Below are positions 1-55,743 of a DNA stretch of 55,743 nt, in pieces. Origin of the DNA: Rhodobacter capsulatus (GTDB lineage Bacteria > Pseudomonadota > Alphaproteobacteria > Rhodobacterales > Rhodobacteraceae); contig NZ_SWJZ01000010.1 of the NCBI RefSeq assembly GCF_005144475.1, positions 1 through 55,743 of the forward strand. Reading direction: 5' to 3'. The notes below the pieces were generated by a model. The model did no database searches. It saw nothing but the letters and a program-made list of their open reading frames with translations, and was not told where the DNA came from. Made by a program: the position numbers and the translations under genes. How positions within the stretch are numbered: the stretch's first letter is position 1; each line of letters opens with the position of its first letter.

Positions 1-173
1 AAGGAGGACAGCACGTTGAAGATCTGCGGCACCTCCGCCACCGGATCGGGCGCCGCCGCAAAGGTCTTCGCGATCTCGTAAAGCGCGTCCAGCGCCAGGC
101 GGTCGGCCGTGGCCCGCGCCGAGCGATGTCTTGCCTGCGGTTGGGGGACGAGCCGGTCCCGGATGTCGATCAT
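1..173 (-). CDS. nifA2: NifA-type nitrogen fixation activator, N-terminal part only (nifA2)
   Basis: The minus strand opens with an ATG at 173 and stays open to the window edge, giving 57 residues beginning MIDIRDRLVPQPQARHRSAR. The segment DALYEIAKTFAAAP looks like the beginning of the GAF domain of NifA proteins. NifA activates sigma-54 promoters of nif operons under low nitrogen and low oxygen. R. capsulatus is known to carry two nearly identical nifA copies, one of them (nifA2) next to rpoN and nifU2, and the neighbour here is rpoN. The AAA+ and DNA-binding domains lie outside the window. The family call rests on this short N-terminus and on context. Confidence 0.75.
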   Translation of the reverse strand, partial: MIDIRDRLVPQPQARHRSARATADRLALDALYEIAKTFAAAPDPVAEVPQIFNVLSS

Positions 174-313
174 CACTGTTCTCCCTCGCTGGCCCGGCGC
201 CGGGATGGATCAAACGACGATCACCCCCTCCCATGGGGTGCCGCAGTCTGCGCTGCGTGGATCGTTCGATCGCGGTTGGGGGCCGTGGCGGACATGTCGA
301 GACTTGGTCAAGC

Positions 314-336
314 TTGCGCCCGGATGCACGGCGCAA
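314..336. promoter_or_regulatory. Dyad TTGCGCC-N9-GGCGCAA upstream of nifA2 (candidate NtrC site)
   Basis: A perfect 7-bp inverted repeat with a 9-bp spacer lies about 140 bp upstream of the nifA2 start. R. capsulatus nifA genes are known to be activated by NtrC, and enteric NtrC sites have a related TGCACC-N5-GGTGCA form, so an NtrC-binding role is plausible but inferred. The rest of the 174-469 gap holds no gene I can support. Confidence 0.45.
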
Positions 337-469
337 ACAGTCCCAAGTGCCAATATGTCGCGACCTGAGGGTGATTGACGGATCGTTAAGCGCAACTTTG
401 AAGCGATTCCGGCGTGAGCGCCGAAAAAAGTGGCGCTTCCGGTTTGGCCGTTCCCGGGGTTTCGCAGAC

Positions 470-1756
470 TCAGCGCGCGGCGGCGGCGCGGCGGCGTTCG
501 TAGGACGAGGCAAGCCCCAGCGTCGAGCGGTATTTCGCCACCGTGCGCCGCGCGATCCGCAGCCCGGCGCGTTCGGCCAGCGTCACGATCGCGTCGTCCG
601 ACAACGGGTTCTGCGGATCTTCGCCGCCCACCGTGCGCTGCACGAAATCAAGCGCGGAATCGCGCGACACCGCCTCGCCGCCGCCCTGGGTCGAGACCGC
701 GCGGGAAAAGAACGCCCGCAGCGGCAGCGCCCGGGTCTGGGTCTGGATCATCCGCCCCGAGACCGCGCGCGAGATCGTCGAGGCATGCAGGCCCAGTTCC
801 GAGGCCACATCCTCCAGCGTCAGCGGCACCAGATGCGCGGGCCCCTTGTCGAGGAAAGCCGATTGCCGGGCGACCAGCACGGCGGCGGTGCGCAACAGCG
901 TATCGCCGCGCCGTTCCAGCGCCTGCGCCAGCGCCCGGGCCTCGGCCAGCGCCTTGCGCCGTTCCGCGCGGGCCTTCACATCGGCACTGCCATCGGCGAA
1001 ACGATCCTCGCGCACGGTGATCGTGGGGGAGGTGGCGCGGTTGAGTTCCACAGTCCAGCCCTCGGCGCCCCGCAGGGCGATCAGGTCGGGCGGAAAGACC
1101 GGCGTCGGCTGATGGTCGAAAGCAAGCCCCGGCTTCGGGTTCAAGTGCCGGATCTGCTTGATGATTTCCGGAATGTCGCCGATGTCGCAATCGCACAGCT
1201 CGGCCAGATCGGACAGCCGGTTTTCCGCGATCAGCGGAATGTTGCGGATCAGCGTTTCGACTTCCCAGGTCAGGATGTCAGCCTCGCGCGCCTGCAGGAT
1301 CAGACAATCCGAGAGGTCGCGGGCGAACAGGCCGGTGGGCTCGAAGCCCTGCAGCACGGAAAGCACCGCCTCGGCGCGGGCGGGGGTGACGCCCGCGGCC
1401 AGCGCGATGCTGTCGACGCTCTGGCCCAGCCAGCCGCTCGGTTCCAGGGCCTCGGCAAAGCGCAGCGCCAGCAGCCGGTCGGTGTTTTCGCCGAAGGCCA
1501 TCTCGATCTGATCGACGACATGGGCCATCAGGCTCGGCTTGTGCGCGGCCACCGCGGCGACGGCATCGAAATCCTCGCCGCCGCGGGCGATGAAGGCGGG
1601 CGGGGCACGGTAGGTCAGGAACGGGTTCGACGTGGCCTGTTCGGTCAGATGCTCGGACAAATCCTGCGACGACATGCCAAGGATGGCGAGGGAATGGAGC
1701 ATCTGCCCCGCCATCTGCATCGTCTGTCTTTGGGAAAGCGTCTGCGCGAGTTCCAT
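470..1756 (-). CDS. rpoN: RNA polymerase sigma-54 factor
   Basis: A 428-residue sigma-54 factor, which directs RNA polymerase to -24/-12 promoters and needs an AAA+ activator such as NifA or AnfA to open them. The N-terminus (MELAQTLSQRQTMQMAGQML) is the glutamine-rich activator-interacting region. A core-binding region follows, and the C-terminal RpoN box ARRTVAKYRSTLG is present near residue 410. The length is slightly short of the usual 450-500, as in other rhodobacterial RpoN. The gene lies 147 bp behind nifU2 and in the same direction, so it can be read from the iscN promoter and perhaps also from its own. In R. capsulatus this gene (formerly nifR4) serves nitrogen fixation specifically. 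Confidence 0.95.
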   Translation of the reverse strand: MELAQTLSQRQTMQMAGQMLHSLAILGMSSQDLSEHLTEQATSNPFLTYRAPPAFIARGGEDFDAVAAVAAHKPSLMAHVVDQIEMAFGENTDRLLALRFAEALEPSGWLGQSVDSIALAAGVTPARAEAVLSVLQGFEPTGLFARDLSDCLILQAREADILTWEVETLIRNIPLIAENRLSDLAELCDCDIGDIPEIIKQIRHLNPKPGLAFDHQPTPVFPPDLIALRGAEGWTVELNRATSPTITVREDRFADGSADVKARAERRKALAEARALAQALERRGDTLLRTAAVLVARQSAFLDKGPAHLVPLTLEDVASELGLHASTISRAVSGRMIQTQTRALPLRAFFSRAVSTQGGGEAVSRDSALDFVQRTVGGEDPQNPLSDDAIVTLAERAGLRIARRTVAKYRSTLGLASSYERRRAAAAR

Positions 1757-1903
1757 GGGGACAACCTATCTCAAACTCGGGTCATTGCGTGGGGCGGCAG
1801 GGCGCCGCAGGGGTGAAAAAGGGTCGGTGCCGAAATCCGCGCCGCACCACCCCGGGTTGTGCCGGGTTTTTCGGCGCAGCGAAGGGGGCGGGCGCGGGGC
1901 ATC

Positions 1904-2338
1904 TCAGGTCCGGATCTCGGGGACGACCCGGACCGGGCGGCCAAGCGTTTCGATCAGATGGGTCTGCACCGTCGAGAGCGTGCGCGCCGACATCATGCAG
2001 CCCGCGCAGCTGCCGGAAAGCCGCACCCGCACGGCAGCGCCCGCGATGCCGACAAGCTCGATGTCGCCGCCGTCGCGCTGGAACATCGGGCGCATCTCGG
2101 CGATCAGCTCGGCGACCACCTCGGCCTCTTCCTCGGGCGAGAACAGCGGCCGGGCCGGGGCTTTCGGGGCGGCGATCTCGCCGATCTTCACGAAATTGGC
2201 CAGAAAGGCCGCGGTGTCGGGGGCCTTGCCGCCCGCGGCCTGCCGCGCGGCAAGGGCGGCGGCGGCGGGGGGGGCGGCGGGGCGTTGCGGTGCCGTGGCG
2301 GTTGCGAGGGCGCGGGTTTCGTCGAGCAGGTCTTTCAT
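1904..2338 (-). CDS. nifU2: NifU C-terminal-domain protein (Fe-S scaffold)
   Basis: A 144-residue protein whose C-terminal half (about residues 65-144) is the NifU/Nfu domain with the cluster-holding motif CAGC at C111-C114. Such domains carry [4Fe-4S] clusters and hand them to nitrogenase or other apoproteins. The first 60 residues are Ala/Pro-rich and lack the IscU-like and central ferredoxin-like domains of full NifU. It begins 10 bp after iscN and precedes rpoN, matching the known iscN-nifU2-rpoN arrangement of R. capsulatus. A sigma-54 promoter upstream of iscN implies NifA-dependent expression. Confidence 0.9.
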   Translation of the reverse strand: MKDLLDETRALATATAPQRPAAPPAAAALAARQAAGGKAPDTAAFLANFVKIGEIAAPKAPARPLFSPEEEAEVVAELIAEMRPMFQRDGGDIELVGIAGAAVRVRLSGSCAGCMMSARTLSTVQTHLIETLGRPVRVVPEIRT

Positions 2339-2348
2339 CGCATCCCCC

Positions 2349-2669
2349 TCAGCAGAACGACGGGCCGCAGCCGCCGGGGCGGTTGGTGGCCGTGGTTTCG
2401 AAGACGAAGCTTGCGCCGGTGCCCGAGGTGACGAAATCGACCTTCGTGCCCGCGATATGGGGGCGGGTCTCGGGGTCGATCAGCACGGTCACGTCGTCGA
2501 TGATCAGGGTTTCGTCGTCGGGCGCGGCCCGGCGTTCCACCAGCATGCCGTATCGCAGTCCGTCGCGGCCTCCGGCCTGCGCCAGCAACCGCAGACCGGC
2601 CACCGGCTGCCCTGCATTGGCAATGGCGGACCGGATCGCTGCCTTGGCGGGGGGGGTGATCTCGATCAT
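2349..2669 (-). CDS. iscN: A-type Fe-S carrier of the nif region (IscN)
   Basis: A 106-residue HesB/IscA-fold protein beginning MIEITPPAKAAIRSA. A-type carriers normally have three conserved cysteines, one mid-chain and a terminal CxC. Here the mid-chain position reads GLRLLAQAGG without a cysteine, and the end reads GGCGPSFC, leaving only C101 and C106. The fold match is otherwise good. R. capsulatus IscN is known to support nitrogen fixation when iron is scarce. It is the first gene after a textbook -24/-12 promoter at 2708-2723 and is followed by nifU2 and rpoN. Confidence 0.85.
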   Translation of the reverse strand: MIEITPPAKAAIRSAIANAGQPVAGLRLLAQAGGRDGLRYGMLVERRAAPDDETLIIDDVTVLIDPETRPHIAGTKVDFVTSGTGASFVFETTATNRPGGCGPSFC

Positions 2670-2707
2670 GACGCTCTCCTGACAGGTTGAAGCTTCATGA
2701 ATGACCC

Positions 2708-2723
2708 AGCAAGAAGCGTGCCA
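2708..2723 (-). promoter_or_regulatory. Sigma-54 promoter of iscN-nifU2-rpoN
   Basis: On the minus strand the sequence reads TGGCAC-N5-TTGCT, an exact match to the -24/-12 consensus, 39-54 bp upstream of the iscN start. I found no perfect TGT-N10-ACA site nearby. Because rpoN is downstream, sigma-54 would drive part of its own synthesis. Confidence 0.85.
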
Positions 2724-2845
2724 GGTGTTTCGGCCTTGCCGTGCAAGCTTCGGGCCGACATTGGGGGATTTGCGACAGACATTGTTGTAAATGCGGAAAA
2801 TCGGGCCGGGCGGCTGTGTCCCTTGCCGGACGCCGGGCCGAAACG

Positions 2846-2873
2846 AAAAAAGCCGGCAGTCGAAACTGCCGGC
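2846..2873 (-). terminator. Rho-independent terminator after nifK
   Basis: A perfect 9-bp stem (2852-2860 with 2865-2873, loop CGAA) is followed on the minus strand by six T. It lies 22 bp past the nifK stop and should end the nifHDK transcript before iscN. Confidence 0.9.
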
Positions 2874-2895
2874 CCAGGTCGAGAGAAAGCGTTGC

Positions 2896-4434
2896 TCAGC
2901 GGGTCAGATCGAAGCTGATGTCGGTCTTGCCCCAGTCCCCGGCGCGGGCGTCGGCCTTGACGAAGATCGCGTCGAGGATCTTCACCAGAACCGTCAGGCC
3001 GCCCTGATAGCCCCAGGTCGGGAAGCGGTGGTGGTGGTGCCGGTCGAAGATCGGGAAGGTCAGACGGATCAGCGGGATGCCGGTGTCACGTTCCAGATAC
3101 TTGCCATAGGACGAGCCGATCAGGAAATCGGTCGGTTCGGTCATCAGGAAGCTGCGCATGTGCCACAGATCCTTGCCGGCCCAGACCTGACCCTGCTTGC
3201 CGAAGGGCGAAGCGGCCAGAACGGCTTTCATCTGCTCGGCCCATTTCTTCGAACCGTTGGTGGCCAGGCAATGCACCGGCTCGCCGCCCATCTCCATGAT
3301 GAACTTCGCCATGCCCAGCACGAAGTCCGGATCGCCGAAGATCGAGAAGGTCTTGCCGTGCAGATAGGCCTGGCTGTCGGCGATGGCATCGACCAGACGG
3401 CCGCGTTCCAGCTTGATGCTGTCGGGGATCGCCTTGCCGGTCAGCTCCGACACTTTCATCAGGAAGCTGTCGGTGGCCGAAACGCCCATCGGATAGTTGA
3501 AGACGGCGGTGTCCTGCCCGGTGGTGGCGACATATTCCATCGTCTTCGGCGAGCACCATTCCTGCATCGACAGCGTGGCTTTCGCATTCACCGCGGCTTT
3601 CGCGTCTTCCAGCTTGGTGCCGCCCGCATACATCCGGTAATGCCCGTCCGAGGGGGTGTCATAGACTTCCGACACATCGCTCAGGAAGGTGAAATCGACG
3701 CCCATCGTGTCGAGCAGGCGCTTGATTTCACGGTTGTTCGCCACGGCGTAACCGTCGAAGCCCGGGATGATGTTCAGGCTGTCGTTCGCCACGCGGGTCG
3801 CATCGGCCCAGAACATCGACAGGATGCCTTTCTGGGTGTTGTCGTAGCCGTCCACATGGCTGCCGACGAAGGCCGGGGTATGGGCGAAGGGCACCGGGAA
3901 ATCCATGGGCACGCTTTCGGCCTCTTTCGCCTTCAGGATGAAGGAGTTGAGGTCGTCGCCGATGACTTCGGCCATGCAGGTGGTCGAGACGGCGATCATC
4001 TTCGGCTTGTAAAGCGCATAGGCGTTGGCCAGGCCCTCGACCATGTTGGTCAGACCGCCGAACACCGCCGCATCTTCGGTCATCGAGGACGAAACCGCCG
4101 CCGAGGGTTCCTTGAAGTGGCGCGACAGATGCGAGCGGTAGTAAGCCACGCAGCCTTGCGAGCCGTGCACGAAGGGCAGGGTGCCTTCATAGCCCTGCGC
4201 GGCAAAGACGGCGCCGACCGGCTGGCAGGCTTTCGCCGGGTTGATGGTCAGGGCTTCGCGGGCGAGGTTCTTTTCGCGGTATTCCCAGGACGCCGTCCAG
4301 TCGCCGATCTGGGCGAGGGTTTCGGCGGAATGGCCGCATTCGAAGGTCGCCTTCTTGTTGGCGAGCATCTCTTTGTATTCAGGCTCGAAGAACAGTTTCG
4401 AGTGGTCGAGCACCTTGTCAGCCGACTGGGGCAT
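2896..4434 (-). CDS. nifK: Mo-nitrogenase MoFe protein beta subunit
   Basis: The 512-residue beta chain of dinitrogenase, which with NifD holds the P-cluster and the FeMo-cofactor. P-cluster ligands are visible as C70 ([10 protein letters not shown]), C95 ([12 protein letters not shown]) and the cysteine in [12 protein letters not shown]. The C-terminus ends in the usual conserved region ([16 protein letters not shown]). It is the last gene of nifHDK, 90 bp after nifD, with a strong hairpin in the gap and a terminator behind. Full length and no defects. Confidence 0.97.
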
Positions 4435-4497
4435 GGGTCAATTCCTTGTCAAAGGCCGTCCGCATTCCGGGACGCACCGACGGGGGGAAGGGAGGGT

Positions 4498-4517
4498 GGG
4501 GGCGGCGCACCGCCCCC
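4498..4517. promoter_or_regulatory. Intercistronic hairpin between nifD and nifK
   Basis: A perfect 8-bp GC stem (GGGGGCGG with CCGCCCCC, loop CGCA) lies directly behind the nifD stop. No T-tract follows in the transcript direction, so it is more likely an mRNA-stabilising or processing element than a full terminator. Confidence 0.6.
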
Positions 4518-4524
4518 CTTTGGC

Positions 4525-6030
4525 TCACTCGGCGGCGATCGGGGCTTTGTCCCAGGGCGCGTCGAACAGGCCCCAGACGGGGTTGTTGATCGCCATGTCC
4601 ATATCGCGCGCGAAGATCGCGAAGCCGTCGTAGCCGTGATAGGGGCCCGAATAGTCCCACGAGTGCATCTGACGGAACGGAATGCCCATCTTCTGCACCG
4701 GATACTTCTCCTTGATGCCCGAGCCGACGAGGTCGGGGCGGATCTTCTCGATGAACTTCTCCAGCTCGTAGCCGGTGACGTCATCATAGATCAGCGTGCC
4801 TTCCTTGACGTAATGGCCGGTGCGCTTGTAGTCGTCGTTATGGGCGAATTCATAGCCCGTCCCGGCAATCACCATGCCCAGATCGTCATAGGCGGTGACG
4901 ACGTGGCGCGGACGCAGGCCGCCCACATAGAGCATCACCGACTTGCCTTCGAGCCGCGGCTTGTATTTCGCGAGGATCCCGTCGACCAGCGGCCGATATT
5001 TGGCGATGACCTTTTCGACATTGGCCTGAATGGTCTCGTCGAACTTGGCGCCAATGGCGCGCAGGCTGGCTTCGATCTGCGTCGGGCCGAAGAAGTTGTA
5101 TTCCATCCAGCCGATCGAATACTTCTCTTCCATGTAGCGGCAGATGTAGTTCATCGAGCGGTAGCAGTGGATCAGGTTCAGCTTCGCCTTCGGCGCCCGT
5201 TCCATCTCGGCCAGCGTCGCGTCGCCCGACCAGCAGCCGATCACGTTCAGACCGATTTCTTCCAGCAGGATGCGCGAGGCCCAGGCGTCGCCGCCGATGT
5301 TGTAGTCGCCGATGATGTTGACATCATAGGGGCCGGGCTCGAAAGCCTTGGTGTTTTCGCTTTCCGGCTGCTCGAAGATCCAGTCGCGCACGGCGTCGTT
5401 GGCGATGTGGTGGCCAAGCGACTGCGACACGCCGCGGAAACCCTCGCAACGCACCGGAACGATGGTCTTGTTGATTTCCTTGTTCTTCTTCTTCGACACC
5501 GCCTCGATGTCGTCGCCGATGAGGCCGATCGGGCATTCCGACTGGATGGTGATGCCATTGGCCAGCGGGAACAGCGTGTTGATCTCGTCGATCGTCTTTT
5601 CCAGCTTCTTGTCGCCGCCGAAGACGATGTCCTTTTCCTGGAAATCGGTGGTGAACTGCATCGTCACGAAGCTGTCCACGCCGGTCTTCCCGGTGTAGTA
5701 GTTGCGGCGCTGGCTCCACGAGTAATGCCCGCAGCCGACCGGACCATGGCTGATGTGGACCATGTCCTTGATCGGACCCCAGACCACGCCTTTCGACCCG
5801 GCATAGGCGCAGCCGCGGATCGTCATCACGCCCGGGACCGATTTGATGTTCGATTTGACGGTGTCGCATTTCGACGCGATGCCGGTGACGGCGTCGGCGT
5901 CTTCGCTGGTCGCACCGGCCACCGACAGGTGTTTGGCGCGTTTCTTCTGAGCTTTCGCCGGATAGGCTTCGAGAACTTCCGCAATCAGGTTCTCAAGGTC
6001 TTCCGGGCCGCCCGCGTGATCTTTGGCCAT
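4525..6030 (-). CDS. nifD: Mo-nitrogenase MoFe protein alpha subunit
   Basis: The 501-residue alpha chain that carries FeMo-cofactor and shares the P-cluster. Visible ligands are C74 (IRGCAYAG), C100 ([12 protein letters not shown]) and the cysteine in [11 protein letters not shown] for the P-cluster. The FeMo-co region has [10 protein letters not shown] (cofactor cysteine) and [12 protein letters not shown] (cofactor histidine region). It follows nifH by 65 bp and is cotranscribed from the nifH promoter. The Mo-type signature [12 protein letters not shown] differs from the Fe-type [12 protein letters not shown] of the second nitrogenase in this window, which separates the two paralogs clearly. 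Confidence 0.97.
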
Positions 6031-6095
6031 TCTTTTGGCTCCCTCACTTCAGGTTTCGAAAAGGTGGGCAGGGCGCCCACCTGAACTGTCAGGCC

Positions 6096-7040
<945 letters not shown>

Positions 7041-7053
7041 TCACAGCTTCTAC

Positions 7054-7069
7054 AGCAGCCTTCGTGCCA
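7054..7069 (-). promoter_or_regulatory. Sigma-54 promoter of nifHDK
   Basis: The minus strand reads TGGCAC-GAAGG-CTGCT, the -24/-12 form with one change (CTGC for TTGC). The anfH promoter in this window carries the same CTGCT element. Confidence 0.9.
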
Positions 7070-7117
7070 ACCGGGATTTTCCGAAATAATCATTCAAAGT
7101 CATTGTCTTGTCGGTTT

Positions 7118-7133
7118 TGTTCGAAAGGGAACA
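7118..7133. promoter_or_regulatory. NifA upstream activator site of nifH
   Basis: TGT-TCGAAAGGGA-ACA is a perfect TGT-N10-ACA NifA binding site, about 50-65 bp upstream of the -24 element of the nifH promoter. Confidence 0.85.
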
Positions 7134-7136
7134 CGG

Positions 7137-7151
7137 CCTACAAATTGTAGG
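7137..7151. promoter_or_regulatory. 15-bp palindrome CCTACAA-A-TTGTAGG upstream of nifH
   Basis: A perfect inverted repeat with 7-bp arms and one central base, 3 bp beyond the NifA site. It could be a binding site for another regulator. No known site of this exact form comes to mind. Confidence 0.5.
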
Positions 7152-7213
7152 GCCTCCGGCGCGGGCGGCGGTTTTGTCGGTGCCGCTTGTCGGGCCGCCC
7201 GTCGGGACGCCAT

Positions 7214-7243
7214 GAAAAAACCCCGCCAGAGCGGCGGGGTTTT
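7214..7243 (-). terminator. Terminator after fdxD
   Basis: A 7-bp stem CCCCGCC/GGCGGGG lies 20 bp past the fdxD stop and is followed on the minus strand by six T; four T also follow on the plus strand. It separates fdxD from the nifH promoter region. Confidence 0.85.
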
Positions 7244-7262
7244 CCGGTCGTTCGCGGCGATT

Positions 7263-7634
7263 TCAGACCGAGCCGCCGGGCGTGCCGGTGAAATGCACCA
7301 TCACGTCTTCATCGCGCGGGATGAACTGGCAGGCCAGACGGAAGCGCGGCGGCAGGTCGCTGACTTCGGCCGCCTCGATCTCCTCGGCGGTGATCATCTG
7401 CAGCTCTTTCAGCCGCGCCTTCTCCTTTTCGGTCAGGGTCATCGCCATCGCGGGCTTGTTGTCGAGATGGGTGACCTCGATCAGGCACGAGGCGCAATCG
7501 CCGTCACCGCATTCGAACGGGATCGGGATCGCATGTTCCTTGGCCAGCGACAGGATCGTCGCGGTGTTGCCCGCCACCGCATAGATGGTCTTGTCTTTCT
7601 TCATGATGGGCGAAGTGAAGGTGATGTTCGGCAT
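7263..7634 (-). CDS. fdxD: [2Fe-2S] ferredoxin of nitrogen fixation
   Basis: A 123-residue plant/adrenodoxin-fold ferredoxin. Cluster ligands are C42, C47 and C50 (ECGDGDCASC, a C-x4-C-x2-C spacing) and C102 (FRLACQF). FdxD of R. capsulatus is a known electron carrier linked to nitrogenase and to its function under oxygen. I chose the ATG at 7634 (MPNITFTSP); the longer in-frame start at 7685 adds Arg-rich residues unlike ferredoxins and overlaps the promoter. Its own -24/-12 promoter and its terminator make it a single-gene unit upstream of nifHDK. Confidence 0.93.
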   Translation of the reverse strand: MPNITFTSPIMKKDKTIYAVAGNTATILSLAKEHAIPIPFECGDGDCASCLIEVTHLDNKPAMAMTLTEKEKARLKELQMITAEEIEAAEVSDLPPRFRLACQFIPRDEDVMVHFTGTPGGSV

Positions 7635-7680
7635 CGCAGTCCTCTTGGTTGTTGTTGAGGGAACGTCCCGAAGGCCGCGC

Positions 7681-7696
7681 AGCAAGGGCCATGCCA
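7681..7696 (-). promoter_or_regulatory. Sigma-54 promoter of fdxD
   Basis: The minus strand reads TGGCAT-N5-TTGCT, a good -24/-12 match, 47-62 bp upstream of the fdxD start. No perfect NifA site was seen between it and the divergent cooA-like gene. Confidence 0.8.
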
Positions 7697-7774
7697 GCGC
7701 CCCGAAACCGGGGCTTGCCGGGGGCCGGGGCCGGACCTAGGCTTGGCCCGGTTCCTCCCTTGCGCCAAAGCCCG

Positions 7775-8398
7775 ATGCCCCCGCCCGCCCCCTCCTCCGA
7801 CTGGATCTCCCGCCTTGAGGGCGGTCTGCGCCGCCGCTACGCCGCGGGTGAGACGATCGCGCGGCCCGATGCGCCCTCGGACCGGCTGATCCTGATCGAA
7901 ACCGGCGCGGTGCGGCTCTGCCTGACCGGCGCCGGGCGCGAGGTGACGCTGGCGCAGCTGCGCGCGGGCGGGCTGTTCGTCACCCATACGCGGGTCTGGG
8001 TGGTGGCGACCGAGCCCGCGCAGGTGCGCAGCTGGCCGGTGGCCGAGATGCTCGATCTGGTGACGCGGCACCCGGATCTTGGCGTGGCGGCCTTTCGCGA
8101 AGTGGGCCAGATCCTGCGCGGTGCGCTGGATCTGATCGAGGATCTGGCCTTCCGCCCGGTCGAGGCGCGGCTGGCCCGCCATCTTCTGGCCGAGCGGCAG
8201 GCGCAGGGCGCCGACACGATCCGGCTGATCGGCCCGACCGAGGCTTTGGCCACCGCGCTGGGCACGACGCGGCAGACGCTCTCGACGCTGATCAACCGGC
8301 TGATCCGCGCGGGCGTGCTGTCGCGGCCGGGACGGCAGCAGCTTTGCCTGCACGATCCGGGCCAGCTGGCGCGTCTGGCCGAAGTGTCATCCGGCTGA
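7775..8398 (+). CDS. cooA: CRP/FNR-family CO-sensing regulator (CooA-like)
   Basis: A 207-residue CRP-family protein with an N-terminal sensor beta-barrel, a long dimer helix and a C-terminal helix-turn-helix (LATALGTTRQTLSTLINRLI, whose recognition helix resembles that of CooA). It starts MPPP; Rhodospirillum rubrum CooA starts MPP, and Pro2 there is a heme ligand. Around the other heme ligand the sequence is FVTHTR where R. rubrum has FCMHSG, so the histidine is kept (H71) and the cysteine is replaced by valine. It sits directly before cowN, and a CooA-type box overlaps its stop codon. Together these make a CO sensor likely; a general CRP-type regulator is the alternative. The ATG at 7775 is preferred over an upstream start inside the fdxD promoter. 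Confidence 0.8.
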   Translation: MPPPAPSSDWISRLEGGLRRRYAAGETIARPDAPSDRLILIETGAVRLCLTGAGREVTLAQLRAGGLFVTHTRVWVVATEPAQVRSWPVAEMLDLVTRHPDLGVAAFREVGQILRGALDLIEDLAFRPVEARLARHLLAERQAQGADTIRLIGPTEALATALGTTRQTLSTLINRLIRAGVLSRPGRQQLCLHDPGQLARLAEVSSG

Positions 8399-8400
8399 CA
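8385..8400 (+). promoter_or_regulatory. Perfect CooA-type operator upstream of cowN
   Basis: TGTCA-TCCGGC-TGACA is a perfect inverted repeat of the CRP/CooA type (TGTCA-N6-TGACA). The TGA stop codon of the cooA-like gene is the first half of its right arm. It lies 57-72 bp upstream of the cowN start. Confidence 0.85.
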
Positions 8401-8456
8401 GAAATTCCGGGCCGCCGCGCCTAAGAAACAAGCCGGACCAGCCGAGGAACCCCGCC

Positions 8457-8735
8457 ATGAACGACCAGACCCCCGACCGTTACGTGACCTTCACGGGCAT
8501 CGCCTGCGATACCAATGCCGACCGTCTGTGCGAGATGCTGGCGACGCGGATGGCGGGCAACGACTCGCGCTGGGTGGCCTATTTCGAGAAGAAACTGGCC
8601 GAAAACGCGCGGATGGGCCATGACCGGCTGCGGTTCATCGGCGCGCAGGTCAATGCGCTGATGAGCTTCTTCGAAGAGGAAGACGACGCCGAGGCCTTGG
8701 CGCTGCTCTGGCACATCGAGCATCACTGCCTCTGA
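8457..8735 (+). CDS. cowN: CowN, protects nitrogenase from carbon monoxide
   Basis: A 92-residue protein (MNDQTPDRYVTFTGIACDTN...) that matches the small CowN family throughout, including the acidic C-terminal stretch FFEEEDDAEALALLWHIEHH. CowN lets cells fix nitrogen in the presence of CO by protecting Mo-nitrogenase. A GAGGAA ribosome site precedes the ATG. It lies 58 bp behind the CooA-like regulator with a CooA-type box between them, so induction by CO is the expected control. Confidence 0.92.
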   Translation: MNDQTPDRYVTFTGIACDTNADRLCEMLATRMAGNDSRWVAYFEKKLAENARMGHDRLRFIGAQVNALMSFFEEEDDAEALALLWHIEHHCL

Positions 8736-8787
8736 CCGGACCGGGGATCTTCTTCTTTTCAGGATGGCCCGCCGGACCGCGGCGGCC

Positions 8788-11040
8788 TCAGCGGGCCAGC
8801 CCGGCGTAAAGCCGGGGCAGACGCTCGGGCAGGCGCTCGACGCGGTCAAGGATCTGATAGCCGCGCGGCCCGAAGATCTGCGCCACATAGGCATCCGCCG
8901 CGGGATCGAGGCTGAGACAGAAGGGCTGCACGCCTTGCCGCGCCAGCGCGGCCACCGCGGCGCGGGCGTCGTGGCGCAGATGCGCGGGCGCGCGTTCGTC
9001 GATATCGGCAGGCGCCCCGTCGGTCAGCACCAAAAGCAGCTTGCGCGCCGCGCGTTGCTGGCCCAGATGCCAGCCCGCATGCCGGATCGCCGCGCCCATC
9101 CGGGTGGAAAGCTGCCCCTCCATTCCCGCCAGCCGGGCCTTGGGGCCAGGCCCCCAGTCTTCGGAGAAGTCCTTGAAACGCTGGTAAAACACATTGTGCC
9201 GCCCGTCCGAGCAAAAGCCGTGCAGCGCGAAAGGATCGCCGACGCGGTGCACCGCCTCGGCCAGCAGCACGGTGGCGGCGCGGGTGAGATCCAAAAGCCG
9301 CGTGCCCCCGGGCCCCGCCGGATCATTGGTCGAGGCGGACAGATCGAGCAACAGCAGCACCGCCACATCGCGCTGGTTGCGGCGCTGGCGCATCATCACC
9401 CGCGGGTCGGGCTGGCGGCCCAGCCGCAGATCGACCGCCGCACTGATCGCGGCGTTCAGATCCAGCTCGTCGCCGTCTTCGAGCCGCCGCAACCGTTGCA
9501 CGCCCTGCGGCTGCAGCGCCTCCAGCACCCGGCGCATCCGCGCCAGAACCGGGCGGTGGTCCTGCAAGATCGCCTCGGCCAGGGTCGGATCGCCGGGGCG
9601 GGGGCGCTTGTCATGCACCGTCGTCCAGTCGGGCCGGTCAAGCCCGGTGCGGTGGTCGAATTCCGGATAACGGCGCGGCGGCGCCACGGGCGGGCGGCCC
9701 TCGCGGGCGTTGACGCTGTGCCCGGCATCATCGAACAGCTCTGTCGCGCAAACCAGGATTTCCTGCGCGTCGTCGCCCGCGGTTTCGACCTCGACCTCGT
9801 TCACCAGCTCGGAGACCGAGACATACCGGCGGATCTGCGCGGGGGGCGCGGCGGCCATCGACCAGTCGCTTTCGTCGCCTTCCCAAAGCGCGCGGTTGTC
9901 ATCGCGATAGGGCAGGGCGGGCGCGGGCAGGCGCGGATCGAGCCGCCCGGCCAGCGCAAGACCGATGCGCAGCGCGGCCATCTCGTCTGCAAGATCGGCA
10001 CCGGCCAGCGCGGCCCGGGCCCAAAGCGCGTTCGGGTCGGTTTCCGGCGCCTCGGGCGAAAGCAGCGCCCGGGCGATCCGATCCAGCGGCCCGGTGCCGG
10101 TGTGAAACCGCGCCCAAAGCGGGCCGAGTCCGGGAAAGCGGGCGATCGTCAGCGCCTCGGCCCGTGCATCCTCGATCAGCCCGATACAGGCGCGCTGATG
10201 CAGGGACAGCCCCTCCATCGGCAGCGGTCCCCGCCGCGCCGCCAGATGGGCTGCGGCATGGGCGGCGGCGGCGCGGTAAAGGTCAAGCCCCGTCGCGCCG
10301 TCCATATCGTCCCAGGCGTCGGGCAGATGGATCACCCCGGCCTCCAGACAGGGCCGCAGGCCGTCGCGCGATTCAAAATCGCCCGAGGTCGGACGCATCG
10401 GGAAATCCCGCCCCCAAAGCGCGCGCAGATAGGCGCCGATGCGGCGGTGGATGTCGACAAAGAGCACGCCCTTGCGTTCGCGCTGCAGCACCGCCTGCGC
10501 CTCGGCGCTTTCGAGCGCGAAATAGCGCGCCTGTTCGGGGTAATTCGTGCGGTGCATCTCGGCGCCCCACAGCGCCCAGCGGCGCAGACCGCCCAGCGTC
10601 AGCACGCCCAGAAGCCTGTCAAGCTGATCGAGCATCGGCCGCAGACCCCGCGGCGCCTGCGCCAGCAGCAGGTCGAGAAACCCCAGATAGGCGCGGAAAA
10701 GATCGGCGTCGCCCAGTCGCCGCGCGGCCAGCGGCGCCGTCGCCAGCACCCGCGCGATCACCGCGCCCGAGGTGCGCGCCGCCATCGCCAGACAGGCGCG
10801 CATAAGGTCTGGCAGCACATCCTCGCCCAGATCGCGCGCGACGGGCAGGGCGGCCTCGGCCCAGGCCTGCACCGCCTCGTCGCCCTTGCCGCTGCGCGAA
10901 AGCGCCGCCGCCCCCGCGTGCCAGACCGCGCGACCCTGCGCCGAAAGCTGCCGCGCGGCCTCGGGGGCAAGGCGCGTCAGGGTCTCCTGCGCCGCGTCTG
11001 GCAGGGTCTCCGGGGCGGGCAGGGTCTCGGGGGCGGACAT
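8788..11040 (-). CDS. cbbO: CbbO, VWA-domain subunit of RubisCO activase
   Basis: A 750-residue protein of the CbbO/NorD family. The C-terminal von Willebrand A domain has the MIDAS motif DLSAST within LLLLDLSAST. The N-terminal two thirds are helical and Ala/Arg-rich, typical of this family. CbbO binds RubisCO and acts with the AAA+ CbbQ ring to free the enzyme of inhibitory sugar phosphates. It starts 8 bp after cbbQ and ends the cbbLSQO operon. NorD of denitrification is the closest alternative, but the context excludes it. Confidence 0.92.
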   Translation of the reverse strand: MSAPETLPAPETLPDAAQETLTRLAPEAARQLSAQGRAVWHAGAAALSRSGKGDEAVQAWAEAALPVARDLGEDVLPDLMRACLAMAARTSGAVIARVLATAPLAARRLGDADLFRAYLGFLDLLLAQAPRGLRPMLDQLDRLLGVLTLGGLRRWALWGAEMHRTNYPEQARYFALESAEAQAVLQRERKGVLFVDIHRRIGAYLRALWGRDFPMRPTSGDFESRDGLRPCLEAGVIHLPDAWDDMDGATGLDLYRAAAAHAAAHLAARRGPLPMEGLSLHQRACIGLIEDARAEALTIARFPGLGPLWARFHTGTGPLDRIARALLSPEAPETDPNALWARAALAGADLADEMAALRIGLALAGRLDPRLPAPALPYRDDNRALWEGDESDWSMAAAPPAQIRRYVSVSELVNEVEVETAGDDAQEILVCATELFDDAGHSVNAREGRPPVAPPRRYPEFDHRTGLDRPDWTTVHDKRPRPGDPTLAEAILQDHRPVLARMRRVLEALQPQGVQRLRRLEDGDELDLNAAISAAVDLRLGRQPDPRVMMRQRRNQRDVAVLLLLDLSASTNDPAGPGGTRLLDLTRAATVLLAEAVHRVGDPFALHGFCSDGRHNVFYQRFKDFSEDWGPGPKARLAGMEGQLSTRMGAAIRHAGWHLGQQRAARKLLLVLTDGAPADIDERAPAHLRHDARAAVAALARQGVQPFCLSLDPAADAYVAQIFGPRGYQILDRVERLPERLPRLYAGLAR

Positions 11041-11048
11041 GGCGGGCC

Positions 11049-11852
11049 TCAGAAATAGGTGGTGACGGCGGCGTCGAGCGCGTCGCGCATGTCGGGATCG
11101 TCGGTGATCGGGCGCACCAGCGCCATCCGGCAGGCGGCCAGCGGCGCCACGCCCTCGGCGATCAGCCCGCCCGCATGCACCAGCATCCGCGTTGAAATCC
11201 CCTCGTCGAGCCCATGCCCCTTGAGGTTGCGCGCCCGTTCCGCGATCGCCACCAGCTTTTGCGCCAGCGCCGGGTCGATGCCGGTTTCATGCGCGACGAT
11301 CTCGACCTCGACGCCATGGTCGGGCCAGGTGAAATCGAGCGCGCCGAAGCGTTGCTTCGTCGATTGCTTGAGATCCTTCATCAGCGCCTGATAGCCGGGG
11401 TTGTAGCTGATCACGAGCTGGAAATCGGGATGGGCACGCAGCAATTCGCCTTTCTTTTCAAGCGGAAGAACGCGGCGATTGTCGGTCAGCGGGTGGATGG
11501 CGACGGTGGTGTCCTGCCGCGCCTCGACCACCTCGTCCAGGTAGCAGATGGCGCCGTGCCGCGCGGCAAAGGTCAAAGGCCCGTCCTGCCAGCGCGTGCC
11601 CGTGGCATCGAGCAGGAACCGCCCCACCAGATCCGAGGCGGTCATGTCCTCGTTGCAGGCGACGGTGACCAAGGGCTTGCCCAGCCGCCAGGCCATGTGC
11701 TCGACGAAGCGGGTCTTGCCGCAGCCGGTCGGGCCCTTGAGCATGACCGGCATCCGCGCCGCATGGGCGGCCTCGAACAGCGCGATTTCATCGGCGACCG
11801 GGCGATACCAGGGTTCGGCCGGAATGCGGAAAGGCTGGGTAGGATCGGTCAT
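11049..11852 (-). CDS. cbbQ: CbbQ, AAA+ RubisCO activase
   Basis: A 267-residue MoxR-type AAA+ ATPase beginning [19 protein letters not shown]. Walker A is GPTGCGKT, Walker B is CYLDEVVEA, and the sensor region has VISYNPGY. CbbQ forms hexamers that remodel inhibited RubisCO together with CbbO. I chose the ATG at 11852; a longer reading would add 33 Pro/Arg-rich residues that run through the hairpins upstream. Two stable hairpins in the 106-bp gap after cbbS probably reduce expression relative to cbbLS. Confidence 0.95.
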
Positions 11853-11876
11853 GGCAGCCTCGTGGATTGGGAAAGG

Positions 11877-11941
11877 GGCCCGCCGCAAAGAAGGTCGCGG
11901 CGGGCCATGCGCCCGCCGCCGGGAGGGGAGGGGCGGCGGGC
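11877..11941. promoter_or_regulatory. Two tandem perfect hairpins between cbbS and cbbQ
   Basis: Hairpin 1 pairs 11877-11886 with 11897-11906 and hairpin 2 pairs 11911-11920 with 11932-11941, each with a perfect 10-bp GC stem. No T-tract follows. They probably stabilise the upstream cbbLS message or let only part of transcription through. Confidence 0.7.
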
Positions 11942-11958
11942 AGGGTCTCAAGGGTCCG

Positions 11959-12315
11959 TCAGACGGCGGTGCCGCGATAGACGATCATGTTGGCGCCCTG
12001 GCTTTGGGTGAAATTGTCGTAGCCGATCAGCCGGACGTGATGGCCGGGGTTCGCCTCGTGACAGGCTTTCAGCTCGGCCAGGATCGCATCGACATCGGTT
12101 TCGCCGAACATCGGCAGTTTCCACATGTACCAATAGATCTGCGTGGCGAAGTCGGGTTCGGTGTGCTCGATCCCCGGGTTCCAGCCGTTCTTCACGATCC
12201 AGTCGACCTGACGGCGGATTTCGGCCTCGCCCATCGGCGGCAGATAGGAAAAGGTGCCCATCTTGCGGCTTTCCGGGCGCGAGAGGCGGGAGGGGTAGTC
12301 CTGAACGGTGCTCAT
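11959..12315 (-). CDS. cbbS: RubisCO form IA small subunit
   Basis: A 118-residue small subunit ([18 protein letters not shown]...) with the conserved GTFSYLPPM segment and the downstream [10 protein letters not shown]. It assembles with CbbL into the L8S8 enzyme. The short loop between the first strands is typical of proteobacterial form IA subunits. It lies 23 bp behind cbbL and is cotranscribed with it. Confidence 0.97.
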
Positions 12316-12338
12316 CTGGTGTCCTTTCGGGCCGGGTC

Positions 12339-13760
12339 TCAGCGGTGCTGCACGTCGAGCTTGTCGACGGTGTCGAATTCGAACTTGATCTCTTTCCAGG
12401 TTTCCATCGCCATGCGCAGCTCGGGGCTCGACTGCGCGGCCTTGGTCAGGATCTCCTTGCCTTCCTTTTCGAGATGGCGGCCCTCGTTGCGGGCCTGCAC
12501 GCAGGCCTCCAGCGCGACGCGGTTCGCACAGGCGCCCGCCGCATTGCCCCAGGGGTGGCCGAGCGTGCCGCCGCCGAATTGCAGCACCGAGTCATTGCCG
12601 AAGATCGAGACCAGCGCCGGCATGTGCCAGACATGGATGCCGCCCGAGGCGACCGGGAACACCCCCGGCTGCGGCCCCCAATCCTGATCGAAAAAGATCC
12701 CGCGCGACCGGTCGGCCTTGATGAAGCGATCCCGCAGCAGGTTGATCCAGCCGATCGTCGCCTCGCGGTCGCCTTCCAGCTTGCCGACGACAGTGCCCGA
12801 ATGCAGATGATCGCCCCCCATCAGCCGCAGGATCTTGGCCAGCACCCGGAAGTTGATGCCGTGATTGGGGTTGCGGTCCATCACCGCATGCATGGCGCGG
12901 TGAACATGCAGCAGCATCCCGTTCTTGCGGCACCAGCGCGACAGGCTCGTATGCGCGGCCCAGCCGACCGTCAGATAATCCGACATGATGATCGGCGTGC
13001 CGATTTCCTTGGCGAATTCGGCGCGTTCGTAGATCTCCTCCATCGTCCCGGCGGTGACGTTCATGTAATGGCCCTTGCGCTCGCCGGTTTCGGCCTCGGC
13101 CTTGCGGATCGCTTCCTGACAGAACAGGAAGCGGTCGCGCCAGCGCAGGAAGGGCTGGCTGTTGACGTTCTCGTCGTCCTTGGTGAAATCGAGCCCGCCG
13201 CGCAGGCATTCATAGACCGCCCGGCCGTAGTTCTTGGCGGCAAGGCCGAGCTTCGGCTTGATCGTGCAGCCCAGAAGCGGGCGGCCGTATTTGTCGAGCA
13301 GGTCGCGCTCGACCTTCATCCCGTGCGGTGCGCCGGGACAGGTCATCACGAACCAGAGCGGAAACCGCACGTCTTCCAGCCGCAGCGCCCGCACCGCCTT
13401 GAAACCGAAGACGTTTCCAACGAGCGAGGTGAAGACGTTGACGACCGAACCTTCCTCGAACAGGTCCATCGGATAGGCGATGAAGGCATAAAACGCCTCG
13501 TCGCTGCCGGGGACATCCTCGATCGCATAGGCGCGGCCCTTGTAGTAATCGAGATCGGTCAGAAGGTCGGTCCAGACCGTGGTCCAGGTCGCGGTCGAGC
13601 TTTCGGCGGCGACCGCGGCGGCGGCTTCCTCGCGGCTCACGCCCGGCTGCGGCACGACCTTGAACACGGCCAGGATGTCGCTGTCCTTCACCTGATATTG
13701 CGGTTCCCAATAGATCGAGCGGTAGTCTTTGACACCGGCGTCATAGGTCTTGGCTGCCAT
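12339..13760 (-). CDS. cbbL: RubisCO form IA large subunit
   Basis: A 473-residue form I large chain that carboxylates ribulose 1,5-bisphosphate in the Calvin cycle. The catalytic lysine is in TIKPKLGL and the carbamylated lysine in [17 protein letters not shown]. The N-terminus [18 protein letters not shown] is of the chemoautotroph IA type rather than the red type found in some relatives, which agrees with the accepted view that R. capsulatus acquired cbbLSQO by transfer. It is the first gene of the operon and divergent from cbbR. Confidence 0.97.
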
Positions 13761-13822
13761 GGTTCCCTCGTGTGGCTGGCCCGTTGCTGCGGGGCTTGCC
13801 GGGACTATGCGGCCTTGCGTGA

Positions 13823-13852
13823 CTTTACAAAACTGAATAGTTTTTAGTTACA
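13823..13852. promoter_or_regulatory. A+T-rich cbbR-cbbL intergenic operator region
   Basis: The 111-bp gap between divergent cbbL and cbbR has an A+T-rich core with AACT-GAAT-AGTT (13831-13842) followed by TTTTAGTTA. Repeated LysR-type half sites of this kind fit a CbbR operator serving both genes. The exact half sites are uncertain. Confidence 0.5.
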
Positions 13853-13871
13853 GAATAGGGAAAAGCTTATC

Positions 13872-14768
13872 ATGCGTTGCACCTTGCGCCAGTTGCAGGT
13901 CTTTGCCGCGGTGGCGCGGCACGTCAGCTACACCCGTGCCGCCGAGGAATTGCACCTGACCCAGCCCGCGGTCTTCACCCAGGTCAAGCAGCTCGAAGAG
14001 GCGCTCGGCGCGGTGCTGCTCGACCGGATCGGCAAGCGGCTGTTCCTGACCGAGGCGGGGCAGGCGGTGCTGGCCACCGCGCGCGAGACGCTGGAGGGGA
14101 TCGAGCGGCTGGAGATGCAGCTGGCCGATCTGCAGGGGTTGCGGCGGGGGCGGCTGCGGCTGGCCATCGTGTCGACGGCGCAATATTTCCTGCCGCGGCT
14201 TCTGGGGGCGTTCTGCACCGAAAACCCCGGCATCGAGGTGGCGCTGACCGTCACCAACCGGCAGACGGTGATCGCGCGTCTGGCCGCGAACGAGGACGAT
14301 CTGTGCATCCTTGGTCAGCCGCCCGAGGGGCTTGATGTCGTCGCCCGTCCGATCGCGCGCAACCCGATACTGGTGCTGGCGCCGCCGGGTCATCCGCTGG
14401 CGGGCGTGGCCGCGGTGCCCTTTGCCGCGCTGGCCGAGGCGCCCTTCATTTTGCGCGAGCCCGGGTCCGGCACCCGGGCCGCGGCGGAAAAGTTCTTTGC
14501 CGACAACGGCATCCGGCCGCAGGTGCGGATGGAGCTTGGCTCGAACGAGGCGATCAAGGCGGCGGTGGCGGCGGGGCTGGGTCTCGCGATCCTGTCGCAG
14601 GACACGATCACGCTGGAGGCCGAGACCGGGCGGCTGGTGGTGCTGGATGTGCAGGGCTTTCCGCTGCTGCGGGTCTGGAATGTCGCCCATCCGCGCGGCA
14701 AGCATCTGTCGGTGGCGGCCACGGCCTTTCTGGCGCATCTGGCGGGCGGCGGCGCAGGCACCAGCTGA
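13872..14768 (+). CDS. cbbR: LysR-type regulator of the cbb operon
   Basis: A 298-residue LysR-family regulator. The N-terminal winged helix-turn-helix reads LRQLQVFAAVARHVSYTRAAEELHLTQPAVFTQVKQLEEALG, written here only to residue range 5-46 as the DNA-binding part. A periplasmic-binding-like effector domain fills the rest. CbbR activates RubisCO operons in response to Calvin-cycle metabolites. Its position divergent from cbbL is the usual one. It appears intact. Confidence 0.93.
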   Translation: MRCTLRQLQVFAAVARHVSYTRAAEELHLTQPAVFTQVKQLEEALGAVLLDRIGKRLFLTEAGQAVLATARETLEGIERLEMQLADLQGLRRGRLRLAIVSTAQYFLPRLLGAFCTENPGIEVALTVTNRQTVIARLAANEDDLCILGQPPEGLDVVARPIARNPILVLAPPGHPLAGVAAVPFAALAEAPFILREPGSGTRAAAEKFFADNGIRPQVRMELGSNEAIKAAVAAGLGLAILSQDTITLEAETGRLVVLDVQGFPLLRVWNVAHPRGKHLSVAATAFLAHLAGGGAGTS

Positions 14769-14960
14769 CGTGCCCGCCCGCCCCGCTTGCGAAAACGCCG
14801 GTTTCATGCTAGCCCCAATCCACGGTCGGCAGTTCACCGAGGCGTCGCTGTCCCGCAAGGGAAGCTAAACCTGCCTGATTTCCCGTGACAGACCCGGCTT
14901 CCCGGGGCCTCGTCGCAAGTCAGCGACCAGCGATGGATCGACGGCCCCCGAGGAACGATC

Positions 14961-15515
14961 ATGCCGAGACAATCCATTCCGCTTGCCATCGCGGATCTTT
15001 CGCAATTTTCCCGTGCCCTGGGCGCAGAACTGGCCGCCCGCCCGGACAAGGCCCCCTCGCATCTGAGCCTGCTGAACATGCTGGCGCGGGCGGCGGGGTT
15101 TCGCAACTTCCAGCACCTGCGCGCGGGCGCCGCGCCCGCTGCCGACCCCGCGCCGCCGCCGCCCGAGGCCCCGTCCGAGCCGGTCGATCCGCGCCGCATC
15201 GCCAAGGTGGCGGGCTCTTTCGATGCCGAGGGGCGGCTGACGCGCTGGCCCTCGAAACGGGCGCAACAGATCCTGTGCCTTTGGGCGCTTTGGGCGCGGC
15301 TGCCCGCGGCGACGCCGATGTCCGAACGCGAGATCGGCGAGCGGCTCAAGGCGCTGCATCTTTTTGGCGATCCTGCGATCTTGCGCCGCGATCTGGTCGG
15401 ACTGGGTCTGTTTCGCCGCGATCCGGACGGGTCGAATTACCTGCGGCGGGAACAGGCCCCGCCCGCCGAGGCGCGGCTTTTGATCCGCGCGCTGGCGCCG
15501 CGCAGCCGCCCTTAA
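14961..15515 (+). CDS. DUF2087-domain protein, probable winged-helix
   Basis: A 184-residue protein. The C-terminal half, from RLTRWPSKRAQQ to RRDPDGSNYLRR, matches the DUF2087 pattern (control of cell fate and transcription in a few studied cases, otherwise unknown). The first part (SLLNMLARAAGFRNFQHLRA) resembles a short helical domain often found with it. A Pro-rich linker at about residues 55-75 separates the two. It ends 4 bp inside the convergent DUF1992 gene. No function can be given with confidence. Confidence 0.75.
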   Translation: MPRQSIPLAIADLSQFSRALGAELAARPDKAPSHLSLLNMLARAAGFRNFQHLRAGAAPAADPAPPPPEAPSEPVDPRRIAKVAGSFDAEGRLTRWPSKRAQQILCLWALWARLPAATPMSEREIGERLKALHLFGDPAILRRDLVGLGLFRRDPDGSNYLRREQAPPAEARLLIRALAPRSRP

Positions 15516-15832
15516 CGGCCGTAAAACCGCCGCCGCGCCTCGGCTTCGATGTCGAGGCGCAGCTGCAGATCGGCCAGAACCCTGGCCTCGCGGCGGCGGT
15601 CCTCTTCGGTCGGGGCCGCGCGCAGCTTTTCGGTCTGCGCCTCGACCGCCTTGCGCAGCTCGATTTCCCGCGGCAGGGCGCCCGCCTCGGCCATGATGCG
15701 AAAGCCCACGGCATCAGAGCTGCCCGCATTGTCGGACATGTTCAAGGGCTTGCCCGCGCCGCGCAGGTTTTCGAACTGCCCCTCGGCCTGCGCCTTCAGG
15801 ATCTGCCGTTCCGCCATGTCGGAAAACTTCAT
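15512..15832 (-). CDS. DUF1992 (DnaJ-C28-like) protein
   Basis: A 106-residue protein, MKFSDMAERQILKAQAEGQF..., with the highly conserved GQFENLRGAGKPL core of the DUF1992 family, which in eukaryotes is fused to a J-domain (DNAJC28). Bacterial members are short and of unknown function. The start ATG overlaps the stop of the TetR gene (ATGA), so the two form one transcript. Confidence 0.85.
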   Translation of the reverse strand: MKFSDMAERQILKAQAEGQFENLRGAGKPLNMSDNAGSSDAVGFRIMAEAGALPREIELRKAVEAQTEKLRAAPTEEDRRREARVLADLQLRLDIEAEARRRFYGR

Positions 15833-16446
15833 CTCTCGCCTCCTTGCGGGCGGGCCAGCATCCCGCGTTCGATTTCGGTGAAAACCGGCCAGAACAGCGC
15901 CAGCCCCGCGGGGCCGCGCGGGCCGAAGGCGGTCAGCGCCCCCGTGATCATCAGCGCCGCCGGAAGCGGGTCCAGATCGGCGCGAAAGACGCCCTGCGCC
16001 CGGCCAAAGCCGAGAATCCCGGTGTAGCGGGCGCACCAGCCGCGGGTGAAGTCCGCGATCAACGCGCCGATCTCGGGCTCTGACGGGGCGATCTGCGCCA
16101 GCTGCGCGAAACAGGCGGCCAGTTCGGGACGGTCGCGCAGGCTGTCGTGATAGGCCTGCACCTCGGCGCGCAGCTGATCCTGCGCGGGCCGGGCGGGGTC
16201 GGGCGCGGGCGGCAGCAGGGCCTCGAAGGCCGCGCGCGTCGTTTCGGCCACCAGAAGCAACAGCCCGGATTTGGTGGCGACATGGAAATGCAACGTCGAG
16301 ATGTTGATGCCGACGCGGGCCGCCACATCGCGGGTGCGCAGCGCCGCCGCGCCTTTTTCGAGGATCAGAGTTTGCGCCGCCGCCGCGATCATCTCGCGTC
16401 GCGTCTCCTGGCGCAGATAGGGCTGGGGGGAGGTCTGTCCGGTCAT
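15829..16446 (-). CDS. TetR-family repressor
   Basis: A 205-residue TetR regulator. The N-terminal helix-turn-helix spans about residues 14-60 (RREMIAAAAQTLILEKGAAA, then VAARVGINISTLHFHVATKS). The ligand domain is Ala/Leu-rich and its inducer cannot be predicted. It is translationally coupled to the DUF1992 gene. A 16-bp perfect palindrome 4 bp upstream of its start is the likely operator, which indicates autorepression. Confidence 0.88.
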   Translation of the reverse strand: MTGQTSPQPYLRQETRREMIAAAAQTLILEKGAAALRTRDVAARVGINISTLHFHVATKSGLLLLVAETTRAAFEALLPPAPDPARPAQDQLRAEVQAYHDSLRDRPELAACFAQLAQIAPSEPEIGALIADFTRGWCARYTGILGFGRAQGVFRADLDPLPAALMITGALTAFGPRGPAGLALFWPVFTEIERGMLARPQGGER

Positions 16447-16449
16447 GAC

Positions 16450-16465
16450 TCAATCATATGATTGA
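16450..16465. promoter_or_regulatory. Palindromic operator TCAATCAT-ATGATTGA
   Basis: A perfect 16-bp palindrome immediately upstream of the TetR start codon, of the size and symmetry expected for a TetR-family operator. Confidence 0.7.
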
Positions 16466-16622
16466 TTTCTGTAAAGGGCAACCCCGCGTCGGCACCTTCC
16501 CAAAGCGCCTTCGGGCGGGGCAGGCTTGCCCGAATAACGGGCAGGTCCGGGGTTCTTGCCGGCCTTCCCGCACAGAGGCGGGCGCGGCCCTTGGATTGGT
16601 GTGCTTGTGCGGCGCAGCCTGT

Positions 16623-16647
16623 CGTTATATGGAATCACTATATAACG
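16623..16647 (+). promoter_or_regulatory. Mo-box upstream of anfA
   Basis: CGTTATAT-N9-ATATAACG is a perfect 8-bp inverted repeat ending 9 bp before the anfA ATG. It matches the Mo-box bound by the molybdate-responsive ModE-type regulators MopA and MopB, known to repress anfA of R. capsulatus when molybdenum is present. Position over the promoter and start fits repression. Confidence 0.9.
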
Positions 16648-16656
16648 GAGTCGGTC

Positions 16657-18273
16657 ATGTGCGGCGATGATCAGGTCGAGGCACTCGAACTTGGGCAGGC
16701 CAGTCCCGAGGACGAATTCGGCCAATGTTTCACCGGCGAATGCCGGGTGAACCTGTTGCCGACGCTTTACCGGCTGAACGCGGTGATTTCGCAATCCCCC
16801 GATCCGGGCGAGAGCCTGGGCATGATCCTGAAGACGATGCGCAGTGAAATGCGGATGGAGCGGGGCACGGTGGCGCTGATGGACCGCCGCCGCGGCCAGG
16901 TCTTCATCCATCAAAGCTTCGGGCTGACCGCGGAAGAGGAAAGCCGCGGCGTCTATGCGATGGGCGAGGGCATCACCGGCAAGGTCGCCGAGACGGGGCG
17001 GGTGATCATCGCGCCGCGGCTGCACGACAGCCCCGATTTTCTGGATCGCACCGGGGCGCATGCGGGGGAATCCCGGCGCAAACTCGCCTTCGTCTGCGTG
17101 CCGATCATGCTGGGCAAGCGTGTTCTGGGCACGATCGGCGGCGAGCGCAGTTACCTCAACCAGCGGCTTTTGAAGCAGGATGCCGAGTTTCTGGCCGCCA
17201 TCGCGCTGATGATCGCGCCGACGGTCGAGCTTTACCTGATCGCCAATGTCGAGAAGCTGGAACTGGAACGCGAGAACCGCGAGCTGCGCGATGCCCTGCG
17301 CGAACGCTTCAAGCCCGGCAACATCATCGGCAATTCCAAGGCGATGATGGCCGATGTCTATGATCTGATCGGCAAGGTCTCGAAGACGCGGGCGACGGTG
17401 CTGATCCTGGGCGAAAGCGGGGTCGGCAAGGAACTGGTCGCCTCGGCGATCCATTATTCCTCGGACCGCGCCGCGAAACCCTTCGTGCGCTTCAACTGCG
17501 CCGCGATCCCCGAGACGCTGGCGGAAAGCCTGCTCTTCGGCCATGAGAAGGGCGCCTTCACCGGGGCCCTGGCCAGCCGCAAGGGGCTGTTCGAACAGGC
17601 CGATGGCGGCACGCTGTTTCTGGACGAGCTGGGCGAACTCAGCCCCTCGGTGCAGGCCAAGCTGTTGCGCGTGCTGCAAGATCGCACGCTGGAACGGGTG
17701 GGCGGCAGCACCCCGGTTCAGGTCGATGTGCGGGTGATTGCGGCGACGAACCGGGAACTGGTGCGGATGGTGGCCGAGGGGCGCTTTCGCGAGGATCTGT
17801 TTTACCGTCTCAACGTCGTGCCGATCACCGTGCCGCCCTTGCGCGACCGGGGGTCGGACATCATCCTGCTGGCCGATCATTTCGTCGCCAAGGCCTGCAA
17901 GGCGATGGAAAAATCGGTCAAGCGGATCTCGACGCCCGCGCTGAACATGCTGATGGCCTATCACTGGCCGGGCAATGTGCGGGAACTTGAAAACGTCATC
18001 GAGCGGGCGGTGATCCTGTCCGATGATGCGGTGATCCATGCCTGGAACCTGCCGCCCTCGCTGCAGACGGCGCGCGAGACCGGGACGACGCTGGGGCTGG
18101 GGCTGGAGGAAAAGGTCCGGCTGGTCGAGACCGAGATGATCGTCGAGGCGTTGAAGACGACGCAGGGCAATATCGGCCAGGCGGCGGAGCTGTTGCAGGT
18201 GTCGCGCCGGGTGCTGGGGCTGCGGATGGGGCGGCTGGGCATCGATCCGCACCGCTACCGCGCCTCGGCCTGA
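16657..18273 (+). CDS. anfA: AnfA, sigma-54 activator of the Fe-only nitrogenase genes
   Basis: A 538-residue NifA-type activator. A GAF domain occupies about residues 35-190. The AAA+ domain carries Walker A (LGESGVGKE), the sigma-54 contact loop EKGAFTGA and Walker B (GTLFLDELGE). The C-terminal Fis-like helix-turn-helix is at QGNIGQAAELLQVSRRVLGL. The N-terminus has C2, C24 and C29, possible metal or redox ligands. I chose the ATG at 16657 because it follows GGAG and the Mo-box; the reading frame extends upstream through the Mo-box, which is unlikely. A terminator separates it from anfH, so anfA is its own unit. Confidence 0.95.
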   Translation: MCGDDQVEALELGQASPEDEFGQCFTGECRVNLLPTLYRLNAVISQSPDPGESLGMILKTMRSEMRMERGTVALMDRRRGQVFIHQSFGLTAEEESRGVYAMGEGITGKVAETGRVIIAPRLHDSPDFLDRTGAHAGESRRKLAFVCVPIMLGKRVLGTIGGERSYLNQRLLKQDAEFLAAIALMIAPTVELYLIANVEKLELERENRELRDALRERFKPGNIIGNSKAMMADVYDLIGKVSKTRATVLILGESGVGKELVASAIHYSSDRAAKPFVRFNCAAIPETLAESLLFGHEKGAFTGALASRKGLFEQADGGTLFLDELGELSPSVQAKLLRVLQDRTLERVGGSTPVQVDVRVIAATNRELVRMVAEGRFREDLFYRLNVVPITVPPLRDRGSDIILLADHFVAKACKAMEKSVKRISTPALNMLMAYHWPGNVRELENVIERAVILSDDAVIHAWNLPPSLQTARETGTTLGLGLEEKVRLVETEMIVEALKTTQGNIGQAAELLQVSRRVLGLRMGRLGIDPHRYRASA

Positions 18274-21025
<2,752 letters not shown>

Positions 21026-21032
21026 GGGACAG

Positions 21033-21380
21033 ATGACCGACACCATCGAAAAGATCGATCCGCTGGTCGATTACATCATGAAGAACTGCCTGTGGCAGTT
21101 CAACTCGCGCGGCTGGGACCGGCTGAAGCAGAATGCCGGGATCCTCAGCCAGACCTGCGAGATCCTCTGCGGCGAGGAGCCGGTGCATGAAACCGCGATG
21201 GACCGCTGCTACTGGGTCGATGCGGTGATCCTGTCGCGCGCCTTCAAGGCCCGCTTCCCCTGGCTCCTGGCCATGACCAAGCCCGAGATCAAGAGCCTGT
21301 TCAAGGCGCTGCACGAGAAGATCGACCATCTCACCGTTCACGGCTCGCTCAATACCGAGCTGACCGTCCCGCATTATTGA
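21033..21380 (+). CDS. anfG: Fe-only nitrogenase delta subunit
   Basis: A 115-residue delta subunit (MTDTIEKIDPLVDYIMKNCL...). Delta subunits occur only in V- and Fe-nitrogenases and bind the alpha subunit near the cofactor. The WQFNSRGWDR and CEILCGEEP segments are family hallmarks. It begins 7 bp after anfD with GAGGGACAG as ribosome site and precedes anfK by 13 bp, the standard order D-G-K. Confidence 0.96.
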   Translation: MTDTIEKIDPLVDYIMKNCLWQFNSRGWDRLKQNAGILSQTCEILCGEEPVHETAMDRCYWVDAVILSRAFKARFPWLLAMTKPEIKSLFKALHEKIDHLTVHGSLNTELTVPHY

Positions 21381-21393
21381 AAGGATCAGACCC

Positions 21394-22776
21394 ATGACTT
21401 GCCAGGTCACCCAGAAGGCGCGGGAAGGCACGATCAACCCGATCTTCACCTGCCAGCCCGCAGGCGCACAATTCGCCTCGATCGGGATCAAGGACTGTAT
21501 CGGCATCGTTCACGGCGGCCAGGGCTGCGTGATGTTCGTGCGGCTTCTGATCTCGCAGCACATGAAGGAAAGCTTCGAGATCGCCTCGTCGTCGGTCCAT
21601 GAGGACGGCGCGGTCTTCGGCGCGCTCGACCGTGTCGAAACCGCGGTCGAGGTGCTGCTGACCCGCTACCCGGACGTGAAGGTGGTGCCGATCATCACCA
21701 CCTGCTCGACCGAGATCATCGGCGATGACGTCGACGGGCTGCTCTCGAAACTTGAAGACGAACTTCTGCCGACCAAGTTTCCGGGCCGGGAAGTGCATCT
21801 GCTGACGGTGCATTGCCCGAGCTTCGTCGGCTCGATGATCACCGGCTATGACAAGGCGGTGCATGATTTCGTGAAGAAATTCGCGACGAAGGACGAACCC
21901 TCCGACAAGATCAACCTGATCACCGGCTGGGTGAACCCGGGCGATGTGAAGGAGCTGAAGCACCTTCTTGAGGTGATGGAGGTGAAGGCCAATGTGCTGT
22001 TTGAAGTCGAAAGCTTCGACAGCCCGCTGATGCCCGATCTGGAACATCATTCGCACGGCTCGACCACCATCGAGGATCTGCGCGACACGGCCAATGCGAA
22101 AGGCACCATCGCGCTCAATCGCTACGAGGGGATGAAGGCGGCCGATTACCTGAAGAAGAAGTTCAAGGTGCCTGCGGTGATCGGGCCGACCCCGGTTGGC
22201 ATCCGCAACACCGATGCCTTCCTGAAATCTGTGTCCGAGATGACCGGCCAGCCGATCCCGGCGCAGCTGGTCAGGGAACGCGGTCTGGCGCTCGATGCCA
22301 TCGCCGACATCGGCCACATGTTTCTGGCCGACAAGCGGGTGGCGATCTATGCCAACCCCGATCTGGCCATCGGCCTGACCGAGTTCTGCCTTGACCTCGA
22401 GATGAAGCCGAAACTGCTGCTGCTGGGCGATGACAACTCCGCTTACGTGAAAGACCCCCGCGTGCTGGCGCTGCAGGAAAACGCCCCCGATCTGGAAATC
22501 GTGACGAACGCCGATTTCTGGGATCTGGAAAGCCGGATCCAGCAGGGGCTCGAACTCGATCTGATCCTTGGCCATTCCAAGGGCCGGTTCATCTCGATCG
22601 ACTACAAGGTGCCGATGGTGCGCGTGGGCTTCCCGACCTACGACCGCGCCGGGATGTATCGCCATCCGGTGCTGGGCTACGGCGGCGCCATGTTCCTGGC
22701 CGAAACGATGGCCAACACGCTCTTCGCCGACATGGAGGCGAAGAAGAACAAGGAATGGATCCTCAACGTGTGGTGA
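21394..22776 (+). CDS. anfK: Fe-only nitrogenase beta subunit
   Basis: A 460-residue beta chain. P-cluster cysteines are in IFTCQPAGAQ, in VHGGQGCVMFVR and in TTCSTEIIGDDVDG. It lacks the N-terminal extension of NifK, as beta subunits of alternative nitrogenases do. It closes the structural set anfHDGK and is followed after 69 bp by the accessory genes. No defects. Confidence 0.96.
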   Translation: MTCQVTQKAREGTINPIFTCQPAGAQFASIGIKDCIGIVHGGQGCVMFVRLLISQHMKESFEIASSSVHEDGAVFGALDRVETAVEVLLTRYPDVKVVPIITTCSTEIIGDDVDGLLSKLEDELLPTKFPGREVHLLTVHCPSFVGSMITGYDKAVHDFVKKFATKDEPSDKINLITGWVNPGDVKELKHLLEVMEVKANVLFEVESFDSPLMPDLEHHSHGSTTIEDLRDTANAKGTIALNRYEGMKAADYLKKKFKVPAVIGPTPVGIRNTDAFLKSVSEMTGQPIPAQLVRERGLALDAIADIGHMFLADKRVAIYANPDLAIGLTEFCLDLEMKPKLLLLGDDNSAYVKDPRVLALQENAPDLEIVTNADFWDLESRIQQGLELDLILGHSKGRFISIDYKVPMVRVGFPTYDRAGMYRHPVLGYGGAMFLAETMANTLFADMEAKKNKEWILNVW

Positions 22777-22845
22777 CGGCATCGCCGCGCAACCTGCCGG
22801 GCTGCCCTTGTGGCCCGGCCTTTTCCCTGGTCCGAGGAGCTTCCC

Positions 22846-23526
22846 ATGCAGATCGCGGTTTTTCTGGACGAGACCGGCCAGCCCGCCCCCCTCAACGCCC
22901 CCGGTCGTCTGTTCCTTTACGAAGGCAGTGGCACCGATTGGGCGCTCATCGAGGATTGGCCGCTTGCCGTGCCGCGCGCGGGCGGCATTCCGGCGGTGCG
23001 CGACGCCATCGAACGCATGGTCTTCGCGATTTCTCCCTGCACCGTGTTGATTTCGGCCGAGGTGCGGGGCTATGTCTATTCGCTCTTGCAGGAACAATAC
23101 GGCTTTTCCGTCTGGCGCTCGACCGGAACGGTCGTGGCGATGCTGGCCTCGGTCTGCGCGGGCGAGGAGGAGCGGGCCAAGCAGGCCGCCTGCTGCGACA
23201 CGAAACCGGAAGCGGGCTGCGGCAGCTGCGGCACCAAGGTGACGGCGCTCAGCCCGCCGCCCGAAGTGCGCCCCGAAGACCGCCCCGACGGCAGCCGCTT
23301 CGTCGATCTGGCCGCAGTGCTGGCCGCCGATGCGCGGCACAATTCGCGTTCGGTTCTGGGCCCGATCCTTGCCGCGGAACCGTTCCGCCCGCTGGAGATC
23401 CGCATGGACCATCAACCGCGCTGGTTCGCCCGCACGCTTTCGGCGATGGGCCTGCGCTTCACCGAAGACCGCCGCGAGGGCGCGCTTTTCATCACCGTCG
23501 CACGGCAAAAGGAACACGCGCAATGA
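22846..23526 (+). CDS. anfO: AnfO, accessory protein of Fe-nitrogenase
   Basis: A 226-residue protein beginning MQIAVFLDETGQPAPLN, a family found only with Fe- (and some V-) nitrogenase operons. The N-terminal domain resembles a NifX/NifB C-terminal-like alpha/beta fold. A central Cys-rich segment reads CCDTKPEAGCGSCG (around residue 115-130), a possible metal-binding site. AnfO is needed for diazotrophic growth with Fe-nitrogenase in R. capsulatus; the molecular role is unsettled. GAGGAGC precedes the ATG at 22846. It overlaps anfR by ATGA. Confidence 0.9.
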   Translation: MQIAVFLDETGQPAPLNAPGRLFLYEGSGTDWALIEDWPLAVPRAGGIPAVRDAIERMVFAISPCTVLISAEVRGYVYSLLQEQYGFSVWRSTGTVVAMLASVCAGEEERAKQAACCDTKPEAGCGSCGTKVTALSPPPEVRPEDRPDGSRFVDLAAVLAADARHNSRSVLGPILAAEPFRPLEIRMDHQPRWFARTLSAMGLRFTEDRREGALFITVARQKEHAQ

Positions 23527-24044
23527 AACAGGTTCTTGTCTTTGCCTATGGGCTTGATCTGCATCCCGCGGAAATCGGCAAGCTTTGCCCCTCGGCGAAA
23601 CCCTTGACGCGGGCCAGCGCCAAGGGCTGGCGGATCGGCTTCTTCGGCCATTCGCGGGTCTGGGATGGCGCCGAGGAAAGCCTGATCCCCGATCCCGATG
23701 CCCATGTGCCGGGCGTGCTTTACGCCCTTGCGCCGTCCGAGGCCGAAATGCTGGAGGCCGCCCGCGGCGTGAAGCTGAACGGCACCGGGCGCTATTTCCA
23801 CACCCCGCTCGACGTGACGACCGAGGATGGCCTATCCTTGGGGGCGGTGGCGTTGATCAAGACCGAACGGCGGGCCGAAAAACCGCCCAGCCGCCCCTAT
23901 CGCGACCGCATCGTCGAGGGGGCGCGGCTGCACGGCCTGCCCGCTGACTATATCGCGGCGCTTGGCGCGCTGCCCGCCACCGAGCCCGCCTATCCGGTGC
24001 CGATGGCGATCCAACTGCCGATCTTTGCCGGCTCCTGCTGTTGA
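23523..24044 (+). CDS. anfR: AnfR, accessory protein of Fe-nitrogenase
   Basis: A 173-residue protein (MKQVLVFAYGLDLHPAEIGK...) with the YGLDLHP and GVLYALAPSEAEML features of the gamma-glutamylcyclotransferase-like (AIG2/BtrG) fold. It ends FAGSCC, a terminal cysteine pair. It is translationally coupled to anfO and precedes anf3. Genes in this place are known in R. capsulatus as anf2 or anfR and help Fe-nitrogenase-dependent growth. Whether it is an enzyme or a cofactor-binding protein is not shown by the sequence. Confidence 0.85.
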   Translation: MKQVLVFAYGLDLHPAEIGKLCPSAKPLTRASAKGWRIGFFGHSRVWDGAEESLIPDPDAHVPGVLYALAPSEAEMLEAARGVKLNGTGRYFHTPLDVTTEDGLSLGAVALIKTERRAEKPPSRPYRDRIVEGARLHGLPADYIAALGALPATEPAYPVPMAIQLPIFAGSCC

Positions 24045-24055
24045 AAGGAAAGACC

Positions 24056-24718
24056 ATGACCGAGACCCAGGCCCCCTCCGCCCCGCCTTCGGAACGCACC
24101 CGTGTGAAGCGCTATCACTGGCTGGCCGCCTATGACCGCGCCACGATCGATGCGATCATCGATGCCGCGCTGGTGTGCCAGATCGGCTATGTCGTCGATG
24201 GCGCGCCGATCGTGACGCCGACTTGCCACTGGCGGATCGGCGATCACGTCTATTGGCACGGGTCTTCCGCCAGCCGGATGCTGCGCAATCAGGAAAACGG
24301 CGTGCCGGTCTGTTTCTCGGTCACGCATCTGGATGGCGTGGCGTTTTCGCGGGCGGCGTTTGATCACAACATCCTTTATCGGTCCGTCATGGCGTTCGGC
24401 AAAACCGAACTGGTCGAGGGCGCGGAGAAGAAAGCCGCGCTGGAAGCCTTTGTCACCCGTCTGGCGCCGGGGCTGTGGGACTATGCCCGGCCGCCGACCG
24501 AACAGGAATGGAAGGCCTCGAAGGTGATCCGGATGAAGCTGGACGAGGTCTCGGCCAAGGTGGCCTCCGGCCTGCCCGAGGAAGACGCGGCCGATCTGGC
24601 ACTGGATCTCTGGGCCGGGCATGTGCCGGTTCGGATGGTGACGGACGCCCCGGTGCCCGATCCGAAGCTGCGCCCGGGGATCGCGATGCCCGATTTCGTC
24701 CGCGCCTTCGGGTTTTGA
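24056..24718 (+). CDS. anf3: Anf3, heme-flavin oxidase-type protein of Fe-nitrogenase operons
   Basis: A 220-residue protein of the pyridoxamine-phosphate-oxidase-like fold (split barrel), with CHWRIGDHVYWHGSSASRML and VCFSVTHLDGVAFSRAAF as core. Anf3 of Azotobacter vinelandii is described as a heme- and flavin-containing low-potential oxidase that may shield Fe-nitrogenase from oxygen; the match here rests on fold pattern and operon position. I chose the ATG at 24056 with GAAAGGA ahead of it; an in-frame TTG lies 15 bp upstream. It is the last gene of the anf operon. Confidence 0.85.
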   Translation: MTETQAPSAPPSERTRVKRYHWLAAYDRATIDAIIDAALVCQIGYVVDGAPIVTPTCHWRIGDHVYWHGSSASRMLRNQENGVPVCFSVTHLDGVAFSRAAFDHNILYRSVMAFGKTELVEGAEKKAALEAFVTRLAPGLWDYARPPTEQEWKASKVIRMKLDEVSAKVASGLPEEDAADLALDLWAGHVPVRMVTDAPVPDPKLRPGIAMPDFVRAFGF

Positions 24719-24749
24719 CGCGCCCCGTCCCGATCCGATGCGGCGGCCG

Positions 24750-24818
24750 GGCCCCGTCTTCCCGCGGGCCCCGTCTTCCCGCAGATCCCGTCTTCCCGCA
24801 GATCCGGTCTTCCCGGTC
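24750..24818. repeat. 17-bp tandem repeat, four units
   Basis: The core CCCCGTCTTCCCGC recurs with exactly 17-bp period at 24752, 24769, 24786 (one change) and 24803 (three changes). It lies 30 bp past the anf operon. No gene is apparent in it. The whole gap 24719-25743 (1 kb) otherwise holds only the terminator-like block and the two relics listed next. Confidence 0.9.
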
Positions 24819-24908
24819 TGCCGATGAGGCGTCACGCCGCTCCGGTCCCGAGGCCTGCGGCGCGTTTTCCGCCCCGCGGACGGGGGGGTATCTCTCCCGC
24901 CGCGGGAC

Positions 24909-24990
24909 TTTGGCAAAGCCCCTGTCTGGTCGGCCGTTGGCAATAAGAAAGCCGCGCGGAAAGGCGGCTTCGGGAACGGTATTGGTCGGC
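24909..24990 (-). repeat. Terminator-bearing block, second copy at 45331
   Basis: The block TTTGGCAAA-...-GGTCGGCCGTTGGCAA followed by AAAGCCGC...GGCGGCTTC is about 80 % identical over some 80 bp to 45331-45413. In both places the hairpin followed by a T-rich run is oriented to end minus-strand transcription. Here the minus-strand gene it would serve is only a relic. Confidence 0.8.
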
Positions 24991-25142
24991 GGACGCGGCA
25001 TGACACATGGATCCCGGGGGCGATCGCGACGGCAAGAAAGCGCAAACCCGAGATCCGTCTGATCGACGATGGGCAAACATGCCCGCTCTGGGCTTGCCCG
25101 GAAAATGTGAAGAGCACCAACTGAGGCACCAGGAGGTGTTCC

Positions 25143-25345
25143 ATGGGAAACGGGCACAGACCGATGCCCGAGTTTCGGCGTGAAGCCGTGCGACGGGCCC
25201 CGACCCGTGGCAGGACGCGGCGAGAGATCGCAGAGGATCCGGGCATTGGGCTGTCGACGCTGACGCGGTGACGGAGCCAAGTGAGGCACCGGTCGATCTG
25301 CATGCCGAGCTGAAGAGGCTGCGGCGGGAGAAATCGGTCTGTTGA
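25143..25345 (+). pseudogene. Relic of an IS3-type orfA transposase
   Basis: From the ATG at 25143 the frame reads MGNGHRPMPEFRREAVRRAP and GRTRREIAEDPGIGLSTLTR, the helix-turn-helix start of IS3-family OrfA proteins, then stops at 25271. A different frame continues with DLHAELKRLRREKSVC, the coiled-coil that normally follows. So a frameshift and a stop have broken it, and no orfB remains. It abuts the truncated fragment on the other strand. Confidence 0.8.
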
Positions 25346-25371
25346 TTTGCACGCAGAACTGACCCAGGTGA

Positions 25372-25578
25372 GCCGCCCTTCCAGTCGCCCTCGTTCGCGG
25401 TGATGAAGTGATCCGTGTCGATCCATTTCACCCCGTCGGGTTCGCCCGCCACCGCCGCAAGCCCGGTCAAGTCGATCTTCTGCAGCCCGGCGCAGTCAAC
25501 CGCCCCCTTCGAAAGCGGCAGCTTGACCAGATACCCGGCGGGATGACACGCGGATTGCGGTTCGATGACCTGTGTCCC
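25372..25578 (-). pseudogene. Fragment of an esterase-like/phosphatase-type secreted protein
   Basis: About 69 residues on the minus strand, including VDCAGLQKIDLTGLAAVAGEPDGVKWIDTDHF in part (positions 25400-25500) and TANEGDWKGG, resemble the middle of large periplasmic beta-propeller proteins of the choice-of-anchor or alkaline-phosphatase-like type. Both ends are missing; the 3' side breaks at the transposase relic. A remnant cut by an insertion or deletion is the simplest reading. Confidence 0.6.
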
Positions 25579-25743
25579 GGCGCGCTTGGGGGCCTTGCCC
25601 GTCGGTCCGTCCGTTCGATCCGCCCCGTGGGGCGCGCCGCGGAAATTGCCGCACCGCAGACTCATTTCTGTCACCGCTTCGATATTTTCCCGTCACGACC
25701 CGGGCGCACCGTGAGGCCGAACTCTGAACGGAAAGGTTCGCCG

Positions 25744-26508
25744 ATGTTTTCCTTGGAAGGACAAAAGGCGCTCGTCGTCGGAATTGCGAACGAACATTCG
25801 ATCGCCTTCGGAATTGCCCGGGCCTTGCGCGCACAGGGCGCCGATCTTGCTGTCACCTGGCTCAATGACAAGGCCGAGCCGCATGTGCGCCCGCTCGCCG
25901 AAGAGCTGGGGGCCGAGATCATGATGCCGCTCGATGTCGCCGAGCCCGATCAGCTTGCGGCGGTGTTCGAGCGGATCGAGGATCATTGGGGGCGGCTCGA
26001 TACGCTCGTGCATTCCATCGCCTTTGCGCCGCGGGCCGACCTGCACGGGCGGGTGGTCGATTGTTCGGCGGGCGGTTTCGCGCTGGCGATGGACACATCG
26101 GTGCATTCCTTCCTGCGGATGATCCATCTGGCGGAGCCGTTGATGACCGAGGGCGGCACCTGCCTGTCCGTGTCCTTCTTCGGCTCGACCCGGGTGGTGC
26201 GGCATTACAACCTGATGGGGCCGGTGAAGGCCGCGCTCGAAAGCGCCGTGCGCTATGCTGCGGCGGAACTGGGCGAAAAGGGCATCCGCGTGCATGCGCT
26301 CTCGCCCGGGCCGCTGGCCACCCGTGCCGCAAGCGGCATCGACCATTTCGACGAGATGATGGCCGAGGCGGCCGAACGCGCCCCCACCCATCATCTGGCG
26401 ACGATCGAGGATATCGGGGCGATGGCCGCCTTTCTGGCCGCGCCCGAAGCGAAGAACCTGACCGGCGGGATCCACGAGATCGACGGCGGCTATTCCATCA
26501 CCGCGTAA
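25744..26508 (+). CDS. fabI: Enoyl-[acyl-carrier-protein] reductase (NADH)
   Basis: A 254-residue short-chain dehydrogenase of the FabI class. It has the FabI-type nucleotide loop [17 protein letters not shown], the active-site Y-x6-K in HYNLMGPVK, and the closing [13 protein letters not shown]. FabI reduces enoyl-ACP in fatty acid synthesis. It is the first gene of an operon with DUF3141, ackA and CoA-transferase genes, unlike the usual housekeeping fabI context, so it may be a specialised second copy. A purine-rich ribosome site (GGAAAGG) precedes the ATG. Confidence 0.9.
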
Positions 26509-26518
26509 GGGGGCCGCC

Positions 26519-29230
26519 ATGGTCAGCGTCTTTGATTACACCGATCCCTCCCGCGCCGCCGATCTGCCCGGTCCGGCAGAGGATCTGCTCGGCCTTGGGC
26601 GCCAGAAGATCGATGCGATGAGCGCCGAACTCGAGGGGACGGTGGAAACCGCGGGCCTCCTTGCCTCGGCGCTGCAGCAGCATGGCAGCCGCATCGTCGC
26701 CAGCCATTCGGCGCGGCTGAACACGGCGATGAAACAGGCCGAAGAGCTGATCGCCGCCTTTCACAACGACCGCGAGAACCGCTCCAGCTTCGAAGCCTGG
26801 GTGGAATATCAGCGCGACGCCGCCGAGCGGCTGGTGCTGAGCCTCGATGCGCTGCGCCGTCGCGGCGACATCTTCCTTGAGCATGAGGCCGAGGGCTGCC
26901 CGCCGGTTCTGGCCTATGCGACCGAGCGGGTGCTGGACGGGCGCGATCTGCCCCTGCCCTCGAATTACATGCTGCTGCGGATCCTGCCGCCCGAGGGCGT
27001 GCAGATCGACCCGCGCCGCCGCCCCTATGTGATCATCGATCCGCGCGCCGGGCACGGCCCCGGCATCGGCGGCTTCAAGACCGACAGTCAGGTGGGCGTC
27101 GCGCTGCGGGCGGGCCATCCGGTCTATTTCGTCGCCTTCCGCCGCGCCCCCGAGCCGGGGCAGTTCCTGTCTTACGTCACCCGGGCCGAGGCCGCCTTCG
27201 TGCGCGAGGTGATGCGCCTGCATCCGGAAAGCGCCCGTCCGGTGGTGATCGGCAATTGTCAGGGCGGCTGGGCCAGCCTGCTTCTGGCCGCGATGAACCC
27301 CGATCTGACCGGCCCCGTCGTCATCAACGGCGCCCCGGTCGCCCCCTGGTCGGGCCGCGTCGGCGAAAACCCGATGCGCTACACGGCCGGGCTGGCGGGC
27401 GGCACCTGGATTCCGCTCATGCTCTCGGATCTGGGGGGCGGGCTGTTCGACGGCGCGCATCTGGTGGCGAATTTCGAACTGCTCAACCCGTCGCGCACGC
27501 TCTTTCGCAAATACACCGACCTTTTCCGTGACATCGACCATGCCGAGGCCACTTTCCTCGATTTCGAACGCTGGTGGGGGGGCTTCTTCCTGCTCGCCGA
27601 GCCGGAAATCCGCTGGATTGTCGAGCAGCTTTTCGTCGGCAACCGTCTGGTCAAGAACGAGGCCCGGATCGAGCCGGGCCGCCCGGTCGATCTCAAGGCG
27701 ATCCGCGCGCCGATCATCGTCTTTGCCAGCCACGGCGACACCATCACCCCGCCGCAGCAGGCGCTGAACTGGATCGCCGCGACCTATGCCGATGTTGCCG
27801 AGATCCGCATCCGCGGCCAGCGCATCGTTTACATGGTGCATGAGGAAGTCGGCCATCTGGGCATCTTCGTCTCCTCGAAGATCGCCAATCGCGAACATTC
27901 CGAGGTCGCCTCGACGCTGAAGACGATCGAGGCCTTGGCGCCCGGGCTTTATGAAATGACCATCGAGGATGTGACCGAGACCGACGGGCGCAGGCATTTC
28001 ACTGTCGGCTTTTGTGACCGCACGCTTGATGACATCCGCGCGCTCGATGACGGGCAGGCCGACGAGCGGCCCTTTGCGGCGGTGGCGCGGGTCTCCGAGG
28101 TGCAGGCGCAGCTTTACGAAACGCTGCTGCGCCCGGTCTTGCGCAGCCTTGTCACCGAAACCTCGGCCGAGATGAGCCGGGCTTTGCATCCCGAACGGCT
28201 GTCGCGGGCGCTGATCTCCTCGCGCAATCCGGCCATGGCGCCGCTGCAGCAGGCGGCAGAACAGGTGCGCAAGGTCCGCACCCGGGCGCATCCCGGCAAT
28301 CCGTTTCTGGCGGCCGAGGCGCTTTGGGTGCAAGGCACCGAGCAGATGATCGATTTCTGGCGCGACAGTCGCGACATGATGACGGAACTCGCCTTTCACA
28401 GCCTCTGGGGCAATCCCTGGGCGCGGGCCTTCGGCGCCAAGCATGAATCGCGCCGCACGCTGAAAAGCCTCGACGAGCTGCGGGCCCTGCCCGAGGTGAC
28501 GGCGGCGCTTTTTGCGATCGACCAGGGCGGCTTCGTCGAGGCGGTGATCCGGATGCTGGTGCTTCTGGCGGAAAACCGCGGTCAGGTGCGGCGGGACCGG
28601 CTGGAACGCTCGGCCCGGGTGCTGAGCTGGGACGCGCCGTTCCGCGCGCTTGGGGCTGAACGGCGAGCGATGATCATCCATCAGCAGACGCTGATCGCGA
28701 CCTTCGAGCCCGAGCGCGCGATCGAGACCCTGCCGCAGCTTCTGCGCGATCCGCAGGAGCGGGCCTCGGCGCTGGCCGTCGTGCGCTACATCCCCGGGGC
28801 GATGGCGGAAATGTCGCCTGAAACGCAGGCGATGCTGGCGCGGTTCGAAACCGTGCTTGGCGTCGCACCCGCCACCGCGGATGTGACCGAAGACCCGCTT
28901 GCCCCCGCGCCGCTTGCCCCCGTGCCGCATGTCTTGGGCGGGCCGCAAGCCTTGGGCGGAGCGGTGCCGGACTGGCAGCCTGCGCCCGATTTCGCGCCCA
29001 ATTTTGCGACCGAGCCGCTGCCCGGCCTGGCCGAACAGCCGCCCGCGCCGGAAGCCCCGGTCGAGCTTGTGCCGCTGCCGCAGCCCGAAGCCGAGCCGCA
29101 ACCCGGGCTGACGGAGGCCGCCCCCCCCGCCCCGGCGCCGGATCTGCCCCGGCTGGCGCCGATCCCGCGTCCGGGTCGCACGCCGCGGCGCGGTCCGAAC
29201 GGGGCCGCCCCGCGGGAGGGCGAGCAATGA
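26519..29230 (+). CDS. DUF3141 / PHA-synthase-like alpha/beta hydrolase, 903 residues
   Basis: A large protein whose central part (about residues 150-450) is an alpha/beta hydrolase related to polyhydroxyalkanoate synthase. The nucleophile motif is GNCQGGW with C247, the lipase-like box with cysteine that PHA synthases use. A Cterminal helical region and a long Pro/Ala-rich tail (residues about 790-903) follow. Family DUF3141 often lies with fabI, pta and ackA genes. It starts 10 bp after fabI and overlaps ackA by ATGA, so the operon is tight. Its reaction is unknown; acyl transfer or polymer formation is only a guess. Confidence 0.85.
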
Positions 29231-30411
29231 CGCAGGCGATCCTGACGCTGAATGCCGGATCGTCCTCGCTCAAGCTCGCGCTTTATCCGCTGCGTGGCGA
29301 GAGGCCGATGGCCACGGGGCTTGTCGATGCGATCGGCCCCGCAGGGGTCTTTCACCTCAAGGGGCCGTTCGGGCAGGAGCTGCCCACGGTCGCGGGCGAT
29401 CTGTCGCGCCATGAAAGCGCGCTGCAGACCGTCGTTGCCAGCCTGCGCGGCACGCATCCCGATCTGACGCTCGCCTGCATCGGGCATCGCGTCCTGCATG
29501 GCGGCGATCATTTCTCGGGCCCGGTCACGGTGACCCCCGAGATTCTGGCGCTGCTCGATCCGCTCGCCCCTTTCGCGCCGCTGCATCAGCCGCACAATCT
29601 GGCGGGCATCCGCGCCGCGATGGCGGCCTTTCCGGGCGTGCCGCAGGTGGCCTGTTTCGACACCGGCTTTCACCGCCATCACCCCTGGGTGAATGACGCC
29701 TTCGCGCTGCCGCGGGCGTTCTACGATCAGGGCGTGCGGCGTTACGGCTTTCACGGGCTGAGCTATGATTACGTCGCCACGCGCCTGCGCGAGCTTGCGC
29801 CGCATCTGGCCGCCGGGCGGGTCGTGGTGGCGCATCTGGGCAATGGCGCCTCGATGTGCGCGCTGCAAGATGGCCGCTCGGTCGCCTCGACGATGGGGTT
29901 CACCGCGCTCGACGGGCTGCCGATGGGCACGCGCTCGGGCCAGATCGACCCGGGGGTTCTGCTTTATCTGATGCAGCATCGCGGCATGAGCGCCGACGAG
30001 ATCGCCGACATGCTCTATCGCCGCTCGGGGCTGCTGGGGCTCTCGGGGCTTTCCAGCGACATGCGCGTTCTGGAAGCCGCGGACACGCCCGAGGCGCGCG
30101 GCGCCATCGATTATTTCGTCTTCCGCGCCCAGCGCGAGGTGGGGGCGATGGCGGCGGCGCTGGGCGGCATCGATGCGTTGGTCTTCTGCGGCGGCATCGG
30201 GGAAAACTCGCGGCGGGTGCGCGAGCGGATCTGCGAACGGCTGGGCTGGATGGGGATCGAGATCGACCATGCCCGCAACGGCGAAAACGCGACGGTGATT
30301 TCCTCGGAGCTGGCCCGCACCACCGTGATGGTCGTGCCGACCAACGAAGAGCTGGTGATCGCCCGCGCGGCGCGGGCGGCCCTGGGCATCGGCGAAAGGA
30401 ACGTGGCATGA
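29227..30411 (+). CDS. ackA: Acetate kinase family enzyme
   Basis: A 394-residue acetokinase-family enzyme (starts [20 protein letters not shown]), which interconverts acetyl phosphate and acetate with ADP/ATP. Family signatures are LNAGSSSLK near the start, [16 protein letters not shown] and [11 protein letters not shown]. The substrate could be propionate or butyrate rather than acetate. No phosphotransacetylase gene is in this operon. It overlaps both neighbours by ATGA, pointing to strict coexpression with the DUF3141 and CoA-transferase genes. Confidence 0.9.
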
Positions 30412-31061
30412 AAGGCGCCCTGACCCCCGAGGCGGCGGCCGCCCGCATTCCCGATGGCGCGCGCGTGATGATCGGCGGCTTCGTCGCGGTGGGCTCGCCG
30501 CTGCGGCTGATCGATGCGCTGGTGGCGCGCGGGGCCCGCGATCTGACGGTGATCGCCAATGACACGGCGCGGCCGGGGCTTGGCATCGGCAAGCTGATCT
30601 CGGCGGGTTGCGTGGCACGGGTGATCGCCTCGCATATCGGGCTGAACCCGGAAACGCAGGCCGGGATGAATGCGGGGCGGATCGCGGTCGACCTCGTGCC
30701 GCAGGGCACGCTGGTCGAGCGGATCCGTGCGGGCGGCATGGGGCTTGGGGGCGTGCTGACGCCGACCGGGCTTGGCACCGAAGTTGCCGAGGGCAAGCAG
30801 ATCCTCGAGATCGAGGGGCGCAGCTATCTGCTGGAACTGCCGCTGCGCGCCGATTTCGCGCTGATCGGCGCCTGGCAGGCCGATCATGTCGCCAATCTGA
30901 CCTATGAATTCACCGCGCAGAACTTCAACCCGGTGATGGCGCTGGCCGCCGATACGGTGATCGCCGAGCCCGAAAGCATCGTGCCGGTGGGGGTGATCCC
31001 GCCCGATGCGGTGCGCACGCCGGGGGTTCTGGTCGATCATCTGCTGGTGCGCGCGGGGTAG
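30408..31061 (+). CDS. 3-oxoacid-type CoA-transferase, subunit A
   Basis: A 217-residue alpha subunit of a family I CoA-transferase. Motifs IPDGARVMIGGFVAVGSP near the start and GGMGLGGVLTPTGLGTEV are typical of the acetoacetate or butyrate-acetoacetate CoA-transferase A chains. Translation is coupled to ackA (ATGA). With subunit B it would move CoA between short-chain acids, which fits the acetate kinase next door. Confidence 0.88.
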   Translation: MKGALTPEAAAARIPDGARVMIGGFVAVGSPLRLIDALVARGARDLTVIANDTARPGLGIGKLISAGCVARVIASHIGLNPETQAGMNAGRIAVDLVPQGTLVERIRAGGMGLGGVLTPTGLGTEVAEGKQILEIEGRSYLLELPLRADFALIGAWQADHVANLTYEFTAQNFNPVMALAADTVIAEPESIVPVGVIPPDAVRTPGVLVDHLLVRAG

Positions 31062-31072
31062 GGGAGGCGGGA

Positions 31073-31726
31073 ATGGACGCGAAAGAGCTGATCGCACGCC
31101 GCGTGGCGCAGGAAATCCGGCCCGGGATGCTGGTCAATCTGGGCATCGGCCTGCCCTCGCGGGTGGCGGGTTTCGTGCCCGCCGGGCTTGGCGTGTTCTT
31201 TCAGGCCGAAAACGGCGTCATCGGGCTTGGCGCGCCTCCGCCCGAGGGCATGGAGGATGTGCATCTGACCGATGCCGGGGGGGGCTTCGTCTCGGCGGTG
31301 CCCGGCGCGGCTTCGATCGACAGCGCGATGAGCTTCGGGCTGATCCGGGGCGGGCATCTTGACATGACGGTTCTGGGCGGGCTGCAGGTGGACGCGGCCG
31401 GGCAGCTGGCGAACTGGAAGGTGCCGGGCGCGATGGTGCCGGGCATGGGCGGGGCGATGGATCTTGTCACCGGCGCGGCGCGGGTCGTGGTGGCGATGCA
31501 GCATGCGGCGCGGGGGCAATCGAAGATCGTGCCGCGCTGCACCCTGCCGCTGACGTCGCTGCGCCGGGTCGATCTGGTGGTGACCGATCTGGCGGTGATC
31601 GCGCCGACCGCGGCGGGACTTGTGCTGCGCGAACGCGCCCCGGGCGTTGAAGTTGCCGAGATTCTGGCGGCGACCGGGGCCAGTCTGATCGTTGCCGACG
31701 AGATTCCCGAGATGCGGCTGGGCTGA
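31073..31726 (+). CDS. 3-oxoacid-type CoA-transferase, subunit B
   Basis: A 217-residue beta subunit with the catalytic glutamate motif FQAENGVIGLG and the family pattern GGHLDMTVLGGLQVDAAGQL, given in two parts in the protein at about residues 88-108. It pairs with subunit A 11 bp upstream. The last gene of the fabI operon; the next gene is a separate small hydrolase 67 bp downstream. Confidence 0.88.
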   Translation: MDAKELIARRVAQEIRPGMLVNLGIGLPSRVAGFVPAGLGVFFQAENGVIGLGAPPPEGMEDVHLTDAGGGFVSAVPGAASIDSAMSFGLIRGGHLDMTVLGGLQVDAAGQLANWKVPGAMVPGMGGAMDLVTGAARVVVAMQHAARGQSKIVPRCTLPLTSLRRVDLVVTDLAVIAPTAAGLVLRERAPGVEVAEILAATGASLIVADEIPEMRLG

Positions 31727-31793
31727 GCGGCGTCATTGACAGATCGGCCCGGCGCTTCGATGCTGTCCCGGGGATGCGACGCCGGGAGGGGTG

Positions 31794-32624
31794 ATGCGGG
31801 AGTTTCGGGCCGAGGACGGCGCAAGACTGGCCTATCGGGATGAGGGCGACGGGATCGCGATTCTGGCCTTGGCCGGGCTGACCCGCGACGGGCATGACTT
31901 CGACTATCTTTCGCATCATCTGCCGGGCGACGTGCGGCTGATCCGGCTCGACAGCCGCGGCCGGGGGGGCTCGGACTGGACCGGGGCGGCAAGCTACACC
32001 GTGGCGCAGGAGGTCCGCGACGTGCTGGCGCTGCTCGACCATCTGGATCTGCCGCAGGTGGCGGTGATCGGCTCCTCGCGCGGGGGGCTTCTGGGGATGG
32101 TGCTGGCGGCGAGCGCGCCGGGGCGGCTTTCGGGGCTCTGTCTGAACGATGTCGGCCCGGTGCTCGAACGCGCGGGGCTGGAGCGGATCGGCCAGTATAT
32201 CGGCCTGCGCCCGACGGTGCCGACACTGGAGGAGGTCGCCGACCGGATGGCGGCGGCGATGCCCGGCTTTGCCCATGTGCCGCCCTCGCGTTGGGCCGAG
32301 GAAGCCGTCCGGCATTATCTGCAGGAGGCCGATCGCGTCGGGCTGACCTATGATCCGGCGCTGCGTCAGGCCTTCGAGGTGGCGATGGCCGCGCCCGCGG
32401 TCGATCTCTGGCCGCTCTTTGACGCCTGCGCGGGCCTGCCGCTTGCCCTGATCCGCGGCGCCAATTCCGACGTGCTGGCGGCCGAGACGGCGGCCGAGAT
32501 GCGCCGCCGCCGCCCCGACATGCTCTTTGCCGAGGTGCCCGACCGCGGCCATATCCCGTTTCTGGACGAACCGGTGGCACTGGCCTGCCTCACCGCCTGG
32601 CTCGACCGGCTGCGGGGGCGCTGA
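31794..32624 (+). CDS. Alpha/beta hydrolase
   Basis: A 276-residue alpha/beta hydrolase. The nucleophile elbow is GSSRGG, a catalytic Asp is in the late half and the His in RGHIPFLDEP. The oxyanion part is LAGLTRDGHDF. It is preceded by GGGAGGGG and a GTG-ATG pair, of which ATG at 31794 is preferred. It may be cotranscribed with the CoA-transferase genes and converges with phnW with no gap. Substrate unknown. Confidence 0.85.
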   Translation: MREFRAEDGARLAYRDEGDGIAILALAGLTRDGHDFDYLSHHLPGDVRLIRLDSRGRGGSDWTGAASYTVAQEVRDVLALLDHLDLPQVAVIGSSRGGLLGMVLAASAPGRLSGLCLNDVGPVLERAGLERIGQYIGLRPTVPTLEEVADRMAAAMPGFAHVPPSRWAEEAVRHYLQEADRVGLTYDPALRQAFEVAMAAPAVDLWPLFDACAGLPLALIRGANSDVLAAETAAEMRRRRPDMLFAEVPDRGHIPFLDEPVALACLTAWLDRLRGR

Positions 32625-33785
32625 TCAGCCCGGCATCCGCTGCGCCAGCGCCTCGGGCCACGGGGCGGCCGAGCGCACGCCCAGCTCCTGCAGCGATTCC
32701 TCGACCGCCACCACCACGCGGGTCATCCCCTCGGGGTCGATCTGCCCGATGCAGCCGATGCGGAAACTTTCGACCACGGTCAGCTTGCCCGGATAGATCA
32801 GGAAGCCGCGCGCCTTCATCGCCGCATAGAAGCGCGCGAAGTCAAAGGCGGGGTCGGCGGGCGACAGGAAGGTGACGATGATCGGCGACATCCACGCCTC
32901 GGGCAGCAGCGTCTCGAAGCCAAGGTCGCGCATCCCCGCCACCAGCCGGTCGCGATTGGCCGCATAGCGTGCCCCGCGCCCGGCCACGCCGCCCTCGGCC
33001 GCGTGTTCGGCCAGCGCCTCCAGACAGGCCGCGACGACATGGGTGGGCGGCGTGAACCGCCATTGCCCGGTCTGCTCGAACGTCGCCCATTGCGCCTGCA
33101 CATCCAGCGCCAGCGACGGGCTGTTGCCCGCACAGGCGGCCAGCGCCACCCGCCGCGCCAGCACGAAACCGAAGCCCGGCACCCCCTCCAGGCATTTGTT
33201 GGCCGAGGACACCAGCGCCTCGAACGGCAGCCTTGCGGGGTCGATCGGGATCGCGCCAAAGGCCGACATGCTGTCGATCAGGAGCTTGCGCCCCGCCGCC
33301 GCCGTCGCCGCCGCGATCTCGGGGAGCGGGTTCAGGATCCCCGAGGAGGTTTCGCAATGGATCGCCAGAACATGGGTGATCTCTGGGTCATCGGCCAGCG
33401 CCGCGGCGACATCCTCGCCCCGGGGCGGCAGGAAGTCGCCCTTGTCGATCACCGTGAAGGCAAGGCCCATCACATCGAGCGCCTGCGCCGCGCGCTGTCC
33501 ATAGGCGCCATTGGCCAGCACCAGAACCTTGCCATGCCACGGCACGAAACTGCCCAGCATCGCCTCGACCAGATAGCTGCCCGAGCCCTGCATCGGCACG
33601 CAGTCATACGCCTCGCGGCCATCGCCCAGCAGCGCCACCAGATCGGCGCGCAACTGCCGCGTCATGGCGCGGAAATCATCGTCCCAGCTGCCCCAATCGC
33701 GCAGCATCGCCGCCCGGACGGCGCGCGAGGTCGTCAGGGGGCCCGGGGTCAGCAGGATCGGCTCGGCGGGGGGAATGTCTTTCAT
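32625..33785 (-). CDS. phnW: 2-aminoethylphosphonate-pyruvate transaminase
   Basis: A 386-residue PLP-dependent class V aminotransferase beginning MKDIPPAEPILLTPGPLTTS. TPGPLTTS, DWGSWDDDF, VPMQGSGSY and SSANKCLEGVPGF (with the PLP lysine) are PhnW marks. It turns 2-aminoethylphosphonate and pyruvate into phosphonoacetaldehyde and alanine. It overlaps phnX by 4 bp. I chose the ATG at 33785; the upstream reading belongs to phnX in another frame. Confidence 0.93.
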   Translation of the reverse strand: MKDIPPAEPILLTPGPLTTSRAVRAAMLRDWGSWDDDFRAMTRQLRADLVALLGDGREAYDCVPMQGSGSYLVEAMLGSFVPWHGKVLVLANGAYGQRAAQALDVMGLAFTVIDKGDFLPPRGEDVAAALADDPEITHVLAIHCETSSGILNPLPEIAAATAAAGRKLLIDSMSAFGAIPIDPARLPFEALVSSANKCLEGVPGFGFVLARRVALAACAGNSPSLALDVQAQWATFEQTGQWRFTPPTHVVAACLEALAEHAAEGGVAGRGARYAANRDRLVAGMRDLGFETLLPEAWMSPIIVTFLSPADPAFDFARFYAAMKARGFLIYPGKLTVVESFRIGCIGQIDPEGMTRVVVAVEESLQELGVRSAAPWPEALAQRMPG

Positions 33786-34573
33786 GCGCTCTCTCGGGTT
33801 TCGAAGGTCTGGATCAGCGACGGCAGGTCGGCCACGGTGTCGATGACATGCATGGCGCCCGCGGCCTTCAGCGCCGCCCGGGCGCGGCGCCGGATCTCGT
33901 TGCGCCGGGCTTCGGGCAGGGCCGCCATCTCGGCCAGCGTCATCCCCGCATGATTGCCCGACAGCGTCACGCCAACGGTGATGCAGCCTGCCGCCACCCC
34001 CTCGGCAATGCCGGGTTCGGTGTCGTCGACCTTGATCACCGCGCGCGGCGGATGCACGGCGAGATCGGTGAAGCATCTGTACATCATCAGCGGACCGGGC
34101 CGCCCCTCGGGCAGGTCGTCGGCGCAGACAAGCGTGTCGGGCACATAGCCCTGCGCCGCCGCCGCGGGGCTGACCTCGGCCATGATCGCGCGGGTGTAAC
34201 CGGTGGTCGAGCCGATCTTGATGCCGCGGGCGCGCAGCCACGCCACCGTTTCCAGCGCACCGGGCACCAGCGTCGCATGTTCGGCCGCCACCGCGGCGTT
34301 CATCGGCACGAAGACATCATGCAGCCTTTGCACCGCATCCGCATCGGGGGCGCTGCCCTGCGCGTCGTGCCAGCGTGCGGCGATATGCGGCTCGGCCAGC
34401 ATCGCGGCGACGTGGTCCCATTTGCGCAGCCCCATCGGTTTGCGCGCATCGGTGACGCTCACCGTGACGCCGAATTCGGCGAAAGCCCGCACGAAGGCGC
34501 CCATCGGCGCCAGAGAGCCGAAGTCGACCATCGTGCCCGCCCAGTCGAAGACAACTGCCTTGATCTTGATCAT
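33782..34573 (-). CDS. phnX: Phosphonoacetaldehyde hydrolase
   Basis: A 263-residue HAD-family phosphonatase beginning MIKIKAVVFDWAGTMVDFGS. The nucleophile Asp is in FDWAGTMVD, the Schiff-base lysine region in ARKPMGLRKWDHV, and the Mg-site in KVDDTEPGIAEG. It cleaves phosphonoacetaldehyde to acetaldehyde and phosphate, completing the PhnW pathway. It is the first gene of a two-gene operon read leftwards, divergent from the Lys-rich gene. Confidence 0.94.
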   Translation of the reverse strand: MIKIKAVVFDWAGTMVDFGSLAPMGAFVRAFAEFGVTVSVTDARKPMGLRKWDHVAAMLAEPHIAARWHDAQGSAPDADAVQRLHDVFVPMNAAVAAEHATLVPGALETVAWLRARGIKIGSTTGYTRAIMAEVSPAAAAQGYVPDTLVCADDLPEGRPGPLMMYRCFTDLAVHPPRAVIKVDDTEPGIAEGVAAGCITVGVTLSGNHAGMTLAEMAALPEARRNEIRRRARAALKAAGAMHVIDTVADLPSLIQTFETRESA

Positions 34574-34767
34574 CCTGTCCCCGTTCGGTCCTTGGCGTTC
34601 TGGCCAAGGGGGACACCGCTTTATTGCACGCAGATGACAGCAAGGCGCGGCGCAACCGCGCATGCCGGGGCGCAACTGTCATCGTAGCGTCATGAAAACG
34701 TTACACTAATGCCGTTGCGCCCATTCTTTGCGTCATTACATTGTCGTTACATTTGCAGGAGGCCGCG

Positions 34768-35160
34768 ATGGGCAAAAACAAGGAAAAGAAGAAGGAAAGC
34801 CAATTGGTGATCCGGGTCGAGAAGGCGGAAAAGACCGCTTTCCTTGCGCTGTGCGAGGCGCTTGACACCAGTGCCGGGCGCGAACTGCGCCGCTTCATGC
34901 GCGCCTTCGTCGCGGCGAAAGCTGCCATGGCAGAGGCCACAGAGGACGCGGCCCCCGCGCCGAAGAAGGTCAAGGCGAAAAAGGCCCCGACGGTCGCCGC
35001 CGCGACGGCGGATGCCGCGTCGCCCGAGCCGCATTCGGCCCCGGCGCCCGAGACTTCCCCCGCCGTCGATCCCGCGCCCGCAAAGGGCAACGGCGCCGCG
35101 GCGCCTGCCGGATCGACGTCGCGCAAGCGCAACGCGAAGACCGCCGCGGACGCCGTCTGA
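34768..35160 (+). CDS. Lys/Ala/Pro-rich small protein with N-terminal helical domain
   Basis: A 130-residue unrecognised protein. Residues 1-60 are charged and helical, beginning MGKNKEKKKESQLVIRVEKA, with AFLALCEALDTSAGRELRRF resembling ribbon-helix-helix or small phasin-like segments. Residues 65-130 are a low-complexity Ala/Pro/Lys tail like histone-H1-type bacterial proteins. AGGAGG stands 8 bp before the ATG. The 194-bp gap upstream has repeated GTTACA motifs. DNA-binding is a guess from composition only. Confidence 0.6.
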   Translation: MGKNKEKKKESQLVIRVEKAEKTAFLALCEALDTSAGRELRRFMRAFVAAKAAMAEATEDAAPAPKKVKAKKAPTVAAATADAASPEPHSAPAPETSPAVDPAPAKGNGAAAPAGSTSRKRNAKTAADAV

Positions 35161-35203
35161 GCGTTCGATGAACGCGTGCCGATGTTGCAAACGGGGGGTT
35201 GCC

Positions 35204-35218
35204 GCGGAAAATTTCCGC
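35204..35218. promoter_or_regulatory. 15-bp palindrome GCGGAAA-A-TTTCCGC
   Basis: A perfect inverted repeat with 7-bp arms, followed 50 bp later by another half (CGCGGAAACC). It lies between the Lys-rich gene and the 81-residue gene, and could be an operator or a weak RNA hairpin. Confidence 0.45.
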
Positions 35219-35363
35219 ACCTCTGCGACCGACGCCGGTCATTTCAAGGAGAGACCATCTGTCGCGGAAACCGTGAAATCCTCATTCTGGACAGTATGTT
35301 GGCTATCGTCATAGGGTCAGCCCATCGGGGGCGAAACAGTTTAGTTCAGTATTTGGGGTCGAG

Positions 35364-35609
35364 ATGACGAAGCCAAGACCTGCGGTTGCCGACCTTGTGG
35401 CACGATTTGCGCGCATCAGGAAAATCGACATGAACAGGGCGATCGGCGAGGATGCCGTCGGGATGCTCGTGCGGCTCAAGGAGCAGACCGGGATGCTTGA
35501 CGAGACCGAATGCGTGATCGTCGAACTCAAGCGCGACGGGCTGATCTCGGCGCGCAGGATGGTTGACCTGCTCCGCCGTCACCAGAAGGACTGTCTGCGC
35601 CGCCGCTAG
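35364..35609 (+). CDS. Hypothetical 81-residue protein
   Basis: A small basic protein (MTKPRPAVADLVARFARIRK...) predicted as helical, with LKEQTGMLDETECVIVELKR in the middle. I do not recognise a family. The Shine-Dalgarno before the ATG at 35364 (GGGGTCGAG) is modest. It is kept because the reading frame is clean, the gap is otherwise empty and the residue composition is protein-like. Confidence 0.5.
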   Translation: MTKPRPAVADLVARFARIRKIDMNRAIGEDAVGMLVRLKEQTGMLDETECVIVELKRDGLISARRMVDLLRRHQKDCLRRR

Positions 35610-35764
35610 CGCCGCTGCGCTCCACAAGACGGTCACGTCACGGCGCTATGCCGGTCATGCCCCTTCGCGCATCCGGCCATGGCCTGTCGATCGGTCCCCC
35701 GCGCGAGGTTCGGTTCCGAGCCCTTCCGCGCAGGAGATGCGACAGGACCAAGACCGTTGTCCCG

Positions 35765-36873
35765 ATGACCCGCCGCATGGTGCTGGCGACCGGCGCCGCC
35801 GCGCTGGCCACGCCGCTGATTGCGCGCCATTCGCGTGCCTCTTCGGGCGAAGTGAACGTCTTCGCCTGGGGCGATTACTTCCAGGACGGCAAGATCCCCG
35901 AAGCCTTCAAGAAGGCGACCGGCATCAAGGTCAATGTCTCGACCTATGGTGCCAACGAGGAAGCGGCCTCGAAGCTGCGCACCGCGGGCGGCAAGGGCTT
36001 CGACATCCTGTTTCCCTCGGTCGATACCCGCCCGACCTACGACGAGGGCGCCCTGCTGGCCGAGATCGACGAGACGAAGCTGAAGGTGGAGCGGATCGAA
36101 CCGGCGCTGTGGCGGTCCTCGCTGGAACTTGGCGCGGCGCATCGCGGCAAGCGCTATCTGGTGCCGTTCGACTGGGGCACCGAGGGCATCACCTGGGACG
36201 CCTCGGGGCTTGAGGTGAAGCCGGGCGATTTGTCCTATGCCCATCTCTGGGGCGAGGGTTTGACCGGCAAGGTGGCGCTGCGGCAGAAATCGGTGCTGAC
36301 GAGCCTTGCGATCCATCTTGACGCGATTGGCGAGGTGCCGTCGAACTGCGGCATGGACGTTTACAAGTCCGAGGCTGACAACCGCCGCATCTTCGATGCC
36401 TGCGTGGCCTTCGTGCAAAAGCGCAAGGGCAACATCGGCGCGTTCTGGAACAATGCGACCGAGGCGACCGCGGCCTTCACCGATGGCGGTTGTGTCATCG
36501 GTCAGACTTGGGACACCACCGGCATCAAGCTTCACACCGACGTGGCCCCGAACTGGCGTTACGGCGCGCCAAAGGAAGGCGCGCTCGCCTGGATGGATAC
36601 CGCGGCGATCCCCTCGGGGGCGGAGAATGTCGATCAGGCCTATGAATTCCTGAACTTCCTGATGACGCCCGAAATCGGCGGCCTGTTCGCCAATGCCACC
36701 GGCTACAATTCCGCGGCGGTCGGCTCGGCCGAGCATCTGAGCGCGGCGAACAAGACGCCTTCGCCTTTGCCTATCCGGGCGAGGCGATCGAGAAACTCTG
36801 GTGGTGGCCGATGTTCACGCCGTGGTTCTCGGCGGTGCGCGAGGAATATGTCGAGAAACTGACCAACGCCTGA
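35765..36873 (+). pseudogene. Polyamine-type ABC transporter solute-binding protein, frameshifted near the end
   Basis: From the ATG at 35765 the product starts MTRRMVLATGAAALATPLIA, a signal peptide with twin arginines, then GEVNVFAWGDYF, a typical PotD/PotF-family mature start. The frame is good to about 36750, then turns into Arg-rich nonsense (PSPLPIRARRSRNS). One frame over, the expected family C-terminus continues: DAFAFAYPGEAIEKLWWWPM and on to a stop at 36871-36873. So one base is missing around 36750. Without the repair about 40 C-terminal residues are wrong. The other genes of the transporter are also damaged. Confidence 0.85.
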
Positions 36874-36928
36874 GCAGGGCGAACCCGGCGCGGGGACCTT
36901 CTCCACGCCGTTTTTCCGGAGCTTTCCG

Positions 36929-38285
36929 ATGCCCCTTTCCTTGCGTGGAATGGAGATCGAGCTGCGCGGCGCCGCCGTGCGGTTTGGCAATTTTCAGGCG
37001 CTCCACCCCACTGATCTGACGATCCGGGCGGGCGAGTTCTTTTCGATCCTCGGTCCCTCGGGCTGCGGCAAGACCACGGTGCTGCGGCTTCTGTCGGGTT
37101 TTCTGTCCCCCTCCGCAGGGGCGGTGACGATCGGGGGGGCGCCGATGGCGGGCATTGCGCCTGCCGAGCGTCCAACCGCGCTGATTTTTCAGAACCTTGC
37201 GCTGTTTCCGCTGATGACGGCCTGGGAAAACGTCGCCTTCGGGCTCGAGATGCGCGGCTGGCCGAAGGCGCGCCGCCGCGCGCGGGCGTTCGAGCTGCTG
37301 GATCTGGTGGCGCTGGCCGGTCAGGCGGAAAAGCTGCCTTTGGAGTTGTCGGGCGGGCAACGGCAGCGCGTGGCGATTGCGCGGGCCTTGGCCGTGGAAC
37401 CGGCGGTGCTGCTTCTGGACGAGCCGCTGTCCGCGCTGGATCGGGTCGCGGCCAGGACCCTGAAAACGTCGTCCAGTCTGGCGTTGCAGCTTACCCATAT
37501 CGACGCTGAAAAGGCCCGGATCGAGGCCGAGATCGCCCGGCTGGAGGCCGCGGAAAGCACCCCGGTCAAGACCTGGACGCTGTCGAACTATGCGCAGATG
37601 GGCAAGGCGCATCTGTGGATCTTTGTCCGTACCATCCTGGCCGCGCTGGCGGTGACGGTCCTGGCTTTCGTGACCTGCTATCCGATCGCCTTCGCCATCG
37701 CCAAGCTTGAACCGCCCAAACGCGCCGGGCTGATCCTGCTGGCGCTGGTCGTGCCCTATGCGATCAACGAGCTGCTGCGGGTCTTCGCCTGGCAGATGAT
37801 CCTGAACACCGGCGGGCCGCTCAATGCGCTGCGTGGGCTTTCGGGCATTGCGCCGGTGCCGTTTCTGGAAAGCGGCGCGGGGGTCTTTGTGGCGATGGTC
37901 TATGCCTATGTGCTGTTCATGGTGTTTCCGCTGGTAAACGTGATCGAGACGCTGGACACCAACCAGATCGAGGCGGCCCGCGATCTGGGGGCGAAGCCCT
38001 GGCAGATCCATTGGCGCATCGTGCTGCCCCATGCCCGGCCCGGCATCGCGGTGGGGGGCGATCATGACCTTCATGCTCTCGGCCGGGTCTTACGCCGTGC
38101 CCTATGTCATGACCCGCGGCACCGCCGAGCCATGGTTCACCCAGCTTGTCTACAACCGCTTCTTTCAGGCGACGAACTGGAACGTCGGCGCGGCCTATGC
38201 GTTCAGCCTGCTCGCGGTCTGCACCGGCGTCGTCTTTCTGATGATGAAGCTTCTGCGGGTGCGGCTGAAGGATATCGCCCGATGA
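36929..38285 (+). pseudogene. Fused remnant of transporter ATPase and first permease
   Basis: Residues 1-171 are an ABC ATPase of the PotA type: Walker A GPSGCGKTT, signature LSGGQ, Walker B LLLDEP and D-loop SALD. Right after SALD (37442) the sequence jumps in frame to RVAARTLKTSSS and to a permease (WTLSNYAQMGK, then TM segments), so the ATPase H-loop and C-terminus and the permease N-terminus are deleted. The permease then loses its frame in a G6 run at 38053-38058; its true C-terminus (IMTFMLSAGSYAVPYVMTRG, ending RLKDIAR) is in the next frame to 38285. Neither part can work. Confidence 0.9.
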
Positions 38286-39094
38286 GCGCGACACCCGACA
38301 CGACAGGCAGCGGGCTGGTGCCGCGGCTCTACATGGGGCTCTTTTTCGCCTACATGTTCCTGCCGCTGATCCTGATGGTGGCGGCCGGGGTCAACGCCTG
38401 TTCGCCGCCTTCGGTCACGGTTTGGCAAGGCTTCACCCTGCACTGGCTTGCCGAGCTGGGGTCCGACACGCGGATGTGGTCGGGGCTGCGCAACTCGATC
38501 CTGATCGCGGCGGCGGTGATCGCGCTGTCGCTGCCGATGGGGCTTGCGGGGGCGCTGCTGCTGAGGCGGCTGTCCGAGCGCCGCGCAGGGCTGCTTTACG
38601 CTGCGATGGTTTCGCCGCTCTTGACACCCGGCATTGTGCTGGGGGTTTCGACGGTGATCTTCTGGCGCAATTTCGACGTTGCGGGCGGGCTTTTCACCGC
38701 CATTCTGGCGCAGACGACCTTCATTGCCTCCTATGCGATGCTGATGATCACGGCGCGGCTGCAACGGCAGGACGCCAGCCTTGAGGAAGCCGCCCGCGAT
38801 CTGGGGGCGACGCCGTTTCAGGCCGTTCGCCGCATCACCTTGCCCTTCCTGCGCCCGACGCTGGTGTCTGCGGCGGTGATCGCCTTCCTGCAAAGCTTCG
38901 AGAACTACAACACCACCATGTTCGCCATCGGTGGCCAGCACACGCTGGTGACCGAAATCGGCTCGCGGATGCGGTTCGGACTCTCGCCGGTGGTCAATGT
39001 CATCGGTATCCTTGTCATTCTGGTCACGGTCGTCTGCGCCGTGATCTGGGCCGTCCTGAAACAAAACGAGGGCCGCAAGGCCAAGGGAGCATGA
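38282..39094 (+). CDS. ABC transporter permease (PotC-like)
   Basis: A 270-residue inner-membrane permease with six predicted helices and the EAA loop EEAARDLGATPFQAVRRITLP at about residues 165-185. It starts with ATGA overlap on the end of the broken permease and seems intact. Because its partner permease, ATPase and binding protein are all damaged, it is probably an orphan in a decaying operon. By similarity of the set it would have moved a polyamine or a related amino compound. Confidence 0.85.
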   Translation: MSATPDTTGSGLVPRLYMGLFFAYMFLPLILMVAAGVNACSPPSVTVWQGFTLHWLAELGSDTRMWSGLRNSILIAAAVIALSLPMGLAGALLLRRLSERRAGLLYAAMVSPLLTPGIVLGVSTVIFWRNFDVAGGLFTAILAQTTFIASYAMLMITARLQRQDASLEEAARDLGATPFQAVRRITLPFLRPTLVSAAVIAFLQSFENYNTTMFAIGGQHTLVTEIGSRMRFGLSPVVNVIGILVILVTVVCAVIWAVLKQNEGRKAKGA

Positions 39095-40017
39095 CCATGA
39101 TCGACACGTTCACCGCCCCGGGCCGGTTCTGGCGCGGCAACCTGCACTGCCATTCCGACCGCTCCGACGGGGCGCTTTCGCCAAAGGAGGTCTGCCGCCG
39201 CTATGCCGCCGAAGGCTATGATTTTCTGGCGCTGACCGATCATTTCGTCGGGCGCTACGGCTATCCGATCACCGACACGGCGCAGTTTCGCACCGAGCAT
39301 TTCACCACGCTGCCTGGCGCAGAGCTGCATTCCGGCGCACTGGAAAACGGCGAGTTGTGGCACATCCTTGCGGTCGGCCTGCCTGCCGATTTCGCGCCCT
39401 CGCACAGCCCCGATTTCAAGCCGGTCGCGGGTCAGGAAACCGGGCCAGACCTGGCCGCGCGGGCGGTGGCGGCGGGGGCTTTCGTCGCGATCGCGCATCC
39501 GCATTGGTCGGGGCTGAGCCTTGCCGATGCGCGCAGCCTTGCCGCCGCCCACGCGGTCGAGATCTACAACCACGGCTGCGCCATTGGCGCCGACCGGGGC
39601 GATGGCGCGGTGCTTGCCGATCTGCTGCTGACCGAGGGCCGCAGGCTGGGTCTGATCGCCACCGACGACGCGCATTTCACCGAACCCGACCATTTCGGTG
39701 GCTGGGTGATGGTGAAAGCGGCCGAGAACACGCCCGAGGCGCTTTTGCCGGCGCTGAAGGCGGGGCATTTCTATGCCTCGCAAGGGCCGGATTTCCGCGC
39801 CATCCGCTTTGACGGCACCGCCGTCGAGGTGGACAGCAGCGCCGTCGTCAGCGTGATCGTGCAAGGGCAGGCCTCGGCCACGGTGGCGCGCCACGGTGCC
39901 TCGATGACCCGGACGCGGGTTTCTTTGGACGCCCGGCTGACGGCCTCGCCCTGGTTGCGGGTGACGGTGATCGATGCCGCGGGGCGTCGAGCCTGGTCGA
40001 ACCCGCTCTGGCGATGA
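39091..40017 (+). CDS. PHP-domain metal-dependent phosphoesterase
   Basis: A 308-residue PHP (polymerase and histidinol phosphatase) protein. Metal-binding motifs are LHCHSDRSDG near the start, LTDHF, the IAHPH stretch in the middle and TDDAHF later. It belongs to the CehA/McbA-like group of small PHP hydrolases. It overlaps the permease by ATGA and closes the transporter operon. A role in processing a transported phosphorus compound is possible given phnWX nearby, but this is inference. Confidence 0.85.
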   Translation: MTMIDTFTAPGRFWRGNLHCHSDRSDGALSPKEVCRRYAAEGYDFLALTDHFVGRYGYPITDTAQFRTEHFTTLPGAELHSGALENGELWHILAVGLPADFAPSHSPDFKPVAGQETGPDLAARAVAAGAFVAIAHPHWSGLSLADARSLAAAHAVEIYNHGCAIGADRGDGAVLADLLLTEGRRLGLIATDDAHFTEPDHFGGWVMVKAAENTPEALLPALKAGHFYASQGPDFRAIRFDGTAVEVDSSAVVSVIVQGQASATVARHGASMTRTRVSLDARLTASPWLRVTVIDAAGRRAWSNPLWR

Positions 40018-40092
40018 GCCGCGGCGGAGCCGAGTTCATCGCCTGTTAAGCCGGATAGGGTAGCCGTCAGGAAATCTTGCGAGAGAGACGGG

Positions 40093-41907
40093 ATGGGTGG
40101 CGAACTGCCGATATGGCTTCACAACTTCGACTCCGAGCAATTCCTGAGGGCTCTGGAACAACAACTGGCTGTTGCTCTGCAACCGATAGTGGATGCCAGC
40201 ACAGGGAGCGTTGTCGCGCACGAGGCATTGATGCGCGGCTTCGACGACCTTGGCTTTCCCAACCCGGGCGCACTGCTGGACAGCGCCGCCGAGCGCAAAC
40301 GGCTGTTCGAAGCCGATTGCTGCGTCATCTCGAAAGCCATGATCGGGAGGGCACATCTGTGTCCGGCAGAAGCCGGGCATCTGTTCCTCAATCTCGATGG
40401 ACGCAATCTGGGGCAGTGGCGGTCCCTGCGCACCTTTCTGGAGTTGCGCTGCGAACAGCTCGGCCTTGGACCGCATGACCTTTGCATCGAGCTGTCCGAA
40501 GCGCATCAGCCGCTTGAGCCGGAAGCCTTCGAAGAAGCCGTCCGTGGTCTGCGCGCCGCAGGGTTCCAGATCGCCATCGACGATTTCGGCACCGGCGTTT
40601 CGGGCATGCAGATGCTCTATCAGGCCGCGCCCGACTTCATCAAGATCGACAAGTTCTTCATCAAGTCGATGCCGAGCGATGCGAAGAAACGGCTGCTTGT
40701 CGGCTCGATCGTGGATCTGGCCCATACGCTGGGTAGCCGGGTGATCGCCGAAGGTGTCGAGACAATCGAGCAACTGATCTGTTGCCGGGACGCCAATTGT
40801 GATCTCGTTCAAGGCTATCTGATCGCGCGTCCCGCGGTCGATCCGAGCGAGCTGGAATCCGGCTATGCGGACCGCATCAATGCCGGTGCCGCGCCCGTCG
40901 AAACCAGCGACGGCCTGATGGTCGACAAGTTCATCGAGGATGTGCCAACCCTGCAGGAAGACACACTGCTTGCGGTCTTCTTCGACCAGCTGACGCGTTA
41001 TCCGGGTCGCAATGTCTATCCGGTGCTTGGTCATGACGGGCTGCCGCGCGGGGCGGTCCGCGAAAGCGACGTGAAGCAGCTGTTGCATTCCCCCTTCGGG
41101 CGGGATCTGGCGCGCAACCGATCGATAGGGATGACGATCCGCGACTTCATTCGGCCGATCCCGACGCTCGAAAGCACCTCGCCGATCGCGCAACGACTTG
41201 ATCTGATTGCTGATCGCGCCGAGGATGGCGTCGTCGTCACGAACGCGCTGCGGTATCGGGGCTACATGTCTTCGGGCGCCCTGCTGAAGCTTGCAAACGA
41301 AGTGCGGTTGCAGCAGGCGACGGCGCAAAATCCTCTTACGCGCCTGCCCGGAAACAGCGCCATTGCCGGATTTCTGGAGCGATGTATGACGCATGTCGCC
41401 GCACCGCGACTGGTCGCCTATATCGACATCGATCATTTCAAACCCTTCAACGACCGCTACGGGTTCGAAATGGGGGATCGGGCGATCCTGATCTTGGCGT
41501 CGATCCTGAAGTCGCTCGAGCGCGATCACGCGGCGTTTGCAGGGCATATCGGCGGCGATGATTTCTTTCTGGGAGCCGACGGCCCGGCCTGCCGCCCTCT
41601 GGCCAGGATCCTCGAAACGATCGGGGAGCGGTTTGGCCATGTCGCCGAAAGTCTCTACAGCCCCGAGGACCGTGCGGCCGGGTTCATCGAAGGCCGCGCA
41701 CGCGACGGAACCTTGACCCGGTTTCCGCTCTTGTCCTGCACCGTTGCTGCGCTGCGGTTGGAGCCAGGATACCGGCCCCAGGCGACGCTTGAACTCACGA
41801 CACGGCTGACCAAATTGAAATCGCTAGCCAGAGAGCGCCAGGCGAGCCTGCAGATGGAAACGCGCGGTCCGGCACCCGACCCGGCCCTTGCGGGCGCGCT
41901 CAGCTAG
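40093..41907 (+). CDS. Cyclic-di-GMP protein, EAL-CBS-GGDEF order
   Basis: A 604-residue cytosolic protein. An EAL phosphodiesterase domain comes first (residues about 15-250) with HEALMRG, FLNLDGR, IDDFGTG, and EGVET and so looks active. Two CBS repeats (about 270-395) follow, then a GGDEF domain (about 410-580) with IDIDHFKPFN and, at 487-491, GGDDF for GGDEF. GGDDF occurs in both active and inactive cyclases. CBS domains usually bind adenine nucleotides. No membrane segments. The order EAL before GGDEF is the less usual one. It stands alone, reading toward the IS element. Confidence 0.9.
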   Translation: MGGELPIWLHNFDSEQFLRALEQQLAVALQPIVDASTGSVVAHEALMRGFDDLGFPNPGALLDSAAERKRLFEADCCVISKAMIGRAHLCPAEAGHLFLNLDGRNLGQWRSLRTFLELRCEQLGLGPHDLCIELSEAHQPLEPEAFEEAVRGLRAAGFQIAIDDFGTGVSGMQMLYQAAPDFIKIDKFFIKSMPSDAKKRLLVGSIVDLAHTLGSRVIAEGVETIEQLICCRDANCDLVQGYLIARPAVDPSELESGYADRINAGAAPVETSDGLMVDKFIEDVPTLQEDTLLAVFFDQLTRYPGRNVYPVLGHDGLPRGAVRESDVKQLLHSPFGRDLARNRSIGMTIRDFIRPIPTLESTSPIAQRLDLIADRAEDGVVVTNALRYRGYMSSGALLKLANEVRLQQATAQNPLTRLPGNSAIAGFLERCMTHVAAPRLVAYIDIDHFKPFNDRYGFEMGDRAILILASILKSLERDHAAFAGHIGGDDFFLGADGPACRPLARILETIGERFGHVAESLYSPEDRAAGFIEGRARDGTLTRFPLLSCTVAALRLEPGYRPQATLELTTRLTKLKSLARERQASLQMETRGPAPDPALAGALS

Positions 41908-42017
41908 TCACGGGAAGGACCCCAAGCACCGTCGTTTCGATGCGGTCCTGATCGGAAAGCGGTCGCCCTGCGGCGTTGAACCGCCCCGGGTTTACCGGAG
42001 GGTGATTTGTTCAACGA

Positions 42018-42925
42018 CTATGCGACCATATCGAGGACGTTCAGGTTTGCATAGAAGGCTTCCTCTGCTTCTGCGGGGGTGATGTATCCGATTGGGCCGA
42101 GCAGGCGGCGGTTGTTATACCAATCGACCCATTTCAGCGTTTCCCACTCGACGTCACGGACCGATTTCTAGGGGCCGAGCTGGTTGATGACCTCCGTTTT
42201 GAAAAGCCCGATGACGCATTCGGCGAGCGCATTATCGTAGGAAACGCCGACCGTCCCGACCGAGGGATCGATGTCGGCCTCCACCAGCCGCTCAGTGTAT
42301 TTGATCGACAGATATTGCGACCCGCGGTCTGAATGATGGATCAGGTCTTTGTTATCAGGCGTTTTTCTTTGCCAGATCGCTTGTTCCAAAGCATCGAGAA
42401 CGAACTGTGTCGTCATCGACGTCGAGGCCCACCACCCTACGATACGGCGCGCAAAGACGTCGATGACGAACGCGACATAGACCGTCCCGGACCACGTCGG
42501 CACGTAGGTGAAATCCGACACCCAAAGCTGATTGGGGCGCTGCGCCGTGAACTGCCGGTTCACCTTGTCGTCCGGGCAGGGCTGCGCGGTGTCAGGGTTC
42601 GTGGTGATGATCTTCTTGCCGCGAACCACGCCCTGGATCCCCAAGACGCGCATCAATCGCTCGACCGTGCATCGGGCGACATCCTCACCGTCGCGGCGCA
42701 GAACATGGCCCGGATCTTTCGCGCGCCGTAGAGCTTGCGGTTTTCTTCCCAAGCTGCGTCGATCTTGAGGCAGAGGGCGGCATCCGACTTGGCCCGGGCA
42801 GACGCCCGGGACGGGTCGCGGGCGATGGCGCGCCGCTCATAGTAGGTCGACGGGGCAATCTGCAGCAGTCTGCACATCGACTCGACCCCGTAAGATCCTC
42901 GGTGTTCGTCAATGAAAGCAGTCAC
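42018..42925 (-). pseudogene. IS3 orfB transposase, frameshift and stop
   Basis: The integrase-type transposase starts with GTGA overlap on orfA (VTAFIDEHRGSYG). A frameshift near 42714 follows LYGARKI, and the next frame resumes HVLRRDGEDVARCTVERLMR. DDE residues are visible in LWVSDFTYV, HHSDRGSQY and NALAECVIG. A TAG at 42168-42170 stands where related proteins have tryptophan (LGPWKSV), then the C-terminal part runs to 42018. Confidence 0.9.
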
Positions 42926-43303
42926 TTGCGAAACGGGCGGTCGAGCTCCGCCATCGCAAAATATGCGGACGCCTTCTTCAGGATCTCGTTGGCCTACCGG
43001 AGCTCGCGAACCTCGCGCTCAAGCTCCTTGATCCGGTTCGGCGGGAAAACGATTCACTGGATCGTTTTCTTATCCGCCTCACTTCTCAGCAGTGGTCGCG
43101 CCCGGCCGTTCGCCGCCATCGCGCTGGACCTGGCGGGCCCAAACACGAAGGCTGTCTGGCGCACAGCCCAATTTGCCTGCGATCGCCGTCAGCGCCGCAG
43201 CTTCGCTCCGATATTCGGCGCGGTGTTCCAAGAGAAGCCGAACCGCGCGTTCACGGAATTCCGGGGAATAAGGCTTCGTGGTCTTCTTCTGTTTCTGTTC
43301 CAT
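42922..43303 (-). pseudogene. IS3 orfA, frameshift and two stops
   Basis: Starts MEQKQKKTTKPYSPEFRERA, the OrfA helix-turn-helix region. After ATTAEK one base shifts the frame near 43082. In the restored frame EADKKTIQ is followed by a TGA (43054-43056) in place of a tryptophan and, after VRELR, by a TAG (42995-42997) in place of glutamine. It ends with RPFRK at 42922. Confidence 0.9.
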
Positions 43304-43354
43304 AACGGGCAAGTCTCCGAGAGTTTTGCCCTCCGGTAAACCCGGGGCGGTTCA

Positions 43355-45017
43355 GCTCGCCTGGACCCCCGAGAACACCGGTGATCGAGAGCATCAGTTC
43401 CGCGGGCAGACCTTCCACGCCAAGGCCGTGAAAGAAACCACGGTGCGCGGGTGTCCGATTTGCCTGCGCCAGGACTCGGAGAGCGCCGACGGTCCCCCCG
43501 CTGAGTCCATGGCCCTCCGCGGCCACTGGATGCTTCGCCCGGCGACCATCTGCCTCCACCACCGCCATCCGCTCGTTCCGCTCTGACAGGAAGCGGAACC
43601 GGTGCGCCGATATGACACTGCCGCGCGTTTCGCCGAAATTGCCGAGGCCGTGCTATCGGGCTCGTTGGACAGACCTTTGCGGGATGCGTCCCCGTTCGAG
43701 CATTGGTTCGAGACGCGCCTGGCAATCGAGCACGATTCTCAGGGCAACTGGCTGGATCAGTTTTCGCTCTACCCGGCCGCGCATTTCTGTGAGCTGCTGG
43801 GACGCGCAGCCTTTGCGACCAAAATCCCGAAATGGAAAAAGATGCCACCGGAGCGGCTCTGGTGCTGTTTTGATCTCGGATACACCTTCGCCAGCAAGGG
43901 CGAGGAACATATCCGCGATGCCCTCTCGCAGCTGCAGCAGCTGATCGGAACACCGACAGACGGTCCAAAGAAGAAGTTCGGTGACCTCTATGACAGGCTC
44001 GCGCACGATCTTACGGGAGAGGATTACCGTCCCTTTCGCGATCTGTTGCGCGACCACATCGCGACGACATGGCCACTTGGGCCGGGCGACGCCTTGATGG
44101 GCGAACCTGTCCTTGAGCGCCGAGTGCATTCCGTTCTGACGGCTGCGCGCGAAACCGGAATCGATGCGCGGCGGCTGCGCAAGCTTTTGTCCGAGGCGGG
44201 CTGGGTCAAGCCTGCCGGCGAAGGTCGCGAAGACGCCTGGGAGCTGTTCGATGCCGTCGCGGCCGCACCGTTTCTGCAGTCACTCGGATCCGGGGTGAAT
44301 GCCCCGGAATTGCGTGAGAAGCTCTCGATCTCACGGTCACAGTTCGACCTGCTGCGACAGGACGGATATTTTGCGCCGACCCTGGGCGGGGACGGGCACA
44401 AGCCGCTTTGGGATATTCAGGCCGGGCGATCTTTCATCGATGGCTTGCTGACTGGCGCCACACCGATTTACGTACCCATGCATGACTGGAGCGATATTGC
44501 GTCGGCTGCGCAGCGCCTGAAGATCCGCCCCGGGCAGATCGTCAGCATGATCGAGGGCCGGAAGCTGACACGGGTTGGAAAGCACCTCGGGCGTGACGGG
44601 TATGCGGCGATTCTGGTGGATGTCGCCGAGGTCGAACGCAGGCTGGAACGACCGGAGGCCAAGGGGCTGAGCATCGAGTTGTTCGCAAAGACCGCCGGGT
44701 TGCGCCATCGCACGGCGATGAGGCTGGTCCGGGACGGTCACGTTCCGACGACCGAAGGCATGAACCCGAAGACGAAGGCGAAGCAACGTTTCCTCTCGCC
44801 CGCCGACATCGATGCCTTCCATCGTCGCTTCGTGACGCTCCGCCACCTCGCCGCACTTCTCGGGCTTTCTTGGCAATCCCTGCGCACAATTCTGAAAGAC
44901 GCCAGCGTCGCCCCATTTGCTCCGGATGGCGAAGATATCGGCGCGATCTTCGAGTGGGAGGTGATCGAGAAGCTGTTCTGTTGCAGGTGGCCCACACCAA
45001 TAAGGCGAGTTCCCTGA
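43355..45017 (+). pseudogene. tniQ: TniQ-family protein, N-terminus lost at the IS, one nonsense codon
   Basis: The frame reads out of the IS with HQFRGQTFHAKAVKETTVRGCPICLRQD and later HWMLRPATICLHHRHPLVPL (positions 43395-43583), the zinc-ribbon part of TniQ/TnsD (C-x2-C ... C-x2-H). A TGA at 43584-43586 interrupts it and the same frame goes on for 470 residues to 45017. Its C-terminus has the same layout as the intact TniQ at 45417-47267 (RFLSPADIDAFHRRFVTLRH against RLSPVDVELFAKTYVSLRR). About 85-90 N-terminal residues are missing. It converges on the intact tni operon. Confidence 0.85.
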
Positions 45018-45166
45018 ACGGGCCTGAGGAGACAGGAGGCGGAAGTTCTCGATGAACTTCTGCGCCACCTATCCCCTTGTAATAAAATCTTATATTGAGG
45101 CGAGCACATAGCAAGAGACTGCGAGAATGCCGCTTCTGGCTACCTGCCCACCTCGAATTTGCCGAG

Positions 45167-45340
45167 TTTGCGCACGCTTCTAGATTTTATTTGCGCACGC
45201 TATTCCCTTATCTGGCTGCTGTCTCGACCGACTAAATTTTTCCTTTTGCCAAAACCTAACCCATTGAAATATATAAATACACCCCTGCCCCCGACCAACG
45301 ATCTGGCCTTTTTGTAGGCTAAATTTTTCCTTTGGCAAAT
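45167..45340. repeat. Direct repeats, candidate transposon-end binding sites
   Basis: TTTGCGCACGCT occurs at 45167 and 45190 (23 bp apart) and CTAAATTTTTCCTTT at 45232 and 45319 (87 bp apart), all in one orientation. The stretch is A+T-rich compared with its surroundings. Short direct repeats behind tniQ are what the end of a Tn7/Tn5053-type element looks like (transposase binding sites). I could not find the matching inverted set on the other side. The gap 45018-45416 holds no gene. Confidence 0.5.
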
Positions 45341-45364
45341 TCCCTGCCCGGTCGGCCGTTGGCA

Positions 45365-45392
45365 ACAAAAAAGCCGCCCGGAAGGGCGGCTT
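45365..45392 (-). terminator. Terminator after tniQ
   Basis: GCCGCCC-GGAA-GGGCGGC with a six-T run on the minus strand, 24 bp past the tniQ stop. The hairpin and about 35 bp beyond it recur at 24909-24990. Confidence 0.9.
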
Positions 45393-45416
45393 CAGGAAGA
45401 GTTTGCTCGGCAGGCG

Positions 45417-47267
45417 CTACATCAGGCCGTAAATCCCGGGAGGCAGATCACGACGGCGATAAAGCTCCACGCCAAGTTCCATCGGATCGACGATCGGCTG
45501 GCATCCCTGATCGGACAGCTTTTTTACCAGGGTATTCCTGCTGATCTGGGTCTCACGCGACAACCGCCGCAGGGACACATAGGTCTTTGCGAACAGCTCG
45601 ACGTCGACCGGTGACAATCGGGGCTGCCCGGTCGAGGAAACCTCATGGACCCGAAGCCGCGTCACACCGACCGCGCCGTCGATCAAACGCAAGATCACGG
45701 GGCTGGGGATGTCGAGACTCATGCTGACCGCCGAAAGAGAGAGCGTCTTGACAGGGACATCGGGGGTCGTGGCGGTGACGATCTCGGCGGGATCGAGGTG
45801 AAGCGCATAGCAGCCAAAGACGTCCCGCAGGCGCACCACCCGCTTCAGTTTCCCTTCGAGGATCATGCGATAAATGCCGTCGGTGCTGACGCGAGTCTTT
45901 TGCGCGGCAACATCGATGCTGACCCACCCTTCGGGGACATCGTCGACGTCACGGGCACGATCCCGAAGCTTGGCGAGGAACGCGTCGGCGTCGGGCGCCA
46001 GGACCTGGGCGCCATATTTGTGCTGGGCACTGAGTTTCAGGTCGATTTGCGGCAAGATCCCTGCGGAAATCAGCTGCCGCACCTGCCCGCGCGAGGCGTT
46101 GATGTAGCCGGGAAGACGAACGATCGGGATCGCTTGGAGGACCGGTTGGACAATCCTGTTGGCCTCCACCGCATCGAAGGTTCCACCGGTGCGGGCTGCC
46201 GTGTCGTCGACGAGGCCGTGGGACACCAGCAGGCTGCGCAGCGTACTCGCATGCAGCTTGGTCTCGGCCGCGAGCGACGCGATGCTGTGCCGCCGCCGGG
46301 TCACGACGACCTCGCCGCAAACAGGCTTGCCCGGGGCGACTTCGCTCGTATCGAGAATGTATTCCCGCACCGCATGGCGAATGGGCCCGGGATCCTTGCG
46401 GTTCTTCGAGAACTGAAGCCATTGGTAGAGACGCCCGAACCGCTGCTGCGGGCCTGCCTTGCGGCTCAGCTTGCCAGGGGAGCGGCTGCGTTCCTCGACA
46501 AGGCCAAGGGCCTCGCGAATGCCCATCTCGCCGCGGGCGACGAACGGAAAGCCCGCTTCGGCCGCCTCGTCCCAATCCTTCGGGCTGAGGAGATCCAGAT
46601 TGGGCTTCGTCCCGAAGGCGAGGATCACCCCCAACATTTCGGTCGCCCGCGCCGCCTGATCGATGCGCTGCCCGTCGAGCCAGTCGGGGCCTGTGCGCCC
46701 CTCGAGCCGGTCGATGACATAGCGTTGCAACATCGCCGGTTTGCGCGCTTGCAGGCTGTCGCGCAGGGCTTCGAGTTGGGCGCCGGTCTCGGGCACGATC
46801 AGCGCCATCTGGCGCGCGCGATCCAGCCAATCGGTTTTCGGACGATCGATCAGCGGCAACTCGTGATCCGGGCACACGCGGATGGGCCGCAAGAGCCAAA
46901 GCAGACGACCGCGACGGTGCAGCCGGCTGTTTCCGCGGGCATCGTCCTCCAGCAGGCAGGCCGGGCAAAAGCCGGTGTCCGACCCGCGCAAGAATTCCGC
47001 CATGAAGATCTCGCCGCGCAACATGTAGCGCCGCCATTCCAGGGTGCGCATGGCATTGCGCACCAACTGTGCCGGGTCGTGGCCGGTACGCTCCGCGAGA
47101 AGGTCGATCGCCGCATCCGTCGCCTTGTCGAGATCATCAAGCGGCAATCCGATATCGTTCAGGAACGGCACCAGGCTCTCGCCCGTGTGCAGGGCCGCAA
47201 GCCGCGTGGCCCAGGACATCAGGGTTTCATCTGCGGCAATCGGCAGGAAAGGCACGAGATGGCTCAT
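45417..47267 (-). CDS. tniQ: TniQ/TnsD-family target-site protein
   Basis: A 616-residue protein beginning MSHLVPFLPIAADETLMSWA. The N-terminal TniQ domain (residues 1-150) has the zinc-ribbon ligands C101-x2-C104 and C132-x2-H135 with LLWLLRPIRVCPDHELPL. The rest holds several helix-turn-helix-like segments (for example VAAQKTRVSTDGIYRMILEG). TniQ/TnsD proteins bind the target DNA and call in the TniB/TnsC ATPase. It overlaps tniB by ATGA and ends the operon with a terminator. Its length puts it nearer TnsD than short TniQ, which suggests sequence-specific targeting. Confidence 0.9.
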   Translation of the reverse strand: MSHLVPFLPIAADETLMSWATRLAALHTGESLVPFLNDIGLPLDDLDKATDAAIDLLAERTGHDPAQLVRNAMRTLEWRRYMLRGEIFMAEFLRGSDTGFCPACLLEDDARGNSRLHRRGRLLWLLRPIRVCPDHELPLIDRPKTDWLDRARQMALIVPETGAQLEALRDSLQARKPAMLQRYVIDRLEGRTGPDWLDGQRIDQAARATEMLGVILAFGTKPNLDLLSPKDWDEAAEAGFPFVARGEMGIREALGLVEERSRSPGKLSRKAGPQQRFGRLYQWLQFSKNRKDPGPIRHAVREYILDTSEVAPGKPVCGEVVVTRRRHSIASLAAETKLHASTLRSLLVSHGLVDDTAARTGGTFDAVEANRIVQPVLQAIPIVRLPGYINASRGQVRQLISAGILPQIDLKLSAQHKYGAQVLAPDADAFLAKLRDRARDVDDVPEGWVSIDVAAQKTRVSTDGIYRMILEGKLKRVVRLRDVFGCYALHLDPAEIVTATTPDVPVKTLSLSAVSMSLDIPSPVILRLIDGAVGVTRLRVHEVSSTGQPRLSPVDVELFAKTYVSLRRLSRETQISRNTLVKKLSDQGCQPIVDPMELGVELYRRRDLPPGIYGLM

Positions 47268-48226
47268 TTTTTCAGCTTCCATTGCCGGGGGTCGGTGCCT
47301 TCGGTCAAATCGATGCTGGCCCATTTGATGGCCAGGAACGGGTTGCAGTCGGGGCCCTTGCTCTCGACCGCCGCCCACGCCTCGGCGAAGTGCGCCAACG
47401 TCAGGCGATCGTCGCCATGGCGCAACGCTTCCTCGATCGTATTGAGGGTGTTTTCGATGCACATCCCGAACCGATACCGGCTGGCGTAGATCAACCGGGG
47501 CACGACATCGACCTCGGGCGGGGCGATATCCGCACAGCGGCAGAAATCGACGATCAACTGCTGCAGCTTGTCGCCCTCCGTCGGCGCCGTCACCGGGGAC
47601 AATTCAAGCTTGGCGAAACGACGGTTTTTCTGGCCCTCGAAGGCCACGATCTCATGCAGGATCGGGATGCCGGACAAGAGCAAGATCACCGGCGGATCCG
47701 CCTCGAGAAGCGACTTGAAGGCGCACAGGATATCCATGATCTCTTCGACCGACCCGTTCGAGCGCAGATCGTGCGCCTCATCGATCAGCAGCACCACGAC
47801 ACCAAGGGCGGCAAGGCGGTGGCGCACGAGCCGCCAGATGCTCCAGCGTTCGCGCCGCTCGGAAACATCGGGGTAACCGCTCACGCGCAGGATTTCGCAG
47901 CCAAGGGCCTTGAGGGTGGCGGGGCTCGGAACGGTGACGGCGAGGTAGCGCGGGCCACCCGGGGCGCCGAGCCCGAGCGCGGGGTGGGTCTTCAGGACGT
48001 GATCGATGATGGTGGACTTGCCGTCGCCGGGATGGCCGGTGACGACGATCCCACGGGCCTCCCGACCGCCACTGAACCGCACGGGAACGGCAATGGGGGC
48101 GCCGTCCGCATTGCGGCGCAACAGGCGGTCGATTTCGTGGCGCACCTCCGCGTCCCGATGGGTGGTCACGAACTTGTGGCGCAAGATTTCAAGGATGTTG
48201 TCGATCTCGAATTCGGACTTGAGCAT
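47264..48226 (-). CDS. tniB: TniB/TnsC-family AAA+ ATPase
   Basis: A 320-residue transposition regulator ATPase. Walker A is TGHPGDGKST and Walker B VVLLIDEAHDL. Sensor-1 is in LLLSGIPIL. I chose ATG 48226 (MLKSEFEIDNIL), with GAGG seven bases ahead; another ATG is 12 bp upstream. It transmits the target signal from TniQ to the TniA transposase. It lies 87 bp behind tniA and overlaps tniQ. Confidence 0.92.
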   Translation of the reverse strand: MLKSEFEIDNILEILRHKFVTTHRDAEVRHEIDRLLRRNADGAPIAVPVRFSGGREARGIVVTGHPGDGKSTIIDHVLKTHPALGLGAPGGPRYLAVTVPSPATLKALGCEILRVSGYPDVSERRERWSIWRLVRHRLAALGVVVLLIDEAHDLRSNGSVEEIMDILCAFKSLLEADPPVILLLSGIPILHEIVAFEGQKNRRFAKLELSPVTAPTEGDKLQQLIVDFCRCADIAPPEVDVVPRLIYASRYRFGMCIENTLNTIEEALRHGDDRLTLAHFAEAWAAVESKGPDCNPFLAIKWASIDLTEGTDPRQWKLKK

Positions 48227-48313
48227 TTTCGGCCTCATTTCTGCAGGGGGACTTCGGACCGCGTGACGCGGCCCCGATGACAAGCGGCCGCCCTGGGGTG
48301 GCCGCGAAAAGGG

Positions 48314-50491
48314 TCAATCCTCGACGCCCCAGGCATCGTTTTTCTTGCTGCGCGAACGCCCTTTCTTGACCGTGGGGGCGGCAACCTCGGGTTCGGCCGC
48401 CTCGGCAGACGCGTCCGGCACGATCCTGAGCCCAACCCCATCTTCGGCCTGTGCCGTGGCGGGGGCCTCGGACGTCTCGGACACCGAGAACCCCACGAAC
48501 AGGCTCTCCTCAAGACGCGCCAGCGCCGCCTCTTCCCAGACCTCGGTCACCAGCCTTGCGCGCTGGCGGGCAGTCGCATTCAGCTGCTTGATGTCCGCGA
48601 TCGCCTTGCGAACGACCGTCTGGGAAACCTCCTGGCGCTTGTGCTGCGCCAGACGCAGTCGGCTGGAGCTTTCGAGCCATTCGGCCGCGCTGACCCCGGC
48701 AAATCCGTCGAACACGGCCGGAACCTTGATCCACTGGTCCGCCTTGACCCAGATCGCGCCGAGATCACGCGGATGCCAGCGGACCTCCACCTGCCGGTCG
48801 GAAGTCTTGCGGTTGAGGGCGCGGCTGTGCAGGGCGAATTTGGCAAGCGCCTTGCTGTGATACCGCACGCCGAGGACCGTGATCCCGTCCCCCTCGAGCT
48901 TGCGCGTCAGCGGGCGCGCGAAGATCTGTGCCTGCTTTTCCGGCCCCGGCGCAGCGCGCACGCCGTATTCCTCCATCGCCTTGTTCCAGGCCTCGATCGG
49001 CGTATCCCCCCCAAGCCCTTCGTGCGGCTGGTTGTGGTAGATGTCGACCGCCCAGCGAACGAGCGCATAAGCGAATTCGTCGGCGCTGAGCACGCCCTCC
49101 TTCACAGAGTCATTCTCGCCGCGCAGGATCACGTTGGAGAAGGTGCGACCCGTCAGACGCGGCAACAAGCTGAGGTTCATGGAGCGGAAGACCCGCTCGA
49201 TCGCACCCCGCAGATGCGGAACGCCGTTCACCGCGATCTCGAACGGAACATCGAGTGCCGCGCAGGTTTTCCGGAACTCATCCGCCTTGAACGCGGAGCC
49301 GCCGTCGGTCACCAGGCGCTCCGGCAGACCGAAAAAGTCCCAACCGGTCAGGGCCCCGACCGCATCGGCGTAGCCGCCCTTGTCGTTCACGCACATCTCG
49401 AGACATTCGATCGCCGAGAAGCGGCTCGGGCTTTTCGAAAGACGCATGCCGACGATGACCCGCGTCGCTGCGCAGATGGCGACGGTGATCCACCAGCGGC
49501 CCTTCTTTCCTTCGAGCCCAAGGCGCTTGCGCTCCTCTTCGCTGAAGCGGTCGAGCAAGCCGTTGTCCCGGAACAAGGTGATCAGATCGACCTTGTTCTC
49601 GTCCATTTCGACCACTTGCAGCGGGCGAACCAAATCACGCGTCTGCCCACGGCCCGTCTGGCGCAACTTGCGCAGCGCCGCGTCACGTCCTTCCCGCGCA
49701 ACCATGACCAGGAACGGATCGAGGCGGTCGATCGCTGCGGAAACGGTGTTGCGACAAGGCACGCGGAACGGCTTGAGCCCCTCGGCCACCCGCTGTTCGT
49801 TCATCGTTGCGACGGTGGCTTTCAAATCCTCATGGATCGCCTTTTTCGTAAGGCGATCCGTCGTGAGGTATCCCATCACCGCGTCGTTGAGGGCGCGGCG
49901 CACTTCCAGGTTCAGTTGATCGAAGCGCGAGCCGGATTTGTAGCTCCGGTCGGAAAGCCCGACGCGACCGAATTGCTTGTACGCCGCGATCCAGCGACGC
50001 AAGCTGCGCGGCGAGAATTTTTCAGGGCTTTCCTTGGTCTTGCTGTCCTGCGGCTGTGCGACCTTGCAGTAAAAGGCCTTCGCCTCCTCCTTGATTTCGA
50101 GCCGGTGCGCCTCGATCCCGTCGTCCGTCAGAGTCAAACGGATCTTGCCGAATTCCTTTTTCTGGCGACGGCGCAGGAGATCGACCGCAAGAACGATGCT
50201 CTCGCGAAAGCGGATCCGGTCGTCGTGAGCACCGGAATCCCACACCAGCGGCGCGCTCTTTTCCTCCTCCTGAGGGCGTCCCTGCTGATTCACGAAGTAG
50301 TTGAGCTTCACCTCGAACCGATTGTGGCGGTTCAGGTTGAGAAGCTCGTCATGCGTATAGGTTTGCGCCAATCCCCCTTCGAGCGGCGCCAAAACGAGCC
50401 CCTCGGAATTGCGGAAAACCATTTTGTGCGGCTTATTGTCGATCAGACACAGGTCTTCCTCGAAGCAGCGGATGCGGAACGGGGCGGTCAT
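48314..50491 (-). CDS. tniA: TniA/TnsB-family DDE transposase
   Basis: A 725-residue transposase of the Mu/Tn7 (rve) superfamily. Catalytic residues are D297 (QVVEMDENK), D396 (LVTDGGSAF) and E432 (GAIERVFR), a D,D(35)E spacing. N-terminal helix-turn-helix DNA-binding segments lie at 150-250 and the Mu-C type beta-barrel after 560. It joins transposon ends to target. The ATG at 50491 overlaps the tnsA stop (ATGA). A longer reading exists upstream in this frame but runs through tnsA. Confidence 0.93.
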   Translation of the reverse strand: MTAPFRIRCFEEDLCLIDNKPHKMVFRNSEGLVLAPLEGGLAQTYTHDELLNLNRHNRFEVKLNYFVNQQGRPQEEEKSAPLVWDSGAHDDRIRFRESIVLAVDLLRRRQKKEFGKIRLTLTDDGIEAHRLEIKEEAKAFYCKVAQPQDSKTKESPEKFSPRSLRRWIAAYKQFGRVGLSDRSYKSGSRFDQLNLEVRRALNDAVMGYLTTDRLTKKAIHEDLKATVATMNEQRVAEGLKPFRVPCRNTVSAAIDRLDPFLVMVAREGRDAALRKLRQTGRGQTRDLVRPLQVVEMDENKVDLITLFRDNGLLDRFSEEERKRLGLEGKKGRWWITVAICAATRVIVGMRLSKSPSRFSAIECLEMCVNDKGGYADAVGALTGWDFFGLPERLVTDGGSAFKADEFRKTCAALDVPFEIAVNGVPHLRGAIERVFRSMNLSLLPRLTGRTFSNVILRGENDSVKEGVLSADEFAYALVRWAVDIYHNQPHEGLGGDTPIEAWNKAMEEYGVRAAPGPEKQAQIFARPLTRKLEGDGITVLGVRYHSKALAKFALHSRALNRKTSDRQVEVRWHPRDLGAIWVKADQWIKVPAVFDGFAGVSAAEWLESSSRLRLAQHKRQEVSQTVVRKAIADIKQLNATARQRARLVTEVWEEAALARLEESLFVGFSVSETSEAPATAQAEDGVGLRIVPDASAEAAEPEVAAPTVKKGRSRSKKNDAWGVED

Positions 50492-51165
50492 TGTGACACC
50501 CCCGTCTTGCGCACGAAGGATTTCCCGCAGATGCGCTGATGCTCGCAAAGCGTGATCTCGCGCTTGCCGATCTTGCGCACCAGCGCCCGCATGCCGCGCG
50601 AACCAAGACCGATGCAGCGGGTCATGTCCGCAAGCGTGCTGGCGCCGATCAATTGCCCGATCACCGCCTCGGCGGCCAGATCCGCTTCCGCGTCCGCGCC
50701 GCGCATGGCGTAGATCGTCTCGGCATTGAACCGGCTGATGGCATCGAGGCCTTCGTCCGTCAGGAGCCGCACCTCGTCGAAGGTGCCCCCGATCTGCGCC
50801 GCGATCTGCGAAAGCTCGTTCACCACCCGCCCGCTTTCGAGACGGATCACCGGCTTGACCTCGCAAGCGATACGCCGGCCATCCGTGGTCACGATGACGA
50901 AATCGAAATACTTTTCGACGCGTTCGCTCGCATCGTTCACCCACATGAAGAGCACCTGCTCCTCGAGGGTCTGCACCCAGGGCAGCGTGAGAAGATAGAT
51001 CGCCCAGACGAACTCGAGGTGGCTCTCGGTCACGATGATGCGGCCATTTTCGCCATCGGGCACCACGGTCTGACCGCAGAAATGCTGGGTCGAGGCCACG
51101 GAGACTTTGCGTTTGGCAACCGACCGCTTGGGCGGGTTGTATTCGGGTCCGGTATAGACAGACAT
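50488..51165 (-). CDS. tnsA: TnsA-family endonuclease
   Basis: A 225-residue restriction-type nuclease (PD-(D/E)xK). Active-site residues are E47/E51 in TESHLEFVW, D88 in YFDFVIV and E102-x-K104 in CEVKP. TnsA cuts the 5' strands of the transposon ends and, with the DDE transposase, gives cut-and-paste movement. It lies first in the operon and overlaps tniA. AGGAACCTGAAAG precedes the ATG. The C-terminal 90 residues form a helical domain that normally binds TnsC. Confidence 0.9.
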   Translation of the reverse strand: MSVYTGPEYNPPKRSVAKRKVSVASTQHFCGQTVVPDGENGRIIVTESHLEFVWAIYLLTLPWVQTLEEQVLFMWVNDASERVEKYFDFVIVTTDGRRIACEVKPVIRLESGRVVNELSQIAAQIGGTFDEVRLLTDEGLDAISRFNAETIYAMRGADAEADLAAEAVIGQLIGASTLADMTRCIGLGSRGMRALVRKIGKREITLCEHQRICGKSFVRKTGVSQ

Positions 51166-52371
51166 CTTTCAGGTTCCTGTTCTGAAGCTTGGGGGACACG
51201 CCCTGGTCGGACGCGTCGGTCTCGGCTGGCCGCTGCGGCGGCACGTGACAGGCGACCCATGCGACAGGCATGCGGGGAGACACCTCCGGCCGCGAATTTC
51301 GCGCGCCGAGAGCGGGTCTCGAGCTTGTCGGGGTCAGGTTTGAGAGGGACCGATGCCGGGCAGTTCCTTGCAGCGAACCGCAGGATCTGCTATGAACCAG
51401 ATATCAGGTCTGGTGGGCTTCGGCCTTCCACATCACGTCCACGTCGGGATGCGCCAACATCCCGGCGTTTTCGTTTTCAGGGGTCGGGATCAGGTCATTT
51501 GCGTCTCCATTGGGGCTGCGAGGAACGGTCAGAGTCATAGCGCGGAAGCTCAAAAAAACGAAAGAAGTCGTTATTTTTCATGAGCTTGGAGAGTTTTTGA
51601 TCTTTCTCTCTGTTTTTCGCATCGCGCGTCATTTTCCGCTCCTCAGGTTTTGTGTCCGACCGTCTGCGCTGCACTACCGGCGGCATCCCGAAGCGGGATG
51701 CGCGGCTCCTGAACCGGGTCGGAGGGGGGTACCGAGGGTTTGCGAATTCCGGATCCCGTAACGGGCGGTCATCACAAAGTTCCGGTGGTCAGGCGGCAAG
51801 GGCGCTTTCCGTGACGGTTCTTTCGAGCCCTGAACGCCCGATTTTGAGGGCGTGATTCGGCTGCGAAACGTCGGTCAGGAAAGCATCGATGCGAGACAAA
51901 ACCCCACGTCCGATCCGGAAAGGATCAGCGTATGAGCCGGGAGGCGGCGAGGGGGTTATGCGTGTTCTGGTTCATCATGGGAGATGAGATAGGGGACAAA
52001 TTACGGGTAGATCAAGGGGGGTGTTGCGGGTCGGACCGATGTGGGGTCACCGCAACGGTCGGATTTTCTTGCCATTTCCCGCCGTTCAGGGGGCTTGACA
52101 GGGAAGCTCCGGCTCTTCATTACCATTTCAGATCCGGAACCGATGCCGCCGAAAAGCGCATGTGCTGTCGGATTTGGTTCTGAGCCCCCCGAAAAATTTT
52201 TTTCGTCAAAGTGCGTGATCGCGCTTTTGGACGCCATTTTTCTGGTCCCGGAGAGGGTTTTTCCAATTTCCACCGCTGCACGACTGATCTTGACGCCGGT
52301 CTCCGGCCGCGCGCGCAGAGGACGTCCGGTGTTGCCGCAGGCAAGGGATACCCCAAAGCCGCACAGGGACG
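51166..52371. other. 1.2-kb stretch without a supported gene
   Basis: No reading frame here looks like protein on either strand. It holds a palindromic CCAGA-N7-TCTGG (51393-51409 region), an A+T-rich segment at 51540-51650 with an imperfect AAGCTCA...TGAGCTT hairpin, and GAAAAATTTTTTTC at 52189-52202. The promoter of the tnsA operon must be in its left part. One transposon end may lie here too. Base composition is lower in G+C than the flanks. Confidence 0.5.
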
Positions 52372-52881
52372 TCAAGCCCAGCCCCCGAGGTCTGGAATGT
52401 CGAAACGCCGAGCGCCCGACCGCAAGCGGCCCTCTGCGAGCAGTGCGGTAAAAACGGATTGATCGGGGCGGCCGAGCCGGTAATAGCGCGAAAATGTGCG
52501 TGCCCACCCCTGATCGGAGGCGATGCGAACAAGGGGCGAGGTGACTGTGCGTGCGCCCTGCCGCAACCGGGGATGGCCCGTGACGAGGCCGACAAGCACT
52601 GGCAGATCTTCAACGACCACGCCACACCAGCGTTCGATGCAGGGCGCGGTCTCAAGCGCGGACAGATCCGGCACCGCTCCGGCAAGACTGTCGATGTGAT
52701 CGCAAAGATCGAAGATATCTTGCCGCAGAATCGCGGCGAACGGACAGGTGCCGTTCAGCAGCCGATGTGTCCGCACCAACGGCGTGATGCCTGGATCAGA
52801 CTCTGTCAGCGCGCCGCCCCGCAGGCCGTCGGTGACATATTGGAGCGGGCGCAGCGGGTCGGCGATGTCGTCCGGCGTCAT
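52372..52881 (-). CDS. Unknown 169-residue protein, partner of the AAA+ gene
   Basis: A protein beginning MTPDDIADPLRPLQYVTDGL. It has two Cys (CPFAAI and CIERWC) and a conserved-looking ITPLVRTHRLLNGTCPFAAI segment; I do not recognise it. AAGGAGG ahead of the ATG is strong. It lies 45 bp behind the AAA+ gene and reads in the same direction, so it is probably translated from the same message. Mixed helix composition, no signal peptide or membrane helix. Confidence 0.6.
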   Translation of the reverse strand: MTPDDIADPLRPLQYVTDGLRGGALTESDPGITPLVRTHRLLNGTCPFAAILRQDIFDLCDHIDSLAGAVPDLSALETAPCIERWCGVVVEDLPVLVGLVTGHPRLRQGARTVTSPLVRIASDQGWARTFSRYYRLGRPDQSVFTALLAEGRLRSGARRFDIPDLGGWA

Positions 52882-52926
52882 ACGGGGCCTCCTTGCTTTT
52901 GCAAATGTGCGAAAAACTGCGCCAGT

Positions 52927-53943
52927 TCAGTGATGCCGGGGCCGATGAGCGTAGCCGCTGACCACCGCGACCCAGGCCAGCAAGTTGCGAAGGCTCAGGC
53001 CCTGGCCAGCGAGGACAGCCAGATGGGCACGACCGTCAGCAACGGTATCCACATCGTCGATGTCGGCAGTCATGCGGTCGTAAAGCCGCAACAGATCCGG
53101 CAGTCCCGGCTCCGGCACATGGATCACACGACACCGATCTTGCAGCGGCGCAGGGACGCCGCGAAGGTCATTCGCGGTCAAGATCCAGCTGATGTTGGAG
53201 ACATCGATCCGCACCCGGTGGACCGGGCACTCATAATGCGTCGCAGTCCCGGGATCGAGCACTTCGAGCAGGCTCGTTGCGATGGACGTACTCATGCCGC
53301 GATCGCTGTAGACAACGCCCGACTTGTCGATTTCATCCACGAGCATCAGCGGGTTGGCCACACGCGTCGCTAACAGGGTCTCGACGGGTACGCTGGGCGT
53401 GGCGCTGCCCCAGCCCCGTTCCACGCCGCCGACACGGAAGCCCGAAGACCCCGACCCGACGTCGATCCGCCTGAGCGGTACGCCAGCAAACTCTGCGAGC
53501 CGGCGAGCATAATGACTCTTGCCGCAGCCCGGGCTGCCAACGAGCAGCATCGGGGGCAGGCGCAGCCCTTTGCGGCCATTGGAGAGAGCGGCCAACAACT
53601 GCTGCTGGATCGCCGCAGAAACTGCCGCTATCCATGGCGCTTCGGCATGCAACGCCGCAACCAGCTCATCGACTTCATGCGCGGTCTGCGGGCCCAGAAT
53701 GCGCGCGCCCTCGCGCGCAAGACGACGGAGCGGCTCGCGTTGCTCGGGCCTCAGCGTAAGAAAGCCGGGCACGCCGGCGAGCTTGCGTTTAACGCAGGCT
53801 TCGATGCGAGTCTGGACACGGTTTCCCGCAAAATACGCCATGTTGCCGTGACGCGCGCGCCAGCGTTTGCGCAGCGCATCTATCACTTCGGCGGCGTCTG
53901 CGACGCCAAGCAAAGGCGAGACGATATCGATCCTTTCGGTCAT
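52927..53943 (-). CDS. Lon-like AAA+ ATPase without protease domain
   Basis: A 338-residue AAA+ protein. Walker A is GSPGCGKS (136-143), Walker B LVDEIDK (D203-E204), followed by TSLLEVLDP as in Lon proteases, sensor-1 N258 in LTANDL and an arginine finger near R270. There is no Ser-Lys protease domain; the protein ends soon after the small lid. The N-terminal 115 residues are helical and unlike Lon. GGAGGGAG precedes the ATG at 53943. It pairs with the 169-residue protein and sits next to a Tn7-like operon, so cargo is likely. Confidence 0.8.
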   Translation of the reverse strand: MTERIDIVSPLLGVADAAEVIDALRKRWRARHGNMAYFAGNRVQTRIEACVKRKLAGVPGFLTLRPEQREPLRRLAREGARILGPQTAHEVDELVAALHAEAPWIAAVSAAIQQQLLAALSNGRKGLRLPPMLLVGSPGCGKSHYARRLAEFAGVPLRRIDVGSGSSGFRVGGVERGWGSATPSVPVETLLATRVANPLMLVDEIDKSGVVYSDRGMSTSIATSLLEVLDPGTATHYECPVHRVRIDVSNISWILTANDLRGVPAPLQDRCRVIHVPEPGLPDLLRLYDRMTADIDDVDTVADGRAHLAVLAGQGLSLRNLLAWVAVVSGYAHRPRHH

Positions 53944-54580
53944 CGGGCTCCCTCCGACACCTCGGCGCAATGGCGCGAAGGACGGCGAATGCCCCGGCTG
54001 CCAGGGGGGCACGACGAGGGCGGCGGATATGCGCGGTCAAGCCCGCGAGCGGGGGACTTCAGGCAGGACATGATATGCTCCAGTCATGCGACCACGACCG
54101 ACGAAGATCGGTCGGAGCGCTGGTTGAGGCGGTGCGAAAACTGCCAGCGCAGCTTCGCGGGGTCAGAGATATGCGTGCGGGCGGCCAGACCACGACCAAC
54201 CGTTCAAGGTCAGTGCGGCAAGGCCTCATGGATGGATTCGGAGAGCTTTGATGAGGTGATGGTGGCCCAAGAGACGGCTCGAGTCAATACTAAGGTATTG
54301 ACTTAAAAAGGAAATGCGAAAAAATGAACCGCGTGGCGTTTATCTCGCTGTGGGGTGGCAGCGTCCAATGCCGGGCACCGCCTTCCCCGCTCCGATCCCG
54401 GCAATGCGAAAATGTGGCGGCGCGATTCATGCCCGGGACATCCGCGATGCGAAAAGAGCCGTCGCGCGTGGCTTCTGGCCGGGGACCCGCCCCATGCCGC
54501 CCCCGCCCCGCGCCGAAACAGGTGACAACGCCGCCTCTCGCCGCCATGATCAGCACCGGGCATCGGGAAGGAGAGAGAAG
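53944..54580. other. 637-bp gap with a palindrome and short repeats
   Basis: Holds GTCAATAC-TAAG-GTATTGAC at 54283-54302 (perfect 8-bp arms) and three copies of ATGCGAAAA at 54314, 54404 and 54447. Short frames exist on the plus strand, for example one ending SESFDEVMVAQETARVNTKV at 54236-54306, but none is convincing. The promoter of the AAA+ operon lies at its left side. Confidence 0.5.
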
Positions 54581-55195
54581 GTGTTTTCGCAACGCAAGGT
54601 CGCGCAACTCCTCGTCAGGCTGATCGAAATCGACCCGCCGATCTGGCGCCGATTGCTCGTCCCGTCGGACTGGACCCTTGCCAAGCTCCACCGCGTTCTG
54701 CAGGCGGCCTTCGGTTGGACCGATGCGCATCTGCACGAATTCCACATCGGCGGGCTGCGCTATGGCGATCCGGATCTGCTGGATGATGGCTTCGACGGCC
54801 CTCGGGTTTTTGACTATGCCGATGTGCGCCTTCTCGATTTTCTGGGCCAGCCCGATGCGGTCTTCGTCTACGTCTATGATTTCGGCGACAACTGGCAGCA
54901 TGAAATTCGGATCGAAGCCTGGCCCGAGGTCGAGACCGCCCCGAAACAGGCGCAGTGCCTTGACGGTGCCCGGGCGCGCCCGCCCGAAGATGTCGGCGGA
55001 CCTTGGTCCTATGGCGACTTTCTGGAAGTGATCCGCGATCCCGAACACGACGATCACGCGTCGAACCTCCGCTGGGCGGGCGGGCATTTCGACCCGGAGT
55101 GGTTCGATCTCGAGGTGATCAACAAGGACCTGCGCAACGCGATGCGCTCCAACGCTGCGCGGCGCCTGCATCAGCCGAAGCCGAAGAAGGGGTAA
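54581..55195 (+). CDS. Plasmid pRiA4b ORF-3 family protein
   Basis: A 204-residue protein of the pRiA4b ORF-3/IS1096 TnpR-like family with the hallmark stretch IDPPIWRRLLVPSDWTLAKL, then HEFHIGGLRYG and YDFGDNWQHEIRIE. Members are common on plasmids and near transposons; no function is known. I chose the GTG at 54581 with GGAAGGAGAG before it, because family similarity begins at once; an open frame extends upstream but looks non-coding. It seems complete. Confidence 0.85.
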   Translation: MFSQRKVAQLLVRLIEIDPPIWRRLLVPSDWTLAKLHRVLQAAFGWTDAHLHEFHIGGLRYGDPDLLDDGFDGPRVFDYADVRLLDFLGQPDAVFVYVYDFGDNWQHEIRIEAWPEVETAPKQAQCLDGARARPPEDVGGPWSYGDFLEVIRDPEHDDHASNLRWAGGHFDPEWFDLEVINKDLRNAMRSNAARRLHQPKPKKG

Positions 55196-55743
55196 GGATA
55201 TTTGCCGCGGCAGGCGCCCGGCTTCAAAGAAATTGTGGGCTCAATGGGCAAGTTCAACGAGCGAAGGCGACCCGTGCGGTTGCGCCATTGAGACCGCAGA
55301 ACCCGCCCTCTGCGAAGGCGACGGCTTGATCCTCACGCTCGGCCGAGGCTGTCGGTCGGCTTCGAGTTACGCTACGTGGCCGCATAACCCAAAGCCGCCC
55401 TTTGCCCGCAGTTGCAGCAAAACTCGGTCAAGTCTAGTAGTAATGCGGCACAAAGCAGACGCTCACCTTCGGAGGAACGAAGAATCCGCTACCTATGGGC
55501 ACCGTAGGGACAGCATCCGGCCGAACACTTGGCCTCATTCTTGTGCTTGAGCGCGAGATAGTCTTCGATAGTCTAATCTGAGTCAGCGACAGGTCGCTAG
55601 GTTGGCGGGAAATAATTTTGGCGCTACAAAATATCAGAATAGGCGATCTCGTCGGACTTACCAGGCTGCTGAAGAAGTCGTCGTCTCGGAACAGTTTTCT
55701 TTCGGCGCAACCTGCTGCGTTTGGTTTTGGCTCCATCGACGCA
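55196..55743. other. Right end of the window without a supported gene
   Basis: No protein-like frame is seen. The last 90 bp, from GGCTGCTGAAGAAGTCGTCG (55661 on), look like the terminal region of an IS1182- or IS5-type element, but the transposase would be outside the window, so this is only a suspicion. The part before is unremarkable. Confidence 0.4.

Follow-up and report, generated by a model that had tools for sequence, protein, structure and literature searches.

What is a Lon-type ATPase without a protease domain doing beside the core genes of a Tn7-like transposon? The question is raised by a stretch of 55,743 nucleotides from Rhodobacter capsulatus (contig NZ_SWJZ01000010.1; hereafter the window). 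A preliminary description of this DNA had marked positions 52372-53943 as a two-gene unit composed of such an ATPase and an unknown 169-residue protein, possibly an undescribed system carried as cargo, and had named co-occurrence, island context and structure prediction as checks. The coordinates and reading frames of the pair are as given there, and the underlying observation is confirmed; its first interpretation is partly supported, and the job of the ATPase is something that we infer. Our first choice for this job is that of a transposon-borne protein remodeller, with a defence module as the main rival.

The ATPase gene occupies 52927..53943 on the minus strand (ATG at 53943, stop ending at 52927, ribosome site GGAGGG) and encodes 338 amino acids, classified through Pfam (AAA, E = 3.1e-11), NCBIfam and the predicted structure as a Lon-type AAA+ protein without a protease domain. 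It contains GSPGCGKS and LVDEIDK, which we take to be Walker A and Walker B, as well as Asn258 at the presumed sensor-1 place, Arg319 (in 'SLR') at the presumed sensor-2 place, and Arg270 within a Lon-like 'PLQDRCRVI' segment. Across 28 aligned ATPases, G136, G139, G141, K142, D203, E204, N258, R270 and R319 are all invariant; the Walker A/B, sensor-1 and Arg270 residues are invariant also in an alignment of 38 sequences, where Arg319 is nearly so. The LLEVLDP segment aligns with LLEVLDP of the same genome's own Lon, and these residues together bear out the complete nucleotide motifs and the Lon likeness reported earlier. The reported lack of a protease held as well: the NCBIfam lon model (TIGR00763) covers residues 124-277 only (E = 1.3e-22), scoring 80.1 bits where the cut-off is 608, the protein ends at residue 338, and Pfam at E = 1 gave neither a protease match nor a LON-domain match. 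The Pfam match to TniB was below the cut-off (E = 0.024).

A structure model of the ATPase, computed from the 38 aligned sequences, has a mean pLDDT of 92.5. Its top PDB match in Foldseek was human LONP1 (7krz; E = 1.4e-16 over 332 columns, TM 0.63, rmsd 8.3), all 50 best PDB matches listed were Lon proteases or Lon fragments, and a profile search of the PDB with the ATPase retrieved Lon at E = 4e-31. Approximately 135 residues lie ahead of Walker A and are predicted to be helical; in the model, five helices at residues 17-121 take the place of the Lon helical bundle, followed by the AAA+ core and lid, after which the protein ends (the last helix stops at residue 333). Judged by sequence and model, the protein is related to the Lon ATPase, with a predicted bundle, AAA+ core and lid, and without the protease or the N-terminal Lon domain. 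Trp178, invariant in the 38 ATPases, stands opposite the Tyr that the genome's own Lon has in its RRTYIGSMPG stretch, taken by us to be pore loop 1. The predicted Lon fold and Trp178 point to a motor that would pull on proteins without having a protease of its own.

The companion gene (52372..52881, minus strand; ATG at 52881, stop ending at 52372) lies 45 bp behind the ATPase stop and has the ribosome site AAGGAGG, in agreement with the strong ribosome site and close spacing noted before. Its 169-residue product, previously listed as unknown, belongs to the DUF6634 family (Pfam PF20339, E = 1.2e-9; 38.6 bits against a cut-off of 27). We found no paper on this family in the literature searched, which lacks most subscription papers. 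The DUF6634 model, with a beta-rich core and a mean pLDDT of 64.6, had no PDB match at E = 0.001; the best one, DNMT1 RFTS, reached E = 0.013 and was rejected as not confident, and the best match of the sequence to PDB sequences had an E of 0.51. On PADLOC the DUF6634 protein gave zero matches and the ATPase gave only a 27-residue P-loop match to IetA (16.9 bits), with no full-length defence family, so that the family searches named no known system.

Co-occurrence was assessed in 244 genomes of the order, calling the ATPase at E < 1e-20 (Lon itself scores around 1e-17), DUF6634 at E = 0.001 and TnsB at E = 1e-30. The ATPase family is present in 43 of these genomes and DUF6634 in 24 (21 above the cut-off), and the two occur together in 16, where chance would give 4.2 (Fisher p = 1.6e-8); 10 genomes have DUF6634 together with TnsB, against 6.1 expected (p = 0.05). 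A further set of named loci, the best 79 of 542 candidates, partly overlaps these genomes. Among these best 79 of 542, DUF6634 neighbours the ATPase at 8 loci, a calcineurin-like phosphoesterase at 14 and both at 4. The pairing of ATPase and DUF6634 is real; the ATPase has two partners, DUF6634 and the phosphoesterase, both of them optional. The pair thus recurs as the idea of a two-gene unit implied, but given these 8 and 14 loci that term is too narrow for the family. The phosphoesterase of one locus (L144) matched nothing at 0.01 among PDB sequences. An apparent clean fusion of ATPase and DUF6634 on plasmid pTAV3 was not counted, its ATPase tail being off-family and reading like a frameshift. 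The same genome as the window holds two more DUF6634 genes, at 9310-9945 of locus L036 (G000:C125:6000-25000) and at G000:C23:101570-101854. The former is 69% identical and lies behind a remnant of the ATPase C-terminus; a type I restriction subunit and a YgjP-like gene were seen nearby.

That a Tn7-like core adjoins the pair, as first described, was verified by Pfam matches for three of its genes. On the minus strand the window encodes a TniQ/TnsD-like target selector (45417..47267; TniQ, E = 3.1e-18), a TnsC/TniB-like AAA+ regulator (47264..48283; AAA_22, 1.3e-13; TniB, 3.1e-13), a TnsB-like transposase (48314..50524; Mu-transpos_C, 6.6e-8; rve, 1.3e-7) and a TnsA-like endonuclease (50488..51165). 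The last had only an NCBIfam match (TnsA_like_Actin, E = 0.093) and none in Pfam; with a profile built in this analysis it was recovered beside tnsB in relatives, and its position, too, fits TnsA. Convergent with tniQ lies a second TniQ-like gene (43372..45017, plus strand, recognised by profile matches), which is broken by an in-frame TGA at 43584, the matches falling on frames 43272-43583 and 43587-45014 in the same frame. It is bounded by an insertion sequence (41960..43371), which we take to be of IS3 type, with 43-nt terminal inverted repeats (81% complementary) and an internal ALIL pseudoknot; no target duplication of 4-5 bp was found around it. This insertion sequence occupies the expected place of the transposon left end.

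On the far side of the ATPase, five TGCGAAAA octamers (54133..54591; at 54133, 54315, 54405, 54448 and 54584, minus strand) form a cluster that we consider a candidate transposase-binding array and a candidate right end, the sole candidate for an end of this element; the motif, which was picked for counting after being seen as a repeat, occurs 8 times in the whole window against 2.14 expected and a maximum of 6 in 100 shuffles. The left end was not found in the window, and no pair of ends was found there; the two sides of the element have in common only a few words of 12 and 13 bases, and repeats 5' of tnsA are weak. A search for RNA families at 41000-55743 returned none beyond the insertion-sequence pseudoknot, a tRNA search of the window returned none, the genome's own nrdJ lies on a different contig, and the contig of the window stops at 55743. 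With its second tniQ-like gene broken and its left end not found, the window element is damaged. Between DUF6634 and tnsA there is an interval of 1.2 kb without a clear large gene; a 45-codon frame in it (51495-51632, minus strand), whose ATG is preceded by the ribosome-site-like AGGAGCGG, is possibly a small gene. Elsewhere in the window we noted by eye two gene sets resembling nitrogenase genes (2896-7013 and 18445-22776) and a RuBisCO-like large subunit (12339-13760).

The position of the ATPase relative to transposon ends is seen in relatives. The gene caller, being trained on GC-rich genes, misses genes of such islands, and the maps described here are built from open frames and profiles. 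One genome (G206:C27) holds a complete Tn7-like element of about 23.1 kb (7995-31135), in the order nrdJ, AACAG, TGT-end, ATPase, cargo, tnsA-tnsB-tnsC-tniQ, ACA-end, AACAG; the TGT-end is its right end and the ACA-end its left. Behind nrdJ, AACAG is followed by TGTAGGACCC; after tniQ the sequence runs GGTGTCCGACA-AACAG-TGTG-TGTAGGACCC and on to a second ATPase, the left-end side having CCGACA and then the second AACAG copy. The upstream stretches of both ATPases, behind nrdJ and behind tniQ, are common from TGTAGGACCCACC onward. Terminal TGT/ACA ends and a 5-bp target duplication are thus both present in G206. In a second relative (G016:C4) the sequences before the ATPase and after tniQ are inverted copies with 19 bp identical, and in a third (G138:C1) inverted matches of 15 bp (100%) and 18 bp (94%) lie before the ATPase and behind tniQ, with no match between the flanking 5 bp of the two sides. 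Island context therefore places the ATPase inside Tn7-like ends in three relatives, where we show it to be the first gene inside the target-facing end, transcribed inward, with cargo and tnsA-tnsB-tnsC-tniQ behind it.

In other elements the ATPase lies directly before tnsA (L139, L145, L153, L168, L172 and L189 among the best 79 of 542, plus L105), which is the arrangement of the window but for DUF6634; a search around five of these elements at E = 0.05 revealed no inverted ends. Tandem ATPases around tns cores occur in G206 and L172. A gene that is first inside the end or directly before tnsA does not look like chance cargo; of the earlier cargo proposal the adjacency to the core stands. The analysis brought no direct support for a defence or maintenance module.

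The sequence upstream of the ATPase is informative as well. Among the best 79 of 542 loci, the ATPase lies right behind nrdJ or tRNA-Arg at 34. The gene nrdJ, called by Pfam ribonucleotide reductase and presumably of the vitamin-B12 type, is next upstream within 700 bp at 25 of them, with 62-433 bp between the open frames, and tRNA-Arg at 9 (TCT at 5, CCT at 4). The rest of these best 79 have a same-strand tniQ or tnsC end (7), a divergent tniQ (1), a phosphoesterase (3), tRNA-Gln (1), a second ATPase piece (1), no recognised feature (28) or too short a contig (4). Genes for tRNAs in general are known Tn7-like targets, according to the accessible part of PMC11406308. Within 200 bp after nrdJ at the 25 loci (best 79 of 542), the TnsB-site-like TG[ATG]CCAT, counted together with its complement, is present in 29 copies against 2.6 expected, a statistic that ignores kinship and concerns a motif chosen, like the LexA box discussed below, after sight of some of the same loci. 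It is present at 14 of the 25 and absent at 11; control windows had 5 in 71.

The ATPase stands behind nrdJ at 2 of 30 nrdJ loci picked regardless of it (three of which, L256, L277 and L279, have less than 1.1 kb of downstream DNA), indicating that the nrdJ neighbourhood was acquired and not inherited. Among these control loci the motif count is 3 for the 2 that have the ATPase and likewise 3 for the other 28, and at L263 and L265, at least, an end-like sequence was seen by eye behind nrdJ with no ATPase within 1.5 kb. A short palindrome (GGTTCCGGAACC, GGCTCCGGAGCC) was noticed by eye about 100 nt before the ATPase start at L053, L055, L057, L059, L060, L061 and L070; its copies show changes in both halves, and it could serve as an operator or form an RNA hairpin.

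How tight is the link to Tn7-like transposons? Among the 244 genomes, 62 have TnsB at E = 1e-30, and 21 of these also have the ATPase, against 10.9 expected; 41 of the 62 are without the ATPase, and 22 of the 43 ATPase genomes are without TnsB at this threshold. Any Tns/TniQ gene was present within the fetched flanks (at most 10 kb per side) at 23 of the best 79 of 542 loci, and at the 25 nrdJ loci of that set only at L124, as TniQ alone. With so few tns genes in view, the transposon link of most single loci depends on the site and the end-like motif. TnsB is on the ATPase strand at 11 of the 12 TnsB-holding loci (best 79 of 542), the exception being L122, the locus most like the window, where ATPase and tns genes are divergently oriented; at L158, TnsA is on the opposite strand. 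Within 40 kb in the order's genomes, window included, 10 of 12 ATPase-TnsB pairs have the same strand, and the two opposite-strand pairs are more than 25 kb apart.

In a phylogeny built from 68 TnsB proteins (L129 being too short to include), the label 'ATPase-linked' has to change no fewer than 11 times, with 9 of these changes forced; shuffles gave 17.4, and 'not linked' includes contigs that end early. Linkage to the ATPase is clustered on the tree, but across several clades. A universal core gene of one TnsB clade was rejected as a description, given the at least 11 changes and the 41 of 62 TnsB genomes without the ATPase. Outside the chromosomes, four plasmid copies had no convincing Tn7 gene within 12 kb, and one of them is among defence genes: on pMARC5, a 36-kb plasmid of Paracoccus marcusii (L206), we saw the ATPase relative among DISARM drmA and a ubiquitin-like operon, with no Tns/TniQ profile match in the 24.6 kb fetched. 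Viral contigs gave 5 matches, one strong (39% identity, L201) and four weak. As to database labels, CP070278.1 (246192, Dysgonomonadaceae) and NZ_CP066788.1 (246197, Martelella) contain the same match, one label probably being wrong, and the 321862-base contig of Nocardioides marinus DP1N28-1 (L187) recurs as G143:C5, from the window's order, so that its species label looks wrong.

The ATPase looks like an accessory transposon gene and not like stray cargo. We put at roughly 40% the probability that it is an accessory gene of Rhodobacteraceae Tn7-like transposons that remodels a complex that matters to the transposon. The protein would assemble into a hexamer and, by threading or pulling on proteins, would remodel or disassemble a transposon-relevant protein complex; DUF6634 and the phosphoesterase, judged by adjacency only, may be optional adaptors or partners. 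ClpX, a host protein whose domains differ from those of the Lon-type ATPase, disassembles Mu transposition complexes. Because ClpX acts in this way on Mu, and a like action has been hypothesised for a CRISPR-associated Tn7-like system, the likeliest substrate would be the TnsB/TnsC complex left on DNA after insertion.

The accessible part of PMC12326709 reports that ClpX raises insertion by a Tn7-like CRISPR transposase (a four-fold mean at three sites), that loss of clpX in E. coli lowers a phage-propagation readout about 200-fold, and that ClpX is hypothesised to disassemble the post-transposition complex of a CRISPR-associated Tn7-like element. A genome-wide E. coli screen for VchCAST did not find ClpX, its authors suggesting redundancy with Lon among the named factors (PMC12757027, available excerpt), and the need for an unfoldase is accordingly not general. 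We would go further only tentatively, in supposing that several Tn7-like lineages took up a stripped Lon motor for post-transposition disassembly and were so freed from host ClpX, with DUF6634 and the phosphoesterase as adaptors or end-processing partners. The remodeller reading is favoured by the enclosing ends, the upstream sites, the nrdJ control, the place directly before tnsA, the TnsB-site motif, the common strand, the Lon fold, Trp178 and the ClpX literature; against it stand the TnsB genomes without the ATPase and the ATPase genomes without TnsB, the end-like sequences behind nrdJ with no ATPase close by, the loci without Tns genes, the spread of the linkage over the TnsB tree, the strands at L122 and L158, the nrdJ loci without the motif, the five elements without inverted ends, the 28 loci with no recognised upstream feature, the unmatched 5 bp in G138, the ends of the window element, the plasmid copies and the VchCAST screen.

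The main rival is a defence or abortive module carried as cargo, in which the Lon-type motor, with DUF6634 and/or the phosphoesterase, would sense phage or plasmids and act against them, its place at the end being a habit of cargo. Such a module, which we think somewhat improbable, would suit the varying partners (DUF6634 at 8 and the phosphoesterase at 14 of the best 79 of 542 loci), the plasmid copy that is surrounded by DISARM drmA and ubiquitin-like genes and has no match to a Tns profile within 12 kb, the ATPase remnant near a type I restriction subunit in the same genome, and the defence cargo that Tn7-like elements often carry (PMC8649781, accessible part). It fits less well with PADLOC family matches limited to the short P-loop, with the failure of Pfam to find a nuclease or toxin domain in either protein of the window, or with the location of the gene, which in three elements comes first behind the target-proximal end and in others immediately precedes tnsA, an unusual position for cargo. 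A role in maintenance or regulation appears unlikely; here the ATPase would control when or where the transposon moves (for example, immunity of tandem elements or mobilisation induced by DNA damage), without dismantling anything. GTTCN7GTTC, which we take to be the alphaproteobacterial LexA site, occurs near the ATPase start at 13 of the best 79 of 542 loci against 3/129 controls, though these are groups of near relatives and the p value of 3e-4 ignores kinship; in the window the boxes number 3 against 1.5 expected (13447, 48074 and 48710), none near the ATPase. LexA sites of GTTC and GAAC type are described in the accessible text of PMC6473078. G206 and L172, where tandem ATPases flank a tns core, can be read as a sign of such a role, but tandem insertions suggest that immunity is not strict, and TnsC already serves as the element's AAA+ regulator.

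Two further explanations would sever the functional tie to the transposon. The window unit might simply adjoin the Tn7-like core and have no working link to it, being an island that was there before the transposon arrived, as the 1.2 kb without a clear large gene between DUF6634 and tnsA, the failure to find a left end and the candidate status of the right end would allow; this is improbable, since relatives keep the order and orientation of ATPase, then tnsA-tnsB-tnsC, and the TGCGAAAA cluster lies outside the ATPase and not between it and tnsA. Most improbable of all is that the ATPase gene is itself a part of the chromosomal target site, with transposons merely inserting alongside. The 62-433 bp between nrdJ and the ATPase frame at 25 of the best 79 of 542 loci would agree with this, but it is contradicted by the ends that enclose the ATPase in three elements (with the 5-bp duplication in G206) and by the nrdJ control, in which 28 of 30 loci lack the ATPase; among the best 79 of 542 the gene moreover occurs next to nrdJ, next to tRNA-Arg genes of two kinds, and after tnsC or tniQ.

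The way in which Tn7-like insertion complexes come off DNA is of practical concern: supplying ClpX increases CRISPR-guided Tn7-like insertion in human cells but is toxic there (PMC12326709, accessible part). If the remodeller reading is true, a transposon-encoded motor without a protease would answer this need naturally and might serve as a tool; the ATPase would add an accessory gene to Tn7-like elements, and nrdJ and tRNA-Arg would be Rhodobacteraceae target sites. We found no description of the ATPase as a Tn7-like accessory gene in the literature covered, which lacks most subscription papers, and term searches of the accessible portions of PMC8649781, PMC10293859 and PMC11406308 turned up no such ATPase.

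Several known systems resemble the ATPase in part. Lon protease has in common with it the Lon-type AAA+ motifs (LLEVLDP) and the predicted helical bundle; unlike the ATPase, Lon has C-terminal protease and N-terminal LON domains and a pore-loop Tyr where the ATPase has Trp, and is not carried by a transposon. The anti-phage ATPase IetA/IteA has P-loop residues in common with it and none outside those 27 residues, and no peptidase is found among the 8 window proteins searched with Pfam. TnsC, TniB and MuB are likewise AAA+ proteins encoded by the same element, but the window has a separate TnsC (47264-48283) and the Lon-type ATPase is closer to Lon. TnsE and TnsF, compared by description from the accessible parts of PMC8649781 and PMC10293859, are, like the ATPase, accessory genes of some Tn7-like families only, yet they are target selectors, in contrast to the role proposed here. 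The closest functional parallel would be ClpX acting on the post-transposition complexes of Mu and of CRISPR-associated Tn7-like elements. The proposed job is in common, that of an AAA+ unfoldase by which transposase is removed from DNA (PMC12326709, accessible part); ClpX is encoded by the host, whereas the ATPase, with its putative unfoldase activity, is related to Lon and encoded by the element itself.
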